The notes beneath the pieces were generated by a model that worked only from the letters and a program-made list of their open reading frames with translations, ran no database searches and was not told the DNA's origin. 64,000 nt of DNA from contig NZ_JOJE01000009.1 in the NCBI RefSeq assembly GCF_000720255.1, forward strand, positions 1-64,000, written 5' to 3'. The position numbers and the translations under genes are program-made. Source of the stretch: Streptomyces griseus subsp. griseus (GTDB taxonomy: Bacteria; Actinomycetota; Actinomycetes; Streptomycetales; Streptomycetaceae). The stretch's first letter is position 1; each line of letters starts with the position of its first letter. Shown piece by piece: positions 1 through 64,000 of the stretch.

Positions 1-47
1 GCCCCCTCGCGGAACTCCGGCTCGAACTTCCGTCGCTTCTCCGCCAT
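1..47 (-). mobile_element. IS3-family transposase OrfA, N-terminal fragment (runs off window)
   Basis: Reading leftwards from an ATG at 47, the first 15 codons give MAEKRRKFEPEFREG, the typical opening of the small helix-turn-helix OrfA of IS3-family elements. The rest lies outside the window. Its terminal inverted repeat should fall between about 50 and 130, but I could not fix the exact end. The element sits just where the drmB-like reading frame loses its 5' end, which suggests that it interrupts that gene. The call rests on only 15 residues. Confidence 0.6.
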
Positions 48-226
48 GACTCCCAACTTCCCCTGCAGTCACGGTCTCTACGCTACGAGGGGAGGGACAC
101 ACGTGTGGTGCATCGGGTGAGCCGTACCTACCGCGATGCAGGGCGCACAACGCCGTCGCTGTCCGCCTTCCTGGCACGGCGACGGCACGCGAGCTCCGCA
201 TCTTCTGTCCCCAGTGCAATCGGCAG

Positions 227-1423
227 TTGACGCCTGGCGGCTTCCCCTTCCAGTTCTGCAACTGCGGAGACGGTGGCATGTCGTTCACCGTCCATCGAGC
301 GGCTGTTGTCTTCTCGCCGCACTTCGCCGTACTCGTGAACCCCCCGGACCCCACCGAGGCGGCACGCCTACGTGCTGGCGGCGGAGGGGCTCGTGCGCTT
401 GAGTGGGTCCTCAACGGGATGACATCGAACGACCCAGCAGCTGGGAGACAGACCGTCGCCGGGCTCGTCGAAACTCTTCGCCTAGCGAACCTGTCCGAAG
501 AGACCGCGCAACGAATGGCTCAGGAAGCCGTCATGCGTGGAGAGGTCGACGCCGGACATGGTGGAGCCGAAATTGTCTTGCCCGACAACACTCGTGACAA
601 GGTGCACGAGGAAGCGTTGAGCCTCGCCTCGGCCGTCAATGGCGGCCGGATCAGGGTCAACGACATGGTCGCCGGTACGACCCCACCGTTGCGGACCCTG
701 TACGAGGGCGCGTACGGGAACTCAATGCGACAGGCGCAACTTGAGGGGGTTGAGCTGCTCGCCAACTTCCCCGTGGCAACACTGGCATTCGGGTACACCC
801 GAGGGGACCTCTCGCCCGGAGCTGCTCGCCTGGTTCCGTTCCGCGAACGCGGACGCATCCGCGCCTATGGGTCGCTGTCCCGTACCGAAGCCCTGCTCTT
901 CCGTCTGGACCCGCTCAGCGTATATCGGCACCTCGCGAGTCGGGGGCACGCACTGCCTGATGTGAAGGATGCCCGAGCGGCGCGTATCGCTCTGCTGCAA
1001 ACGATGGAGCTTCCGTACCCGACGCAGGAGCGGTTCCAACCGCTGGGCGGTGACCTGCTCCGGCTCGTGCACTCGTACGCCCACCGGGCGATCCGCCGGC
1101 TCGCTTCCTTCGCCGGTATCGAACGCGACGGCCTTGCCGAGTATCTCGTCCCGCACCACCTCAGCTTCGTCGTCTACGCGGCATCGCGGGGTGACTTCGT
1201 GCTCGGTGGACTCCAATCCGTCTTTGAGTCCTCTCTGCACCGCTTCCTCGCTGACGTAGTCGAGGGCGAGTCGCGCTGCGCGTTGGACCCTGGTTGCCGT
1301 AGCGGCGGTGGCGCCTGCATGGGCTGTCTCCACCTTGGTGAGCCGTCCTGCCGCTGGTTCAATCGGTTTCTCGATCGCTCAGAGCTCTTCGGCGCTCATG
1401 GCTTCCTCAACACTGGGACGTGA
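227..1423 (+). CDS. drmB: DrmB-like (DUF1998-type) protein, 5'-truncated
   Basis: The frame is open back to a stop at 47-49, but no ATG or GTG occurs before the TTG at 227, so 227 is only a nominal start. The upstream frame encodes a zinc-ribbon-like stretch (CRAH, then CPQC, then CNC at about 135-250) that belongs to the protein. The C-terminus carries a cysteine cluster (CALDPGC, ACMGC, SC) followed by LDRSELFG, as in DUF1998 proteins such as DISARM DrmB. About 400-450 residues remain, shorter than intact DrmB, and the missing N-terminus lies towards the IS3 fragment. drmC follows after 4 bases. In DISARM, DrmB partners the DrmA helicase, which is not in view. Likely non-functional unless an undetected start exists. 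Confidence 0.6.
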   Translation: MTPGGFPFQFCNCGDGGMSFTVHRAAVVFSPHFAVLVNPPDPTEAARLRAGGGGARALEWVLNGMTSNDPAAGRQTVAGLVETLRLANLSEETAQRMAQEAVMRGEVDAGHGGAEIVLPDNTRDKVHEEALSLASAVNGGRIRVNDMVAGTTPPLRTLYEGAYGNSMRQAQLEGVELLANFPVATLAFGYTRGDLSPGAARLVPFRERGRIRAYGSLSRTEALLFRLDPLSVYRHLASRGHALPDVKDARAARIALLQTMELPYPTQERFQPLGGDLLRLVHSYAHRAIRRLASFAGIERDGLAEYLVPHHLSFVVYAASRGDFVLGGLQSVFESSLHRFLADVVEGESRCALDPGCRSGGGACMGCLHLGEPSCRWFNRFLDRSELFGAHGFLNTGT

Positions 1424-1427
1424 CGCT

Positions 1428-2162
1428 GTGGATCACGCCGAACTAGTGGGTGGTGTACTCGTCGACTGCCCTGACCCCCGAGCCTCCGCCGGCGACCTCA
1501 CCCGGTTCATGATGGCGACGCAACTGGACCGCGCCGCAGCCATTCGAGCCGGGCTGGAGCCGGAACTTGTGGAGGTACTACGCAGCCGGTACGCCAACGA
1601 TCGGGAGCGGATCCCCGCGTTGTGCCAGGAGGCTGCGGCTTGGGTGCTGGGACGGAGGTCGATAGCCAGCGCCGAGCCGTGGGAGCTCGTGGCATCCCTA
1701 CCGAGAACAGACGTGCCGGAGGGCTTGCGCCGAACAACGGGGGAAACTCTCATCCAACTCGTCGTCCAGGCGACACAGACCCTCCGCCTCGCGGCTCCCT
1801 TTATCGACCAGCCCGGTCTTTCGTTCCTGGCCGAGGCACTCGCAGCTGCCACGACACGAGGCGTGCGACTTGAGATCCTTCTCCCAACCCGTTCGACCAG
1901 CGCAGATGACGCCATTGACGACCTAACTACGACCATCTCAGCCGAGGGACGCTCGACAAACTTCTTGGTCTCGAGACTTCGAGAGGATGCGCCCTGGGCA
2001 CACCTTAAGGTGCTCACTTCGGACTCCAAAGCAGCCTATATCGGCAGCGCCAACGTCACAGGAGCCGGCATTGGTGGTCGCAATCTTGAGCTCGGCGTTC
2101 TAGTTCGTGGCGAGCCCGTCATGGTGGTTGAGCGCGTCCTCGACATCTATCGCAGTTCCTGA
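1428..2162 (+). CDS. drmC: DrmC-like phospholipase D-fold protein
   Basis: About 244 residues from a GTG at 1428, preceded by GGGA; an ATG at 1398 inside drmB would add 10 residues. The C-terminal part has a single HKD motif (H192-x-K194-x4-D199) followed by GSANVTGAG and a conserved NLELGVLV strand, which is the hallmark of PLD-superfamily phosphodiesterases. A short PLD protein directly after a DUF1998 protein is the drmB-drmC arrangement of DISARM phage defence. The role of DrmC in DISARM is accessory. Four bases separate it from drmB, so they are probably co-transcribed. With drmB cut and drmA absent from view, this is probably a relic. Confidence 0.7.
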   Translation: MDHAELVGGVLVDCPDPRASAGDLTRFMMATQLDRAAAIRAGLEPELVEVLRSRYANDRERIPALCQEAAAWVLGRRSIASAEPWELVASLPRTDVPEGLRRTTGETLIQLVVQATQTLRLAAPFIDQPGLSFLAEALAAATTRGVRLEILLPTRSTSADDAIDDLTTTISAEGRSTNFLVSRLREDAPWAHLKVLTSDSKAAYIGSANVTGAGIGGRNLELGVLVRGEPVMVVERVLDIYRSS

Positions 2163-2347
2163 CTGGTCCGCGGCAGGGCCTCTAAGCTCGTCCAGGGGCC
2201 ATAGGACAGCCGCGAGCGGTTCGGCACGCAACCGCTGGAGTGCGCCTCGGGGCCTCGCGGGAGCGTCGTCCTCACTTGGGGGCCAGCGCCCGTCGCGTTG
2301 ACTCTACCTTGAAACCACTGTGCACTCCGTTCCGACACCCGCAGGAA

Positions 2348-3439
2348 TCAGAAAAGCCGCCCGGAAATCTCGGATGGCGATCCGTCGCTCTTTACGACTG
2401 CCGCAACGTGCTGCTTCAGGGTTTCCCCGATCACTTCACCCAATCGCACGGGAACGGCGTTACCGATCAGCCGGCCGAGCCGATTGAATCGAACCACCTC
2501 TCCTTCCTCAAGAAACTTGTAGGAACGCGGAAATGTTTGAATCATCGCTGCTTCCCTCAAGGAAATAGCGCGGTCTTGTGTCGGATGACCGAAACGGCCG
2601 TTACCGTAGCCGAAACATTGGGTCGTCATTGTCGGAGCTGGCATATCCCACTCCATACGCCCGTAGACACTGGGATATGTTGCACCCGTGGTCTTCCGAT
2701 GGCACGCAGCAAGGAGCTCAGGGTCCCAGTCGCGCCACGTGCCGCCTGGCTTGGATGCCCTTATCCGCCGCATGTTCATTTCACTGAGAGAGCAGGCGGT
2801 ATGCAATGGATCGCTCGGGTGCTGCTCACCGGCACGAATCTCAGGAAGATCGGCGATCTCATCTCGAACCGTACGGGTCGGTGAAGTCATCCGATCAATT
2901 CGGTCAAGACCAATATCCCCTAGTTTCGACGCCAAGAGAACCAAGCGCTTCCTCGATTGGGGAACACCAATCTTGGTGCACTCTACAACCGACCAATGAA
3001 CGTGATAGCCTTTCAGGCTTTTCAAAAAACGCTTAAAGACACTGTGCGAGGCAAGTTGAGCAACATTTTCCATGGTCACAAGGTCCGGTTGCAGGTCAGC
3101 AACCAGATCTCCGAAACTGGAGACGAGTTGCCAGTCCTTGCCGCGCTTCTTGCTACGGCCGCTCTGGCTGTAAGATGAGAAAGGCTGGCAAGGAGCGCAG
3201 CCAGCGAGCAGGGAGAAATCTCCCTCACTCAAATGAGGCTCAACTTCTGCAGATGTCAACTCATTGACGTCTCGCTCAATGAACTTCGCGTCGTTATTGG
3301 CCTCATACGGATACCGACATGACGGATCGAGGTCGACTCCAGCGGTGACATTAACGCCGCTCCGAACCAGACCGTGCGTGAGCCCGCCGACCCCACAGAA
3401 AAGATCGACTGCAGAGATAGTCGGGATCGTACTGGTCAT
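2348..3439 (-). CDS. DNA (cytosine-5)-methyltransferase
   Basis: A 363-residue C5-MTase that methylates cytosine in DNA with S-adenosylmethionine. Visible motifs are I (DLFCGVGGLTHG, 12-23), IV with the catalytic Cys84 (GCAPCQPF), VI (ENV, 124-126), VIII (QSRKR, 161-165) and X (GNAVPVRLGEVIG) near the C-terminus. The target-recognition region between VIII and X is short. It is the last gene of a three-gene minus-strand operon and overlaps the HEPN gene by 4 bases (ATGA), so it is translationally coupled. GC is clearly lower than in the flanking chromosome. It converges on drmC; class 2 DISARM also uses a C5-MTase (DrmMII), but coupling to the HEPN gene argues that it belongs to the operon. 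Protection of host DNA is inferred. Confidence 0.93.
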   Translation of the reverse strand: MTSTIPTISAVDLFCGVGGLTHGLVRSGVNVTAGVDLDPSCRYPYEANNDAKFIERDVNELTSAEVEPHLSEGDFSLLAGCAPCQPFSSYSQSGRSKKRGKDWQLVSSFGDLVADLQPDLVTMENVAQLASHSVFKRFLKSLKGYHVHWSVVECTKIGVPQSRKRLVLLASKLGDIGLDRIDRMTSPTRTVRDEIADLPEIRAGEQHPSDPLHTACSLSEMNMRRIRASKPGGTWRDWDPELLAACHRKTTGATYPSVYGRMEWDMPAPTMTTQCFGYGNGRFGHPTQDRAISLREAAMIQTFPRSYKFLEEGEVVRFNRLGRLIGNAVPVRLGEVIGETLKQHVAAVVKSDGSPSEISGRLF

Positions 3440-4188
3440 GGTGCACCGCCGTTTGGCCTGAAATTCGGCCGAAGAAAATTATGAGATTCAATATGTCGAA
3501 TGAAGCACTCTATCACTTCGCGCAAGTAACTTTCGACACTAGACGCCATCCGCCGCAGCTCGTCGACCGCCACGCCGTCCGCACAGTCGACAAACGAGAT
3601 GGACCCGTGAGCCAGGCCGTTCCTTCGATCCTTGACGAGCTTCATGGGCCCCAGGTCATCCCGCATGTTGGCCTTGACGCCTCGTCGAGTCTGCTCCGTG
3701 ACGGAGATCACGCACCCAAGGCGCTTGCCCATGGCGAAGATTGCCTCGTCGTCCCAATTGCCCCCGCCGCCGGCTTCCACACTGAACCTGCCCACAGGAA
3801 GCTGTTGGACGATGTGCTCACTGAGCTGCATCGCGTGCTTCAAGCGATGCTCAGGAGTCATATCGGTGTGAGTACGCGCTATGGAACGGACCCATTCACG
3901 CTGAAGTTCGTCACTCAGTTGATGCGGCTTCCACTGGCCAGCCTGAGCCGCAGCTTGAGTTATTGCATCAACGCACCGAGAGACCGTCGCTTCGACGAGG
4001 TTGTACAGCTGCAGATACAGGCTGGAGTACAGGATTTTTTGTTGCATAGCCGAGATCTTGTACTCAGTTCCGTGAAGGCGAGGAGCTCCATCCTGTGCCG
4101 CCTTTTCAAGCTCCTCAAGTAAATCTACGTAAGCGTCGACCTCTTCGAATCTCTCTTCAAAGAAGGTGAGAAGATCGACAGAATTCAT
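3436..4188 (-). CDS. HEPN-family (MAE_28990-like) predicted ribonuclease
   Basis: 250 residues, largely helical, with an acidic N-terminal helix bundle. The motif KDRRNGLAHG holds R189-x4-H194, the signature of catalytically active HEPN RNases. The N-terminal part (LYSSLYLQLYNLVEATVSR, about 53-71) and the overall layout resemble the MAE_28990/MAE_18760 HEPN group that neighbours DUF262 genes; I recall that association and did not search for it. The gene overlaps the DUF262 gene upstream and the methyltransferase downstream by 4 bases each. Cleavage of RNA to block phage growth is inferred; the substrate is unknown. Confidence 0.72.
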   Translation of the reverse strand: MNSVDLLTFFEERFEEVDAYVDLLEELEKAAQDGAPRLHGTEYKISAMQQKILYSSLYLQLYNLVEATVSRCVDAITQAAAQAGQWKPHQLSDELQREWVRSIARTHTDMTPEHRLKHAMQLSEHIVQQLPVGRFSVEAGGGGNWDDEAIFAMGKRLGCVISVTEQTRRGVKANMRDDLGPMKLVKDRRNGLAHGSISFVDCADGVAVDELRRMASSVESYLREVIECFIRHIESHNFLRPNFRPNGGAP

Positions 4189-5258
4189 TCTTGCACCAGC
4201 CGATCACGCACAAAGTCGATGCGACCTTCAAGACGCGCACGAGCATTCGCACCATCAGATCCAGTGACGTCTAGGAAATCTTCACCCTCCAGCCAGGGGA
4301 GAACGTTCAGCTGCCCGCGACTCATATTACGAAGCTGAGGTTTGTCCTGGATAGCTCGATAGGAGCCAATTGCGATTGCTTCAAATCGAGCCCTCGGAGT
4401 AGCCCTACCTGTGGGCGTCTTGCGGAAGCCGTACGGGAAGATCTGTTCCACAAAATCAAGAGTTTCCTGGAATCGCCGCCTATATTCATCCGAGAGCGTC
4501 GGCCTCTCCGAAAAGACGACATTCTTCTTCTTGACATAGTCGAAGATGAAGTCGGCGGGTCGATCCCTGTATCCGGTGAGACCGTCGCCATACGCAAAGA
4601 ACCGAGTCACCAGTTCTTCGTATCCACGCTCATCTTTCCTCTTGGCGCTCATTGGGGCAAGCCTCGCGAACCGGGCATCCGACGCGAGTTCTATCACTAG
4701 CCTCATAAACGGTCCAGCCAAAGCGCCACGGCGGATCTCAGCGGTATTGGCATTCTTACTACCGGTATTGATGCGCTCAAACATGTCCAACCGGGCTGCT
4801 TCATCAGCGTGTTCATTGAGAACGATGCCACGGATTGACCTGTTGCGAATCTTCCGCTGGCGGGACTCCGGAAGATCGTCGAAGGTGAAGTATGAAACGT
4901 TGCTGAGCTGGTCAAGCTCTCCCAGCCGGAGGCCCTTGTGCAGGAACTCTTCAATGGTCCTCAGACGCTGGGAGCCATCGACGATCTCCAACTTGCCGTC
5001 CTCCATCTCCCAGAAGAAGATAAAGGGGATGGGTAGGCCCATAATCAGAGATTCAATGAACTTTGACTTACGCTCAGGCTCCCAAGTGAATTCACGTTGA
5101 TAGTCGGGAACGACATATTCGCCGCTTTTCATCTTGTTTGCGAGGATTTCAACCGAGTATTCGGTGATGTAGAAATCGATACGCTTGGATTGGTCAGCGA
5201 TCTGTTGCTCGGCAGCATCGCGTTCGTCGGGCGTGATCATGATGGCTTCGCTCGACAT
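4185..5258 (-). CDS. DUF262 (ParB/GmrS-fold) domain protein
   Basis: 357 residues from the ATG at 5258, chosen because GGGGAGG lies about 8 bases before it; an ATG at 5342 is in frame but has no ribosome site. The N-terminal DUF262 domain shows QREFTW (54-59), DGSQR (94-98) and FERINTGS (160-167), the conserved ParB-like nucleotide-binding/nuclease motifs also found in GmrSD-type modification-dependent enzymes. The C-terminal part has no DUF1524 HNH motif that I can see, so a nuclease activity may lie elsewhere. It is the first gene of the DUF262-HEPN-methyltransferase operon; ATGA at 4185-4188 couples it to the HEPN gene. Likely sensor or NTP-using component (inference). Confidence 0.85.
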   Translation of the reverse strand: MSSEAIMITPDERDAAEQQIADQSKRIDFYITEYSVEILANKMKSGEYVVPDYQREFTWEPERKSKFIESLIMGLPIPFIFFWEMEDGKLEIVDGSQRLRTIEEFLHKGLRLGELDQLSNVSYFTFDDLPESRQRKIRNRSIRGIVLNEHADEAARLDMFERINTGSKNANTAEIRRGALAGPFMRLVIELASDARFARLAPMSAKRKDERGYEELVTRFFAYGDGLTGYRDRPADFIFDYVKKKNVVFSERPTLSDEYRRRFQETLDFVEQIFPYGFRKTPTGRATPRARFEAIAIGSYRAIQDKPQLRNMSRGQLNVLPWLEGEDFLDVTGSDGANARARLEGRIDFVRDRLVQE

Positions 5259-5805
5259 CGCTTGGTGCCTCCCCGGTGACGTCTTCTCGCGCTGGTTGGA
5301 CAACCTGTTGGCGCTAGTTGATGATGTCACAGGCTGGCTCACCAGGCTGTATAGCCCTCAAGTTGGCTTCAACGCAACGGGCTGACACCTCACCCGACTT
5401 GGCTCATGCAGCCGAACTCCCCTTCAGGGCGGCCACTGCTGCGCCAGCCCGGGGACGGACTCGGAAATAGGGAGGCCTGCTGCCTCTGCCCCAGAACGGC
5501 CCGATGCACGCCTGCTTGCTATGATCGAGCCCCTTACGACTGATCCACGTCCATCGTGAGCGTAGCCGTCACGCTGCTGTTGCACGTGTCGATGCACAAG
5601 CCACTGCCGCCTTCACGACTGCCGCGGGGACATGGCATCCGCCAACCACCCTTCCGCCGGCACTCTGGATGGGGTGCTACCGCGTGGCTCACCGTGACGG
5701 CCAGCCGGACCAGCGCACGGCGGGCGCGGACTATTCGTGGACGGATGGGCTTCCCGACGAGCGTCAAGGCATTCTGACCAGCTGAGACCTGTGAGACGCA
5801 CGGGC
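5259..5805. other. Gene-free end of the island, upstream of the DUF262 operon
   Basis: No convincing coding sequence on either strand. It must hold the promoter of the DUF262 operon. No integrase is recognisable; if the element encoded one, it lies outside the window. Confidence 0.5.
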
Positions 5806-5849
5806 CCTCCGGAGCCGTGTGCGCAGGTTCGAATCCTGCCGGGGGCACC
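5806..5849 (+). other. 3' half of tRNA-Arg(CCG): island attachment site
   Basis: The segment starts in an anticodon loop CTCCGGA (anticodon CCG, 5807-5813), followed by a 3' anticodon stem GCCGT, a short variable loop, T stem GCAGG (5823-5827), loop TTCGAAT, CCTGC (5835-5839), acceptor strand CGGGGGC (5840-5846) and ACC. The partner 5' half, which should begin GCCCCCG, is absent, and the anticodon stem fails to pair upstream of 5806. This is the remnant left when an element integrates into the 3' end of a tRNA gene. The side left of 5806 is therefore element and the right side is host flank. Confidence 0.75.
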
Positions 5850-5866
5850 TTGATTCAGGTGCCCGA

Positions 5867-5903
5867 AGACCCCGCCATCAGCGCTTTCGCTGAGGCGGGG
5901 TCT
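5867..5903 (+). terminator. Terminator hairpin downstream of the tRNA fragment
   Basis: AGACCCCGCC (5867-5876) pairs with GGCGGGGTCT (5894-5903), and an inner CAGCG/CGCTG stem extends it. It lies 17 bases after the tRNA 3' end, as expected for the original tRNA transcript's terminator. Confidence 0.8.
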
Positions 5904-5926
5904 TCGCGTATGTGCAGGCGTGTGCC
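5878..5926 (+). repeat. Direct repeat, copy 1 (tRNA-Arg terminator flank)
   Basis: 49 bases covering the right part of the tRNA terminator and its downstream flank. It matches 8011-8059 at 45 of 49 positions in the same orientation. Confidence 0.85.
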
Positions 5927-6215
5927 ACTCGGAGCGGCTGTCTGTCAGGGGCTATTGACTATGCGGGACCGGCCGCGAGGCAGGAATCCGCAGGTCAGGC
6001 CCCGGCAACGCCGAGACCCCCGGACCGAAGTTCAGGGGCCATCATGCCGCAGGTGCGCGTGTCGGAGGTGTGTCGGGTTAAGCGCCCGTCGTCGCCGGTC
6101 TCGTCCTCCTGGTCGTCTTCCTCGCCGAGGAGTTCGGCGATCCGACAGTTGGCGACGTCCTGCAGACCGTCGAGACACGTGGCAGCAGTGCCCGCAGTCC
6201 TGACCCGACAGTGAG
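5927..6215. other. Gene-poor stretch
   Basis: No supported gene. A plus-strand frame around 6085-6215 encodes a hydrophobic run (VVAGLVLLVVFLAEEFGDP) directly after an in-frame stop and without a start. It could be the decayed end of a membrane protein gene, but the evidence is weak. Confidence 0.35.
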
Positions 6216-6245
6216 GAGGTGGCCCACGGCGCTGCGGGCCACCTC
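6216..6245. terminator. Strong inverted repeat after the secreted-protein gene
   Basis: GAGGTGGCCC (6216-6225) and GGGCCACCTC (6236-6245) are perfect 10-base arms with a 10-base loop, 19 bases beyond the stop of the minus-strand gene. A likely terminator. Confidence 0.8.
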
Positions 6246-6264
6246 TCCCCGCCCGGCGCCGCCG

Positions 6265-7614
6265 TCACATGTTGGAGAACGGCACGGAGAACAACACTCT
6301 TTCGGGCACCGCCGGTTCACTCCACTGTCCGGCGGAGTTCGCGGCCCATTCGGTTTGTGACCACAGCTGCTGGGTGCTCCACCACAGCGACATGCCCTCG
6401 CTGTGCTGGGCCCAGCATGCGTTCGCCTGGACTTGTCCGCTACAGGTGTGCGACGTGGCGGAGCCGGCGGTGCTCATCTTCCACATGATGCCGTGCACCC
6501 CTGGCCCCCACAGGGCGTCGGCGGCGTAGTACTTGTCGTTGTTCGCGAGCACCGCCTGCAACCCCGCCGCGTTGTTGGTCACGTAGCTCTTGGTCGGGTC
6601 GGCATAGGCCTTCCCCCCGGCTGTGACGAGCGGCATGGCCCCGCCGGGAGCGGCGAGGTCGTAGCGGAAGATCCGGGCGGGCTTGGCGGTACCGCCAGTG
6701 CTGCGCCATTCGTTGGCGACGATGCTGTACGGGCTGGTGCTGCGGTCCATGGTGAGCCCGTCGAAGCAGGGGTAGCCGTCGATCGATGTGCCGTTGCAAG
6801 CGCCGCCCAGGCTGTAGGAACCGATCGCGGGCATGATGTATTGGTAGCCGCGTGCCGAGTAGCCGCCGCTGACCTTGCCGATCTCGTGGGAGTTCACGGT
6901 CGCTTGCAGGATGTGCTTGAAGTCGAAGACGAACAGCGCGTTGTCGCTGTCGTCGCCGCGGGACGCGGTGACCAGGAGCTTGTCGCCGTACCAGACCATG
7001 CCGCCGAGGTGTGAGCCCAGTTTGTCGAAGTCGTCGCCGCCTTCGGTGGGCACGACCAGCAGCACCCACCGGTACTTGAAGGCGCCGGGGGTGTTGGCGT
7101 CGATGAACGCCACCCGCGCCAGGCCTTTGTCATCGGCGGTGGAGCTCGGGAGGTCGTCGTTGTTGGTCCACCCCGAGAGGATCACCTTGTTCGTGCCCCA
7201 CATGCCGTCGTCGTCGGCGTCGCCGGACGAGGTCAGTCCCTGGGGTACGAACTGTTGGGTGAGGGCGTCCCCGGTGTCCCAGCAGTAGGCCGATGACGCC
7301 GAAGGGTTGATCGGCCGCGCGGCCGACTCGGTGCTCGTGCATCCGGAACTGGAGCTGCTGTACATGGGGTGGTTGGCGGACTTCAGGACCGTGTCCACCC
7401 CGACATTGGGCAGATGCCCGTCCAGCGTGCTGATCGTCGTGGGGGACACACGGTGCTCGGTCAGCTCCAGCTTGCTCAGCGCTGCAGTGCTCCCGTTGTC
7501 GAGCAGCTTCCCGGGTGTGGGCACCGGGGTCTCGGCTTGCGCCGGTGTTCCCCACGCCAGCACGGCCATGGCGGCCGCCGCCAACACTCCTGCGACCTTA
7601 CGTCTCTTCCTCAT
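6265..7614 (-). CDS. Secreted protein of unknown function
   Basis: 449 residues from the ATG at 7614, chosen because GGGGAG lies about 6 bases before it. The start MRKRRK, a hydrophobic core and an A-Q-A cleavage site near residue 27 form a Sec signal peptide. The mature part is rich in Gly, Ser, Thr, Asp and Trp with repeated aromatic/acidic stretches (for example DADDDGMWG, TASRGDDSDNALFVFDF), which suggests an extracellular beta-rich, perhaps propeller-like fold. Several Cys could form disulfides. I do not recognise a catalytic motif. It stands alone, followed by a strong hairpin, in the segment between the two copies of the tRNA-flank repeat. Confidence 0.85.
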   Translation of the reverse strand: MRKRRKVAGVLAAAAMAVLAWGTPAQAETPVPTPGKLLDNGSTAALSKLELTEHRVSPTTISTLDGHLPNVGVDTVLKSANHPMYSSSSSGCTSTESAARPINPSASSAYCWDTGDALTQQFVPQGLTSSGDADDDGMWGTNKVILSGWTNNDDLPSSTADDKGLARVAFIDANTPGAFKYRWVLLVVPTEGGDDFDKLGSHLGGMVWYGDKLLVTASRGDDSDNALFVFDFKHILQATVNSHEIGKVSGGYSARGYQYIMPAIGSYSLGGACNGTSIDGYPCFDGLTMDRSTSPYSIVANEWRSTGGTAKPARIFRYDLAAPGGAMPLVTAGGKAYADPTKSYVTNNAAGLQAVLANNDKYYAADALWGPGVHGIMWKMSTAGSATSHTCSGQVQANACWAQHSEGMSLWWSTQQLWSQTEWAANSAGQWSEPAVPERVLFSVPFSNM

Positions 7615-7875
7615 CCCGCTCCCCGTTCGACAACAAGTGGAACATCGGCCCAAATGCTGTCATGGGCACGTGAAGTAGGCGGAGTTCACGGAATTCTTTG
7701 AGGATCCATTTGCCAAGCCGCGTGGGAGGTGGCCCCGTACGCCGCCGAGCAGACGGGAATTGCCAGTGCTTTGACCGCGTAGGTTCGCCGGGTGGATGGC
7801 CGTGGCGGTTGGATGTGGGTTGACGTCCGTGCCGACCGCTGGAGGCGTGGTGGCCGAGCCTGTCCGTGTGCGCAG

Positions 7876-8010
7876 ATGACCGACCAGGAGGGGCAGCGGC
7901 TGCAGCAGATCGTGCGCCGGGGCAGCACGAGTTCGGTGCGTTACCGGCGCGCGATGATGCTGCTGGCCTCAGCCGGCGGGAACCGGGTGCCGGTGATCGC
8001 CCGGCTGCCA
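7876..8010 (+). pseudogene. IS630-family transposase, truncated N-terminal fragment
   Basis: From the ATG at 7876 the frame reads MTDQEGQRLQQIVRRGS, then VRYRRAMMLLASAGG and VPVIARL. This is the N-terminal helix-turn-helix region of IS630-type transposases. The similarity stops at about 8010, exactly where the second copy of the tRNA-flank repeat begins, and the DDE catalytic region is missing. The 260 bases upstream (7615-7875) contain no gene that I can support. Confidence 0.75.
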
Positions 8011-8059
8011 CCAGCGCTTTCGCTGAGACGGGGTCTTCGCGTATGTGCAAACGTGTGCC
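8011..8059 (+). repeat. Direct repeat, copy 2 (tRNA-Arg flank, without the tRNA)
   Basis: 45 of 49 bases match 5878-5926. The left arm of the terminator and the tRNA half are missing; in their place is the IS630 fragment. The copies bracket about 2.1 kb that contains the secreted-protein gene. Confidence 0.85.
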
Positions 8060-8210
8060 GCTGTATGGCGGGGTCTGCGGCGAGAGACCGCGGGGATCTT
8101 GGAGCGTTGCCACAGGTGAGTCAGGCCTTTTCGCGGTTGGCACGTCTACTGAGACCGTCACCCGCCTGAGAGGAAACTGGCGTGTCAGTGGTGTGCGCTT
8201 GGATGAGGGC

Positions 8211-8876
8211 GTGACCGTTCAAGACGTTGCCGGGCAGATGCCCGAGATTGCCGTCCTTCGTGAGCACTGCCGTTCCCTGGCCGTCCTGGAGGCGGCCCTG
8301 AGCCCTGAGTGGGCGGGCCGCTATCACTCCTTCACCTGCCGCTGGTCGGAGGGCGCGTCGATGGCCTCCATGCAGAACGGATCGGGCGACGAGTACTCAA
8401 TCGTCTTCACTGCCGGCGGCGCCTACATCCGTGGGTTCGATCACGAATCACCCATGAGCCCCTACGCGGAGGACGGGCTTTGGCCCGGAGTGCTCGATGA
8501 GGTTCCCGACGTCTTCCGACCCTGGGTTGAGGAGGTCGCGTTCTCGGATGAGGACGGGATGCCCCTCGTCACTGCGTGCATGTGGCGAGAGACCGGAGAC
8601 GACGGCTGGAGAACAGGGACGATCGACTTCCCCGAGGAGACAACGGAAGACCCGGACGGCGCCGCTTACCTCTTCCAGTTGCTGGTGGATCGCTCGCCGG
8701 AGGCGTTTCAGGAGTGGGCCCAGGACTACTACGAGGTCCCTGTCGACCTGGAGGCGGTTCGTCACGTTTTCTCATCGCGCCCCCTGACCGAGCGAGTGGT
8801 CAGTGCATTGAACCCGGAGATCACCCTGCCCGATCTCGCGCGGGACATCGCGGAGGCCGGCTATCCGCTGAGCTGA
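8211..8876 (+). CDS. Hypothetical acidic protein
   Basis: The frame is open far upstream, but that part is the IS630/repeat sequence in another reading. I take the GTG at 8211 (221 residues); GTG 8193 is also possible. The GTG at 8211 overlaps by GTGA the stop of a possible ten-codon leader (GTG 8182 to TGA 8214) that has AGAGGAAA before it, so translation may be coupled. The protein is soluble, very acidic, with many aromatic residues and no recognised motif. Codon use is typical of Streptomyces. Function unknown. Confidence 0.7.
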   Translation: MTVQDVAGQMPEIAVLREHCRSLAVLEAALSPEWAGRYHSFTCRWSEGASMASMQNGSGDEYSIVFTAGGAYIRGFDHESPMSPYAEDGLWPGVLDEVPDVFRPWVEEVAFSDEDGMPLVTACMWRETGDDGWRTGTIDFPEETTEDPDGAAYLFQLLVDRSPEAFQEWAQDYYEVPVDLEAVRHVFSSRPLTERVVSALNPEITLPDLARDIAEAGYPLS

Positions 8877-8925
8877 GACATCCGGCAACGACAAGGCCGG
8901 TCTGACGACGAGGATGCCGACGATG

Positions 8926-9180
8926 TCAGTCCGAGCGCGGGCTGGCTGACCGTACTCGACCGGGCCGAAGGATCCGGATCCGGGAGCCGCGGCACACGCG
9001 GCACCGGTTCGCGGTCAGCGGTGAAGGGACCTTGAGGCTGTGGACGTAGTAGTCCGCGTGTACGCGGCCCTGGCCATCGACCGAGTGCCGGATCTCGTAC
9101 GCGCCCTCCCAGGCGTGTCCGCAGCGCAGACACACGAACGAATAGGCTTCATGTATCGACTCGGCCTTCATCGTCATCAC
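8926..9180 (-). CDS. Small zinc-ribbon protein
   Basis: 84 residues; ATG codons at 9180, 9177 and 9171 are all possible starts, with AAGGGCG just upstream. Two CxxC pairs, CLRCGHAW (about 17-24) and CRVCRG (about 60-65), would bind one zinc ion. Between them is a short strand-rich segment (YEIRHSVDGQGRVHADYYV). The C-terminus is basic. It is divergent from the MarR gene, and the palindrome at 9240-9254 lies between them, so it may share that control. Function unknown. Confidence 0.75.
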   Translation of the reverse strand: MMTMKAESIHEAYSFVCLRCGHAWEGAYEIRHSVDGQGRVHADYYVHSLKVPSPLTANRCRVCRGSRIRILRPGRVRSASPRSD

Positions 9181-9239
9181 GCCCTTGTCCCGGAATCGTC
9201 GCGCCCGCGCGGCTCCAGACTTGTCGCACTCAGCTTAAC

Positions 9240-9254
9240 ATTGCATTCTGCAAT
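9240..9254. promoter_or_regulatory. Palindrome ATTGCA-TTC-TGCAAT, putative MarR operator 1
   Basis: Perfect 6-base arms with a 3-base spacer, 22 bases before the MarR start codon. The same core recurs at 9957 and 10101. Confidence 0.75.
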
Positions 9255-9276
9255 GATCGTAGCGGCGGAGTAGTCC

Positions 9277-9927
9277 GTGAGCGGAGAAGACCGTGAAAGA
9301 GATGGAACGGACACGATGACGCGGCAGGAACCCGAGCGGCTCGAGCCCGCGGCCGAGCCGGCCTCCCCCGCTGAACTCGACCAGGAGGCCGAGGAGGTCA
9401 CGCTCTCCGTCATGGCGGCGTCCAGGCTGCTCGTGGCGGTCTCCGCCCGCGCGCTCGCGTCCACCGACGACACCTTGACCCTGCCCCAGCTGCGGGCGCT
9501 GGTCGTGCTGGACACCTGCGGACCCGTCAAGCTCGCCGCCATGGCCGCGACGCTGGGGGTCAACCCCTCGACGGCCCTGCGCATGGTGGAACGCCTGGAG
9601 TCCGCGGGCCACATGGACCGCAAGACCAATCCCGACAACCGGCGCGAGGTCATCCTCCGCCTCACGCCCTCCGGGCGAGACCTGGTGGGGCGCGTCCTCG
9701 CCCACCGGCGTACCGAGATCCGCGCACTCGTACAACGGCTGCCCGCCGAAGCGCGCGCGGCTCTCGTTCCCGCCCTGAGGGCGCTGACCGAGGCGGCGGA
9801 CGAAATGGCCGTGGACCCCTTCGACGAGGTTCGCCGCGTGCGGGGCCTCATCGACGATCCGCTCAACCCGGCCCCGCCGGATTCGCCCCAGGGAGGCCGC
9901 CGTCGCCCCAAAGGCGGAACGGTCTGA
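9277..9927 (+). CDS. MarR-family transcriptional regulator
   Basis: 216 residues from the GTG at 9277 (CGGAG upstream); an ATG at 9316 would remove 13. After a Pro/Glu-rich lead, residues of about 45-160 form the winged-helix MarR fold: LPQLRALVVL, the recognition region LGVNPSTALRMVERLESAGHM, and the wing with DNRREVILRLTPSG. The C-terminal tail is basic and disordered. It lies upstream of, and co-directional with, the FAD/Fe-S oxidoreductase gene. Three near-identical palindromes, one before this gene and two before the next, suggest that it represses itself and the downstream enzymes, with release by a small acid or phenolic ligand (inference). Confidence 0.9.
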   Translation: MSGEDRERDGTDTMTRQEPERLEPAAEPASPAELDQEAEEVTLSVMAASRLLVAVSARALASTDDTLTLPQLRALVVLDTCGPVKLAAMAATLGVNPSTALRMVERLESAGHMDRKTNPDNRREVILRLTPSGRDLVGRVLAHRRTEIRALVQRLPAEARAALVPALRALTEAADEMAVDPFDEVRRVRGLIDDPLNPAPPDSPQGGRRRPKGGTV

Positions 9928-9956
9928 CCCCGACCGTCGACGCATCCGCGCATTTC

Positions 9957-9969
9957 TTGCATTATGCAC
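9957..9969. promoter_or_regulatory. Putative MarR operator 2
   Basis: TTGCA-TTA-TGCAC, one base off the TTGCA-N3-TGCAA consensus of operators 1 and 3. It lies 30 bases after the MarR stop and 240 bases before the oxidoreductase start. Confidence 0.65.
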
Positions 9970-10100
9970 CATTCGAGAGACCATGGAAGGGCGGGCAAGC
10001 GGGCCTCAGCCCACAGGCTCTCAGCCCTCAGCCGCGTATGCGTCTGAGCAGCTCAAGCGCATCTGAGCCCCGCTCCGGAAATCCACCGGAAGACGCGCTC

Positions 10101-10113
10101 TTGCACTCTGCAA
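10101..10113. promoter_or_regulatory. Putative MarR operator 3
   Basis: TTGCA-CTC-TGCAA, perfect arms, about 95 bases before the start of the FAD/Fe-S oxidoreductase gene. The 9928-10206 gap holds no gene, only operators 2 and 3. Confidence 0.75.
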
Positions 10114-10206
10114 TGTTGGGTACTCGGGCGCAGCGGCGGCAGGAGAAGGAGCCGACGAGGCCGGCCGTCGCGGACTGTCAACGGCTCGGGAAGGCGGATC
10201 GCTCTG

Positions 10207-13200
10207 ATGACTCACCCCCCTTTCGACGCCTCCGGGACGGACGCCGCCGAGTTGGAGGCGGCGCTGCGTGAGGCCGTGGATGGCGAGGTCCGGTTCGACG
10301 CGGGCAGCAGGGGGGCCTACTCCACCGACGGCTCGAACTACCGTCAGGTGCCGATCGGCGTCGTGGTGCCCCGTTCGGTGGAGGCCGGTGCGCGTGCGGT
10401 GCAGGTCTGCGCCCGTTTCGGTGCCCCTGTCCTGTCGCGAGGCGGTGGCACCAGTCTCGCCGGCCAGTCGACGAACACGGCCGTGGTGATCGACTGGAGC
10501 AAGTACTGCCACGGGCTGGTCTCCGTCGATCCCGACGCACGGACCTGTGTGGTCGAGCCGGGAATCGTGCTGGACGTCCTCAACCGTCGGCTGTCCGACC
10601 ACGGGCTGCAGTTCGGGCCGAAGCCCTCGACGCACAGCCACTGCGCCCTGGGCGGCATGATCGGCAACAACTCGTGCGGCGCGTCCGCGCAGGCGTACGG
10701 CAAGACCGTCGACAATGTGCGCCGCCTGGAGGTGCTCACCTACGACGGCACGCGGATGTGGGTGGGGCCGACTTCTGAGGCCGAGCGGGCGCGGATCACC
10801 GCGGAGGGCGGCCGACGCGCCGAGCTCTACGACGGCCTGGACCGTATCGTCGCCGAGTACCTCGCGGACATCCGGCGCGGTTACCCGAAGATCCCGCGCC
10901 GGGTCTCCGGCTACAACCTCGACTCGCTGCTGCCCGAGAACGGCTTCGACGTGGCCAGGGCGCTGGTCGGCAGCGAGGGAACGCTGGTGACCGTACTGCA
11001 CGCCGAGCTCGACCTGGTGCCGGTGCCGGCGTACCAGTCGCTGCTGGTCCTCGGCTACGACGACATCTGCGCGGCCGCCGACGACGTCACCCACCTGCTG
11101 CGGCACTGCGAACCCGGCCAGCTGGAGGCGCTGGACGGGCGCATGGCCCAGCTGATGCGCGAGGAGGGCGCCTACCTGGAGTCCCTGGACGCGCTGCCGG
11201 AGGGCGACAGCTGGTTGATGCTCCAGTTCGCCGGCGACAGTCAGGAGGAGGTCGACGAGCAGGCGCACGCGCTGCTGCGCGCCGTCGGCCGGACCGAGAA
11301 GGACGCCGACGTCGCGTTCTCCGACGACCCCGAGCGTGAGCAGCGGATGCTCAAGGCGCGCGAGGCCGGGCTCGGTGTCACCGCCCGCCCGCCGGACGAC
11401 CGGGAGACGTGGGAGGGCTGGGAGGACTCGGCCGTACCGCCCGAGCGGCTCGGTGACTATCTGCGGGACCTGAAGAAGCTGTTCGCGGAGTTCGGCTACG
11501 ACCACCCGTCCCTGTACGGCCACTTCGGGCAGGGCTGCGTCCACACCCGGATCCCGTTCGGGCTCAAGACCGCCGAGGGCGTGGCCGGCTTCCGCCGGTT
11601 CGTGGAGCGGGCCGCCGACCTCGTCGCCTCCTACGGCGGTTCCCTGTCGGGCGAGCACGGTGACGGCCAGTCCCGAGGCGAACTGCTCACCCGTATGTTC
11701 GGCGAGCGGCTCGTGACCGCGTTCGGGGAACTGAAGTCGCTGTTCGACCCCGGCGACCGGATGAACCCGGGGAAGATCGTCCACCCCAACCCCGTCGACG
11801 GGCAGCTTCGCCTCGGCCCGACCTGGCGCCCGGAGACCCCGGCGACGCACTTCGGCTTCCCTGAGGACGACCACTCCTTCAACCGGGCGGTGATGCGCTG
11901 CGTCGGCATCGGCAACTGCCGCGGTCACTCCGGCGGCGTGATGTGCCCCTCCTACCGGGCCACCATGGAGGAGGAACACTCCACACGCGGCCGGGCCCGG
12001 CTGCTGTTCGAGATGCTCGACGGCCACGCCGACTCGGCCGTCACGGACGGCTGGCGTTCCACCGAGGTGCGCGACGCGCTGGATCTGTGTCTGGCCTGCA
12101 AGGGCTGCAAGTCCGACTGCCCGACCGGGGTCGACATGGCCACCCTCAAGGCGGAGTTCCTCTCGCACCACTACGAGGGCCGGCTGCGCCCCGCCGCCCA
12201 CTACTCCATGGGCTGGCTCCCCGTGTGGGCGCGTCTGTCCCGTATCGCGCCGGGGCTGGTCAACGGCCTCCTGCACGCGCCCGGTCTGGCGCGGGCGGGC
12301 AAGCGCCTGGCCGGCGTGGACGAGGCCCGCTCGGCGCCCGTGTTCGCCGATCAGTCCTTCCTGCAGTGGTGGCGGGCCCGCGGCGTCGAGGAGCCCGACC
12401 CGGCCGACCCGCGCACCGTCGTGCTGTGGCCGGACACCTTCAGCACCTACTTCCACCCCTCGATCGCCGTCTCGGCGGTACGCGTCCTGGAGGACGCCGG
12501 TTTCCGCGTCGCCGTACCCACCCGGCCGGTGTGCTGCGGACTGACCTGGATCTCCACCGGGCAGCTGCCACTGGCGCAGAAGGTGCTGCGCCGCACCCTC
12601 GACGTGCTGCGCCCGTACCTGGAGGCGGGCACGCCGGTCATCGGCCTCGAACCGTCCTGCACCGCCGTCTTCCGCTCCGACGCCCCCGAGCTGATGCCCG
12701 CCGACCAGGACGTGCAGCGGCTGGCCGGGCAGGTCCGCACCTTCGCCGAGCACCTCGTCCACCACGCTCCCGAGGGCTGGCGGCCCCCGCGCCTCGGCCG
12801 GCGGGCGACCGTGCAGACCCACTGCCACCAGCACGCCATCATGAAGTTCGACGCCGACCGCGAGCTGATGCGCCGCGCCCACCTCGATGCCGACGTCCTC
12901 GACGAGGGCTGCTGCGGCCTGGCCGGCAACTTCGGCTTCGAACGCGGCCACCACGAGGTCTCCATGGCCGTCGCCGAACAGGGCGTCCTGCCCGCCGTCC
13001 AGGCCGCCGCCCCGGACAGCCTCGTCCTCGCCGACGGCTTCAGCTGCCGTACGCAGATCGAGCAGGGCGGCACCGGACGGCGGGCGCTGCACCTGGCCGA
13101 GGTCCTGGCCCTCGGCCTGGAGGGCACGCTCCCGGCCGAGCACCCGGAACGCCTGGCCGCACGCCCCGACCGGCCCTCCCGCGCGGCCCGCTGGGCGGCC

Positions 13201-13287
13201 GTGGCGGGTGCGGCCGCCCTGACGGCGACCGTCGCGACGGCGGTCGGCCGCGCGGCCCTGCGCTCGGTGCCCCGCCCCCGTCAGTAG
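10207..13287 (+). CDS. FAD-binding and Fe-S oxidoreductase (GlcD-GlpC fusion type)
   Basis: 1026 residues. The N-terminal half is an FAD-linked oxidase of the D-lactate/D-2-hydroxyacid dehydrogenase (VAO) type: RGGGTSLAGQS (78-88), GGMIGNNSCGA (149-159), then FAD-oxidase C-terminal features. The second half has ferredoxin-like clusters (CVGIGNC...CPS about 565-582; CLACKGCKSDCP about 628-639) and two CCG repeats (CCGLTW about 776; CCGLAGNFG about 902). This layout oxidises a 2-hydroxyacid and passes electrons through FeS to quinone. The last 30 residues are hydrophobic and may anchor the protein. The substrate cannot be read from sequence. First enzyme of a three-gene set behind MarR operators 2 and 3. 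Confidence 0.93.
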   Translation: MTHPPFDASGTDAAELEAALREAVDGEVRFDAGSRGAYSTDGSNYRQVPIGVVVPRSVEAGARAVQVCARFGAPVLSRGGGTSLAGQSTNTAVVIDWSKYCHGLVSVDPDARTCVVEPGIVLDVLNRRLSDHGLQFGPKPSTHSHCALGGMIGNNSCGASAQAYGKTVDNVRRLEVLTYDGTRMWVGPTSEAERARITAEGGRRAELYDGLDRIVAEYLADIRRGYPKIPRRVSGYNLDSLLPENGFDVARALVGSEGTLVTVLHAELDLVPVPAYQSLLVLGYDDICAAADDVTHLLRHCEPGQLEALDGRMAQLMREEGAYLESLDALPEGDSWLMLQFAGDSQEEVDEQAHALLRAVGRTEKDADVAFSDDPEREQRMLKAREAGLGVTARPPDDRETWEGWEDSAVPPERLGDYLRDLKKLFAEFGYDHPSLYGHFGQGCVHTRIPFGLKTAEGVAGFRRFVERAADLVASYGGSLSGEHGDGQSRGELLTRMFGERLVTAFGELKSLFDPGDRMNPGKIVHPNPVDGQLRLGPTWRPETPATHFGFPEDDHSFNRAVMRCVGIGNCRGHSGGVMCPSYRATMEEEHSTRGRARLLFEMLDGHADSAVTDGWRSTEVRDALDLCLACKGCKSDCPTGVDMATLKAEFLSHHYEGRLRPAAHYSMGWLPVWARLSRIAPGLVNGLLHAPGLARAGKRLAGVDEARSAPVFADQSFLQWWRARGVEEPDPADPRTVVLWPDTFSTYFHPSIAVSAVRVLEDAGFRVAVPTRPVCCGLTWISTGQLPLAQKVLRRTLDVLRPYLEAGTPVIGLEPSCTAVFRSDAPELMPADQDVQRLAGQVRTFAEHLVHHAPEGWRPPRLGRRATVQTHCHQHAIMKFDADRELMRRAHLDADVLDEGCCGLAGNFGFERGHHEVSMAVAEQGVLPAVQAAAPDSLVLADGFSCRTQIEQGGTGRRALHLAEVLALGLEGTLPAEHPERLAARPDRPSRAARWAAVAGAAALTATVATAVGRAALRSVPRPRQ

Positions 13288-13400
13288 TCCGCCCCGCCCC
13301 CGTCCGTAGTCCGCCCCGCGTAGTCCGCCTCGCCCATGGCCCGCCCCGCACTCACCCGCCCCGCACGCACGGTCCCCACACTCACCCGCCCCGCACGCAC
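13284..13400. repeat. Imperfect tandem GC-rich repeats between two genes
   Basis: GTAGTCCGCC-type units start at 13284, 13306 and 13320. An exact 22-base unit lies at 13349-13370 and 13379-13400 (period 30). They fill the gap before the thiamine-diphosphate enzyme gene. No hairpin with a U-tract is visible. Confidence 0.75.
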
Positions 13401-13420
13401 TACCGGAAAGGTCTTCGAAC

Positions 13421-15244
13421 ATGTCGAAGAAGGTCTCCGACCACCTCCTCGAGCGCCTGCGCGAATGGGAAGTCGAGCATGTCTTCGCCTACCCCGGCGA
13501 CGGCATCAACGGCCTGCTCGCGGCCTGGGGCCGCGCCGACGACAACCCCCGCTTCATCCAGGCCCGCCACGAGGAGATGGCCGCCTTCCAGGCCGTGGGC
13601 TACGCCAAGTTCTCCGGCAAGGTCGGCGTGTGCGCCGCCACCTCCGGGCCCGGCGCCGTCCACCTGCTCAACGGGCTGTACGACGCCAAGCTGGACCACG
13701 TTCCGGTGGTCGCGATCGTCGGACAGACCAACCGCAGCGCGATGGGCGGCTCCTACCAGCAGGAGATCGACCTGCTGAGCCTGTACAAGGACGTCGCCTC
13801 GGACTTCTGCGAGATGGTCACCGTCCCCGAGCAGCTGCCCAACGTCCTGGACCGGGCGATGCGCACCGCCATGTCACGCCGCTCCGTCACAGCCGTGATC
13901 ATCCCCGCCGACGTGCAGGAACTGGACTACTCGCCGCCCGGCCACGCCTTCAAGATGGTCCCTTCCAGCCTCGGCATGCCGCACTACGCGCCGGTACCGG
14001 GCGACGAGGACCTCACTCGCGCCGCCGAGGTCCTCAACGCGGGCGAGAAGGTGGCGGTGCTGGTCGGGCAGGGCGCGCGCGGGGCCCGTCAGGAGGTCAT
14101 GGCGGTCGCCGACCGGCTGGGCGCGGGAGTGGCCAAGGCGCTGCTGGGCAAGGACGCCCTCGACGACGACCTGCCCTATGTCACCGGCTCCATCGGCCTG
14201 CTGGGCACCCGGCCGTCGTACGAGCTGATGACCGGCTGCGACACCCTCCTGGTCATCGGGTCCTCCTTCCCCTACACCCAGTTCCTGCCGGAGTTCGGGC
14301 AGGCGCGGGCCGTGCAGATCGACATCGACCCGCACATGGTCGGCATGCGCTACCCGTTCGAGGTCAACCTGGTGGGTGACGCCCGCGAGACCCTGGCCCG
14401 GCTGCTGCCGCTGCTCGACTCGGCCAAGGACACCGGCTGGCGCAAGAAGATCGAGAAGGACACCGCCCGCTGGTGGGAGGTCATGCGGCGGCGCGCCGCG
14501 GTCGACGCCGACCCGGTCAACCCCGAGTACGTCGTGCACGCGCTGAACGACCTGCTGCCGGAGAACGTGATCCTGTCCTCCGACTCCGGCTCGGCCGCCA
14601 ACTGGTACGCCCGGCACCTGAAGCTGCGCGGCGCCATGCGCGGCTCGCTGTCCGGCACGCTCGCCACCATGGGACCCGGGGTGCCGTACGCGATGGGCGC
14701 GAAGTTCGCACACGGCGACCGTCCGGCGATCGCCCTCGTCGGCGACGGGGCGATGCAGATGAACGGCATGGCCGAGCTGATCACCATCGCCAAGTACTAC
14801 CGGGAGTGGGAGGACCCGCGGCTGATCGTGGCCGTCCTCAACAACCAGGACCTCAACCAGGTCACCTGGGAGATGCGCGCCATGGAGGGCGCCCCCCAGT
14901 TCGAAGCCTCCCAGTCGCTGCCCGACTTCCCCTACGCCGACTTCGCGCGCCTGGCCGGTCTGGAGGGGCTGCGCATCGAGAAGCCGCAGGACGTCCGGGG
15001 CGCCTGGGAGACGGCGTTGGCCGCCGACAGGCCCTGTGTGCTGGACTTCGTGACCGACCCTGCCGTACCGCCGATCCCGCCGCACGCGACCCTGGACCAG
15101 ATCGAGGCCGCCGCGAGCTCGATCCTCAAGGGTGACAGCGACCGTGCGGGCATGGTCCGCCAGGGCTTCAAGGCCAAGGTGCAGGAGTTCCTGCCCGGCA
15201 ACCACCACCGCGCGGACCGGCCCGGTACGGAGGGCGACACGTGA
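13421..15244 (+). CDS. Thiamine diphosphate-dependent enzyme (pyruvate oxidase/acetolactate synthase type)
   Basis: 607 residues from the ATG at 13421 (GGAAAGGT upstream). Family features are FAYPGDG (22-28), the cofactor-activating Glu in RHEEMAAFQAVGYA (49-62), a central domain with VLVGQGARGA, and the TPP-Mg motif running from GDGAMQMNG (about 440) to VLNNQD (about 472). This is the fold of PoxB-like pyruvate:quinone oxidoreductases and acetolactate synthase; gene context favours the former. It would decarboxylate pyruvate or a related 2-oxoacid, perhaps the product of the preceding dehydrogenase. Its stop overlaps the next start by GTGA. Confidence 0.9.
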   Translation: MSKKVSDHLLERLREWEVEHVFAYPGDGINGLLAAWGRADDNPRFIQARHEEMAAFQAVGYAKFSGKVGVCAATSGPGAVHLLNGLYDAKLDHVPVVAIVGQTNRSAMGGSYQQEIDLLSLYKDVASDFCEMVTVPEQLPNVLDRAMRTAMSRRSVTAVIIPADVQELDYSPPGHAFKMVPSSLGMPHYAPVPGDEDLTRAAEVLNAGEKVAVLVGQGARGARQEVMAVADRLGAGVAKALLGKDALDDDLPYVTGSIGLLGTRPSYELMTGCDTLLVIGSSFPYTQFLPEFGQARAVQIDIDPHMVGMRYPFEVNLVGDARETLARLLPLLDSAKDTGWRKKIEKDTARWWEVMRRRAAVDADPVNPEYVVHALNDLLPENVILSSDSGSAANWYARHLKLRGAMRGSLSGTLATMGPGVPYAMGAKFAHGDRPAIALVGDGAMQMNGMAELITIAKYYREWEDPRLIVAVLNNQDLNQVTWEMRAMEGAPQFEASQSLPDFPYADFARLAGLEGLRIEKPQDVRGAWETALAADRPCVLDFVTDPAVPPIPPHATLDQIEAAASSILKGDSDRAGMVRQGFKAKVQEFLPGNHHRADRPGTEGDT

Positions 15245-16350
15245 GCGACGCTCCGGTCGTGGCAGGGGTGGACACCGCCGTGTTCACCGTGCCCACGGAC
15301 TTCCCCGAGGCGGACGGCACGCTCGGCTGGGACAGCACCACCGTCGTCCTGGCCACCGTCCGCTGCGGGGACGTCACGGGCCTCGGCTACACCTACGCGC
15401 CCGCCGCCACGGCACGCGTCATCGAGGACCTGCTCGCCGACGTGGTCACCGGCTTGCCGGCGCTCGACGTGCCGCGGATGAACGAGGCCATGCACCGTGC
15501 GGTGCGCAACGCCGGACTGCCGGGCGTCGCCGCGCAGGCGATCGCGGCCGTGGACATCGCGCTGTGGGACCTGAAGGCCCGCCTGCTCGGCCTGCCTCTG
15601 GTCCACCTGCTGGGCGCGGCCCGCGACGAGGTGCCCGTTTACGGCAGCGGTGGCTTCACCACCTACGACGACGACCGGCAGGAGCGTCAACTGCGCGGCT
15701 GGGTCGAGGAAGAGGGCATTCCCCGCGTCAAGATCAAGATCGCGGAGTCGTGGGGGAGCGAGGAGGAACGCGACCGGCGGCGCGTCGCCAGGGCCCGCGC
15801 CGTCGTCGGCGACACCGTCGCCCTGTACGTGGACGCCAACGGCGGCTACGGCGCCAAGCAGGCCGTGCGCGTGGGCGGGGTGCTCGCCGACGAGGGTGTG
15901 ACCTGGTTCGAGGAGCCCGTCTCCTCCGACCACCTGACCACCCTCGCCGCGATCCGCGCCCAGGTCGGCCTAGACGTGGCGGCCGGAGAGTACGGCTACA
16001 CCCTGCCCTACTTCGAGCACATGCTCGCCGCCGGAGCCGTGGACTGCCTCCAGGCCGATGTCACGCGCTGCGGCGGCATCACCGTCTGGCTGCGCGCCGC
16101 CGCCCTCGCCCAGGCCCGCGGCATCGAGATCTCCGGACACTGCGCCCCGCACGCCCATGCGCACGCCGCAGCCGCCGTGCCCAACCTGCGGCACCTGGAG
16201 TGGTTCCACGACCATGTCCGCATCGAACGCATCCTGTTCGACGGTGTCCTCTCCCCCGCCGGTGGCGCCCTCACCCCGGGCGCCGACGGCGCACCCGGCC
16301 TCGGCCTCGCGCTCAACACCGAGCGGGCTGGGGCCTACCGGGTCGGCTGA
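15241..16350 (+). CDS. Enolase-superfamily (mandelate racemase/muconate lactonizing) enzyme
   Basis: 369 residues from the GTG at 15241, translationally coupled to the previous gene. The N-terminal capping domain is followed by a TIM barrel with the acid-base Lys pair in KIKIAE (about 163), metal ligands in YVDANGGY (D about 197), WFEEP (E about 222) and AGEYGY (E about 249), and a conserved His in GHCAPH. The family abstracts the proton alpha to a carboxylate, giving racemisation, cycloisomerisation or sugar-acid dehydration. With the two upstream enzymes it may process a hydroxy- or sugar acid; the exact substrate is not determinable. Confidence 0.88.
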   Translation: MSDAPVVAGVDTAVFTVPTDFPEADGTLGWDSTTVVLATVRCGDVTGLGYTYAPAATARVIEDLLADVVTGLPALDVPRMNEAMHRAVRNAGLPGVAAQAIAAVDIALWDLKARLLGLPLVHLLGAARDEVPVYGSGGFTTYDDDRQERQLRGWVEEEGIPRVKIKIAESWGSEEERDRRRVARARAVVGDTVALYVDANGGYGAKQAVRVGGVLADEGVTWFEEPVSSDHLTTLAAIRAQVGLDVAAGEYGYTLPYFEHMLAAGAVDCLQADVTRCGGITVWLRAAALAQARGIEISGHCAPHAHAHAAAAVPNLRHLEWFHDHVRIERILFDGVLSPAGGALTPGADGAPGLGLALNTERAGAYRVG

Positions 16351-16380
16351 CCGTCACGCGCGTCATGCCTTCGGCCGACA

Positions 16381-16406
16381 GCGGACCCCGCTCCTCCGCG
16401 GTCCGC
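16381..16406. terminator. Inverted repeat between convergent genes
   Basis: GCGGACC (16381-16387) pairs with GGTCCGC (16400-16406). It is placed 30 bases after the enolase-superfamily stop. Confidence 0.6.
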
Positions 16407-16510
16407 GAGAACGTCATGGTCCTGTGCTTCGCCGAACCGACCTCGGGCAGCTCGGGCAGCGGTGTCGCGGCGGCCTTCCCGGGACCGCCGGAAAGACGAG
16501 GACGAGACCG

Positions 16511-17074
16511 TCAGCCCTGCTTGCCTCGCCCGGTGAGCATGTCGCGGAACCGGTCGACCAGGCCGGCCCCGGGTGCGAGGAGCTTGTTGAGCGGCGGAGT
16601 GTCCGGTGCGGCGGGATGCGGACGGGTCGGAGCGGTCTTCTTGGCGGCGCGGACCTTGTCCCCCAACTCGTCGAGTGTCCCGGCCGGGCACGCGTCGGCG
16701 AGCAGCCGGAAGAGCCGGTCCTCCTCGTCCCTCACGTGCTCGGTGACGGAGGACTTCAGCTGGGCGATGAGCAGGTCGAACCGTGCGTCATCGGCCTGGC
16801 AGCCCTCCAGCTCCTTCAGCAGTCGCTCGACCTCCCTGTGGTCGGCGAGCTCCTTGTCGGCGAGATCGTCACCGTCGTCGACGTACCGGCGGACCGCCGG
16901 GTACAGGTGCTGCTCCTCGGCCACCGAGTGCCGGACCAGCTCCATCGTCAACTGGTCGGCGAGGCCACGGCGCGTCGCGGCGTCCGCCGTGTGCCTTTCG
17001 ATCTGCTCGAAGAGCCCTTCGACCTCGCGGTGATCGACGATCAGTTCCTGGATGACGTTTCCCTCATGTCCCAT
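16511..17074 (-). CDS. Hemerythrin-domain protein 1
   Basis: 187 residues from the ATG at 17074; AAAGGAG 13 bases upstream decides against the start at 17131. Hemerythrin/HHE helices carry DHREVEGLFEQIE (about 12-24), RHSVAEEQHLYPAV (about 48-61), a second DHREVERLL and EHVRDEEDRLF, giving the His/Glu ligands for a diiron site. The tail is Pro- and Lys-rich. Such proteins bind O2 or NO or sense redox state. The next gene upstream is a close paralogue, and the cytochrome b gene lies divergent beyond it, pointing to a role linked to respiration or nitrosative stress (inference). Confidence 0.9.
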   Translation of the reverse strand: MGHEGNVIQELIVDHREVEGLFEQIERHTADAATRRGLADQLTMELVRHSVAEEQHLYPAVRRYVDDGDDLADKELADHREVERLLKELEGCQADDARFDLLIAQLKSSVTEHVRDEEDRLFRLLADACPAGTLDELGDKVRAAKKTAPTRPHPAAPDTPPLNKLLAPGAGLVDRFRDMLTGRGKQG

Positions 17075-17177
17075 GACGGGGCACTCCTTTCGGTGCACGC
17101 CATACGTCCCACCCGAGTGCCAAGGCTTCACGGCCCCGGCACGTCACCACCCGGACGGCCGAGCACCCCGGGCCACG

Positions 17178-17741
17178 TCACCGTGCGCGTCCCCGGCCCG
17201 TGAGGACGTCACGGATCCGGTCGATGACGCCGAGTTCCGGGGCGGCCAGTTTGGTGACCAGGGGGGAGTCGGGGAGCTGTGGGCGGGGGCGGGTCGGGGC
17301 GGTCGCCCTGCCGTGCCGTACCTTTTCGCCGAGCTGTTCCAGGAGGTCGGCGGGGCAGACCGCCTGCAGTCGCGGGAAGAGGAGCTGTTCCTCCTCGCGC
17401 AGGTGAACCGTGACGCGGGTGACGAGTTCCAGCACCAGCCGGTCAAAGGTCTCCTGGTCCGGCTCCGAGCCCCGCAGCGCCTGGAGGATCTCCTCGATCT
17501 CGGTGTGCTCGGCGAGTTCTCTCTCGGCCCACCGCGGCCCTTCCGCCACGTGGTCGCGCACCGCTGGATACAGGTACTCCCTCTCGACCACCGCGTGACG
17601 CACGAGTTCGATGCCCACGTGTTCGACGAGTTCCCGGCGTGCCGCGCTTCCGGGCTCGGCGGAGCGGATGCGGTCGAACAGTCGCCGCACCTTGTGGTGA
17701 TCGGCGGTGAGTTCCTGGATGACGTCCACGCCCTGAGCCAC
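17178..17741 (-). CDS. Hemerythrin-domain protein 2 (tandem paralogue)
   Basis: 187 residues from a GTG at 17741 with AAAGGAA just upstream. The same layout as its neighbour: DHHKVRRLFDRIR, RHAVVEREYLYPAV, EHTEIEEIL and VHLREEEQLLFPRL supply the diiron ligands. Both proteins have the same length and the same C-terminal pattern (DRIRDVLTGRGRAR here, DRFRDMLTGRGKQG there), so they arose by tandem duplication. Here the third ligand block reads EHTEIEE instead of DHREVER, so the sites may differ in behaviour. Confidence 0.9.
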   Translation of the reverse strand: MAQGVDVIQELTADHHKVRRLFDRIRSAEPGSAARRELVEHVGIELVRHAVVEREYLYPAVRDHVAEGPRWAERELAEHTEIEEILQALRGSEPDQETFDRLVLELVTRVTVHLREEEQLLFPRLQAVCPADLLEQLGEKVRHGRATAPTRPRPQLPDSPLVTKLAAPELGVIDRIRDVLTGRGRAR

Positions 17742-17814
17742 CGGATTCCTTTCACTCCACGCCGGAGCGTGAACTCCGGCAGACGAACGACATCGACGGT
17801 TTCGAAGCCGTGCC

Positions 17815-17849
17815 CCTGTTGTGCGTAATGCGAGGAATTGCGCAACAGG
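17815..17849. promoter_or_regulatory. Inverted repeat between hemerythrin and cytochrome b genes
   Basis: CCTGTTG (17815-17821) pairs with CAACAGG (17843-17849), extended imperfectly inwards (TGCG/TGCGC). A second inverted repeat, GCCGGAG/CTCCGGC, lies at 17761-17780. Both sit in the divergent promoter region and could be operators for a shared redox regulator (inference). Confidence 0.5.
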
Positions 17850-17900
17850 TCACGCATAGTCCCCATGGCAGCGAATGGCAAGGGCCGAGGGAGCGTGTGC

Positions 17901-19538
17901 ATGCTGTTCCGGAAACGGATGGCGGGGCTGGAGGCCAGAGCTCGACAAGCGGCGTTCACCGGATATGTCGGGGTGGACCGCCGCGCGCCGGTGTCCGAGG
18001 CGGGGCAGCAGTTGATGCGGAAGGCGTTCCCGGACCACTGGTCGTTCCTGCTGGGCGAGATCGCCCTGTACAGCTTTGTCGTGCTGGTGGTGACCGGCAG
18101 TTATCTGACCCTGTTCTTCGATCCCGGTATGAGCGAAGGCGCCTACGCCGGATCCTACGTACCTCTGCAGGGACTGCAGGTCACGAAGGCGTACGAGTCG
18201 ACGCTCCACATCAGCTTCGATGTGCGGGGCGGCCTGCTGATCCGGCAGGCGCACCACTGGGCGGCGCTGGTCTTCGTCGCCGCCATCGGCGTCCACATGT
18301 TGCGTGTCTTCTTCACCGGCGCGTTCCGCCGGCCGCGTGAACTGAACTGGGTGCTCGGGGTCACGCTCTTCCTGCTGGCGCTCCTGGAGGGGTTCTGCGG
18401 TTACTCGCTCCCCGACGACCTGCTGTCCGGCACCGGGCTGCGCACCGCGAACAGCATCGTGCTGTCCATTCCCGTCGTAGGCACGTATCTGAGCTTCTTC
18501 ATCTGGGGTGGGTCCTTCCCCGGACACGTGCTGATTCCCCGGTTGTACATCGTGCACGTGCTCTTCGTCCCCGGCCTTCTCATCGCCCTGATCGGCGCCC
18601 ATCTCGTGCTCGTCGTCTACCTGAAGCACACCCAGTGGTCCGCTCCCGGAAAGACCAACCGCAACGTCGTCGGGCAGCCGATGTTCCCCCAGTTCACCGC
18701 CAAGTCCTCCGGCCTGTTGCTGATGGTCTTCGGCGCCATCACCGCGCTGAGCGGCGTGGCCCAGATCAATCCGGTCTGGCTGTACGGTCCGTACCGGGCC
18801 GACCAGTCCTCGACCGGCTCGCAGCCGGACTGGTACGTGGGCTTCCTCGAAGGCGCCCTGCGGCTCATGCCCCCGTGGGAGAACAACGTCGCGGGGCACA
18901 CCATCATGTGGAACGTCTTCCTCCCCGCGGTGGTACTTCCCGGGCTGCTGTTCCTGGTCCTGTATCTGTACCCGTACTTCGAGAAGTGGGTGACCGGGGA
19001 CCTGATGGAGCACCATCTGTGCGACCGGCCGCGCGACCGGCCCACCCGGACGGGTCTGGGAGTGGCCGCCATCGTGTTCTACGCGGTCCTGCTGATGGCC
19101 GGAGCCAATGACGTGATCGCCGCCGGCTTCCGCATCTCCGTGGAGGCTCTCACCTGGATCTTCCGGGTGGCTGTGATCGCCGGCCCGGTACTCGCCTTCC
19201 TGACCACCAAGCGGGTCTGTCTCGCCTTCCAGGCACACGACCGGCGGGTGCTGGAGGAGGGAGAGGAGACCGGCAACGTCAGCCAGAACGTCAACGGGGG
19301 CATCAGCGACAGCCACCGGCCCATCGACGCCGGGCGGCGATACCGGCTGCTGGTGCGGGACATGCCGCAGCCCTTGGAGCATCCCGGCGAGCGGGCACCG
19401 CGTCGGCACCGGCTCCGGGCCAGGCTGAGCGGCTGGTACTACCGCGACCGGGTGGACATGCCCGCCACCACGGAGGAACGCCTGCAGATCACGGGCAGGA
19501 CGCTGGATCCGGTCGGCGGAGGCGAAGAGGAGAAGTAA
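17901..19538 (+). CDS. Cytochrome b subunit (QcrB-like), stand-alone paralogue
   Basis: 545 residues from the ATG at 17901; GAGGGAG 8 bases upstream supports it over the open frame from 17838. It has the actinobacterial QcrB core FPDHWSFLLGE, LIRQAHHWAALVF...GVHMLRVFFTGAFR (haem ligands), GYSLPDDLLSGTG, a second His pair in PGHVLIPRLYIVHV/GAHLVLVVYLKH, the PEWY-type loop replaced by QPDWYVGFLEG, and a C-terminal cytosolic tail. About nine membrane segments. It transfers electrons from menaquinol within the bc complex. No Rieske (QcrA) or cytochrome c (QcrC) gene is nearby, so it is probably a second copy that borrows partners or works alone with the adjacent oxidase. Confidence 0.92.
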   Translation: MLFRKRMAGLEARARQAAFTGYVGVDRRAPVSEAGQQLMRKAFPDHWSFLLGEIALYSFVVLVVTGSYLTLFFDPGMSEGAYAGSYVPLQGLQVTKAYESTLHISFDVRGGLLIRQAHHWAALVFVAAIGVHMLRVFFTGAFRRPRELNWVLGVTLFLLALLEGFCGYSLPDDLLSGTGLRTANSIVLSIPVVGTYLSFFIWGGSFPGHVLIPRLYIVHVLFVPGLLIALIGAHLVLVVYLKHTQWSAPGKTNRNVVGQPMFPQFTAKSSGLLLMVFGAITALSGVAQINPVWLYGPYRADQSSTGSQPDWYVGFLEGALRLMPPWENNVAGHTIMWNVFLPAVVLPGLLFLVLYLYPYFEKWVTGDLMEHHLCDRPRDRPTRTGLGVAAIVFYAVLLMAGANDVIAAGFRISVEALTWIFRVAVIAGPVLAFLTTKRVCLAFQAHDRRVLEEGEETGNVSQNVNGGISDSHRPIDAGRRYRLLVRDMPQPLEHPGERAPRRHRLRARLSGWYYRDRVDMPATTEERLQITGRTLDPVGGGEEEK

Positions 19539-19546
19539 TCGTCGGC

Positions 19547-19563
19547 GGCCACGCGCGGTGGCC
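19547..19563. terminator. Hairpin between convergent cytochrome b and ctaF
   Basis: GGCCAC (19547-19552) and GTGGCC (19558-19563) with a 5-base loop; outer GC bases extend the stem. It lies in the 38 bases between the two stops. Confidence 0.65.
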
Positions 19564-19576
19564 TCCGCCGGCTCCG

Positions 19577-19966
19577 TCAGTCGGCACGCCCGGCGAACTG
19601 GAAGGTCATTCCCAGGATGCCTGCCATCGTGGCACCGAACCCGATGAGGAACAGCCAGAGTCCGTAGACGACGCCGACGGCCATCAGGCCGACACCGAAT
19701 CCGGTCATCGGCGGGTAGCCGCTGTGCGGCGGGAAGAAGTCCAGCGGGCCGGAGCGCTCGTGGATCTCGGCGTCCGGGCGGTCTTCGGGTCGCTTTCCCT
19801 TGCGGCGATAGTTCACGGCGCAGAAGAAGGCGATGACCGCGGACATGCCGAAGGAAACGGTGAGCGCCGCGATCCCGGCCGGTTCCCGGGCGAACCAGAT
19901 GTAGACGGCGTCGGTGACGAGGAAGAACATTGCGACGCCCGCGAAGAGATACGCCTCGGACTTCAT
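19577..19966 (-). CDS. ctaF: Cytochrome c oxidase subunit IV (CtaF-type)
   Basis: 129 residues, four predicted membrane segments, starting [15 protein letters not shown] as in actinobacterial CtaF. The soluble loop has [19 protein letters not shown], and the family's C-terminal half follows with two helices ([17 protein letters not shown] and GILGMTFQF). It assembles with subunit I of the aa3 oxidase. Its ATG overlaps the ctaD stop (ATGA, 19963-19966), so the pair is translationally coupled. Confidence 0.92.
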
Positions 19967-21681
19967 TCGCTCTGCCCTCCGAGGGGGCTGGGTGTGGGTT
20001 CGACCTGGCCGCTCGCGCTTGGACGGATTTCCCGCACTTCCGGGTGGTGCAGGTCGAACGCGGGCGAGTCGGAGCGGATCCGGGGCAGCGCGTGGAAGTT
20101 GTGGCGGGGCGGGGGGCAGGACGTCGCCCACTCCAGTGAGCGCCCGTAGCCCCACGGGTCGTCGACCTCCACCTTCTTCCCGTATCTGCCGCTCTTCCAG
20201 ACGTTGAGGAGGAAGGGCAGCGTGGACAGCCCCAGCAGGAACGCGCCGATCGAGGAGACGGTGTTGAGGAGAGTGAAGCCGTCGGCCGCCAGGTAGTCGG
20301 CGTACCGGCGGGGCATGCCCATTTCGCCGAGCCAGTGCTGGACCAGGAACGTGGTCTGGAAGCCGACGAACAAGGTCCAGAAGTGCATTTTCCCGAGGCG
20401 TTCGTCGAGCATCTTCCCGGTCATCTTCGGCCACCAGAAGTAGAAGCCGCCGAACATGGCGAAGACGATGGTGCCGAACAGCACGTAGTGCAGGTGGGCG
20501 ACGATGAAGTAGGAGTCCGTGAGGTGGAAGTCCAGCGGGGGTGAGGCGATCAGGACCCCGCTGAGACCGCCGAGGAGGAAGGTGACCATGAACCCCACGG
20601 ACCAGAGCATCGGCGTCTCGAACGACAGGCTCCCCCTCACCATGGTGCCGATCCAGTTGAAGAACTTGACCCCGGTCGGCACCGCGATGAGAAACGACAT
20701 CAGGGCGAAGAACGGCAGCAGGACCGCGCCGGTGGCGAACATGTGGTGGGCCCAGACGGTGGCCGACAGCATGGTGATGGCCGTGGTCGCGCCGACCATG
20801 CCGACGTATCCGAAGATCGGCTTTCGGCTGAAGACGGGGACGATCTCGGTGATGACGCCGAAGAACGGCAGGGCGACGATGTAGACCTCGGGATGGCCGA
20901 AGAACCAGAACAGGTGCTGCCACAGGATCGCCCCGCCGTTGGCCGGGTCGTAGATGTGCGCGCCGAACTTGCGGTCCGCCTCCAGGGCCAGCAGGGCCGC
21001 CGTCAGCACGGGGAAGGCCAGCAGGGCGAGGATGGAGGTGAAGAGGATGTTCCAGGTGAAGATCGGCATCCGGAACATCGTCATGCCCGGGGCGCGCAAG
21101 GTGATGATGGTGGCGATGAAGTTCACCGATCCCAGGGTGGTGCTGAGTCCGGCCACGACCAGCCCCATCGCCCACAGGTCCCCGCCGGCTCCCGGTGTGT
21201 GGAGGGCGCTGTTCAGCGGGGCGTAGGCGAACCAGCCGAAGGACGCCGCACCGTCCGGGACCACCACGCCGGAGACGACGATCAGGCCGCCGAAGAGGAA
21301 GAGCCAGTAGGTCAGCGCGTTGAGGCGGGGGAAGGCGACGTCCGGTGCGCCGATCTGCAGCGGCATGATCGCGTTGGCGAACCCCGCGAACGTCGGGGTC
21401 GCGAAGAGCAGCATCATGACCGTGCCGTGGATGGTGAACAGCTGGTTGTACTGCTCCTTGCTGACGATCTGCAGGCCGGGCCGCGCCAGTTCCGCCCGCA
21501 TCAGCATGGCGAGGACGCCGGCCAGGAGGAAGAACGCGAAGGCGGTGACCAGGTACATGTTGCCGATCGTCTTGTGATCGGTCGTGGTCAGGTAGTTCCT
21601 GATCCGTCTGCCCGTGATGACGCGCGGGCTGGAGGAATCGTCCGGTGTCTCCGCACGCCTGTCCTGCTCCAGCTGCGACAT
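19963..21681 (-). CDS. ctaD: Cytochrome c oxidase subunit I, second copy
   Basis: 572 residues with 12 membrane segments. It retains [10 protein letters not shown] (haem ligand), [10 protein letters not shown] with the Cu-B His-Tyr pair and proton-channel Glu, VWAHHMF (Cu-B His), and VAHLHY (haem ligands). The C-terminal signature [25 protein letters not shown] is near identical to housekeeping actinobacterial CtaD as I recall it. No subunit II (ctaC, Cu-A) or III (ctaE) gene is in the window. This looks like the alternative ctaD found next to an orphan qcrB in several streptomycetes. It probably replaces the main subunit under some conditions. Confidence 0.94.
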
Positions 21682-21847
21682 GACCCCTCCGAGAACACTG
21701 GCCTACAGCTCCGGCTCGTGGCTGCGCCTGGTGGGTGTAGCCCTTCGTCCCGCGCGCCAAACGCCGCTGTGAGCCATCCAGCGGTCGTCGTCCGGCAGGG
21801 TCGTCGCCCGCGGTGCCGTCGAGGCCAGGAGCTGTTGCACTCGATGT

Positions 21848-22432
21848 ATGGACGAGGACCGGACCAACCCGCCGGGCCAGTCCCGTGCACCCCAGGTCGA
21901 ACTGATCACCTTCGGCCACAGCACAGCTGAGCGGGGAACCCTGGCGAGGCTCCTCCGGGAGGCCGGAGTCACCGCCGTCGTGGACGTCAGGACCGCTCCG
22001 GGCAGCCGCCGTGACCCGGACCTGTCACGGCAGCGCCTGGCCGTGTGGCTGCCCGAGGAGAACATCGCCTACCGGTGGGAGAAGCGCCTCGGCGGCTTCA
22101 GGACAACGCCCCCGGACTCACCCGACACGGTATGGCGCAACGCGTCCTTCCGCGGCTACGCCGCTCACACGCGCAGCCCGGACTTCGTCGCCGCCATGGA
22201 CAAAGTGCTGCGCCAGGCGGCCGAACAGCGCACCGCGGTGATGTGCAGTGAGGCGGTGTGGTGGCGCTGCCACCGGCGCCTCATCGCCGACTTCGCCGTC
22301 CTGGCCCGCGGCGTGGGCGTCCACCACCTGATGCACGACGGGCGCCTCATCCCCCACACGCCGACACCGGGCGCGCGCCTTCGTGGTGACGGCCTTCTCG
22401 TGTACGACGACGCCGGTGCCGTGCCGCCGTGA
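21848..22432 (+). CDS. DUF488 family protein
   Basis: 194 residues from the ATG at 21848. DUF488 marks are TFGHSTAERGTLARLL near the start, VVDVRTAPGSRR, the middle LGGFR, and CSEAVWWRCHRRLIAD, where a conserved Cys/Trp/Cys-His cluster lies. The biochemical role of the family is unsettled. It is divergent from ctaD over a 166-base gap without a clear operator. Confidence 0.88.
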   Translation: MDEDRTNPPGQSRAPQVELITFGHSTAERGTLARLLREAGVTAVVDVRTAPGSRRDPDLSRQRLAVWLPEENIAYRWEKRLGGFRTTPPDSPDTVWRNASFRGYAAHTRSPDFVAAMDKVLRQAAEQRTAVMCSEAVWWRCHRRLIADFAVLARGVGVHHLMHDGRLIPHTPTPGARLRGDGLLVYDDAGAVPP

Positions 22433-22574
22433 TCTCGGCCGCCGCCGTGAGCTCAGCCGTTCCAGAGGGGCCACGGCGGAAGCAGCGGGACCAGCGGGGA
22501 GTTCCTGAGCAGGCAGGCGCCGCTGAGTATCCCTACTCATGCGCCCGGCGTGACGGTACGGGCAGTGTGGGGCC

Positions 22575-22985
22575 ATGAACCTGCCTGTTGCGCCGCCCGC
22601 CTTCGAGGACGCCGGTGGTCCCGGGAAGCGAGGTCGCGCCGACCGGGGTGCCGATGTCGGAGCCGGATGTGGTCTGGTGTTGCTGGAGCTGATCGCCCTG
22701 GTGGTGATCTTCGGATTGTGGCTCCTGTCGGGGTTCGACCTCGACCCCGGGACGGCCGTCGAGATCGACTCGTTGTGGGGTTATCTGGCCGCCACCGGAG
22801 GGATCGGGGCTCTCGCCGTCGTGGCGGCCGCCATCGCCGCTCGGGCCGGGGCCGTCGTGACCGTCGTGAGTCAGGGGGTCATGGCCGCGCTGATCTGCCT
22901 GCTCGTGTTCGGCGGGGCCATGGTGCAGTCCCACGAGGACGCGGTGTGCCGCGACACCCCGGCCGCGTCGGGATGCGCGGACTGA
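22575..22985 (+). CDS. Small membrane protein, function unknown
   Basis: 136 residues. The N-terminal 30 are soluble and Gly/Pro-rich. Three hydrophobic segments follow: VLLELIALVVIFGLWLL, YLAATGGIGALAVVAAAIA and VSQGVMAALICLLVFGG. The short tail has two Cys (CRDTPAASGC). No family recognised; the layout is common for actinobacterial inner-membrane proteins. It converges on the next gene with no gap. Confidence 0.75.
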   Translation: MNLPVAPPAFEDAGGPGKRGRADRGADVGAGCGLVLLELIALVVIFGLWLLSGFDLDPGTAVEIDSLWGYLAATGGIGALAVVAAAIAARAGAVVTVVSQGVMAALICLLVFGGAMVQSHEDAVCRDTPAASGCAD

Positions 22986-23252
22986 CTACGCGGGCAGCTC
23001 CTCCACGTAACGCTTCGCCATGACGAGCGAGACGTACGGGTATTCGTCGCGGACCGCCTTCATGGCGGCCACGTCGCCACGCTTTCTGCGAACCCCCTGG
23101 ATGCGCTCCTGGTCGACCTGGTTGCGGAATCCTTCGAAGGATCCATACCTGTCCCAGAAAGCCTGCTTACGCTTCTTTGCCGAGCGGTCGCCGGCGACGC
23201 TGATCACCAGCGACAAGACGACCGCGACGACACACGCTATTCCCTCGATCAT
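22986..23252 (-). CDS. Small protein with one membrane segment
   Basis: 88 residues from the ATG at 23252, preferred because GGGGGAGAG lies just before it; an upstream start at 23294 is less likely. One N-terminal hydrophobic segment (GIACVVAVVLSLVISVAG) is followed by a basic, helical cytosolic part (KKRKQAFWDRYGSFEGF, VRRKRGDVAAMKAVRDEYP). No known domain recognised. Confidence 0.75.
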   Translation of the reverse strand: MIEGIACVVAVVLSLVISVAGDRSAKKRKQAFWDRYGSFEGFRNQVDQERIQGVRRKRGDVAAMKAVRDEYPYVSLVMAKRYVEELPA

Positions 23253-23342
23253 GCTCTCCCCCGCTGTTCTGCGTACCGTAACTCCCGTTCTCAATCTACC
23301 CGTTGGTAGCCCCGGACGTGCCGCGAACTGGTGGCCTGTCGG

Positions 23343-24125
23343 CTACTGAACCTGCGACGCGGCGAGGAGGCTGAGGGCGCGTTCCTTCAGTTCGGGGGTG
23401 GCCTTGGTCGCGTCGCCGGAGTCGAAGGGCGGGTGAGGCGCGTACTCGACGGCGAGTTGGATGGCTCTGGCCGTGTCCTCTCCGGCGATCAGCGCGGCGA
23501 GGTAGAGGGCCATGTCCAGGCCGGCCGAGACTCCGGCGGCGGTGACGATCCGGCCGGAGTGGACGTAGCGCCGGGGCAGGTAGGTGACGTCGAAGGTGGT
23601 CCGGAGGTAGTCGGCGGAGGCCCAGTACGTCGTTGCCTCCCGTCCGTCCAGCAGGCCCGCCGCGGCGAGGATCAGGCTGCCGGTGCAGACGGAGGTGGTC
23701 CAGCGGGTGTGGCGGTGGATCCGGCGGATCCAGGCCAGGAGCGCCTCGTTCGTCATCGCGGCGACGGTGCCGCGGTTGCCGGCGCCCGGGACGAGGAGGA
23801 CGTCGAGGCGGTCGACCTCGGCGAGGGAGCGGTCCGCGACCACCGCCACGTCCCCCGTGTCGGTGCGGACCGGGCCGCGGTGTTCGGCGATCGTCGTGAC
23901 CGTCGCGTCCGGCAGCCGGGAGAGGATCTCGGCGGGGCCGGTGGGGTCCAGGAGGCTGTAGCCGTCGTAGAGAAGGATGCCTATGTGCGGGCCGGAGCCG
24001 GCGGGGTCCGGCCTGGTCGGGGTGGCGGCCCGCGCGGGATCCGTCGTGGTCGCGGCCGTGGTGGCGAGCGCCGCGGTGGCCAGGGTGCCTCGGAGTACGT
24101 TTCTGCGTGTCGTCGTAGGGCTCAT
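23343..24125 (-). CDS. Tat-exported DJ-1/PfpI family protein
   Basis: 260 residues. The start MSPTTTRRNVLRG is a twin-arginine signal, followed by an alanine-rich core ending near ARA. The mature part is a DJ-1/PfpI domain: GILLYDGYSLLDPTGPAEIL, LLVPGAGNRGT, and the nucleophile elbow TSVCTGSLILAAAGLLDGREATTYW with the conserved Cys. It starts inside the stop of the GlxA-type regulator upstream (ATGA overlap, 24122-24125). It may act on a small metabolite outside the cytoplasm that the regulator senses; this is inference. Confidence 0.9.
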   Translation of the reverse strand: MSPTTTRRNVLRGTLATAALATTAATTTDPARAATPTRPDPAGSGPHIGILLYDGYSLLDPTGPAEILSRLPDATVTTIAEHRGPVRTDTGDVAVVADRSLAEVDRLDVLLVPGAGNRGTVAAMTNEALLAWIRRIHRHTRWTTSVCTGSLILAAAGLLDGREATTYWASADYLRTTFDVTYLPRRYVHSGRIVTAAGVSAGLDMALYLAALIAGEDTARAIQLAVEYAPHPPFDSGDATKATPELKERALSLLAASQVQ

Positions 24126-25126
24126 GCCACGGGAGTCTGCTGGCGCGGCGCGGTGAGCGGGGGCGGCATGTCCGGCATCCTGCGGATCCTGTCCCCCGTG
24201 ACCCCGTAGTGGTCGAGGAAGGCCTGCCGGAGTGTCTCCGGTGAGCGGAAGCCGCAGCGGCGGGCGATCGCGCTCAGGGACAGCCCGCTGGACCGGACGA
24301 GGTGCGCCGCGGCCTCGGTGCGGGCGGCGCGGACCGCGCGGGCCGGGGTGGTGCCGAGGTGGGTGCTGAAGAGGCGGGTGAGGTGGCGGGGGCTGACGCC
24401 CGCGCGGGCCGCCAGGGCGGTGGGCGTCAGGTCCTCGGCGAGATGGCCGGTGATGTAGCCGGTCAGGTCCCGTACCAGCCGGTCCTCCGGCGGCGGTGCG
24501 GCCAGGAACAGGGAGATCTGCGCCTGGTCGGCCGGGCGGTGGAGGTGGGTGACGAGCTCGCGGGCGACGGAGCGGGCCAGCGTCGGGCCGTGGTCGTCCT
24601 CGATGAGGGCCAGCGTGAGGTCCAGCGCGCTGGTGACTCCGGCAGAGGTGTAGACGTTGCCGTCGCGTATGCACAGGGGGTGGACGTCCACGGCCACGTC
24701 GGGGTGGCGTGCGGCCAGCCGCTCTCCCCAGCCCCAGTGGGTCGTCACCCGTCTGTGGTCGAGGAGGCCGGCGGCAGCCAGGACGTAGGCACCGGTGCAG
24801 ACGGACGCGACGCGGCGGCTGAGGCCGGCCAGTCGGCGCACCTGTTCCAGTAAGCGCTCGTCCGCCGCCGCGTCCTCGCAGCCGACGCCGCCCACGACGA
24901 TCAGTGTGTCCAGCCGTCCGGCCACGGCCTCCAGGCTCCTCCCCGCCGCCATCAGCACGCCTGCCGAGCTGCGTACGGCCCGGCGGCCGAGGGTGCCCAG
25001 TTCGATGGTGTAGGGGGGCGCGGCCCCGTAGCGGTTGGCGATGTCCAGCGCGCCGCTGGGGCAGGCGATGTCGAGGATCTGGGCGTCGTCGTAGGCGGCG
25101 ATCAGCATGCGCCGGGTGGTGGTCAT
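24122..25126 (-). CDS. GlxA-type transcriptional regulator (DJ-1 plus AraC HTH)
   Basis: 334 residues; AGAGGGGGC before the ATG is a clear ribosome site. The N-terminal DJ-1/PfpI domain has VVGGVGCEDAAAD and VASVCTGAYVLAAAGLLDHRRVTTHWGW. The C-terminal AraC double helix-turn-helix starts at about residue 215 (LTPTALAARAGVSPRHLTRLF, then LSLSAIARRCGFRSPETLRQAF). It is translationally coupled to a second, exported DJ-1 protein. Paired 19-base direct repeats 9 bases upstream of its start are likely its own binding sites. Confidence 0.93.
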   Translation of the reverse strand: MTTTRRMLIAAYDDAQILDIACPSGALDIANRYGAAPPYTIELGTLGRRAVRSSAGVLMAAGRSLEAVAGRLDTLIVVGGVGCEDAAADERLLEQVRRLAGLSRRVASVCTGAYVLAAAGLLDHRRVTTHWGWGERLAARHPDVAVDVHPLCIRDGNVYTSAGVTSALDLTLALIEDDHGPTLARSVARELVTHLHRPADQAQISLFLAAPPPEDRLVRDLTGYITGHLAEDLTPTALAARAGVSPRHLTRLFSTHLGTTPARAVRAARTEAAAHLVRSSGLSLSAIARRCGFRSPETLRQAFLDHYGVTGDRIRRMPDMPPPLTAPRQQTPVA

Positions 25127-25134
25127 GCCCCCTC

Positions 25135-25178
25135 TGATACACCAGGGGCGCGTGCGGCCTGATGCACCAGGGGCGCGT
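25135..25178. promoter_or_regulatory. Two 19-base direct repeats upstream of the GlxA-type gene
   Basis: TGATACACCAGGGGCGCGT (25135-25153) and TGATGCACCAGGGGCGCGT (25160-25178) differ at one base, with a 25-base period. AraC proteins commonly bind such tandem direct repeats, so these are candidate autoregulatory sites. Confidence 0.6.
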
Positions 25179-25195
25179 CCAGCGCAGGGGTGCGG

Positions 25196-26242
25196 TCAGG
25201 CGGTGCGTTTGCGGGATGCCGTCTTCTTCGCGGGCGCCTTCTTCGCCGTGGACGTCGACTTCTTCGCCGTGCTCTTGGTCGCCGCCGTCTTCTTCGCTGC
25301 CTGTGCCGACTTCGTGGACTTCGCCGTCTTCGCGGTGGACTTCGTCGTGGAGCCGGACGCGGCGGTCTTCCTCGCGGGTGTCTTCTTCGCGGTGGACGTC
25401 GATTTCTTCCCGCCGGTCTGCTTCGGGGTCGCGCGGGCGGGGAGGCGGGCGACCTCCGCGTCCTCGCCCCGCGACTCCTTGGCCGCCCGCACGCTGTTCT
25501 CCAGGGCGGCCATCAGGTCGAGGACCTTGCCGCCCGCCGCGGGCTCCGGCGCCTCGGGCGGGGTCTCGCCGGCCGCCTTCGCCGCGATGACCTCCTCCAG
25601 GGCCTCGCGGTACTCGTCGTGCAGATCCTCCAGATCGACCTCGCCGAGCGTGTCCATCAGGGCGTCCGCGAGGTCGAGCTCCTGGTCGCGAACGGTGACG
25701 TCGGTGTCGGGGGCGACGCCCTGGGGGTCGCGGACCTCGTCCGGCCACAGCAGCCCGTGCATGGCGATGGCGTCGCCGACCACCCGGAGCATGCCCAGCC
25801 GTTCCCGGCCGCGCAGGGCGTACTTCGCGATGGCGACCTTCCGGCTGCGTTTCAGGGCCTCGCGCAGCAGGGTGTACGGCTTGGCGGCCGGGGCGCCGCC
25901 CGCCTGGAGGTAGTAGGCCGCGTCCATCTGGAGCGGGTCGATCCGGTCGCCCGGCACGAAGGCCACGATCTCGATCGTGCGGGCGGTCGGAATCGGCAGG
26001 TGAGCCAGGTCGTCGTCGGTGATCGGGACGATGGTGCCGTCCGCGTCCTCGTACCCCTTGCCGATCTCCGCCTGGCTGACCTCGCGGTCCTCCAGTTCGC
26101 AGACCTTGCGGTAGCGGATGCGGCCGCCGTCCTCCGTGTGGATCTGACGGAAGGAGATCGAGTGGCTCTCCGTGGCGTTCACCAGCTTGATCGGGATGCT
26201 GACCAGGCCGAACGAGATCGCGCCGTTCCAGATGGATCTCAC
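25196..26242 (-). CDS. ku: Ku protein, non-homologous end joining
   Basis: 348 residues from the GTG at 26242; AAAGG 9 bases before it decides against the GTG at 26251, which directly abuts that site. The Ku core begins RSIWNGAISFGLVSIPIKL, followed by the beta-barrel region (GRIRYRKVCELEDREV, YYLQAG, YALRGRERLGMLR). The final 80-90 residues are a Lys/Ala/Thr-rich tail (repeats of STAKK and APAKKTA) like that of histone H1, expected to bind DNA. The homodimer binds DNA ends and recruits LigD-type enzymes. It is divergent from the polymerase-domain gene at 26328. Confidence 0.94.
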   Translation of the reverse strand: MRSIWNGAISFGLVSIPIKLVNATESHSISFRQIHTEDGGRIRYRKVCELEDREVSQAEIGKGYEDADGTIVPITDDDLAHLPIPTARTIEIVAFVPGDRIDPLQMDAAYYLQAGGAPAAKPYTLLREALKRSRKVAIAKYALRGRERLGMLRVVGDAIAMHGLLWPDEVRDPQGVAPDTDVTVRDQELDLADALMDTLGEVDLEDLHDEYREALEEVIAAKAAGETPPEAPEPAAGGKVLDLMAALENSVRAAKESRGEDAEVARLPARATPKQTGGKKSTSTAKKTPARKTAASGSTTKSTAKTAKSTKSAQAAKKTAATKSTAKKSTSTAKKAPAKKTASRKRTA

Positions 26243-26327
26243 GTGCGGCACCCTTTCGATCGGTTCGAGACGTTCGGTTCGGGCGTTCTGTATGGGTTTC
26301 CACCGTAATCTCTGGGATTCTCATCGT

Positions 26328-27209
26328 ATGACGCCGATCACAGAGGTGGAGGGGCGGCGGCTCGCGCTCAGCAATCTGGAGAAGGTGCTGTATCCGGCGA
26401 CCGGCTTCACGAAGGGCGAGATGCTGCACTACTACGCCACGACCGCCGACGCCCTCCTGCCCCATCTGCGTGACCGGCCGCTGTCCTTCCTGCGCTATCC
26501 GGACGGTCCGGACGGGCAGATGTTCTTCGCCAAGAACGTGCCGCCGGGTACACCCGAGTGGGTCACCACCGCGGAGGTGCCCCGGTCGGAGGGGCCCGCG
26601 CGGATGGTGCTGGTGCAGGACCTGGCCTCGTTGATGTGGGCGGCGAACCTCGTCACCGAGTTCCACACCCCGCAGTGGCTGATCCAGGCGCCCGCTGAGG
26701 CCGACCGGCTGGTGTTCGACCTCGACCCCGGGGCGCCCGCGACCGTCGTCGAGTGCTGCGAGGTCGCGCTGTGGCTGCGGGAGCGGTTGGCGGTGGACGG
26801 GATCGAGGCATACGCGAAGACGTCGGGGGCGAAGGGGCTGCATCTGCTCGCGGCGCTGCGGCCGGTGTCCTCGGAGCGGACGACGGAGTACGCGAAGGCG
26901 CTGGCCGTGGAGGCGGAGAAGGCGATGCCGAAGCTTGTCGTGCATCGGATGACGCGCAGCTTGCGGCCCGGGAAGGTGTTCGTGGACTGGAGTCAGAACA
27001 CCGCCCGGAAGACGACGGCCACGCCGTACACCTTGCGGGCGCGGGCGGAGCCGAGCGTTTCGGCGCCGGTCACGTGGGGTGAGGTGGAGGAGTGCGGGGA
27101 TGCTGCGCAGCTGGTGTTCGGGGCGGGGGAGGTGGGGGCTCGCGTGCAGGATCACGGGGACCTGTTGGCGCCGTTGTTTGATGCGCGGTGCGCGGGGGTG
27201 CTGCCTTGA
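26328..27209 (+). CDS. LigD-type polymerase (primase-polymerase) domain protein
   Basis: 293 residues from the ATG at 26328. An archaeo-eukaryotic primase fold of the LigD PolDom: LSNLEKVLYPATGFTKGEM, FFAKNVPPGTPEWV, the metal-binding DLDPG (about residue 130), SGAKGLHLL, and FVDWSQNTARKTTATPYTLR. It fills gaps at DNA ends during NHEJ. The protein has no ligase or phosphoesterase domain, so a separate ligase must act with it. An 85-base gap with Ku suggests a shared bidirectional promoter. Confidence 0.94.
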   Translation: MTPITEVEGRRLALSNLEKVLYPATGFTKGEMLHYYATTADALLPHLRDRPLSFLRYPDGPDGQMFFAKNVPPGTPEWVTTAEVPRSEGPARMVLVQDLASLMWAANLVTEFHTPQWLIQAPAEADRLVFDLDPGAPATVVECCEVALWLRERLAVDGIEAYAKTSGAKGLHLLAALRPVSSERTTEYAKALAVEAEKAMPKLVVHRMTRSLRPGKVFVDWSQNTARKTTATPYTLRARAEPSVSAPVTWGEVEECGDAAQLVFGAGEVGARVQDHGDLLAPLFDARCAGVLP

Positions 27210-27220
27210 TACGCCGGGTG

Positions 27221-27292
27221 CGGGCCGTCAGTGGCTTGTCGCGCCCACGCGGCGGAGCCGCATGCCGACACAGCCCCGCGCCCCTGAGTGGG
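27221..27292 (-). repeat. Dispersed repeat, copy A
   Basis: Read on the minus strand it contains AGGGGCGCGGGGCTG, then GCGGCTCCGCCGCGTGGGC, then GCGACAAGCCAC. Copy B at 38531-38600 aligns over about 70 bases with a few mismatches. The GCGGC/GCCGC centre forms a small hairpin. I recall similar intergenic repeats in other Streptomyces genomes. Confidence 0.75.
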
Positions 27293-27296
27293 TGCG

Positions 27297-28100
27297 CTAA
27301 ACCCGCGTCCATGTGTTCCTGTCCCTCGCCACCGCGTGCAGCGCCTCCACGTCCGCCGGTTTCAGTACGCCGCCCAGCCGGGCCAGGTTTCCGATCTCCG
27401 TGTCTCTCAGGACGCGCACCTCGCGCACCGGGCCGGTGACCATGACGTCCGTCGGCCCCACGGGAGCCAGGACCGGGTGGACCTCCGCCGTGAGGGCGTA
27501 GGAGGCGCGGTCCGCGGCGGAGCGGACTCGGCGGAGCAGGGGGTGGGGGTCGCGGCGGCCCAGGGCGACCAGGGGGTCGGTGATCTGGACGCGCTGTCTG
27601 TGGGCGTGCAGGGCGTGGATCGCGAACAGGCCGGCCGGCCCGATGGCCAGGTGGTGAACGACGTCGCCGCCGGGCAGTACGACGGAGTGCAGGACGTGCC
27701 ACCCGGCGCCGTCCAGCCGGTCCAGGGCGTCACCGACCGCCTGCTGTGCCGCCAGCTCACGGCGTCGTGGGTCGGGGCGGAGGCGGCGGGGTGGGCCGGG
27801 GTCCCGGTCGAGGGCGACCAGCAGGGCCTCGCCGGGGCGGTTGGGGGCCAGGTCGTCGTCCGGGTGGAGGGATAGCCGGGCCAGCTCGGCGGGGGTCGGG
27901 ACGGGCGGCGGGCCCACCGTGACCTGGCCGGTCAGGAAGGGGCGGAGGGCTTCGAGCACGTCCTCCGCGCGGTCCTCGCTCAGCAGGTTGACCCGGGCCG
28001 CCTCACGGTCGTACCAGGCGACGTTCCTGCCGTCCGGGAGGCAGACGTACAGCCGTTCCTGGCCGTGGCGCCAGGTCGGTATGACGCGCAGTCCAGTCAT
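27297..28100 (-). CDS. Nuclease-related (NERD-like) domain protein
   Basis: 267 residues from the ATG at 28100 (another ATG at 28106). The N-terminal quarter is a short globular part (VAWYDREAARVNLLSE). The central block GDALDRLDGAGWHVLHSVVLPGGD-VVHHLAIGPAGLFAIHALH follows the NERD layout, in which the Asp and the segment after it form a PD-(D/E)xK-like fold, but the usual Lys-rich catalytic motif is weak here (HALHAHRQ where many have TKHW). The role is unknown; the family may act on DNA or be catalytically dead. Confidence 0.7.
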   Translation of the reverse strand: MTGLRVIPTWRHGQERLYVCLPDGRNVAWYDREAARVNLLSEDRAEDVLEALRPFLTGQVTVGPPPVPTPAELARLSLHPDDDLAPNRPGEALLVALDRDPGPPRRLRPDPRRRELAAQQAVGDALDRLDGAGWHVLHSVVLPGGDVVHHLAIGPAGLFAIHALHAHRQRVQITDPLVALGRRDPHPLLRRVRSAADRASYALTAEVHPVLAPVGPTDVMVTGPVREVRVLRDTEIGNLARLGGVLKPADVEALHAVARDRNTWTRV

Positions 28101-28199
28101 GAGCATCACCCCACGACCATGGGAACAGGCGGGGTGCTCCAGGGGCAAGAACCCGGCTACCTTTGAGAGGAGTTGGGAGCGGGAGTTGGGGAGGCGCGA

Positions 28200-28706
28200 T
28201 TGCGTACCCGCGGGAAGCAGCCCGACGTACCGGCTCCGGACCGTGCGTGGAGCGAGATCCTGCCTGGTCTGTGGATGGGCGGGCACGAGTTCCGGGGCCG
28301 GACGGGGCAACTGGAGTCGGCCGTCGTGCGGGAGGAGTTCGATCTCGTGCAGACGCTGCTGCGGATGCCGGGACACGGGCCCGAGCCGGGCGTGGAGCAC
28401 CAGGTGTGGCCCATCCCCGACGGCCCGCTGGACGGGACGCAGCTCGCGGGGGTGATGCGGCTCGCACAGGCGGCGAGCGACGCGCTGGACGCGGGGCGTA
28501 CGGTCCTCGTGCGCTGCTACCACGGGTACAACCGCTCGGGGCTGGTCGTCGCCCATGCCCTGGCCCGCCGCGGCCACTCCGCCGAGGAGGCGATCCGGCT
28601 GATACGCTCCCGCCGCTCTCCGTGGGCGCTGCACAACGAGCTGTTCGTCGAGTACCTGCGGGCGGGCCTGTCGACCGCCCGGCTCCTCGAGGAGCTCGCG
28701 GAGTAG
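28200..28706 (+). CDS. Protein-tyrosine/dual-specificity phosphatase-like protein
   Basis: 168 residues from a TTG at 28200 with GGGGAGG 5 bases upstream; the TTG at 28173 has its ribosome site too close. The loop VRCYHGYNRSGLVVAHALAR has the C-x5-R signature (Cys about 105) of cysteine phosphatases, though the usual HC is RC. The upstream IPDGPLDG holds a general-acid Asp candidate. The C-terminus predicts SPWALHNELFVEYL. It would hydrolyse phosphotyrosine or another phosphate ester in the cytoplasm. Confidence 0.8.
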   Translation: MRTRGKQPDVPAPDRAWSEILPGLWMGGHEFRGRTGQLESAVVREEFDLVQTLLRMPGHGPEPGVEHQVWPIPDGPLDGTQLAGVMRLAQAASDALDAGRTVLVRCYHGYNRSGLVVAHALARRGHSAEEAIRLIRSRRSPWALHNELFVEYLRAGLSTARLLEELAE

Positions 28707-28754
28707 GCAGGCGCGGGCCCCTCCCCACAGGCGACGCGAACACCAAATAGGACG

Positions 28755-28774
28755 TCCTTACGAATCCTTACGAA
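28755..28774 (+). promoter_or_regulatory. Perfect tandem 10-base repeat upstream of the lipoprotein-kinase operon
   Basis: TCCTTACGAA occurs twice without a gap, so the half-sites fall on the same face of the helix, 44 bases before the start at 28818. Such spacing is usual for OmpR-type response-regulator boxes. Confidence 0.6.
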
Positions 28775-28817
28775 TAATGTGTTCGGGCCGAGAGTCAACC
28801 CCGACCACAGGAGACCC

Positions 28818-29564
28818 GTGCCCCTCAGACGCCCCTCACGCGCCCTGCGCACCCTAGGTGCCGTCACCCTGCTGGCAGCCGCCACCGCGGCCTGCGGTGA
28901 CACCGGTGGGCTGCGTGGCGCCGGGGCGACCCCGACCGCGATCAGCCCGGCCCGGCTCTGGCCGGACCTGCCGCCGGCGTCCTCCCCCGCCTTCGACTTC
29001 GACGAGGCGGAGACCGAGGTGGTGAAGGGGGTCAACGTGCCGGACGACGACATCCGCCGGGTGGACCCGGCCGCGATCGTGCGCGAGGAGATCGCCGGGA
29101 GCCCGGACGACTACGCGGGCGCGAAGGCGCCGTACCGGCAGACGACCGCGCGGATGGCCGACTGCGGGTCCGCGGGGGACCGCGCCAGGTGTCCCGTGCT
29201 GAAGCCGTACTACCGGGACCTGACCGGCGACGGGCGCGACGACCTGACCCTGGGCTTCCGGCTGCTGCCGGGCACACTGACGGCGGTCCGCGTCTACACC
29301 GTGGAGAAGCACCGGCTGGTGCGGGTCATGCACTACGAGGACGCCGTGAGCGCGGTCGAGCTGGCCGGGCGGTCCGTGATCGTCCGTTCGCCGTCGGACG
29401 TCGCGGGGTACGAGTACCGCCTCCAGTGGACCTGGGACGCGGAGCAGAACGCGCTGCTGCTCACCCACGACGAGATGCTCCGCAGCGACGGCCGGAAACA
29501 CGCCCCGCACACCCCGCACTCCCCCCGGCCGTCGCAGTCGCCCTCCTCGGCGGCCTCCCGATGA
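28818..29564 (+). CDS. Putative lipoprotein
   Basis: 248 residues from the GTG at 28818, which has AGGAGA 4 bases before it; the upstream ATG at 28779 lacks a site. The N-terminus is RRPSRALRTLG, then a hydrophobic run LLAAATAAC, where the Cys fits a lipobox. A possible calcium or acidic loop DLTGDGRDDLTLGF follows in the middle. No enzyme motif is recognised. The histidine kinase gene starts inside its stop (ATGA), so the lipoprotein probably works with the kinase, perhaps as an external signal modulator in the way CseA affects CseC; this parallel is inference. Confidence 0.75.
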   Translation: MPLRRPSRALRTLGAVTLLAAATAACGDTGGLRGAGATPTAISPARLWPDLPPASSPAFDFDEAETEVVKGVNVPDDDIRRVDPAAIVREEIAGSPDDYAGAKAPYRQTTARMADCGSAGDRARCPVLKPYYRDLTGDGRDDLTLGFRLLPGTLTAVRVYTVEKHRLVRVMHYEDAVSAVELAGRSVIVRSPSDVAGYEYRLQWTWDAEQNALLLTHDEMLRSDGRKHAPHTPHSPRPSQSPSSAASR

Positions 29565-30829
29565 GACTCGCGCTCCCCCAGTGGACCGCCACGCTCGCCG
29601 TGAAGGCCGCGGTCTTCATCACCGTTATGTGCTGCGCGCTGGCCGCCCTGCTCGGCGTCCTCGTGCATGTGCAGGTGACGAACCAGACCGTCGGCCAGGC
29701 CCGGGACCTCGCGCTGTCCCGGCTGACGGACGCGACGGCGGCGTTCGAGGCCGGGGACTCGCTGCGGCCGGGCGCGGCCGTCGACCCGGAGGGGCTGCCG
29801 GAGCCGCTGCGGGAGCTGGCGGCGGCCGGGGAGCGCGGGACGATGGTCGCCCAGCACCGCGGACGGCCCACGATGTGGGCGGCGGGCCCCGCCGACGGCG
29901 GACGCGCGCTGGCCGTCGCGGTCGACTACGGGCAGCAGGCCCGCACGATCCAGGGGCTGGACTCGGCCATCCAGTGGTCGTCCGGGCTGGCGATCGGGGC
30001 GACGCTGCTGGTGGGGGCGTTCGCGGTGACCCGGGTGACCGGGCGGCTGCACCAGACCGCGCGGGTGGCGCGGCGGATCAGCGCCGGTGACCTGGACGCG
30101 CGCGTGAACGACCCCCGTACGAAGCAGCCGGCGCAGCCGCAGGACGAGGTGGCCGCGGTCGCCGCGGCGCTGGACTCCATGGCGTCCTCGCTCCAGGGCA
30201 AGCTGCTGAGCGAGCAGCGGTTCACCGCCGACGTGGCGCACGAGCTGCGCACCCCGCTGACCGGTCTGCACGCGGCGGCGGAGCTGCTGCCCGCAGGCCG
30301 CCCGACGGAGCTGGTGCGCGACCGGGTGTCCGCGCTGCGCACCCTCACCGAGGACCTGCTGGAGATCTCCCGCCTGGACACCGGGCGGGAGCGGCTGGAG
30401 GCCGACACGGAGGAGCTCGGGGCGCTGGCCGAGCGGGTCGTGCGGGCCTCGGGGACCGACGTCGAGGTGCGGGTCGTGCGGGACGCGCGCGTGGAGACCG
30501 ACCGGCGGCGGCTGGAGCGGGTGCTCGGCAACCTGGTCGCGAACGCGGACCGGCACGGGCGTCCGGCGGTGCTGTTGACGGTGGACGGCCCGGTGGTGAC
30601 CGTGCGGGACCACGGGGACGGTTATCCGGAGTACCTCCTGACGCACGGGCCGCAGCGCTTTCGCACCGAGGGCGGGGCGAAGGGGCACGGGCTGGGGCTG
30701 ACGATCGCCCTGGGGCAGGCGGAGGTGCTGGGCGCCCGGCTGGAGTTCGCCAACGCGCCGGACGGCGGGGCGGTGGCGACCCTGACCCTGCCTCAGCGGG
30801 GGCCGGGCGTCCCCGATGGCGCAGTGTGA
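29561..30829 (+). CDS. Sensor histidine kinase (HAMP), orphan
   Basis: 422 residues. TM1 AAVFITVMCCALAALLGVLV, an extracytoplasmic segment of about 120 residues, TM2 GLAIGATLLVGAFAVTR, a HAMP region (RRISAGDLDARV), an H-box DVAHELRTPLTGL (His about 226), N-box NLVANADRHG, and G-boxes VRDHGDGYP and GHGLGLTIALG. The N-box reads NLVANA, so the canonical Asn is present. No response-regulator gene is adjacent. It follows the lipoprotein with a 4-base overlap. The tandem repeat at 28755-28774 may be the site of its unknown regulator. Confidence 0.9.
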   Translation: MRLALPQWTATLAVKAAVFITVMCCALAALLGVLVHVQVTNQTVGQARDLALSRLTDATAAFEAGDSLRPGAAVDPEGLPEPLRELAAAGERGTMVAQHRGRPTMWAAGPADGGRALAVAVDYGQQARTIQGLDSAIQWSSGLAIGATLLVGAFAVTRVTGRLHQTARVARRISAGDLDARVNDPRTKQPAQPQDEVAAVAAALDSMASSLQGKLLSEQRFTADVAHELRTPLTGLHAAAELLPAGRPTELVRDRVSALRTLTEDLLEISRLDTGRERLEADTEELGALAERVVRASGTDVEVRVVRDARVETDRRRLERVLGNLVANADRHGRPAVLLTVDGPVVTVRDHGDGYPEYLLTHGPQRFRTEGGAKGHGLGLTIALGQAEVLGARLEFANAPDGGAVATLTLPQRGPGVPDGAV

Positions 30830-30898
30830 CGGGCGCTCTCCGTACACCCCTCCTAATGTGGCGATTGGTCAGCCTTACCCCCTTCCGGGAGGTATCCC

Positions 30899-31237
30899 AT
30901 GTCCGCTCGTTCCCATGTCGCCCGCCTGCTCATAGCCACCGCCCTCGCCACCACCGCCGCCATCACCCCCGCCGCCGCCCAGGGCGGCGACACGCGCGCC
31001 CCGCGTCTGTACAAGGGGATCGTCACGGCGAACCGGCTGGTGCTGCGCAGCGAGCCGACCAGCGGCAGCCGGGCAGTCGGGGTCGCCCGGCGGGGCGACT
31101 ACGTGACCATCTACTGCAGGACCACGGGCCAGAACGTGCGGGGCGACCGCACCTGGTACCGCCTCACGGACGGCGTCTGGGCCTGGGGGTCGGCCCGGTA
31201 CATCGCCACCATCGGAGCGTCCCCACGATGGTGCTGA
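30899..31237 (+). CDS. Small secreted SH3-like protein
   Basis: 112 residues with GGGAGG before the ATG. The signal peptide (MSARSHVARLLIATALATT...AAA-Q) is followed by a bacterial SH3-like domain: LVLRSEPTSGSRAVGVARRGDYVTIYC and the WYRLTDGVWAWGSARYI ending typical of SH3b wall-binding modules. It has two Cys. It probably binds the cell wall or a surface ligand. Confidence 0.8.
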   Translation: MSARSHVARLLIATALATTAAITPAAAQGGDTRAPRLYKGIVTANRLVLRSEPTSGSRAVGVARRGDYVTIYCRTTGQNVRGDRTWYRLTDGVWAWGSARYIATIGASPRWC

Positions 31238-31304
31238 CCCTCCGAAGGGCAACACTCAAGCCGCACGAACCTCACAAGAGGCTCTATTTGGGTAAGTTCC
31301 GGAC

Positions 31305-32675
31305 ATGACCAAGGTCGGCACCCCCCTGGCCGCGCCGGACGCGCCCGCGCCCACCGCGCGCCTCCCCCGGCGCCGGGGCGTCGAGCTCGCCCTCATTCTC
31401 GTGGCCCTCCTGCTGTCCGTGTACGGCTACTGCGCCGTCGGCATCGCCCGCAGCGGCACCCTCCCGCCCGGCGCCGCCGGTTACGGTGCCGGGCTCGGCG
31501 TGCTCGCCCTGCTGGCACACCTCGCGGTGCGCCTGCGCGCCCCGTACGCCGACCCGCTGCTGCTGCCCATCGGGGTGCTGCTCAACGGCCTCGGCCTGGT
31601 GCTGATCTACCGGCTCGACCTGGAGACCCCGGAGGACCGGGCCGCCCCCACCCAGCTGGTGTGGTCCACCCTCGGAGTGGGCCTGTTCATCGTGGTCGTC
31701 GCCGCCCTGCGCGACCACCGGATCCTCCAGCGCTACGCGTACGTCTGTGTGGTCGGCGCCCTCGCCCTGCTCACCATGCCGATCTTCTTCCCGGCGGTGA
31801 ACGGCGCCCGGATCTGGATCCGGATCGCCGGGTTCTCCATCCAGCCGGGCGAGTTCGCAAAGGTCCTGCTGGCCGTCTTCTTCGCCGCCTACCTCGCCGC
31901 CAACCGCAACGCGCTGGCGTACACGGGCCGTACGGTCTGGAGGTTCACCCGGCTCCAACTGCCCACCGGGCGCGTACTCGGCCCGATCCTCGCCATCTGG
32001 CTGCTGAGCGTCGGCGTGCTGGTCCTGGAGCGCGACCTCGGCACCTCCCTGCTGTTCTTCGGCCTGTTCGTGATCCTGCTCTACGTCGCCACCGGCCGCA
32101 CCGGCTGGATCGCGGTCGGCCTGCTGCTCGCGGTGCTCGGCGCGGTCGCCGTGGGCAGGCTGGAACCGCACGTGCACAGCAGGGTGGAGGACTGGCTGCA
32201 TCCGTTCGCGACGATCGAGGCGGGCCAGGGCCCCAACCAGCTCGCGCAGTCCCTGTTCGCCTTCGCGGCCGGCGGGATCCTCGGCACCGGCCTCGGCCTC
32301 GGCCACTCCGTGCTCATCGGCTTCGCCACCAAGTCGGACTTCATCCTGGCCACCGCGGGCGAGGAGCTCGGTCTGGCCGGCCTCAGCGCGATCTTCCTCC
32401 TCTACGGCCTCCTCGTGGAACGCGGCTACCGGGCGGGCCTCGACCTGCGCGACCCCTTCGGCCGGCTGCTCGCGGTGGGCCTCGCGTCGATCTGGGCACT
32501 CCAGGTGTTCGTGATCGCCGGCGGGGTGACCGGGCTGATCCCGCTGACCGGCATGGCGATGCCGTTCCTGGCCCAGGGCGGCTCGTCGGTCGTCACCAAC
32601 TGGGCGATCGTGGCCCTGCTGATCCGGGTGAGCCATTCGGCCCGCCGGCAGTACGACGGACAGGCTGTCCTGTGA
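31305..32675 (+). CDS. FtsW/RodA/SpoVE-family (SEDS) protein
   Basis: 456 residues, about ten membrane segments. Family motifs are PIFFPAVNGARIWIRIAGFSIQPGEFAK, RDLGTSLLFFGLF and the late FLAQGGSSVVTNW. SEDS proteins are glycan-chain polymerases that act with a class B penicillin-binding protein; the partner follows directly, with the GTGA overlap at 32672. Which machinery (division or growth) it serves cannot be read from the sequence. Confidence 0.93.
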   Translation: MTKVGTPLAAPDAPAPTARLPRRRGVELALILVALLLSVYGYCAVGIARSGTLPPGAAGYGAGLGVLALLAHLAVRLRAPYADPLLLPIGVLLNGLGLVLIYRLDLETPEDRAAPTQLVWSTLGVGLFIVVVAALRDHRILQRYAYVCVVGALALLTMPIFFPAVNGARIWIRIAGFSIQPGEFAKVLLAVFFAAYLAANRNALAYTGRTVWRFTRLQLPTGRVLGPILAIWLLSVGVLVLERDLGTSLLFFGLFVILLYVATGRTGWIAVGLLLAVLGAVAVGRLEPHVHSRVEDWLHPFATIEAGQGPNQLAQSLFAFAAGGILGTGLGLGHSVLIGFATKSDFILATAGEELGLAGLSAIFLLYGLLVERGYRAGLDLRDPFGRLLAVGLASIWALQVFVIAGGVTGLIPLTGMAMPFLAQGGSSVVTNWAIVALLIRVSHSARRQYDGQAVL

Positions 32676-34129
32676 CCCGGCACATCCGGCACGCGGCCGC
32701 CTTCTGCGCCCTGCTGCTCCTGGCGCTCCTGGCCAACGCCGCCCGCGTCCAGGTCGTCCAGGCCGGTTCCTACAACGACAACCCGGCCAACCGCCGCCCC
32801 GACATCGCCCGTTACCGGCAGCCGCGCGGGAACATCCTGATCGGCGACCGGCCGGTCACCGGCTCCCGGGACACCGGCGGCCGACTCCGCCACGAACGGA
32901 CGTACCCCGAGGGGCCGTTGTACGCGCCGGTCACCGGCTACTCCTCACAGAGGTACGGCACGACCCTCCTGGAGCACACCGAGGACGGCGTACTGTCCGG
33001 CACCGACCCGCTGCTCACCCCGCTCCCCCTCTTCACCGACGTGACCCGCGCCCGCAACCCCGGCGGAGACGTCGTCACGACCCTCAACCAGGCCGCGCAG
33101 CAGGCGGCGTACCAGGGGCTGGGCGGCCGGAAGGGCGCGGTGGCGGCGATCGAGCCGGCGACCGGGCGGATCCTGGCACTGGTCTCCGCCCCCTCCTACG
33201 ACCCGTCGGAACTGTCCGGCAACGGCCCGGCGACGGCCCGTGCCTGGGCGCGGCTGACCGGCGACCCGGACAAGCCGATGCTCAACCGGGCCGTACGGCA
33301 GACGTATCCGCCCGGTTCGACGTTCAAGGTGGTCACGGCGGCGGCCGCGCTGGACGCGGGGGTGGTCCGGGACGTCGACGCGCCCACCGGCTCCCCCGCC
33401 CCGTACACCCTGCCCGGGACGAGGACCCGCCTGGCCAACGAGGCCGAGGGCTGCGAGGACGCGCCGCTGCGGGTCGCCTTCCAGTGGTCGTGCAACACGG
33501 TGTTCGCGAAGCTCGGCGTGGACGTCGGCGTGGACGACATGGTGTCCACGGCGCAGGCCTTCGGCTTCAACGACCCGGACCTGCGGATCCCGTTCTCGGT
33601 GGCGCGCAGCACCTTCGACACGTCCGTGGACCGGGCGCAGCTGGCGCTGTCGTCGATCGGCCAGTACAACACGCGGGCCACACCGCTGCAGATGGCGATG
33701 GTCGCGGCGGCGGTGGCCAACGGGGGTCAGCTGCGGACTCCGTACCTGGTGGAGCGCAGGCTGCGGGCGAACGGGGCGACGGTGTCGACGGCCGGTTCGC
33801 GTCCGGCGCGCCAGGTGATGCGGCCGGCGACCGCGGCCCGGTTGCGGCAGCTGATGAGGGATGTGGTGCGGGAGGGCACCGGCACGAACGCCGCGATCCG
33901 CGGCGCGACCGTCGGCGGCAAGACCGGCACCGCCCAGCACGGCCTGGGCAACGCGGGGACGCCGTACGCCTGGTTCGTGTCGTGGGCGCAGAGCCACACC
34001 GCCCTCCAGGCGGAGGTCGCGGTCGCGGTGGTCGTCGAGGACGCCTCGGGCAACCGGGGGGAGATCACCGGGGGCGGGATGGCGGCGCCGATCGCCCGGG
34101 CGGTCATGGAGGCGGTGCTCAACTCGTGA
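32672..34129 (+). CDS. Class B penicillin-binding protein (PbpA-type)
   Basis: 485 residues starting with the GTG at 32672. A short cytoplasmic tail and membrane anchor (AAFCALLLLALLANA) precede the dimerisation domain and the transpeptidase domain with the three active-site motifs: STFK (nucleophile Ser about 216), SCN (about 273) and KTGT (about 417). It crosslinks peptidoglycan. Coupled to the SEDS gene, it forms the pair needed for septal or lateral wall synthesis. It resembles PbpA of actinobacteria. Confidence 0.94.
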   Translation: MTRHIRHAAAFCALLLLALLANAARVQVVQAGSYNDNPANRRPDIARYRQPRGNILIGDRPVTGSRDTGGRLRHERTYPEGPLYAPVTGYSSQRYGTTLLEHTEDGVLSGTDPLLTPLPLFTDVTRARNPGGDVVTTLNQAAQQAAYQGLGGRKGAVAAIEPATGRILALVSAPSYDPSELSGNGPATARAWARLTGDPDKPMLNRAVRQTYPPGSTFKVVTAAAALDAGVVRDVDAPTGSPAPYTLPGTRTRLANEAEGCEDAPLRVAFQWSCNTVFAKLGVDVGVDDMVSTAQAFGFNDPDLRIPFSVARSTFDTSVDRAQLALSSIGQYNTRATPLQMAMVAAAVANGGQLRTPYLVERRLRANGATVSTAGSRPARQVMRPATAARLRQLMRDVVREGTGTNAAIRGATVGGKTGTAQHGLGNAGTPYAWFVSWAQSHTALQAEVAVAVVVEDASGNRGEITGGGMAAPIARAVMEAVLNS

Positions 34130-34174
34130 GACGGGGGCTGTCGGAGGCGTGGAGGGCCGACCTAACGTTCGGTC

Positions 34175-34684
34175 ATGACTGACTCAGCAGCCGCGTTCGA
34201 ACTCGCCCAGGTCAACATCTCCCGCCTCAAGGCCCCGTTGGATTCGCCTCAGTTGAAGGACTTCGTCGACAACCTCGACCCTGTGAACGCCGACGCCGAC
34301 ACCGCCGACGGCTTCGTCTGGCGACTGCAGAGCGAGGACGGCGACGCGACGGACATCGAGGTCTTCGGCGACGCATGGCTGATCATCAACATGTCGGTGT
34401 GGCGGGACGCCGACGCCCTGACCGCCTACATGTACCAGGGCCGGCACCGCGAGATGCTGGCCCGCCGCCGCGAGTGGTTCGAGCGTGTGCAGGAGGCGAT
34501 GACGACCCTGTGGTGGGTCCCGGCGGGTCACCGCCCCACCGTCGCCGAGGCGGAGGCGCGCCTGCTGCACCTGCGCACCCACGGCCCGACGCCGTACGCC
34601 TTCACCCTTCGGGTGTCCTTCCCGCCCGGCGCCGGGGAGCCGGTCGCCCTGGACGTCCCGGACGGCCTGGGCTGCCCCGCCTAG
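34175..34684 (+). CDS. DUF3291 family protein
   Basis: 169 residues. The pattern FELAQVNISRLKAPLDSPQLKDFVDNL, DGFVWRLQSEDG, NMSVWRDADALTAYMYQGRHREML, and a late WWVPAGHRPTVAEAEARL matches DUF3291, an alpha/beta ferredoxin-like fold related to antibiotic-biosynthesis monooxygenases. No cofactor site is evident. The stop codon shares the CTAG tetranucleotide with the stop of the pseudogene on the opposite strand. Confidence 0.88.
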   Translation: MTDSAAAFELAQVNISRLKAPLDSPQLKDFVDNLDPVNADADTADGFVWRLQSEDGDATDIEVFGDAWLIINMSVWRDADALTAYMYQGRHREMLARRREWFERVQEAMTTLWWVPAGHRPTVAEAEARLLHLRTHGPTPYAFTLRVSFPPGAGEPVALDVPDGLGCPA

Positions 34685-35252
34685 GCGGTCCTCCCGGGGA
34701 GCGGTTCCCGTCGGCTCAGCCACTCCTCCGGCATCCGGTCGACCCCTGTACGCGCCGCGACGACACCGCCCGTGATGGCACACGTGGTCGACGTCACCCA
34801 AGCCCTCGGCGGTGGTCCACAGCGCGGAGACCAGGTCGTCCGGGTGCCGGGCCGCCGACCACGCGGCGAAGGGGACGGTGTCGTCGGCCCGGATCCGCTG
34901 TCCGTTGCCCGGCAGGTCCGAGCCTTCCAGGGTTCGATGGTGAAGGGCAGCCCCGCCGCCCGGACGAGCCCTGCCCGCAGGGCGCTGTCGGGCGTCAGGG
35001 GCGCCAACTCCTCGCGGGTCGGCGCGGAACCACGCGCCGAGGGGCGCCGCCCGTATCGCCGCGCCGCTGCCGGAACCCCAGCCCTGGCCCGAGTTGGCGC
35101 GCACTCTGTTCGGCGGCGAAATACTGACGCGGTTCACGGAACAGCGGGAACCAGCGCTCCCCGAACGCGCCACCGAGGGCGAGGCCCGCGGACAGTGGCG
35201 CGGTCGGCGGGAGTCGTTCGGCCCGTGTCCCGGATGCGGGGGTGCCCCACAC
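34681..35252 (-). pseudogene. ADP-ribosylglycohydrolase, decayed
   Basis: Pieces of one family lie in different minus-strand frames: SAGLALGGAFGERWFPLFRE near 35150-35210, then GQGWGSGSGAAIRAAPLGAWF near 35040-35100, ADDTVPFAAWSAARHPDDLV near 34810-34890 with WTTAEGLGDVD, and TTCAITGGVVAARTGVDRM...EEWLSRREPLP in a third frame down to 34681. The order is right for ADP-ribosylglycohydrolases, which remove ADP-ribose from proteins, but frameshifts and a large internal loss destroy it. Confidence 0.85.
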
Positions 35253-35378
35253 CTGGATCGAACGTCGGCCAACAAGTCGTGCGCGAGGGATTGACGGGCT
35301 TGCTGACAGGCAGTCTCATAAGGAGCGAGTGAACCGCCGGTAACCGGACACGCCCCCGTACGACGAGGTGGAACAGCG

Positions 35379-36317
35379 ATGACGACCCAGACGGAAGCCG
35401 ACGCGCTCGACGGGCCGCGGGACGCGCTCGGCCTGCTCAAGGACCGCGAGCAGGTGGCCGAGCGGCTGCTCGTCTCTTCCGCCAAGCACTCCTACGACCC
35501 GGACGAGGAACTCGACTGGGACGCGCCCTTCGAGGAGGGCAAGTGGTTCTGGCCGCCGGAGCTGGTGTCGCTGTACGGCACGCCGATGTGGAAGCGGATG
35601 AGCGAGGAGCAGCGGATCCTGCTCTCCCGGCACGAGGCCGCCGCACTCGCCTCGCTCGGCATCTGGTTCGAGATCATCCTCATGCAGCTGCTCGTGCGGC
35701 ACATCTACGACAAGTCCGCCACGAGCGCGCACGTGCGCTACGCCCTCACCGAGATCGAGGACGAGTGCCGGCACTCGAAGATGTTCGCGCGGCTGATCAC
35801 CCGCGGTGAGACCCCGTGGTATCCGGTGAGCCGGGCGCACCAGCGGCTGGGGCGCCTGTTCAAGACCATCTCCACCACACCGGGGTCCTTCACCGCCACC
35901 CTGCTCGGCGAGGAGGTGCTCGACTGGATGCAGCGGCTGACGTTCCCGGACGAGCGGGTCCAGCCGCTGATCCGGGGTGTCACGCGCATCCATGTGGTCG
36001 AGGAGGCCCGGCATGTGCGGTACGCCCGTGAGGAGCTGCGGCGCCAGATGGTGACGGCGCCGAGGTGGTCGCAGGAGTTCACCCGGGTCACCTCCGGTGA
36101 GTTCGCGCGGGTGTTCTCCGTCGCCTTCGTGAATCCGGAGGTGTACACGAATGTGGGGCTGGACCAGCGTGAGGCCATGGCGCAGGTGAAGGCGAGCGGT
36201 CATCGACGGGAGGTCATGCAGACGGGGGCGAAGCGGCTGACCGACTTCCTGGACGACATCGGGGTGCTGCGGGGAGTGGGCAGGAAGCTGTGGAGGTCGT
36301 CGGGACTGCTGGCTTGA
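35379..36317 (+). CDS. AurF-like diiron oxygenase
   Basis: 312 residues, mostly helical. Diiron ligands appear in SRHEAAAL (about 87-94), EIEDECRHSKMF (about 126-137) and HVVEEARHVRYAREE (about 205-219), the pairs of ExxH type seen in p-aminobenzoate N-oxygenase AurF and its relatives. These enzymes oxidise aromatic amines or related substrates with O2. The TetR-family gene 38 bases downstream in the same direction may control it. The natural substrate is unknown. Confidence 0.88.
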   Translation: MTTQTEADALDGPRDALGLLKDREQVAERLLVSSAKHSYDPDEELDWDAPFEEGKWFWPPELVSLYGTPMWKRMSEEQRILLSRHEAAALASLGIWFEIILMQLLVRHIYDKSATSAHVRYALTEIEDECRHSKMFARLITRGETPWYPVSRAHQRLGRLFKTISTTPGSFTATLLGEEVLDWMQRLTFPDERVQPLIRGVTRIHVVEEARHVRYAREELRRQMVTAPRWSQEFTRVTSGEFARVFSVAFVNPEVYTNVGLDQREAMAQVKASGHRREVMQTGAKRLTDFLDDIGVLRGVGRKLWRSSGLLA

Positions 36318-36355
36318 GGCAGTCTCCACGCCGGCCTGCGATTACCCTGCAAGGC

Positions 36356-37012
36356 ATGACCCCGCCCGCCGCCTCACCCGCCTACCGTCGGCTCGGTGTC
36401 GAGGAGCGACGCAGCCAGCTCCTCGACGCCGCGCTGAACCTCTTCGCGCACCGCGCCCCCGAGGACGTCTCCCTCGATGACGTGGCGGAGGCGGCCGGAG
36501 TGTCCCGTCCGCTGGTGTACCGGTACTTCCCTGGTGGCAAGCAACAGCTGTACGAGGCCGCCCTGCGGTCCGCCGCGGAGGAGCTGCGCCAGTGCTTCGA
36601 CGAGCCGCGCGAGGGCCCGCTCCTCCCCCGCCTCGGACGCGCCCTCGACCGCTACCTCACCTTCGTCGACGAGCACGACGCCGGCTTCACCGCCCTGCTC
36701 CAGGGCGGCAGCGTCGTGGAGACGTCCCGCACGACCGCCATCGTGGACGGGGTGCGGCGGGCCGCCGCCGAGCACATCATGAGCCACCTGGAGATCACCG
36801 GCCCGGGGCCCCGGCTGCGCATGACCGTCCGGATGTGGATCACCGCCGTGGAGGCGGCCTCCCTGATCTGGCTCGACGAGGACAAGCAGCCGCCCGCCGA
36901 CGAGCTGCGGGACTGGCTGGTGGAACAGTTCGTCGCCCTGCTCACCGTCACCGCGCGCCGGGACGCGCAGACCGCCGAGCTGGTGCGGGGTGCGCTCGCC
37001 GCGGAGACCTGA
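36356..37012 (+). CDS. TetR-family transcriptional regulator
   Basis: 218 residues from the ATG at 36356. The N-terminal helix-turn-helix spans ERRSQLLDAALNLFAHRAPEDVSLDDVAEAAGVSRPLVYRYFPGG in short blocks: the recognition helix is VSRPLVYRYF (about 43-52). The ligand-binding domain is helical with a probable dimer interface near its end. It lies just after the diiron oxygenase gene and likely controls it. Confidence 0.93.
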   Translation: MTPPAASPAYRRLGVEERRSQLLDAALNLFAHRAPEDVSLDDVAEAAGVSRPLVYRYFPGGKQQLYEAALRSAAEELRQCFDEPREGPLLPRLGRALDRYLTFVDEHDAGFTALLQGGSVVETSRTTAIVDGVRRAAAEHIMSHLEITGPGPRLRMTVRMWITAVEAASLIWLDEDKQPPADELRDWLVEQFVALLTVTARRDAQTAELVRGALAAET

Positions 37013-37026
37013 CCGACACTGGTGCC

Positions 37027-37356
37027 GTGAAGAGCGAAGACACCCCCTTCGAGGGCGGGCCCATGGACGGCCGCGTCCTGCCCGTGCTCGTCGGCCCCAC
37101 CGGCCAGCCTCCGAAGACGTACCGCATCCCCGTCCCCGACGCGGCCGGCGGCCCGCCCACCGTGCTGGTCTACCGGCGCGCGCCCCGGGGGCACAGCAAG
37201 CGCCTGGGGCTGCCCCAGGGCTGGAAGTACGAGTACGACCCCGAGGCCAGGAAGGGCGCCGGCCGCCCGAGGTGGCCCTGGTCGAAGCCGGACACTCCGC
37301 CCCGCACCGATCCAGACACCACGCCGGGCGGCAAGCCGGATGACGCGGACGAGTGA
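37027..37356 (+). CDS. Small hypothetical protein
   Basis: 109 residues from the GTG at 37027, 14 bases after the TetR stop. It opens EDTPFEGGPMDGRVLPVLVGPTG, with a central VLVYRRAPRGHSKRLGLPQGWKYEYDP, and a Pro/Asp-rich disordered tail. The GGPMDGRVLPV and YEYDP spots are shared by small actinobacterial proteins of unknown role that I recall near regulators. Confidence 0.7.
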   Translation: MKSEDTPFEGGPMDGRVLPVLVGPTGQPPKTYRIPVPDAAGGPPTVLVYRRAPRGHSKRLGLPQGWKYEYDPEARKGAGRPRWPWSKPDTPPRTDPDTTPGGKPDDADE

Positions 37357-37467
37357 CCGGGTTGCGCCGGATCGCGCACGCACGAGGTGCGGGGCACGAG
37401 CGGCCGTCGGATGCTCAGGTGCGGAGGGAGGCGGAGAAACCGCCTGCCCCACACCGGAGGTGATGAC

Positions 37468-38619
37468 GTGTCAGGCAGGATGCTGCGTGTGGTCTGTACG
37501 GCGGCGATGGCGGCCCACATCGCCCTCGCACCGGTGCCCGCGGCGGCCGCCCCGGAACCGGACGGGCGCACCTCGGCCGCTCCGGAAGTCGACGATCGGT
37601 CCATGACAAGTCTGCTGACGGACCTTCAGCAGTTGTACCGCCAGGCCGAGCAGGCCACCGAGTCCTACAACACCACCGAGGAGAAGCTGAAGCGGCAACG
37701 CACGGAGACCGACCGGCTGGAGCGCGAACTCGCCCACGCCCGCCTCTCCCTGCACGACAGCCGGGGCGCGGCCGGCCGCCTGGCCCGCCAGCAGTACCAG
37801 GGCACCTCCGGCATCTCCCCCTACGTACGCCTCCTCCTCGCCCGCGACCCCCAGCACGCGCTCGACCAGGGCCACGTGATCGGCCGGTTGGCGCGGGAGC
37901 GCGCGAAGACGGTGGGCCGCCTGACGGGAACCGAACACCGGGCCGACGAGCTCGCCCGCAGGGCCCGCAAGGCACTGGACGACCAGCTCACCCTCGCCGA
38001 CCGCCAGAAGAAGGAGCGGGACCGGGTCCGCGCCCGGCTCGACGAGGTCGAGAGACTGCTCGCCTCCCTCACCACCGACCAGCTGACCGCCCTGGCCGAC
38101 CTGGAACGCGACGGCGTCGACCAGGCCCAGCACACCCTCATGGCCTCCGGCGCCCTCAGCACCCCCCGCGAGCCCTCCCCGTCCGGCAACCGCGCCCTGC
38201 GCTACGCCGCCCAGCAACTCGGCAAACCCTACGAGTGGGGCGCGGAGGGCCCCACGTCGTACGACTGCTCCGGCCTGACCTCCCAGGCCTGGGCCGACGC
38301 CGGCACCCCCATCCCCCGCACCAGCCAACAACAATGGGCGCAGCTCCCCAGGATCCCCCTGGAGGAGCTGCGCCCCGGCGACCTCGTCATCTACTTCCCC
38401 GACGCCACCCACGTGGCGATCTACGCGGGCGAGGGCTGGGTGATCCAGGCGCCCCGAACGGGTGAGACGGTCAAGCTCTCCCCCATCGCATCGAATCCGG
38501 TACTGGGAGCAGTACGCCCGGACGGAGATGCCCAGGGGCGCGAGGCTGAGACATTTGCGGCTCCGCCGCGTGGGCGCGACCAGCCACAAGACGACCCGCA
38601 GCCGCCGTCGAACCCCTAG
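37468..38619 (+). CDS. Secreted NlpC/P60 (C40) peptidoglycan hydrolase
   Basis: 383 residues from the GTG at 37468; GGAGG 7 bases upstream fixes the start. A signal peptide (ending AAAA near residue 30) is followed by long coiled coils (about 45-90 and 150-200) and a C-terminal NlpC/P60 domain: catalytic Cys in YDCSGL (about 267), His in ATHVAIY (about 314) and the GDLVIYF strand. It cleaves D-Glu-mDAP peptide links in the wall. The last 25 residues, from about 38531, are encoded by a dispersed repeat, and the stop overlaps the convergent flavoprotein stop (CTAG). Confidence 0.92.
   Translation: MSGRMLRVVCTAAMAAHIALAPVPAAAAPEPDGRTSAAPEVDDRSMTSLLTDLQQLYRQAEQATESYNTTEEKLKRQRTETDRLERELAHARLSLHDSRGAAGRLARQQYQGTSGISPYVRLLLARDPQHALDQGHVIGRLARERAKTVGRLTGTEHRADELARRARKALDDQLTLADRQKKERDRVRARLDEVERLLASLTTDQLTALADLERDGVDQAQHTLMASGALSTPREPSPSGNRALRYAAQQLGKPYEWGAEGPTSYDCSGLTSQAWADAGTPIPRTSQQQWAQLPRIPLEELRPGDLVIYFPDATHVAIYAGEGWVIQAPRTGETVKLSPIASNPVLGAVRPDGDAQGREAETFAAPPRGRDQPQDDPQPPSNP
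38531..38600 (+). repeat. Dispersed repeat, copy B, inside the NlpC/P60 gene
   Basis: CCCAGGGGCGCGAGGCTG, TGCGGCTCCGCCGCGTGGGC and GCGACCAGCCAC match the reverse complement of 27221-27292. The repeat supplies most of the C-terminal coding tail of the peptidase. Confidence 0.8.
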
Positions 38620-39869
38620 GCTCCCGAAACCGACGCGAGATACGCCCCCGCCTTCTCCGGCTCATAGAAGAAGTTCTCGAAGTCGGAGGGATCGTTGAAC
38701 CCATTGGCGAATCGATCCGCCACAGGCTGCAACTGCCCCGCCGCTCCGATCAGGTTCAGGATGTGCTCCGGCGGCGGGGCCAGCATCGCGTTCGTCCACT
38801 TCGTCACATGCCGCGCCGTGTCCCAGTACCGCTCGAACGTCGCCCGCATCCACTCCTCGTCGAACTTCTTCTCCCCCTGTTCGAGGATCGACGCGAGGTA
38901 GGAAGCCGCGCACTTGGACGCGGAGTTGGAGCCCTGCCCGGTGATCGGGTCGTTGGCGACGACGACGTCGGCGACACCGAGCACCAGGCCGCCACCGGGC
39001 AGCCGTCCGATCGGATTGCGCACGGTCGGCGCGTACCGGCCGGCCAGCGTGCCACCGGCGTCCGTCAGCTCGACCTTGGTGGCCCGCGCGTACTCCCACG
39101 GCGTGAACTTCTCCATGAGTTCCAGGGTCAGGGAGAGGTGCTCAGCCGGGTCCTTGACGCCGTTGAAGACGTCGAGCGGGCCGCCGGGTATGCCCTCCCA
39201 GAAGAGGATGTCCGCGCGGCCGGAGGTCGTGAGCGTCGGCATGACGAACAGCTCACCGACGCCGGGGACCAGGTTGCAGCGGACCGCCTCGAACTCCGGG
39301 TGCTCCGGGCGCGGGCCCAGCCCGTGCACGTAGGACACCGCGAGGGCGCGCTGCGGCTCGCTGTACGGGGAGCGCTCGGCGTCACGGCCGAACATCGACA
39401 CCAGCTCGCCCTTGCCGGCCGACACCAGCACCAGGTCGTACGTACGGGAGAAGTAGTCGAGGTCGGAGACGGCGGCGCCGTGGATGACGAGCTGGCCGCC
39501 GCGCTGGGCGAAGGTCTCCATCCAGCCGGCCATCTTCACGCGCTGGTCGACGGACTGGGCGTATCCGTCCAGCTTGCCCACCCAGTCGATCGCGCGCTGG
39601 GTGGGGCCCGGGTCGTGGGACCCGGGGGCCGCGACCGAGACGCCGAGTCCTTCGATCTTCGGAGCCTGGTTCTCCCAGAAGTTCAGCTGGAGATCGCGCT
39701 CGTGCTGGAGGGCCGTGTGGAACATGCACTGCGTCGACATGACCCGGCCGGCGCGGATCTCGTCCGCCGTCCGGTTGGACATCAGGGTGACCTCGTACCC
39801 GTGCGACTGGAGGCCGAGGGCGAGCTGGAGTCCGGACTGACCGGCTCCGACGACGAGTATCTTCCGCAT
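38616..39869 (-). CDS. Styrene/indole monooxygenase-family flavoprotein
   Basis: 417 residues. The N-terminal Rossmann motif ILVVGAGQSGLQLALGL (4-20) binds FAD. Later blocks AGRVMSTQCMFH, FWENQAPKIEGL and the GVADVVVANDPITGQGSN flavin-binding segment follow the StyA layout. StyA-type enzymes epoxidise substrates with FADH2 from a separate reductase; no reductase gene is adjacent. It lies 12 bases downstream of the conservon GTPase gene in the same direction, so it is likely part of that operon. Confidence 0.9.
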   Translation of the reverse strand: MRKILVVGAGQSGLQLALGLQSHGYEVTLMSNRTADEIRAGRVMSTQCMFHTALQHERDLQLNFWENQAPKIEGLGVSVAAPGSHDPGPTQRAIDWVGKLDGYAQSVDQRVKMAGWMETFAQRGGQLVIHGAAVSDLDYFSRTYDLVLVSAGKGELVSMFGRDAERSPYSEPQRALAVSYVHGLGPRPEHPEFEAVRCNLVPGVGELFVMPTLTTSGRADILFWEGIPGGPLDVFNGVKDPAEHLSLTLELMEKFTPWEYARATKVELTDAGGTLAGRYAPTVRNPIGRLPGGGLVLGVADVVVANDPITGQGSNSASKCAASYLASILEQGEKKFDEEWMRATFERYWDTARHVTKWTNAMLAPPPEHILNLIGAAGQLQPVADRFANGFNDPSDFENFFYEPEKAGAYLASVSGA

Positions 39870-39881
39870 GCGGGGGACTTC

Positions 39882-40553
39882 CTACTCGGGGGTTTCGTCG
39901 AGCGCGTGGCCCACCAGGGCCAGGAGGGTCTCGATCACAGAGATCCGGCGCCGCGCGTCCATGATCATGACAGGTACGCGCGCGGGGATCGTCAGCGCCT
40001 CCCGCACGTCCTCCGGCTCGAACCGCTCGCTGCCGTCGAAGTGGTTGACGGCCACGACGTACGGCAGCCCGCAGCTCTCGAAGTAGTCCAGCGCGGGGAA
40101 GCTGTCCTTGAGGCGGCGGGTGTCGGCCATGACGACCGCGCCGATCGCGCCACGCACCAGGTCGTCCCACATGAACCAGAACCGTTGCTGGCCCGGCGTG
40201 CCGAACAGGTAGAGCACCAGGTCGTCGTCGAGCGTGAGGCGGCCGAAGTCCATGGCCACGGTCGTGGTGAGCTTGCCGGGCGTGGCGGTGAGGTCGTCGA
40301 CCTCCTCGCTGGCCTCGGTCATCAGCGCCTCCGTCTGCAGGGGCGTGATCTCCGAGACGGCGGTGACGAGCGTGGTCTTGCCGACGCCGAAGCCGCCCGC
40401 CACGACGATCTTCGTGGCGATCGGGGCGCGGGTGCGGTCCGTCTGCCAGGGCTGCAGGGTCTCGTCGGGCTCGGGTTCGACGGGAGGTTCGCCGCCGCGA
40501 GGTGCGACGCGGGGGGAGACACCACGAGCGGCGTCAGAGACGACGGAGTCCAC
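39882..40553 (-). CDS. cvnD: Conservon small GTPase (CvnD)
   Basis: 223 residues from a GTG at 40553. GTPase motifs are GGFGVGKTT (P-loop, about 53-61), LFGTPGQQRF (G3) and NHFDG in place of NKxD (G4), the CvnD pattern. The N-terminal 40 residues are disordered. CvnD acts with the CvnA kinase-like, CvnB roadblock and CvnC proteins in a membrane-associated complex that resembles eukaryotic G-protein signalling. Overlaps cvnC by 20 bases. Confidence 0.95.
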   Translation of the reverse strand: MDSVVSDAARGVSPRVAPRGGEPPVEPEPDETLQPWQTDRTRAPIATKIVVAGGFGVGKTTLVTAVSEITPLQTEALMTEASEEVDDLTATPGKLTTTVAMDFGRLTLDDDLVLYLFGTPGQQRFWFMWDDLVRGAIGAVVMADTRRLKDSFPALDYFESCGLPYVVAVNHFDGSERFEPEDVREALTIPARVPVMIMDARRRISVIETLLALVGHALDETPE

Positions 40554-40944
40554 TCAGCACCCTTTCCAGCAGAGCTCGGTCCGGGCGGCCGGTGCCGTGT
40601 CCCGTCCCGGTTCCGTACACACGGATCTTTCCCTGGTCCGCAAGGTCGCTGAGCAACACGCGGACCACGCCGAGCGGCATCCTCAGCAGCGCGGCGATCT
40701 CGGCCACCGTGCGCATCCGGCGGCACAGTTCGACGATGGCCCGCATCTCCGGCATGACGGCCGTCTTGAGCGAACCGTTCGTCAATTCCTTGCGCTCCTC
40801 GGGCGCGTCCAGCGCGGCCACGAACGTCTCGACGAGGAGGACGTGGCCGAAGCGGGTACGGCCGCCGGTGAGCGAGTAGGGGCGGACGCGGGCGGGCTTG
40901 CGGTCGCCGCCGCGGACGGGCAGCCTCTTCGGCGCGGTGCTCAT
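40534..40944 (-). CDS. cvnC: Conservon DUF742 protein (CvnC)
   Basis: 136 residues. DUF742 is visible as RVRPYSLTGGRTRFGHVLLVETFV, then the winged-helix part CRRMRTVAEIAALLRMPLGVVRVLLSDLADQG. The start overlaps the cvnB stop (ATGA). A putative adaptor with DNA-binding-like fold in the conservon complex. Confidence 0.95.
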   Translation of the reverse strand: MSTAPKRLPVRGGDRKPARVRPYSLTGGRTRFGHVLLVETFVAALDAPEERKELTNGSLKTAVMPEMRAIVELCRRMRTVAEIAALLRMPLGVVRVLLSDLADQGKIRVYGTGTGHGTGRPDRALLERVLSGLRRL

Positions 40945-41444
40945 CGGGTGCTCCCCGCCGACTCGTTCTCCATGGACTGCCGTAGCTCGCTGCGGAGTTC
41001 GGGCGTCAGCACGTGGCCGGCGCGGCCGACGAAGAGCGCCATGTGGTACGCCACCACGCTCATGTCGCTGTCCGCGGAGCCGTGCACGCCGAGCAGGGAG
41101 CCGTCGCTGATCGACATCACGAAGAGACTGCCCTCATCCATCGCGACCATCGTGTGCCTGACCCCGCCGAACTCCATCAGCTTGGCGGCGCCGATGGTGA
41201 GGCTGCCGATGCCGGAGACGATGGTGGCGAGGTCGGCGGAGGAACCGCGCGGGCCGGCGGGTTTGCCGGTCCGCGCCTTGCGGGCCTCGGCGTTCCGGCC
41301 GGGGTCGGAGGAGAGGAGGAGCAGGCCGTCGGAGGAGACCACCGCGACCGACTGGATGCCCGGCACCTCCTCGACGAGATTCGTCAGTAGCCAGTGCAGG
41401 TTGCGGGCTTCACTGCTCAGTCCGAAGGTACTGGGCGCGGTCAA
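40941..41444 (-). CDS. cvnB: Conservon roadblock/LC7 protein (CvnB)
   Basis: 167 residues from a TTG that overlaps the cvnA stop (TTGA). A roadblock/LC7 domain (LHWLLTNLVEEVPGIQSVAVVSSDGLLLL, central blocks IVSGIGSLTIGA and MSISDGSLLGVHG) typical of CvnB, which regulates small GTPases such as CvnD. Confidence 0.95.
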   Translation of the reverse strand: MTAPSTFGLSSEARNLHWLLTNLVEEVPGIQSVAVVSSDGLLLLSSDPGRNAEARKARTGKPAGPRGSSADLATIVSGIGSLTIGAAKLMEFGGVRHTMVAMDEGSLFVMSISDGSLLGVHGSADSDMSVVAYHMALFVGRAGHVLTPELRSELRQSMENESAGSTR

Positions 41445-44400
41445 CTGCTTGCCTCCTCGACTGTGCCCCCCGTGTCTTCTTCGGCATGTGCGTGCTGCGG
41501 TGCGGGTGACGAGGCCTCGCCGGGCACCGGGGGTGCCTGGTTCTGACCGGTCCTCTCGGCGATCTCCGCCTCCACGTCGCGGTACCCCGCCTCCGCCCCC
41601 CGGCGGAAGCCACCGAGTCGGCGACGCAGCGCCTCGGCGTCGACGGAACCGGTGCGCTGCCGCGGCGGTGCGGCAGGCGCGTTGATCTTCGGTGTCCGCT
41701 TGGGCAGCCCCTTGTCGGTGAGCACGTCCTCGGGCTCGTCCGGAACACGTTCATGCACCGCCTCGGCTTCCCCGTCGGTTCCCGCCGACGGGAAAGGGGA
41801 GGCAGAGGTCGCGGGCCGCTCGGGCTCGGCGGCCGGGGGCGGCCAGGACGCGGCGGTCGTGGACTGCCCGGCCTCGGAGGTCGCGGGCCGACCGGACGCC
41901 CCTTCGAGTACGGCCCGCAGGGCGGCCCTGCGCTCACGGGCGGTTTGCCCGGCGGTCGGAGCGCGCTCCTCCTCCCCGGGCGCACGCTGCTCGGGCGCTT
42001 CGGTCACGGGCGCCGGGGAGTCGGGGGTAGGCGGCGTCGGCTCGGCGGGAGTCTGGAGCGGGAGCAGCAGCTCCATCGTGGTCTCGGCCGGACGCTCCCG
42101 AACGGGTTCCGGCTCGGACGCCGGCTCCTCGGGGACGACCGTCTCCGGCTCGGGTCCGTTCTCCTGCTCCGGCTCGGACGCGACCGCTTCGGCCTGCTCG
42201 GCCTCGCGCCCGCGATCGGCGTCGAACGCTGCCGTTTCCGGCTCCCGTGCCACCGACTCCGCCGGTACGGCGCTCCGCGCGTCCCCGGTCGCCTCTACGG
42301 GCTCCTCGGCCTCCGCGGCCTCCGCGCCCGCCTCGGCCTCCGTGGCCCCCGCGTCCGGCTCCGCCTCCGCCGCGCTCTCCGTCCCCGCGTCGTCGGAGTC
42401 TCGTACGGCCTTCTCCGCCAGGCTCACCAGCGGGTCCGCGCCCGCCGAGCGGCCGGAGAGGACATTGGAGTTGGCCTCGGCGTCGGCGCCCGGGAGGGAG
42501 AAGGTGTGGGCCGTGCCGACGAGCGGCGAGGACGACGAGGAGGGGACGGCGGCTGAGGGGGCCGGTGCGAGGAGGGACTGGGGAAGGACGACGACCGCGG
42601 CGATACCGCCCTGCTTCTGCTCGCGCAGCTGGACGCGGACGCCGTGGCGGTGGGCGAGGCGGGCGACGACGTAGAGGCCGAGGCCGAGACCCTCCTCGCC
42701 CTCCTGGTCGTAGGGCGTCTCCGGGTCGAACTCGGAGAGGCGGCTGTTGAGGCGGGTGAGACGGTCTCCCGTCATCCCGATGCCCTCGTCCTGCACGGAG
42801 AGCATGACCTCGCCGTTCTCCAGCAGCCAGCCGGAGACCTCGACGGGCAGGTCGGGCGGGGAGAACGACGTGGCGTTCTCCATGAGTTCGGCCAGCAGGT
42901 GGGAGAGGTCGTCCGCGGCGAAGCCGGCGATGTGCGCGTGCGGCGGCAGGGCCGCGATGCGGACCCGCTCGTAGCGCTCGATCTCGCTGACCGCCGCTCG
43001 GACCACGTCGACGAGCGGCACCGGACCGGCGCTCTGCTGGACGTGCTCCGTACCGGCCAGCACGAGGAGGTTCTCGCTGTGCCGGCGCATGACCGTGGCG
43101 AAGTGGTCGAGCTTGAAGAGCGTGGCGAGGCGTTCGGGGTCCTGCTCGCGCTCCTCCAGGTTCTCGATGACGGCGAGCTGCCGTTCGACGAGGCCCAGCG
43201 TGCGCAGGGCGAGATTGACGAACGTGCCGCCGATGCTGCCCCGCAGCCGCTCCAGCTGTGCCGCGGAGTCGCTCAGTTCGGCGCGCAGCTCCTCGCGGGC
43301 GTCGGCCATCTTCTGGCGCTGTCCGACGAGGTGCTTGCGGTCGTCCTCCAGGGTGGCGACCCGCTCGTGGAGGGCGACGGCGTGCGCGTGCAGGGCGTTG
43401 ACGGAGCGGACGACCTGGGCGTACTCGTCGTTGCGGCCGGTGAACTTCACCGGCTCCTCGGCCGCCGGGTTCTCCGCCCCGGCGAGGCGGGCCGAACCGA
43501 GCCGCAGGACGGCGAGCGGGCGGGTGAGGCTGCGGGCCATGGCGGTGGCCATGCCGACCGCCACCAGCATCAGCACGCCCAGCGCGGCGATCCGGATCTC
43601 CAGCGCCGTGACGTCGTCGTCCCGCAGCTTCTCGAGGTCCTTGGTGCGGTGGTCGAAGAGGGAGGACTCCACGCCCCGCATCGCGTCGACGCGGCCGGAC
43701 AGGGCCTCGTCCAGCTTCTTGGTGTCGGTGCCGAGCTCGTCGTCGCTCAGTCGCGGCTGGTCGGTGAGGGAGGCGAGGTAGCCGTCGGCGGACTGGACCT
43801 CGGAGCCGGTGACCGTGGAGTCGTACGACGACACGGCCTCCTTGGGCGCGCTGTCCCGGAAATCGGCGAGGGCGGCGTCGGAACGCAGCCTGGCCTGCTG
43901 GGCGGCGGCGCTGAGCGCGTCGCGCTGCTTGGTGTCGGCCTGGGAGGAGACGCGCTGGGTGCTCGCGACGCCGGTGAGCGGGTTGATGACCGTCTGCTTG
44001 CTCGTCGGCACGTTGAGGGCGGCGAGGAGCAGCCCGCGGGCGGCGGCCGACTGCTGCACGGCCGCGTCGAGCTCGGCGAGGGAGTACGTGCCGGAGCCGG
44101 CGCGGGGCGGCATCTGGGCGGCCAGCTGCTCGGCGAGGCGGTGGAGCGCGGTGATGGTGGCGGAGTACGCCTGGTGCGCCTCGAGGGCGCTGTCCTTGCC
44201 GGTGAGGGCGGACCGGCGGACGGTGGCGATCGCGTCGAGGTCGGCGCGTACCGCGGAGGGCGTGTCCGGGTCGGCGCGCATCTCCTCGACCTGCCGGTCG
44301 ACACGGGCGCCGCGCTGCTCGGAGGGCGCCTCGGACTTGACGCGGCCGGCCGCGATGTAGGAGGTGATCTCGTCGCGTTCGTCGGCGAGCGAGTGGGCGA

Positions 44401-44653
44401 GGGTGAGCGCGTCCTGGGTCTGCTCGGCGAGGACCACCAGGTCCTGGGAGTCCTTGAGCTGCTCGGAGGCGGCCAGGATCGAGGGGGCGCCGGCTCCGGC
44501 GATGGCGGCGGCCACGACGGCGACGGCGACGATCAGCCGGTTGCGTACGTGGGTGGGGCGGCCCGTGCCGACGGGGGTGCGCTCCGCGTCCCCCTCGGGG
44601 GCCGTCTGCCTGCCTGTGCGCCGCGGCCGCGTCTTCTGCACCGGTGCTCGCAT
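41441..44653 (-). CDS. cvnA: Conservon sensor-kinase-like protein (CvnA)
   Basis: 1070 residues from the ATG at 44653; a TTG at 44695 is an alternative. TM1 (LIVAVAVVAAAIAGAG), a nitrate/sensor-type extracellular region of about 270 residues, TM2 (IAALGVLMLVAVGMA), HAMP, a coiled coil, then a HATPase domain with ELMENATSFSPP (N-box), QDEGIGM and EGLGLGLYVVARLAHRHG. No H-box is seen, as usual for CvnA. The last 380 residues are a disordered acidic, Pro/Ala/Glu-rich region, longer than in many CvnA. It senses a signal at the membrane and passes it to CvnB-D. Confidence 0.93.
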   Translation of the reverse strand: MRAPVQKTRPRRTGRQTAPEGDAERTPVGTGRPTHVRNRLIVAVAVVAAAIAGAGAPSILAASEQLKDSQDLVVLAEQTQDALTLAHSLADERDEITSYIAAGRVKSEAPSEQRGARVDRQVEEMRADPDTPSAVRADLDAIATVRRSALTGKDSALEAHQAYSATITALHRLAEQLAAQMPPRAGSGTYSLAELDAAVQQSAAARGLLLAALNVPTSKQTVINPLTGVASTQRVSSQADTKQRDALSAAAQQARLRSDAALADFRDSAPKEAVSSYDSTVTGSEVQSADGYLASLTDQPRLSDDELGTDTKKLDEALSGRVDAMRGVESSLFDHRTKDLEKLRDDDVTALEIRIAALGVLMLVAVGMATAMARSLTRPLAVLRLGSARLAGAENPAAEEPVKFTGRNDEYAQVVRSVNALHAHAVALHERVATLEDDRKHLVGQRQKMADAREELRAELSDSAAQLERLRGSIGGTFVNLALRTLGLVERQLAVIENLEEREQDPERLATLFKLDHFATVMRRHSENLLVLAGTEHVQQSAGPVPLVDVVRAAVSEIERYERVRIAALPPHAHIAGFAADDLSHLLAELMENATSFSPPDLPVEVSGWLLENGEVMLSVQDEGIGMTGDRLTRLNSRLSEFDPETPYDQEGEEGLGLGLYVVARLAHRHGVRVQLREQKQGGIAAVVVLPQSLLAPAPSAAVPSSSSSPLVGTAHTFSLPGADAEANSNVLSGRSAGADPLVSLAEKAVRDSDDAGTESAAEAEPDAGATEAEAGAEAAEAEEPVEATGDARSAVPAESVAREPETAAFDADRGREAEQAEAVASEPEQENGPEPETVVPEEPASEPEPVRERPAETTMELLLPLQTPAEPTPPTPDSPAPVTEAPEQRAPGEEERAPTAGQTARERRAALRAVLEGASGRPATSEAGQSTTAASWPPPAAEPERPATSASPFPSAGTDGEAEAVHERVPDEPEDVLTDKGLPKRTPKINAPAAPPRQRTGSVDAEALRRRLGGFRRGAEAGYRDVEAEIAERTGQNQAPPVPGEASSPAPQHAHAEEDTGGTVEEASS

Positions 44654-45045
44654 TCCTGACTCGTGTGCCCATGGGTCGGGGTGACTCTTCGTCAACTGCT
44701 GCGTACGTCTTCCCCCGCGCTCTCAGCGTCGGTCGAGCAGGGGGCCCCACCGGTCCCCGACCCTCCCAGCGCCGATGGGCAGTGGCCGCGCATCACCTGA
44801 CCCGCCACCCGAAGGAGTGAACATGTAAGGAGAGTTGGCGGGCAAGTTCCTCCGGCGTGTGCGACGGCCTTGTGCGGTGGGCCGGTTGGACGTGGGCGAC
44901 GGGGTTTGGCAGGATTCGCCGCCACGCCTTCCCGGAGCACAGTATTCCGCCTCAAACCGGGCGCCTGACCTGCTTCAGCGCACCCATCCGGCGCCGGATG
45001 CCAGCCTTTCGCGGACCTTGTGGAGACCTCGTGCAGACTGGCCGG
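44654..45045. other. Intergenic region between cvnA and the PP2C-like gene
   Basis: About 390 bases with divergent promoters expected. No gene, repeat or terminator of note is visible. Confidence 0.5.
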
Positions 45046-45834
45046 ATGCGAACGGAACTTGTGTCGGAGCCCGGCGGCCGGGCGTACCCCAACGAGGACT
45101 TCGCGAGCATCGGGCTGCCCGCCTCCGGACAGGGCGGTTCGCTCGTCGTCCTGGACGGCGTGACGCCGCCTCGGGGCGGGACGGGCTGTCTTCATTCGGT
45201 CCCCTGGTACACCGCGCGCCTGGGCGGGGCGTTGACCGAACTGACCGTTTCGCTCATGGATGTCCCCCTGTCCGACGCCCTGGCCCGCGCCATCGCGCGT
45301 ACCTCCGAAGCCCACGCCGCAACCTGTGACCTTTCTCACCCACGGACCCCACAGGCCACGGTGGCCGTCGCCCGCTGGTCCCCGGACCGAGTCGAGTACC
45401 TCCTCCTGTCCGACGCGGCCCTGCTGCTGCAGTCCCCCGACGGCGTGGTCACCCCGCTCCTCGACGACCGCCTTTCCCGGCTGCCCCGCTCGGCCCTGGT
45501 CTCGGACACGGTGATCGACGCCACGCTCCGCAACAAGGAGGGCGGCTTCTTCACGGCGGCCGCGGATCCCGCGGTGGCGGCCCGGGCGGTCACCGGCGCA
45601 GTGCCCCGCGCCGAGGTCCGTGCGCTGGCCGGCCTGACGGACGGCGCGACGCGGTGGACGGAGAAGTTCCGCGAGGGCGACTGGACGGACCTGTTCACGT
45701 TCGTGCGCAAGGAGGGCCCGCGATCCCTGGTGGACCGGGTACGGGCGCTGGAGCGGGCCGACGCCGAGGAGCGGGCGTTCCTCGGACGCGCCAAGACGCA
45801 CGACGACGCGACCGCGGTGTACGTGGAGCTGTGA
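45046..45834 (+). CDS. PP2C-like phosphatase domain protein
   Basis: 262 residues from the ATG at 45046. The fold is indicated by NEDFASIGL (the usual metal-site Asp reads ED), VVLDGVTPP (DGV in place of DGMGG), TVAVARWSPDRVEYLLLSDAALLL, ALAGLTDGATR and a late KTHDDATAVYVEL with the final DD metal ligands. It thus keeps the metal Asp positions of PP2C phosphatases in partly altered form. It is divergent from the conservon; a functional link is not shown. Confidence 0.82.
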   Translation: MRTELVSEPGGRAYPNEDFASIGLPASGQGGSLVVLDGVTPPRGGTGCLHSVPWYTARLGGALTELTVSLMDVPLSDALARAIARTSEAHAATCDLSHPRTPQATVAVARWSPDRVEYLLLSDAALLLQSPDGVVTPLLDDRLSRLPRSALVSDTVIDATLRNKEGGFFTAAADPAVAARAVTGAVPRAEVRALAGLTDGATRWTEKFREGDWTDLFTFVRKEGPRSLVDRVRALERADAEERAFLGRAKTHDDATAVYVEL

Positions 45835-45879
45835 GGCCCGGCGACACCGGTCCCCGGCGTCGGGCTCATCGAGGGCGGA

Positions 45880-46311
45880 CTACTTCTCCACGCCCCGGTT
45901 CAGCTGGTTCAGCAGCCGGGCCAGCTCCGCGACCTCGCCGCGGTCCCAGTGGGAGAGCTGCGTGACGTAGCGGGCGCGGCGGGCCTCACGCACCTTGCCG
46001 ACCCGGGAGCGGCCCTCCGGAGTGAGGTCGACCAGCCAGGCCCGTCCGTCGGCGGGGTCGGGCTCGCGGGTCACCAGGCCGAGCTGCTCCAGGGCGCGCA
46101 GCTGACGGGACATGGTCGCCTTGCCGACACCGATGTAGCCGGCGAGCGCCGTGGCGCGCTGGCGGCCGCACTCCTCCAGCCGGACGAGCAGACCGTACGC
46201 GGCGGACTCCAGGTCCGGGTGGACCTCGCGGGCCATCTCGCCCTGGCTGGCCCGGGCGCGCCGCAGCAGGACGGTCAGCTCCCGCTCCAGGGACAGGAAC
46301 TCCTGGTCCAT
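45880..46311 (-). CDS. MarR-family transcriptional regulator
   Basis: 143 residues from the ATG at 46311 (GAGGA 7 bases upstream); a GTG at 46329 is possible. The winged helix is ATALAGYIGVGKATMSRQLRALEQLGLVTREPDPADGRAWLVDLTPEG. Helices at both ends form the dimer. Its likely target is not evident; it converges with the PP2C-like gene. Confidence 0.92.
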   Translation of the reverse strand: MDQEFLSLERELTVLLRRARASQGEMAREVHPDLESAAYGLLVRLEECGRQRATALAGYIGVGKATMSRQLRALEQLGLVTREPDPADGRAWLVDLTPEGRSRVGKVREARRARYVTQLSHWDRGEVAELARLLNQLNRGVEK

Positions 46312-46463
46312 GTTTGCGTCCTCGTGCACGTCAGCACCCCTGTCCGGTTACCGGCTCTTCATGAAGAATCCTGCCGCACCCGAGCCCGTCCGGCCGCCGC
46401 CGCAGCCCGCCAAGTTTCGCAGAACCGGACCAATGACCTGCGTGGGTCACAGCGCTGCACCCG

Positions 46464-46484
46464 CCCGGGCCGCGAAGGCCCGGG
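46464..46484 (-). terminator. Hairpin downstream of lon
   Basis: CCCGGGCC (46464-46471) and GGCCCGGG (46477-46484) around GCGAA, 45 bases beyond the lon stop. Confidence 0.75.
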
Positions 46485-46528
46485 CCCCCTTCGCGGGAAC
46501 CCGGGCCTTCCTCATCCGGTCGCGTCCG

Positions 46529-48952
<2,424 letters not shown>

Positions 48953-48973
48953 GATCTCCCCTTCGGCAGTCAA

Positions 48974-48994
48974 GTTGAGCTATGCCGACTCAAT
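48974..48994. promoter_or_regulatory. HAIR (HspR) operator upstream of lon
   Basis: TTGAGC-TATGCCG-ACTCAA matches the HAIR consensus CTTGAGT-N7-ACTCAAG closely (arms TTGAGT/ACTCAA with one mismatch). It lies about 22 bases before the lon start and indicates heat-shock repression by HspR. Confidence 0.82.
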
Positions 48995-49084
48995 GCTCGG
49001 GAGTCTTTGAATGTTCCCCCACCGCCGTTCGCTCTGAGCGATCACCTCCGCGGCACGGGTCGACAGACCGCCCGACGTGCGTCT

Positions 49085-49115
49085 GTAATAAGCAATAGGC
49101 AGTTACAGCTATTAC
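49085..49115. promoter_or_regulatory. AT-rich inverted repeat before the GNAT gene
   Basis: GTAATA (49085-49090) and TATTAC (49110-49115), with partially matching inner bases, lie 15 bases before the GNAT start. It is unusually AT-rich for this chromosome; operator or promoter is possible. Confidence 0.5.
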
Positions 49116-49129
49116 TGGCGGGGGGATCC

Positions 49130-49792
49130 ATGGACGGTGTCGTACGGGCGTGGGTGGACGGGTGGGTCGTGTCACGCGGGGCCTCGTCTCCGGTGCGCGA
49201 GCCCTGGGGATTCACGATCGACGTCGGGGAGGCGGACCATGTCTCGCGCCACGTCCTCGACGCGACGAACGACGCCGTCGACGAGGAGACGGTCAGCAAG
49301 GTGGCCGATGCGGTGACCGGCGCCGGCGTGTGGCTCAAGGTGTTCCAGGAGCCGTCGGTCGTCGGCGGCCGGCTGGGACCGGACTGGTGGGTCGACCCCG
49401 AGCCCGGGTACCTGATGACGGCCCCCCTGACGGACGCCGCGGGGGACGCGTCGGCCCCGGACGGCTGCCGACTGCGCACCTGGTCGCGCGGCGGTGTGAC
49501 CCGCGTCCTGGTCACCGCCGCGGACGGCTCCCTCGCCGCACGCGGCCAGGTCGCACCGACCGGGGTCACCGCGGTCGTCGACCGGATCTGGACCTCCCCC
49601 GCCCACCGCCGCCGCGGCCTCGGCGGCCTCGTCGTCCGCGTCCTGCAGCGTGCGGCGGCCGAACAGGGCGCGGAGACCGGCGTTCTGGCGGGGACTCCGG
49701 CGGGACGCGCGCTGTACGAGAGCCTGGGCTGGCAAGTGGTGTCACCACTGACCAGCGCGAAGTTCACCGGGCGACCGGACGGGCCTGCGTGA
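49130..49792 (+). CDS. GNAT-family N-acetyltransferase
   Basis: 220 residues with GGGGGGA before the ATG. The acetyl-CoA site appears as RIWTSPAHRRRGLGGLVVRVLQRAA (about 147-171), motif A of GNAT, followed by the GRALYESLGWQ terminal block. The N-terminal half (WVVSRGASSPVREPWGF) is specific to the subfamily. Substrate unknown. Its 3' end overlaps the rhomboid-like gene on the other strand by 29 bases. Confidence 0.87.
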   Translation: MDGVVRAWVDGWVVSRGASSPVREPWGFTIDVGEADHVSRHVLDATNDAVDEETVSKVADAVTGAGVWLKVFQEPSVVGGRLGPDWWVDPEPGYLMTAPLTDAAGDASAPDGCRLRTWSRGGVTRVLVTAADGSLAARGQVAPTGVTAVVDRIWTSPAHRRRGLGGLVVRVLQRAAAEQGAETGVLAGTPAGRALYESLGWQVVSPLTSAKFTGRPDGPA

Positions 49793-50561
49793 GCGCGCGG
49801 GCGCGCCGCCACCGTCGCACCAGCGGCCAGGTCGCGATGCCGATGGCCAGGGAGATCAGGTGGCCCCAGTTCGTCATCGGGTCCGTGAAGGCGATCAGGT
49901 CGGCGACGAGCGTCCAGCCGACCCCGGCCAGCAGGGGCCACCTCAGCCAGGGGGTCAGCAGACCGGCGAGGGCGCCGACACTCGTGGCGACGCCGAAGCT
50001 GACGCCGTAGTCGAGGCGGTGCAGGGAACTGTCGGGCAGATGGCCGGCCAGGACCGCGAGGCCCACCGGGACCTCGGTGGCGAGGGTGGCCAGGACGTGC
50101 CCGAGCAGGAAGACACCGGCCGTACGCGCACCGCCGATCCGTCGCTCCAGGCCGGTCAGGACGAGGACGAGCCCGATCGCGTAGGGCGAGAGGACCCCGC
50201 CCGCGATCCACAGCGCGCTCCCCACCAGCACCAGCACCGGTGTCCGCACCAGGTGCGCCACGTCCGTGCTGGACCCCTGGTGCAGGGCGTACACCAGCCC
50301 GGGTCCCGCGTATTCGGTGATGAGCGAGGTGACGGCGAGGACGGCGACGTAGACGAAGGTGAACGGCGTGCCGGTGGGCGTGGGGAGGAGCCGCCAGGGG
50401 CGGGGGGCCCGGCGGGCGGCGGCACTGGGTGCCTCGGGCGCCACGGGCACCACGGGAGCGGTGGGGTGCAGCGGCCCGCGCTGGCTCGGGATCCCGTCCA
50501 GCAGGGGCGGGGACGCAGGCGCCGAAGGGGCCTGGGTGTCGGCCCGCGCAGTCCGTTCCAA
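49764..50561 (-). CDS. Rhomboid-like membrane protein
   Basis: 265 residues from a TTG at 50561, AAGGAG 9 bases upstream. The N-terminal 60 are Pro/Ala-rich and disordered. Six to seven membrane segments follow; DYGVSFGVATSVGAL has the GxSx-like Ser and NWGHLISLAIG supplies the His of the rhomboid dyad, though the pattern is looser than in canonical rhomboids. An intramembrane protease or its catalytically weak relative. Confidence 0.75.
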   Translation of the reverse strand: MERTARADTQAPSAPASPPLLDGIPSQRGPLHPTAPVVPVAPEAPSAAARRAPRPWRLLPTPTGTPFTFVYVAVLAVTSLITEYAGPGLVYALHQGSSTDVAHLVRTPVLVLVGSALWIAGGVLSPYAIGLVLVLTGLERRIGGARTAGVFLLGHVLATLATEVPVGLAVLAGHLPDSSLHRLDYGVSFGVATSVGALAGLLTPWLRWPLLAGVGWTLVADLIAFTDPMTNWGHLISLAIGIATWPLVRRWRRARALTQARPVAR

Positions 50562-50722
50562 GGTGAGGCGCTCCTTCCGTTTCGCCTCACCTTTCGCTCC
50601 GCACGGACCGCCTGTCTGTGACCGGCGCCACCCGGACGCCGATTCTCAGCGACTTCCCAGCCCGCACTCACCTGCGTCTTAATTCCTCCAACGGTCCGTC
50701 ACATCGGTGCCAGGATGAGCAC

Positions 50723-51400
50723 ATGGCCATCGCTTACGACATTCCCGAAGTCCTGGACCGTCGCGAGGGTCCCTACGGCGAGGTCGTCCTGCGCCGCCAC
50801 GGCGAGCTGCTCCAGATCATCGCCAACGGCTGCTTCCTGATGGACACCTCCGACGGCCGCTCGGAACGCTTGCTCGTCGACGCCACGTTGAGCGCCCTCG
50901 GCGGGCGGGCCGCACCGCACGTCCTGATCGGCGGCCTGGGCGTCGGCTTCTCTCTGGCGCACGCCGCCGCCGACCCCCGCTGGGGACGGATCACGGTCGT
51001 CGAGCGCGAGACCGCCGTCATCGACTGGCACCGCCGCGGCCCCCTGTCCGGGTTGTCCCGCGACGCCCTCGCCGACCCTCGCACCGAGATCGTCGCAGCG
51101 GACCTGCTCGAATTCGTCAATGAGACATGCGACACGTACGACGCGCTGTGCCTGGACATCGACAACGGGCCCGACTGGACCGTCACCGACGGCAACGACG
51201 GGCTGTACGGTCCGGTCGGACTGGCAAGCTGTGCAAGGGTGTTGAGACCGGGCGGGGTGCTCGCGGTGTGGTCCGCGAAGCCGTCGCCGGATTTCGAGGG
51301 AACCTTGAGGAATGCCGGGTTCCAACAGGTGCGTACCGAAGAGATCCCGGTTGCCCGAGGCGTTCCCGACGTAGTGCATCTCGCGGTAAGACCTGGATAG
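50723..51400 (+). CDS. SAM-dependent methyltransferase/spermidine-synthase-like protein
   Basis: 225 residues from the ATG at 50723 (AGGATGA upstream). The Rossmann segment is PHVLIGGLGVGFSLAHAA (about 64-81), then ITVVERETAVIDWH, a glycine-rich fold as in spermine/spermidine synthase-type proteins, YDALCLDIDNGPDW and VLRPGGVLAVWSA. The residues that bind putrescine in true synthases are not seen, so methyltransferase or unknown function is likelier. It precedes the two-component system in the same direction. Confidence 0.83.
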   Translation: MAIAYDIPEVLDRREGPYGEVVLRRHGELLQIIANGCFLMDTSDGRSERLLVDATLSALGGRAAPHVLIGGLGVGFSLAHAAADPRWGRITVVERETAVIDWHRRGPLSGLSRDALADPRTEIVAADLLEFVNETCDTYDALCLDIDNGPDWTVTDGNDGLYGPVGLASCARVLRPGGVLAVWSAKPSPDFEGTLRNAGFQQVRTEEIPVARGVPDVVHLAVRPG

Positions 51401-51434
51401 CAAAGGCGCGGTGCCTCCCCGTACGCTGCTCCCC

Positions 51435-51457
51435 TGACGCGGATCATTCAAGCGTCA
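51435..51457. promoter_or_regulatory. Inverted repeat upstream of the response-regulator gene
   Basis: TGACGC (51435-51440) and GCGTCA (51452-51457) around an 11-base loop, about 80 bases before the response-regulator start. It could be an operator or a terminator of the previous gene. Confidence 0.5.
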
Positions 51458-51534
51458 ATCGCAACCATGCGCAGGCACAGCCAGTCAGACGGGATCACCC
51501 CACTGGTTCCGGAAAGCACACTCAGGGGCGGGCG

Positions 51535-52272
51535 ATGGAGCAGACACACACCTCCCACAGCACGACGACGGCGACTCCGGGCGCCCAGCGACGCGTCCTG
51601 GTGGTCGAGGACGACCCGACGATCGTCGACGCCATCGCAGCCCGCCTGCGCGCCGAGGGATTCCTCGTGCAAACGGCGGGCGACGGTCCGGCGGCCGTCG
51701 ACACCGCAGAGGCCTGGCAGCCCGATCTGCTGATCCTCGACATCATGCTGCCCGGCTTCGACGGTCTGGAGGTCTGCCGTCGTGTGCAGGCCGCCCGCCC
51801 GGTGCCGGTGATGATGCTCACCGCGCGTGACGACGAGACCGACATGCTGGTCGGGCTCGGCGTCGGCGCCGACGACTACATGACCAAACCCTTCTCGATG
51901 CGGGAGCTGGCCGCGCGCGTGCACGTCCTGCTGCGCCGTGTGGAGCGGGCCGCGCTCGCCGCGACCACGCCGCGCAGCGGCATCCTGCGGCTCGGCGAGC
52001 TGGAGATCGACCACGCGCAGCGCCGGGTGCGGGTGCGCTCGGAGGACGTGCACCTGACGCCCACCGAGTTCGACCTGTTGGTCTGCCTGGCCAACACCCC
52101 GCGCGCGGTGCTCTCCCGTGAGCAGCTCCTGGCCGAGGTGTGGGACTGGGCGGACGCCTCCGGCACCCGCACGGTCGACAGCCACATCAAGGCGCTGCGC
52201 CGGAAGATCGGCGCCGAGCGCATCCGTACGGTCCACGGCGTGGGTTACGCGCTGGAGACCCCGAATCCATGA
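51535..52272 (+). CDS. OmpR-family response regulator
   Basis: 245 residues. Receiver domain: VVEDDPTIVDA (acidic pocket about 23-25), phospho-acceptor Asp in LLILDIMLPGFDG (about 68), MLTARDDE and TKPFSMREL (Lys about 117). The C-terminal winged helix of OmpR type ends KALRRKIGAERIRTVHGVGYALE. The kinase gene starts at 52269 with an ATGA overlap, a classical two-component pair next to the 2-oxoglutarate enzyme gene. Confidence 0.96.
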   Translation: MEQTHTSHSTTTATPGAQRRVLVVEDDPTIVDAIAARLRAEGFLVQTAGDGPAAVDTAEAWQPDLLILDIMLPGFDGLEVCRRVQAARPVPVMMLTARDDETDMLVGLGVGADDYMTKPFSMRELAARVHVLLRRVERAALAATTPRSGILRLGELEIDHAQRRVRVRSEDVHLTPTEFDLLVCLANTPRAVLSREQLLAEVWDWADASGTRTVDSHIKALRRKIGAERIRTVHGVGYALETPNP

Positions 52273-53375
52273 GCGAAGGGCGGTCGGCCGCACGGAGGAG
52301 CCCCGGGGAGCCCTGGGGCGGCGTACGCCCGTTCTCGATCAAGACCAAGCTGGGCGCGCTCGTCGTCATCTCGGTGCTGATCACCACCGGTCTGTCGATG
52401 ATCGCGGTGCACACCAAGACGGAACTGCGCTTCATCACGGTCTTCTCGATGATCGCCACACTGCTCATTACGCAGTTCGTGGCTCATTCACTCACCGCTC
52501 CGCTGGACGAGATGAACACGGTCGCCCGGTCCATCTCGCACGGTGACTACACGCGCCGCGTGCGGGAGAACCGCTGGGACGAACTGGGCGACCTGGCTCA
52601 GACGATCAACGCCATGGCGGACGAGCTGGAGGCGCAGGACCGCCAGCGCAAGGAGCTCGTCGCCAACGTCTCGCACGAGCTGCGCACCCCCATCGCGGGT
52701 CTGCGCGCCGTCCTGGAGAACGTCGTGGACGGCATCGCCGAGGCCGACCCCGAGACGATGCGCACGGCCCTGAAGCAGACCGAGCGCCTGGGACGGCTCG
52801 TGGAGACGCTCCTGGACCTCTCCCGCCTGGACAACGGCGTCGTACCGCTGCGCAAGCGGCGTTTCGAGGTGTGGCCGTACCTCTCGGGCGTGCTGAAGGA
52901 GGCCAACATGGTCGCCTCCGCGCGGGCGACGATGGGCTCGGGCGGCTCGCACACCCGGACCGACGTCCATCTGCACCTGGACGTCTCCCCGCCGGAGCTG
53001 ACCGCGCACGCCGACCCGGAGCGCATCCACCAGGTGGTCGCCAATCTGATCGACAACGCGGTCAAGCACAGCCCGCCGCACGGCCGCGTGACGGTCAAGG
53101 CGCGGCGCGGGGCGGTGCCCGAGTCGCTGGAGCTGGAGGTCCTGGACGAGGGCCCCGGCATCCCCCGGTCGGAGTGGCACCGTGTGTTCGAGCGATTCAA
53201 CCGGGGTGCGGTGCGCCGGCCGCACGGGCCGGGCAGCGACGGCGGTACGGGGCTCGGGCTGGCGATCGCCCGCTGGGCCGTGGATCTCCACGGAGGCCGG
53301 ATCGGAGTGGCTGAATCCGAGCGAGGTTGCCGGATTCTCATCACTCTTCCGGGAGAGACATCTGTGCCAAGTTGA
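52269..53375 (+). CDS. Sensor histidine kinase
   Basis: 368 residues. Two membrane segments (LGALVVISVLITTGLSMIA and FSMIATLLITQFVA) are separated by only a few residues, so there is almost no external domain. HAMP ISHGDYTRRV, H-box ANVSHELRTPIAGL (His about 136), N-box NLIDNAVKHSPP, and G-boxes DEGPGIP and GTGLGLAIARW. It likely senses an intramembrane or cytoplasmic cue and phosphorylates the regulator encoded just upstream. Confidence 0.96.
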   Translation: MSEGRSAARRSPGEPWGGVRPFSIKTKLGALVVISVLITTGLSMIAVHTKTELRFITVFSMIATLLITQFVAHSLTAPLDEMNTVARSISHGDYTRRVRENRWDELGDLAQTINAMADELEAQDRQRKELVANVSHELRTPIAGLRAVLENVVDGIAEADPETMRTALKQTERLGRLVETLLDLSRLDNGVVPLRKRRFEVWPYLSGVLKEANMVASARATMGSGGSHTRTDVHLHLDVSPPELTAHADPERIHQVVANLIDNAVKHSPPHGRVTVKARRGAVPESLELEVLDEGPGIPRSEWHRVFERFNRGAVRRPHGPGSDGGTGLGLAIARWAVDLHGGRIGVAESERGCRILITLPGETSVPS

Positions 53376-53665
53376 CGTAAAGTCCGAACCGGAGCCTCAA
53401 GATCCACCGGAGTCCGCGCTGACGGACACGTGTGATCAGGCACAGGTCTGCGCGCTGGGCGCGTACGGCCCTCATCTCTGTATCCCCCACGGCCGTTCCG
53501 AAGCGGAACCACGCTTGTTTCCCGCCATTTACAGCCGTGAAACGCGCTCTGAGATGTGACTTACACGACGATGAACGGGCCCGACCTGACCTTCACCGTC
53601 TTGGGGGCGTAGCCTTTATTCCCGCTGTCCATCACCTTGTGAAGCGGAAGAGGGCGGTTGCCGCC

Positions 53666-56600
53666 GTGTCGCCACAGTCCCCCAGTAACTCGAGCATCTC
53701 GACCGACGCCGACCAAGCGGGCAAGAACCCCGCTGCCGCGTTCGGTCCGAACGAGTGGCTCGTCGACGAGATCTATCAGCAGTACCTCCAGGACCCGAAT
53801 TCGGTCGATCGCGCCTGGTGGGACTTCTTCGCCGACTACAAGCCGGGCGCCGCGGGCGCCCCGGCTCCGGCGGGTACTGCGGCCGCGGGGGTCGCAGAGA
53901 CCCCCACGGCTCCTGCGGCCCCGGCCGCCGCCGCTCCTGCGGCTCCGGCCGCCGCGCCGGCCCCCGCGGCCCCGAAGCCCGCGGCCGCCGCGCCGGCTCC
54001 CGCCAAGGCCGCCGCGCCTGCTCCGGCTCCCGCGAAGCCCGCGGCCGCCAAGCCGAAGGCCGCACCGGCCGCCGAGGCCGCGGCGCCCGCCGAGGGGCCC
54101 GAGTTCGTGACGCTGCGCGGCCCGTCCGCCGCGGTCGCGAAGAACATGAACGCCTCCCTGGAGCTGCCCACGGCCACGTCCGTGCGCGCGGTGCCGGTGA
54201 AGCTGCTCTTCGACAACCGCATCGTCATCAACAACCACCTCAAGCGCGCCCGGGGCGGGAAGATCTCCTTCACGCACCTGATCGGCTACGCGATGGTGCA
54301 GGCCATCAAGGCCATGCCGTCGATGAACTACGCGTTCGGTGAGAAGGACGGCAAGCCGACCCTCGTCAAGCCGCCGCACGTCAACCTCGGTCTCGCCATC
54401 GACCTGGTCAAGCCGAACGGCGACCGCCAGCTGGTCGTCGCGGCGATCAAGAAGGCCGAGACGCTGAACTTCTTCGAGTTCTGGCAGGCCTACGAGGACA
54501 TCGTCCGTCGCGCCCGCGACAACAAGCTGACGATGGACGACTTCACCGGTGTGACGGTCTCCCTGACCAACCCCGGTGGCCTCGGCACGGTCCACTCGGT
54601 GCCGCGTCTGATGCCCGGCCAGTCGGTGATCATGGGCGTCGGCTCCATGGACTACCCGGCGGAGTTCCAGGGCACCTCCCAGGACACCCTGAACAAGCTC
54701 GGCATCTCCAAGGTCATGACGCTCACGTCGACCTACGACCACCGGGTCATCCAGGGCGCCGCCTCCGGCGAGTTCCTGCGCGCCGTCGCCAACCTCCTGC
54801 TCGGCGAGAACGGCTTCTACGACGACGTCTTCGAGTCGCTGCGCATCCCCTACGAGCCGGTCCGCTGGCTCAAGGACATCGACGCCAGCCACGACGACGA
54901 CGTCACCAAGGCCGCCCGCGTCTTCGAGCTGATCCACTCCTACCGGGTCCGCGGCCACGTCATGGCCGACACCGACCCGCTGGAGTACCAGCAGCGCAAG
55001 CACCCCGACCTGGACATCACCGAGCACGGGCTCACCCTGTGGGACCTGGAGCGCGAGTTCGCCGTCGGCGGTTTCGCCGGCAAGTCGATGATGAAGCTGC
55101 GCGACATCCTCGGCGTGCTGCGCGACTCGTACTGCCGCACCACCGGCATCGAGTTCATGCACATCCAGGACCCCAAGCAGCGCAAGTGGATCCAGGACCG
55201 TGTCGAGCGCAGCCACACCAAGCCGGAGCGCGAGGAGCAGCTGCGCATCCTGCGCCGGCTGAACGCGGCGGAGGCCTTCGAGACCTTCCTCCAGACCAAG
55301 TACGTCGGCCAGAAGCGCTTCTCCCTGGAGGGCGGCGAGACCGTCATCCCGCTGCTGGACGCGGTCCTCGACTCGGCCGCCGAGTCCCGCCTGGACGAGG
55401 TCGTCATCGGCATGGCCCACCGCGGCCGCCTCAACGTCCTCGCCAACATCGTCGGCAAGTCGTACGCGCAGATCTTCCGCGAGTTCGAGGGCAACCTCGA
55501 CCCGAAGTCGATGCACGGCTCCGGCGACGTGAAGTACCACCTGGGCGCCGAGGGCACCTTCACGGGCCTGGACGGCGAGCAGATCAAGGTCTCGCTGGTC
55601 GCCAACCCCTCGCACCTGGAGGCGGTGGACCCGGTCCTGGAGGGCGTCTCGCGCGCCAAGCAGGACATCATCAACAAGGGCGGCACGGACTTCACCGTCC
55701 TGCCGGTGGCGATCCACGGCGACGCGGCCTTCGCGGGCCAGGGCGTGGTGGCCGAGACCCTGAACATGTCGCAGCTGCGCGGCTACCGCACCGGCGGCAC
55801 GGTCCACATCGTCATCAACAACCAGGTCGGCTTCACGGCCGCGCCGGAGTCCTCCCGTTCGTCGATGTACGCGACGGACGTGGCGAGGATGATCGAGGCC
55901 CCGATCTTCCACGTGAACGGCGACGACCCGGAGGCCTGCGTCCGCGTGGCGCGCCTGGCCTTCGAGTTCCGCCAGGCCTTCAACAAGGACGTGGTGATCG
56001 ACCTCATCTGCTACCGCCGCCGCGGTCACAACGAGACGGACAACCCGGCCTTCACCCAGCCGCTGATGTACGACCTGATCGACAAGAAGCGCTCGGTGCG
56101 CAAGCTGTACACCGAGTCCCTGATCGGTCGCGGCGACATCACCCTGGAAGAGGCCGAGCAGGCGCTCCAGGACTTCCAGGGCCAGCTGGAGAAGGTCTTC
56201 ACCGAGGTCCGCGAGGCCACCTCGCAGCCCGCCTCCGGTGACTCCCACGACGGTCAGGACACCTTCCCGGTCGCGGTGAACACCGCGGTCTCCGCCGAGG
56301 TCGTCAAGCGGATCGCCGAGTCCCAGGTCAACATCCCCGACCACATCACCGCGCACCCGCGGCTGCTGCCGCAGCTGCAGCGCCGTGCGGCGATGGTCGA
56401 GGACGGCACGATCGACTGGGGCATGGGAGAGACCCTCGCCGTCGGCTCCCTCCTCCTGGAGGGCGTCCCGGTCCGCCTGGCCGGCCAGGACTCCCAGCGC
56501 GGCACGTTCGGCCAGCGCCACGCGGTGATCATCGACCGGGAGACCGGCGAGGAGTTCACGCCGCTCAACTACCTCGCCGAGGACCAGTCGCGGCTGAACG

Positions 56601-57460
56601 TCTACAACTCGCTGCTCTCCGAGTACGCGGCCATGGGCTTCGAGTACGGCTACTCGCTGGCCCGCCCGGACGCGCTGGTGATGTGGGAGGCGCAGTTCGG
56701 CGACTTCGTCAACGGCGCGCAGACGGTGGTGGACGAGTTCATCTCGTCGGCCGAGCAGAAGTGGGGCCAGACCTCCGGCGTCACCCTGCTCCTGCCGCAC
56801 GGCTACGAGGGCCAGGGGCCGGACCACTCCTCCGCCCGTCCGGAGCGCTTCCTGCAGATCTGCGCCCAGAACAACATGACGGTCGCCATGCCGACGCTGC
56901 CGTCGAACTACTTCCACCTCCTGCGGTGGCAGGTGCACAACCCGCACCACAAGCCGCTGGTCGTCTTCACCCCGAAGTCGATGCTGCGCCTGAAGGCGGC
57001 GGCCTCGAAGGCGGACGAGTTCACGGCGGGCCAGTTCCGCCCGGTCATCGGCGACGCGTCGGTCGACCCGGCCGCGGTCCGCAAGGTCGTCTTCTGCGCG
57101 GGCAAGGTCTACTACGACCTGGAGGCCGAGCGTCAGAAGCGCGGTGTCACGGACACGGCGATCATCCGCGTCGAGCGCCTGTACCCGCTGCCGGGTGCCG
57201 AGCTCCAGGCGGAGGTCAACAAGTACCCGAACGCCGAGAAGTACCTCTGGGCCCAGGAGGAGCCGGCGAACCAGGGTGCCTGGCCGTTCATCGCCCTGAA
57301 CCTGATCGACCACCTGGACCTGGCGGTCGGCGCCGACGTGCCTCACGGCGAGCGTCTGCGGCGCATCTCGCGCCCGCACGGCTCGTCCCCGGCCGTCGGT
57401 TCCGCCAAGCGCCACCAGGCCGAGCAGGAGCAGCTGGTGCGCGAGGTGTTCGAGGCGTAA
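53666..57460 (+). CDS. kgd: Multifunctional 2-oxoglutarate decarboxylase/dehydrogenase E1 with succinyltransferase domain
   Basis: 1264 residues from the GTG at 53666 (AGAGGG upstream). The order is: N-terminal [24 protein letters not shown]; an Ala/Pro linker (about 60-145); an E2-type acyltransferase domain with its [13 protein letters not shown] motif (about 357); then E1o with [14 protein letters not shown] (about 581), the TPP segment [18 protein letters not shown] (about 690) and the [12 protein letters not shown] loop. There is no lipoyl domain. Actinobacterial KGD/SucA-type enzymes thus combine E1 and E2 activities, converting 2-oxoglutarate to succinyl-CoA or succinate semialdehyde. 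The 290-base upstream gap (53376-53665) holds no clear gene. Confidence 0.97.
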
Positions 57461-57486
57461 CCGCCGCCCTCGCAGGTCGTACGTGA

Positions 57487-57523
57487 CCGGGCCGCACCCC
57501 CTGTTGTCGGGGGTGCGGCCCGG
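57487..57523 (+). terminator. Terminator after kgd
   Basis: CCGGGCCGCACCCCC (57487-57501) and GGGGGTGCGGCCCGG (57509-57523) form a perfect 15-base stem around TGTTGTC, 26 bases after the kgd stop. Confidence 0.92.
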
Positions 57524-57550
57524 CCGTTTCGGCGCACTTATCCTTGAGCC

Positions 57551-57736
57551 ATGTACTTCACGGACCGTGGCATCGAAGAGCTGGAGAAGCGGCGCGGCGA
57601 GGAGGAAGTCACCTTCGAGTGGCTCGCCGAGCAGCTGCGGACGTTCGTCGACCTGAACCCGGACTTCGAGGTCCCGGTGGAGCGGCTGGCGACGTGGCTG
57701 GCTCGACTGGACGACGAGGACGACGACGAGGAGTAG
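57551..57736 (+). CDS. DUF6104-type small acidic protein
   Basis: 61 residues: FTDRGIEELEKRRGEEEVTFEWLAEQL then LNPDFEVPVERLATWLARLDDEDDDEE. This short conserved actinobacterial family (DUF6104, as I recall) has no known function. The acidic tail is striking. A hairpin with a T-run follows, so it is an independent transcript. Confidence 0.85.
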   Translation: MYFTDRGIEELEKRRGEEEVTFEWLAEQLRTFVDLNPDFEVPVERLATWLARLDDEDDDEE

Positions 57737-57762
57737 GAGTCGGTCGTCCGACGCTTTGCCTG

Positions 57763-57787
57763 GGGGCGCCTGTATGGCGCCCCTTTT
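57763..57787 (+). terminator. Rho-independent terminator
   Basis: GGGGCGCC (57763-57770), loop TGTAT, GGCGCCCC (57776-57783), then TTTT. It ends the small acidic protein gene. Confidence 0.92.
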
Positions 57788-57849
57788 GCATGCCCGTCCG
57801 CAGCCCCCTGATCACCAGAACGGGTGCCTTGACTTTCCACCCCCGCGAT

Positions 57850-57877
57850 ATATCGTGAATCACGTAAGACGCGATAT
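57850..57877. promoter_or_regulatory. Putative PadR operator before the DUF4097 gene
   Basis: ATATCGTG (57850-57857) and CGCGATAT (57870-57877) are inverted with one mismatch and 12 bases between; CGCGATATATCG also occurs at 57844-57855. The position, 35-60 bases before the DUF4097-padR operon, suits autoregulation. Confidence 0.65.
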
Positions 57878-57911
57878 GGCGTGTTGGGCAGTGGTCGGGG
57901 AGGTCGTCAGC

Positions 57912-58934
57912 ATGTCCGAGTGGTCCGTCTCAGAGCCCGGGAAGCTCACCTTCGACGAGCCGGTGAGCGAGCTCCAGGTGCGCATCGTCCGTGGAACAGT
58001 GAACGTCGTGGGGACCGACGAGGGTTCCGCCCGTCTGGAGGTCTCCGAGATCGACGGCCCTCCCCTGGTGGTCACACAGCAGGACGGCATCCTCACGGTG
58101 GCGTACGAGGACCTGCCCTGGAAGGGCTTCCTCAAGTGGCTCGACCGCAAGGGCTGGCGGCGCACCGCCGTGGTCTCGCTGGCCGTTCCGGCGCGCACCC
58201 GCGTGGAGGTGGGCGTGGTGAGCGCCGCGGCCGTGGTGTCGGGCATCGAGGCGCGAGCCGAGGTCAAGGGGGTCTCCGGGGACACCACCCTCGTGGGTCT
58301 CGCCGGGCCGGTGCGTGCGGACACCGTCTCGGGGAGTGTGGAGGCCCAGGCCCTCTCCGGCGACCTGCGCTTCAATTCCGTCTCCGGGGACCTGACCGTG
58401 GTCGACGGCGCCGGCTCCTCCGTGAAGGCCGACTCGGTGAGCGGTTCGATGATCGTCGACCTCGACCCGACGGCCCGCCCCACCGACGTCACCCTCTCGA
58501 GCGTCTCGGGCGAGATCGCCATCCGGCTGCCCCACCCGGCGGACGCGGAGGTGGAGGCCAACACGGCCAGCGGCGCGGTCTCCAACGCCTTCGAGGACCT
58601 GCGGGTCAGCGGCCAGTGGGGAGCCAAGCGGATCACCGGACGCCTGGGCGCGGGCAACGGCCGGCTGAAGGCGACGACGGTGTCCGGCTCGATCGCCTTG
58701 CTGCGGCGCCCGCAGGAGGACGGGGAGAGCGACGCCTGGGAGGCCGACCCCACGTCCGCGACCACCCGGCCGTCACCATCCGCTGCGGCTTCCGCTTCCG
58801 CCCCGTTGGCCCCGACGGACCCTGCGGATGGCGCGCGGGTCTCCTCGGGGGACAATTCCGGTTCCGGCCCGGGCGGCGACGCGACCTCGACCGATGCCCC
58901 GGCCGACGGCACGACCGACAAGAAGGTGCTCTGA
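57912..58934 (+). CDS. DUF4097 beta-strand-repeat protein
   Basis: 340 residues from the ATG at 57912 (GGGGAGG upstream). Regular beta repeats such as VKGVSGDTTLVGLAGPVRADTVSGSVEAQALSGDLRFNSVSGDLTVVDG, each with an SG turn, indicate a right-handed beta-helix-like DUF4097 fold. The C-terminal 80 residues are Ser/Ala/Pro-rich and disordered. No export signal. It lies directly upstream of padR and is likely co-regulated; DUF4097 partners of PadR regulators may respond to envelope stress (inference). Confidence 0.9.
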   Translation: MSEWSVSEPGKLTFDEPVSELQVRIVRGTVNVVGTDEGSARLEVSEIDGPPLVVTQQDGILTVAYEDLPWKGFLKWLDRKGWRRTAVVSLAVPARTRVEVGVVSAAAVVSGIEARAEVKGVSGDTTLVGLAGPVRADTVSGSVEAQALSGDLRFNSVSGDLTVVDGAGSSVKADSVSGSMIVDLDPTARPTDVTLSSVSGEIAIRLPHPADAEVEANTASGAVSNAFEDLRVSGQWGAKRITGRLGAGNGRLKATTVSGSIALLRRPQEDGESDAWEADPTSATTRPSPSAAASASAPLAPTDPADGARVSSGDNSGSGPGGDATSTDAPADGTTDKKVL

Positions 58935-58935
58935 C

Positions 58936-60012
58936 ATGCCCCCCGTCTTCGCCCATGGCCGCCTCCGCCTCTACCTGCTGAAGCTGCTGGACGAGGCCCC
59001 GCGTCACGGCTACGAGGTGATCCGCCTCCTCGAGGAACGCTTCCAGGGGCTCTACGCTCCCTCCGCGGGCACGGTCTATCCCCGCCTGGCCAAGCTGGAG
59101 GCCGAGGGACTGGTCACCCACACCACCGAGGGCGGCCGCAAGGTGTACGCCATCACGGACGCGGGCCGCGCCGAACTGGCCGACCGCAGCGGTGAGCTGG
59201 CCGACCTGGAACTGGAGATCCGGGAGTCGGTCGCGGAGCTGGCCGCCGAGATACGGGCCGATGTGCGCGGCGCGGCCGGTGACCTGCGGCGCGAGATGCG
59301 GGCGGCGGCCACCGAGGCCCGCCGGGGCACGAGCACCGGCGGGGGCGAGCATGTCCCCTTCGGAGATCTCGGCGACCCCGGTGCGTACGGCGAGTACGGA
59401 GACAAGGAGGCGTGGCGCGCCGCGAAGGAGGAGATGCGCCGCGTCAAGCAGGAGTGGAAGGAGCAGGCCAGGCGGGCAAAGGACGAGAGCCGCCGGGCCC
59501 GCGACGAGGCCCAGCGGGCCCGGCGCCAGGCCAAGGAGGCCCAGGACCGGGCCCGGACACAGACGCAGGAGGAGGTGCAGCGCATCGCCCGGCGGGTGCA
59601 GGAGCAGGTGCAGGACCACTTCGCGCGGGGTGACTGGCCCACGGGGCTGCGGGAGGGACTGACCGAGCTGGCCAAGGAGTTCGGCGAGTTCGGCAAGGAC
59701 TTCGGGAAGGAGTTCGGCAAGGACTTCGGGTTCGGCCGGACGGGGCCCGGCGGCCGGGCGGCGACCGCGGAACCCGAGTACGGGCAGACCCCGGAGGACT
59801 TCCCCGCCGATTACCAGCCCGCCTGGGCCCACGAGGACCCCACCGGCGATCCCGCCCGCGACCTGGACCGCCTCCTCGACCGCTTCCGGGACGACATCCG
59901 TGACGCGGCCCGAGACCACGGCATCAGCCCCGGCCAGTTGACCGACGCCCGCCGTCACCTGTCGACGGCGGCGGCACACATCGGAGCGATACTGCGAACG
60001 CCGAAGGGCTGA
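58936..60012 (+). CDS. PadR-family transcriptional regulator with long coiled-coil tail
   Basis: 358 residues. The winged helix is LRLYLLKLLDEAPRHGYEVIRLLEERFQGLYAPSAGTVYPRLAKLEAEGLV, shown here in short blocks: HGYEVIRLL (about 24-32) and GTVYPRLAKLEAEGLV (about 45-60). A very long charged helix follows (RRAKDESRRARDEAQRARRQ-type, about 150-230), then repeats of FGKD/FGKE (about 250-275). Ordinary PadR proteins are about 110-180 residues, so the tail is unusual. One base separates its start from the DUF4097 stop. Confidence 0.93.
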   Translation: MPPVFAHGRLRLYLLKLLDEAPRHGYEVIRLLEERFQGLYAPSAGTVYPRLAKLEAEGLVTHTTEGGRKVYAITDAGRAELADRSGELADLELEIRESVAELAAEIRADVRGAAGDLRREMRAAATEARRGTSTGGGEHVPFGDLGDPGAYGEYGDKEAWRAAKEEMRRVKQEWKEQARRAKDESRRARDEAQRARRQAKEAQDRARTQTQEEVQRIARRVQEQVQDHFARGDWPTGLREGLTELAKEFGEFGKDFGKEFGKDFGFGRTGPGGRAATAEPEYGQTPEDFPADYQPAWAHEDPTGDPARDLDRLLDRFRDDIRDAARDHGISPGQLTDARRHLSTAAAHIGAILRTPKG

Positions 60013-60052
60013 GGGATTGAGGGATTGAGGGCCTGAGGGGCGAGGGGCGGCC

Positions 60053-60622
60053 TCAGCCGGCGGCCCGGGCCTCGCCCCCCTCGCCGTACAGCACCCGCGT
60101 CACCGACGCGTGGGTCACGCCGTGGTCGGCGAGGGTCTCAGCGGGGACGCCCGGAAGGGTGGTCAGGGCGAGGAGTATGTGTTCGTCGCCGACATGACGG
60201 TCACGGCGGGCCACCGCGGCGCGCAGGGCCCTTTCGAGAACATCCTTCGCACCCCGGCTGAAGCTGCGCCGGCCCGACCACCGGCCCTTGTCCGCGCGGT
60301 CGCCGGACAGTGCCCCGACACCGTGCGCCTCCTCGACCCGGGAGACGATCGCGGAGAGGTCGATGCCCAGCCCGGCCAGGGCGTCGGCCTCCGCCCGCGT
60401 CAGACCGGCGCGTCGGCGCGCGGCGTCCAGCGCCTGCCGTACCGACTCCCGGCGTTCGGTGAGGCCCAACGCGGCCAGCGCGAAGGAGGCGCGGCTCGCC
60501 TCGCGGTCGAGCAGCGCGAGCAGCAGGTGCTCGGGGTCGACGCACTGCGAGCCGGAGCGCCGGCCGTGGGCGACGGCGCCCCGCACCACGTCGCGGGCGT
60601 CCTGCGTGAAGCGTTCGAACAT
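60053..60622 (-). CDS. Clp N-terminal (Clp-N) domain protein
   Basis: 189 residues from the ATG at 60622; GGGAGG 5 bases before it fixes the start. Two Clp-N repeats: FERFTQDARDVVRGAVAHGRRSGSQCVDPEHLLLALLD (about 2-38) and FSRGAKDVLERALRAAVARRDRHVGDEHILLALTT (about 120-155), as in ClpC/ClpB but with no ATPase domain. It could act as an adaptor or a decoy for Clp. Its start overlaps the HTH gene stop (ATGA), forming a two-gene operon. Confidence 0.92.
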   Translation of the reverse strand: MFERFTQDARDVVRGAVAHGRRSGSQCVDPEHLLLALLDREASRASFALAALGLTERRESVRQALDAARRRAGLTRAEADALAGLGIDLSAIVSRVEEAHGVGALSGDRADKGRWSGRRSFSRGAKDVLERALRAAVARRDRHVGDEHILLALTTLPGVPAETLADHGVTHASVTRVLYGEGGEARAAG

Positions 60623-60831
60623 CACTGCCTCCCGTACTTCTTGTGCACGGCCTGCCTGCTGACGCCGAGTTCCGCGGCGATCTCCTGCCACGACCAGCCC
60701 TGATGGCGCGCACTGCGCACCTGCACCGCCTCCAGCTGCTCCAGCAGCCTGCGCAGTGCGGCGACGGCGCGCAGTCCGACCCGCGGATCGCGGTCACCCG
60801 CGCGCTCGGCGAGATCCGTTGCTTCGGTCAT
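60622..60831 (-). CDS. Small HTH protein, partner of the Clp-N protein
   Basis: 69 residues. The C-terminal half is a helix-turn-helix of the AsnC/Lrp-like or homeodomain-like kind (QGWSWQEIAAELGVSRQAVHKKYGRQ, about 43-69). It overlaps the Clp-N gene, and two perfect 16-base palindromes lie just upstream of its ATG, probably its own binding sites. Confidence 0.9.
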   Translation of the reverse strand: MTEATDLAERAGDRDPRVGLRAVAALRRLLEQLEAVQVRSARHQGWSWQEIAAELGVSRQAVHKKYGRQ

Positions 60832-60834
60832 GAC

Positions 60835-60850
60835 GTCAACTTACGTTGAC
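60835..60850. promoter_or_regulatory. Palindrome GTCAAC-TTAC-GTTGAC, operator 1
   Basis: Perfect 6-base arms, ending 3 bases before the HTH start codon. It repeats at 60862-60877, centres 27 bases apart. Confidence 0.88.
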
Positions 60851-60861
60851 ACCAAGGGGAC

Positions 60862-60877
60862 GTCAACCGAAGTTGAC
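60862..60877. promoter_or_regulatory. Palindrome GTCAAC-CGAA-GTTGAC, operator 2
   Basis: Same 6-base arms as operator 1, different spacer, 30 bases from the HTH start. Confidence 0.88.
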
Positions 60878-60935
60878 ACATGGGACAGCGGAAAGGCGGG
60901 CCCGCAGCGCCGGGCCCGCCTCTGCGGTAGTGGTC

Positions 60936-61904
60936 TCAGGAGTTGTTCGTGAGGACGATCTTTCCGAACTGGTCACCCGAGGCCAGCCGCTCGAAGCCCT
61001 CGCGGGCCCGGTCCATCGGCAGTACCTCGTCGATGACAGGGCGCACGCCGGTCGCGGCGCAGAAGGCGAGCAGGTCCTCCAGCTCGTCCTTGGTGCCCAT
61101 CGTGGAGCCGACGATCTTGAGCTCCAGGAAGAAGACGCGGGTCAGCTCGGCGTGGGAGGGCCGGTCGCCGCTCGTCGCACCGGAGATGACGAGCGTGCCG
61201 CCGGGCCGCAGGGACTTGATCGAGTGCGACCAGGTGGCGGCACCGACGGTCTCGATGACGGCGTCCACCCGCTGCGGCAGCCGCGCCCCCGGCTCCAGCG
61301 CCTCGACAGCCCCGAGTTCCACGGCCCGCTTCCGCTTGGCCTCGTCGCGGCTGGTGGCGAAGACCCGCAGCCCGGCCGCCTTCCCGAGGACGATCGCGGC
61401 CGTGGCGACTCCGCCGCCGGCGCCCTGGACGAGGACCGAGTCGCCGGGGCGTACACCGGCGTTGGTGAAGAGCATGCGGTAGGCCGTCAGCCAGGCGGTG
61501 GGCAGGCAGGCGGCCTCCTCGAAGGAGAGCTCCTTGGGCTTGGGCAGGAGGTTCCAGGTCGGTACGGCGACCTGCTCGGCAAAGGTGCCCTGGTAGCGCT
61601 CGGTGAGGATGGAGCGGGGTTCGTCGGGGCCGACCCCGTGCCCGGACTGTCCGATGACGGAGTACAGGACGACCTCGTTGCCGTTCTCGTCGACGCCGGC
61701 GGCGTCACAGCCGAGGATCATCGGCAGCTTGTCCTCTGCGAGGCCCACGCCGCGCAGGGACCACAGGTCGTGGTGATTGAGGGAGGCGGCCCTGATATTG
61801 ACGATGCTCCAGCCGGGCCGGGCCACGGGGGCGGGACGCTCCCCCAACTCCAGTCCGGAAAGCGGCTGGTCACGGTCGATTCGGGCGGCGTAGACGGCGA
61901 ACAT
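60936..61904 (-). CDS. Zinc-free MDR quinone oxidoreductase-type dehydrogenase
   Basis: 322 residues from the ATG at 61904. A GroES-like N-terminal part (LNHHDLWSLRGVG), VVLYSVIGQSGHGVG, then the nucleotide-binding Rossmann region VLVQGAGGGVATAAIVLGKAAGLRVFATSR (about 150-179). The Cys ligands of structural zinc are absent, so it belongs to the quinone-oxidoreductase branch. A candidate leaderless or near-leaderless transcript: no clear ribosome site precedes the ATG. It converges with nothing; malic enzyme lies upstream. Confidence 0.9.
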   Translation of the reverse strand: MFAVYAARIDRDQPLSGLELGERPAPVARPGWSIVNIRAASLNHHDLWSLRGVGLAEDKLPMILGCDAAGVDENGNEVVLYSVIGQSGHGVGPDEPRSILTERYQGTFAEQVAVPTWNLLPKPKELSFEEAACLPTAWLTAYRMLFTNAGVRPGDSVLVQGAGGGVATAAIVLGKAAGLRVFATSRDEAKRKRAVELGAVEALEPGARLPQRVDAVIETVGAATWSHSIKSLRPGGTLVISGATSGDRPSHAELTRVFFLELKIVGSTMGTKDELEDLLAFCAATGVRPVIDEVLPMDRAREGFERLASGDQFGKIVLTNNS

Positions 61905-62041
61905 GAAGCCGACGATAGGGTCCCGGCCCGGCCGACGAAACCAGGGGGCCGTGTGACACATCCCCTCTTGCGAACCGCTGCGCCTGCTGCGGCGAGGTGT
62001 GCGCCCGCGCCTCCCCCGAGCGGGCGCTGGTGGGTGAAGAA

Positions 62042-62071
62042 AATGGCCCCGCCGCAAGCGGCGGGGCCATT
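62042..62071. terminator. Hairpin between the MDR and malic enzyme genes
   Basis: AATGGCCCCGCCGC (62042-62055) and GCGGCGGGGCCATT (62058-62071) form a perfect 14-base stem with a 2-base loop, 28 bases after the malic enzyme stop. Confidence 0.9.
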
Positions 62072-62098
62072 CGACGCAAGCTCAGCGCGGAGCCGACC

Positions 62099-63322
<1,224 letters not shown>

Positions 63323-63872
63323 TTTGTGTTACCCCTTAGATGTTCATGGTTTGAGGGTGGCCACTCCCTGGTGAGGGGTGGGCGGGCACCACGCACGGCC
63401 CTGTCACTGATACGTACGGGCTCGTACGCGACGGGCGCGCCGCACACGCGCCCTGGGCCCCGGATGAGGGGTGTAAAGAACCTTCTTACCCGACGGACCG
63501 CGCTCAGGACGAGTCCATAACGCGAAGGTCACACGTCATGGGAGCACTCAAGGCTGAATATGGGGACAAGTTCTGGACAACCTCTTGACAAGGGCCCAAG
63601 TGGACACACGTCAGACACCTGGCCTGCGCCCCTCGTGAAAACTGCCGCAGATCTTCCGGCCGGAACGGTCGATTCCCGTAGAAGGTCCGGCCGTGATGTA
63701 CCGGAGTGGTGCGGTTCGGGGGTCACCCGTTATCCGATTTTGACATAGCCGGTCCCCTGAACGGTTCAGTCCGAATGGCAAGATGCCGTAATCACACAAG
63801 GTCGCGACACTCGAAGACGTGTGCTCTCGTCGACCCATCGGCAACTCCACCCATCCGCCGGAGGAACCCAAA
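63323..63872. other. Long intergenic region
   Basis: About 550 bases between the malic enzyme and the lipoprotein genes, divergent. It must hold both promoters. The ORFs seen here have poor Streptomyces codon patterns and I credit none. Confidence 0.5.
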
Positions 63873-64000
63873 ATGACCGCCAGCTCCACCCGTCGTACGA
63901 CCGCCGCGCGCTCCCGGCTAGCAGCGGTCGGTGCAATCGCGGTCGCGGGCACCCTGCTCCTCGCCGGCTGCGGTGACCAGACCAAGGACTCCGGTTCGGG
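63873..64000 (+). CDS. Solute-binding lipoprotein (ABC transporter), N-terminal part
   Basis: Runs off the right edge; 42 codons are visible. GGAGG lies 9 bases before the ATG. A signal sequence MTASSTRRTTAARSRLAAVG ends in a lipobox LLLAGC, followed by GDQTKDSGSG. This is the start of a typical Streptomyces ABC-transporter substrate-binding lipoprotein, probably for a small solute such as an amino acid, from its position opposite malic enzyme in S. coelicolor as I recall it. Confidence 0.8.
   Translation, partial: MTASSTRRTTAARSRLAAVGAIAVAGTLLLAGCGDQTKDSGS

Follow-up and report, generated by a model that had tools for sequence, protein, structure and literature searches.

A conserved DUF262, HEPN and C5-methyltransferase gene set in Streptomyces griseus, a candidate restriction-modification-like system with a predicted RNase effector

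The closest described counterpart of the locus analysed here is one table line of Anantharaman et al. 2013 (PMC3710099), which lists the MAE_28990 HEPN 'in operon with a ParB nuclease and DNA methylase genes'. The consulted portion of that paper gives no mechanism for the set and mentions no shared methyltransferase. PD-T4-2 is composed of DUF262 and HEPN in review tables (PMC10952713), its deletion raises T4 plaquing (Vassallo et al. 2022, PMC9519451), and the consulted parts of these sources name no methyltransferase for it. The NsnA-type DUF262 of Menshen is associated with a predicted OLD nuclease according to the review section consulted (PMC10952713). An earlier note on this DNA knew of no experimental account of the three-gene set. 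None was found in the literature searched, supplementary files, which could hold one, being outside the search; its novelty was borne out only in part, as the set is already listed in the 2013 table. The consulted parts of Vassallo 2022 and Rousset 2022 do not name it, and those of the DefensePredictor, BREX and GmrSD phylogenomics papers do not describe it.

The window, a stretch of 64,000 nucleotides of S. griseus subsp. griseus (contig NZ_JOJE01000009.1), contains three minus-strand open reading frames, which the earlier note had described as a coupled operon in a low-GC island. All three were recovered, namely a DUF262/GmrSD_N protein (4185..5258, 357 aa), a MAE_28990-family HEPN protein (3436..4188, 250 aa) and a C5-cytosine DNA methyltransferase (2348..3439, 363 aa). 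ATGA overlaps are present at both junctions (coding-strand bases 4185-4188 and 3436-3439) and a GGAGG is situated nine bases 5' of the DUF262 start at 5258. The low GC content was also borne out, with 54.7% for 2348-5258 against 69.8% for the window. Scanning for sigma-70 promoters and terminators gave chance-level matches only. Pfam scores were well above cut-off for each protein: 97 against 33.2 bits for GmrSD_N/DUF262 (PF03235), 80.1 against 26.8 for HEPN_MAE_28990 (PF18737) and 184.1 against 22 for DNA_methylase (PF00145, 5.8e-54). With PF18737, an intact Rx4-6H motif and adjoining ParB-like and DNA methylase genes, the operon shares the HEPN family of the MAE_28990 entry and the same three kinds of gene, as far as that table line describes them.

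The DUF262 protein is predicted to be a ParB-fold NTPase and sensor of DNA or its modification, with a helix-rich second half. BrxU was the top structural match of its model, SspE and DndI were among the structural neighbours, and the model aligned with the part of BrxU preceding its C-terminal nuclease. The model corresponds to the sensor portion of a GmrSD-type enzyme (BrxU, SspE, DndI) minus the HNH nuclease. Like the type IV enzymes GmrSD and BrxU, and like SspE and DndI, it has the DUF262 NTPase/sensor half with a ParB-like fold and a DG-x-QR motif, and D94, G95, Q97 and R98 are each conserved in at least 97% of 64 full triads (10 of 74 rows were dropped as incomplete). Unlike these enzymes, the window set lacks a DUF1524/HNH nuclease and has a HEPN in trans and a C5-methyltransferase instead. 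The absence of an HNH nuclease, claimed earlier, was confirmed by the Pfam domain scan and by the structure model; DUF1524 gave no Pfam match at E ≤ 1 in the five window proteins scanned. The best 120 of 4,709 DUF262 homologues contain PF03235 only and are 350-386 aa long. Compared with type II restriction-modification, the operon possesses a predicted C5 methyltransferase, while Pfam detected no HNH or PD-(D/E)xK domain in it and the PADLOC model REase_II matched DUF262 weakly (3.8e-11); as far as its sequence goes, DUF262 might still nick DNA.

Among PADLOC models, NsnA scored best for the DUF262 protein (1.5e-55), and PD-T4-2_A also matched (4.9e-30). Menshen consists of NsnABC, and the PADLOC library presumably includes NsnB and NsnC models as well as PD-T4-2_B. 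No other Nsn match was seen among the five window proteins scanned, and the HEPN protein matched no PD-T4-2 model at E ≤ 0.1; the methylase is a further difference from PD-T4-2. Membership in PD-T4-2 or Menshen was not established, the match being limited to the DUF262 part.

In the HEPN protein the R189-x4-H194 motif, described earlier as intact, is invariant in 60 aligned homologues, and each of the two residues is conserved in at least 97% of the 64 full triads. This protein is the likely effector of the operon, a predicted ribonuclease. Its identity as HEPN rests mainly on Pfam and the motif, because VIA-align alone placed HEPN toxins first for the model, with two designed helical filaments scoring equally high. 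For the same model Foldseek returned nothing at E ≤ 0.001, the HEPN profile found no HEPN among PDB sequences, and viral contigs searched with the single HEPN sequence gave no match. The methyltransferase is complete, as the earlier note had stated. It shows PCQ, ENV and QxRxR motifs, at least 97% of the full triads agree at C84 of PCQ, and PADLOC matches were found to DrmMII (4.4e-89) and MTase_II (9.6e-82). It is the predicted writer of a self-mark.

To follow the set across genomes, HEPN-anchored loci were found with two peptide patterns taken from the closest relatives, and the resulting 56 loci therefore sample one HEPN subfamily. DUF262 adjoins HEPN in 54 of them and the C5-methyltransferase is present in 55, the exceptions (two and one, respectively) all being cut by contig ends; the loci span nine phyla. 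These counts include near-duplicates, five of which were taken out for trees, and split genes (DUF262 in L057, L065 and L069, HEPN in L067, methyltransferase in L065 and L075). In L056 the methyltransferase is 1.4 kb from HEPN, and in genome G064 a DUF262 match with one stop lies on a different contig from the HEPN. All 11 contigs of one contig set recur in a later set. Close relatives were not met with as lone genes, an outcome that the earlier note had named as a refutation, and the three genes stay together in three different arrangements. The three genes are a conserved module, and chance clustering is ruled out by the conserved co-occurrence. The module occurs on plasmids and an integrative element as well as in prophages, with other defence genes nearby in some loci. 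The proposal of a candidate defence system is partly supported, with RNA cleavage by HEPN, DNA methylation and the blocking of phage as predicted activities.

Looking beyond the window alone brought in the integrative element, a second DUF262-HEPN pair and a methyltransferase subfamily common to other systems. A pSAM2-type integrative element at tRNA-Arg appears to carry the operon as cargo, together with DISARM genes and the second pair, which has no methyltransferase. A duplicated 3' part of tRNA-Arg(CCG) at 5806..5849 on the plus strand is probably a copied attachment site that marks the element's edge, its start at 5806 being read from comparison of two sequences. The 27-mer 5823-5849 occurs twice in the genome, in the window and at 17522-17548 of another contig, C33, where ARAGORN finds an intact tRNA-Arg; in window positions 1-20000 it finds no tRNA gene, the piece at 5806-5849 being partial. 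Convergent with the operon, on the plus strand, are a DrmC-like PLD protein (1308..2162, start codon uncertain; PLDc_2 9.2e-12, PADLOC DrmC 2e-16) and the C-terminal part of a DrmB-like protein (50..1423; PADLOC DrmB 5.6e-21), both below the NCBIfam cut-offs (67.8 against 133 and 44.3 against 240 bits). The DISARM-like neighbours mentioned in the earlier note are present, and they are cut because the window begins at base 1 of its contig. The drmB gene is interrupted at the contig junction, the window part matching residues 135-569 of Sphingomonas DrmB and C33:1-594 matching 1-132, and a DrmA-like gene is also situated on C33. DISARM has DrmA, DrmB and a methylase in one locus, and the only methylase seen here is that of the triad.

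The operon is best read as a restriction-modification-like antiviral system with an RNase in place of a DNase, to which a probability of about one half is given. The C5-methyltransferase would mark one DNA motif in the host, and DUF262, as a GmrSD-type sensor part without HNH nuclease, would bind nucleotide and survey DNA for that motif. On meeting incoming phage or plasmid DNA without the mark, DUF262 would change state and activate HEPN, which would cut cellular RNA (tRNA or mRNA) and halt growth before phage release. If true, this would be a restriction-modification-like system countering foreign DNA by RNA destruction, through a GmrSD-type sensor that lost its nuclease. One E. coli prophage lineage with a frameshifted methyltransferase and intact DUF262 and HEPN counts against it.

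The direction of sensing might be the opposite, as in SspE. DUF262 would then bind the 5mC of its partner methyltransferase on host DNA, the bound NTP-cycling state would check or prime HEPN, and loss of marked DNA in infection, by degradation, methyltransferase inhibition or dilution by phage DNA, would release it. SspE is a DUF262 protein that reportedly detects the phosphorothioate mark of SspABCD-SspE, which triggers its NTPase (PMC10952713, section consulted); DndI is called phosphorothioation-sensing in its PDB title; and BrxU acts on m5C DNA in vitro (PMC12707154, part consulted). The frameshifted prophages are incompatible with such a mark-dependent brake unless the host supplies the mark, and the scheme is considered rather doubtful. 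The 2013 proposal for restriction-linked HEPN genes would instead have the ParB-like DUF262 cut or nick unmethylated DNA as a restriction enzyme, with HEPN as a PrrC-like second line released on restriction failure. In the consulted text of PMC3710099 the ParB-like fold is classed with the endoDNase domains, and HEPN proteins linked to restriction-modification are likened to PrrC. The predicted nuclease of GmrSD enzymes is, however, DUF1524/HNH, without a Pfam match in the three proteins, and the PF03235-only homologues and the alignment with the pre-nuclease part of BrxU also make this two-layer reading unlikely.

A toxin-antitoxin-like pair, in which DUF262 neutralises HEPN and the methyltransferase merely stabilises the locus or guards against other restriction, would agree with the tight HEPN-DUF262 correlation, the highest among the triad proteins, with the frameshifted lineage and with methyltransferase-less pairs, one of them in the window genome. 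These pairs are nevertheless separated from the triad clade by one well-supported branch, though on long branches (ten pair rows, two of which, L015 and L098, represent the same pair, situated 3.4 kb from a triad), and within the triad clade the C5-methyltransferase adjoins wherever the sequence reaches, in three arrangements. This reading is held to be quite unlikely. Compatible with the others is the idea that the triad gives a methylase and an extra effector to adjoining DrmA/DrmB/DrmC genes. The same DrmA/DrmB variant adjoins the triad in the window element, Sphingomonas L055 and a Roseomonas plasmid (DrmA 47-53%, DrmB 41-48% identical), and a simple motif test found no other methyltransferase in ORFs of at least 150 aa in C33:1-17500. 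The Roseomonas DISARM genes have a methyltransferase of their own after them, which belongs to the same subfamily and has a similar recognition region. DrmB was present in the triad locus of only 3 of 50 triad genomes searched (50 of 56 loci covered, six left out), by which the triad as an obligate DISARM part was rejected as a general rule. An ORF with an NPPF motif upstream of the DISARM genes of L039 (stretch L128) is perhaps an N6-methyltransferase belonging to that locus, and drmB of the window element is interrupted. A DISARM role is accordingly rated the least probable of these alternatives.

The methyltransferase result is broader in reach than the restriction-modification-like reading of the operon. 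Residues 226-288, part of the recognition region, are its most conserved stretch, and their consensus is nearly identical in same-subfamily methyltransferases beside paraMORC restriction-modification, DISARM (DrmD) and Druantia (DruF) genes. The effectors of these systems (GHKL ATPase, SNF2 helicase and DruF, respectively) are unrelated to DUF262-HEPN. This similarity suggests a self-mark common to the four. Conservation is lowest over residues 172-225, likewise between motifs VIII and IX, which makes a common motif less certain. For five of the seven DrmD loci the assignment came from BLAST clustering with L146, while L146 and L132 were tested by PADLOC, in which a model named DrmA outscores DrmD for L146. 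One scan of relatives kept the best 80 of at least 408 confirmed, and one grouping placed 13 of 140 rows in no group. CCWGG, by analogy with DISARM as given in part of a secondary source (PMC5957327), was not adopted as the mark. In the recognition region the alignment with E. coli Dcm is poor. The triad is also present in E. coli, and phages propagated on Dcm+ strains of this species would probably be little affected by a CCWGG system.

A tentative possibility is that one C5-methyltransferase subfamily writes the same motif for at least four unrelated effectors, as a common self-password with exchangeable punishers, the DUF262-HEPN form answering unmarked DNA by RNA and not DNA cleavage. Because unrelated effectors would have one target in common, what they read may be the methyltransferase itself, serving as the sensor while poised on unmethylated sites. 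If the mark is common, one methylase could protect the host from co-resident systems, phages bearing the single mark would evade several systems together, and the motif of every member could be predicted from a single member's methylome. A version of the triad is carried by a P2-like prophage in 7 of 5,426 E. coli genomes (at megablast sensitivity), and the question can thus be tested in a laboratory strain.

The operon at 2348-5258 on the minus strand possesses the gene order DUF262, HEPN, C5-methyltransferase (MTase), and the ATGA overlaps read from its sequence at both junctions were confirmed. The three products match the Pfam families GmrSD_N (2e-27; DUF262, 4185-5258), HEPN_MAE_28990 (3.4e-22; HEPN, 3436-4188) and DNA_methylase (5.8e-54; MTase, 2348-3439). 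The low-GC island and the DISARM neighbours described in the earlier note were also found. The operon has a GC content of 54.7% compared with 69.8% for the window, and a DrmB-like protein (C-terminal part) and a DrmC-like PLD protein, each under its NCBIfam cut-off, are encoded on the plus strand at the window start. The window HEPN found no good model in PADLOC 2.0.0 (best E 0.019).

The search for homologues across genomes suggested by that note showed the set to be conserved. HEPN relatives comprised 1,058 proteins at E <= 0.001, and PF18737 was present in 120 of 120 among the matches listed. A HEPN-anchored scan of the genome collection gave 56 loci, with C5-MTase in 55; the one exception terminates with its contig inside HEPN. 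DUF262 adjoins HEPN in 54; in the other two, the contig begins within HEPN. HEPN-anchored loci on viral contigs contained DUF262 in 11/11 and MTase in 10/11, while DUF262-anchored loci (11 of 17 on the same contigs as this viral set, 6 new) contained HEPN in 17/17 and C5-MTase in 16/17, each miss falling at a locus end. The MTase gene is mostly downstream, upstream in loci L040, L055, L061 and L070, and convergent in L071-L079. Tree labels of the set include Actinomycetota, Pseudomonadota, Cyanobacteriota, Bacteroidota, Planctomycetota, Chloroflexota, Acidobacteriota, Myxococcota and Lentisphaerota. Even where HEPN identity falls to 26%, in relatives on plasmids and phages, all three genes remain together. 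Within the host genus, the HEPN subfamily occurs in 3 of 392 genomes, one of them the source of the window. In Rhodococcus plasmid pDJL2 (L092), the triad's neighbours include genes for a recombinase, a TIR-domain protein and a Swt1-family HEPN.

Retention of the MTase although its position shifts argues that DUF262-HEPN depends on it. Counter-cases are the frameshifted MTases of phage P24B2 and E. coli 2015C-4136CT1 and the split MTase of locus L075. The frameshifted genes (L216:813-1858; L102:4013-5060) belong to an E. coli P2-like prophage lineage in which DUF262 and HEPN are intact; in a second E. coli lineage (L113) the MTase is intact as well. Vsr genes fit real cytosine methylation by the predicted MTase; they occur in 12 of the 74 triad loci, counting duplicates, and some, as in L027 and L093, stand apart from the triad. 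In the proposed mechanism, the MTase would mark host DNA, and the DUF262 protein, on meeting unmarked DNA, would activate the predicted HEPN RNase. Its weakest link is the direction of sensing: modified cytosine is what GmrSD and BrxU read, and a phosphorothioate mark is what SspE reads (PMC10952713).

DUF262-HEPN pairs also exist without a methylase. PF18737 matches were found in 10 of 200 host-family genomes, 2 of them under the family cut-off, and nine DUF262 plus PF18737-HEPN stretches, enlarged to about 4-7 kb per side (2 kb at contig ends), contained no C5-MTase (0/9). One branch of the DUF262 tree (support 100/99) parts 10 pair rows (9 different), which sit on long branches, from 63 triad rows. 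At 10 of 10 loci checked in Actinomycetota genomes, DUF262 relatives of 28-35% identity had neither triad-type HEPN nor MTase within about 1.5 kb, so the tight coupling belongs to the triad subfamily and not to DUF262 generally. In L230:533-1618 and L231:303-1406, DUF262-HEPN occurs with a different C5-MTase, about 28% identical, which retains several residues of the signature at MTase residues 226-288.

From 408 viral relatives, an MTase-anchored search covered the best 80 (51-60% identity), of which 45 stand with DUF262 and HEPN, 17 with paraMORC, 17 with other genes and 1 with HEPN only; five more, non-viral loci gave 2 paraMORC and 3 other. Among the other loci, the MTase is followed by a DISARM helicase in L146 and L132 (PADLOC DrmD; the L146 protein also matches the DrmA model), by DruF in L169 and L111, and by a NERD helicase in L183. 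PADLOC keeps these MTase relatives apart under DrmMII, DruM and MTase_II. Segment 226-288 falls between motifs VIII and IX of C5-MTases, which places it in the target-recognition region. It is the most conserved part among 140 non-identical MTases (mean majority-residue frequency 0.79, compared with 0.63 in residues 8-171 and 0.67 in 289-345), and its consensus is nearly identical across five classes (99, 20, 8, 2 and 10 rows). Since the recognition region is the most variable part of typical C5-MTases, this conservation makes a common target motif across effector classes likely, judged from sequence. Residues 172-225, with which this inter-motif stretch opens, are the least conserved (0.55), and this speaks against simply calling the recognition domain invariant. 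A quick MTase tree required 12 effector-label changes, compared with a least possible 2 and a shuffled mean of 26.7, and well-supported branches on their own still forced no fewer than 5 changes in the DUF262-HEPN label; these changes suggest repeated exchange of MTase and effector. For this recognition segment common to MTases of different effectors, no earlier description was found in the literature examined. The set itself stands in a single table line from 2013 (PMC3710099), and no experimental account of it was found in the literature searched, which covered a minority of subscription papers.

The 3' end of tRNA-Arg occurs a second time in the source genome (G000), on another contig, C33 (17522-17548), as part of an intact tRNA. 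Starting at this tRNA, C33 has an integrase-like gene (PF00589, under the family cut-off), then pSAM2-type RepSA, DUF2637, FtsK/SpoIIIE translocase and helix-turn-helix genes, and further on a DUF262-HEPN pair, DrmA and, at the contig start, the DrmB N-terminal part. The window contig (C9) continues with the DrmB C-terminal part, DrmC, the triad and, at 5806-5849, the tRNA copy. Read most simply, these parts make up a single pSAM2-type integrative element, at least 23 kb long and carrying the triad at its far end, joined across a C33-C9 junction that we infer. drmB is broken at this junction, window 1-1423 matching residues 135-569 and C33:1-594 residues 1-132 of Sphingomonas DrmB, and insertion of a repeat, for example a transposon, is a likely cause. 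Directly downstream of the tRNA-Arg remnant, 5874-5929 has a 56-base, 91% identical copy at 8007-8062, possibly the scar of another integration. The C33 pair (G000:C33:4767-6645; L249), apparently on the same element as the triad, has a HEPN scoring highest as RiboL-PSP-HEPN (PF18735), and no MTase was found on that side of the element. Streptomyces sp. or43 (L098:14759-16590) similarly has a second pair of PF18735 type 3.4 kb from its triad, the same two kinds paired as in the window's genome. In Sphingomonas (L055), and likewise on a Roseomonas plasmid, the element's DrmA/DrmB variant also lies beside a triad; the Roseomonas copy comes with an MTase of its own, which belongs to the triad MTase's subfamily. 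A sigma-70-like protein precedes this variant in Sphingomonas (L055:9329-10468; MzaA-like by PADLOC) and Roseomonas (L251:8197-9318).
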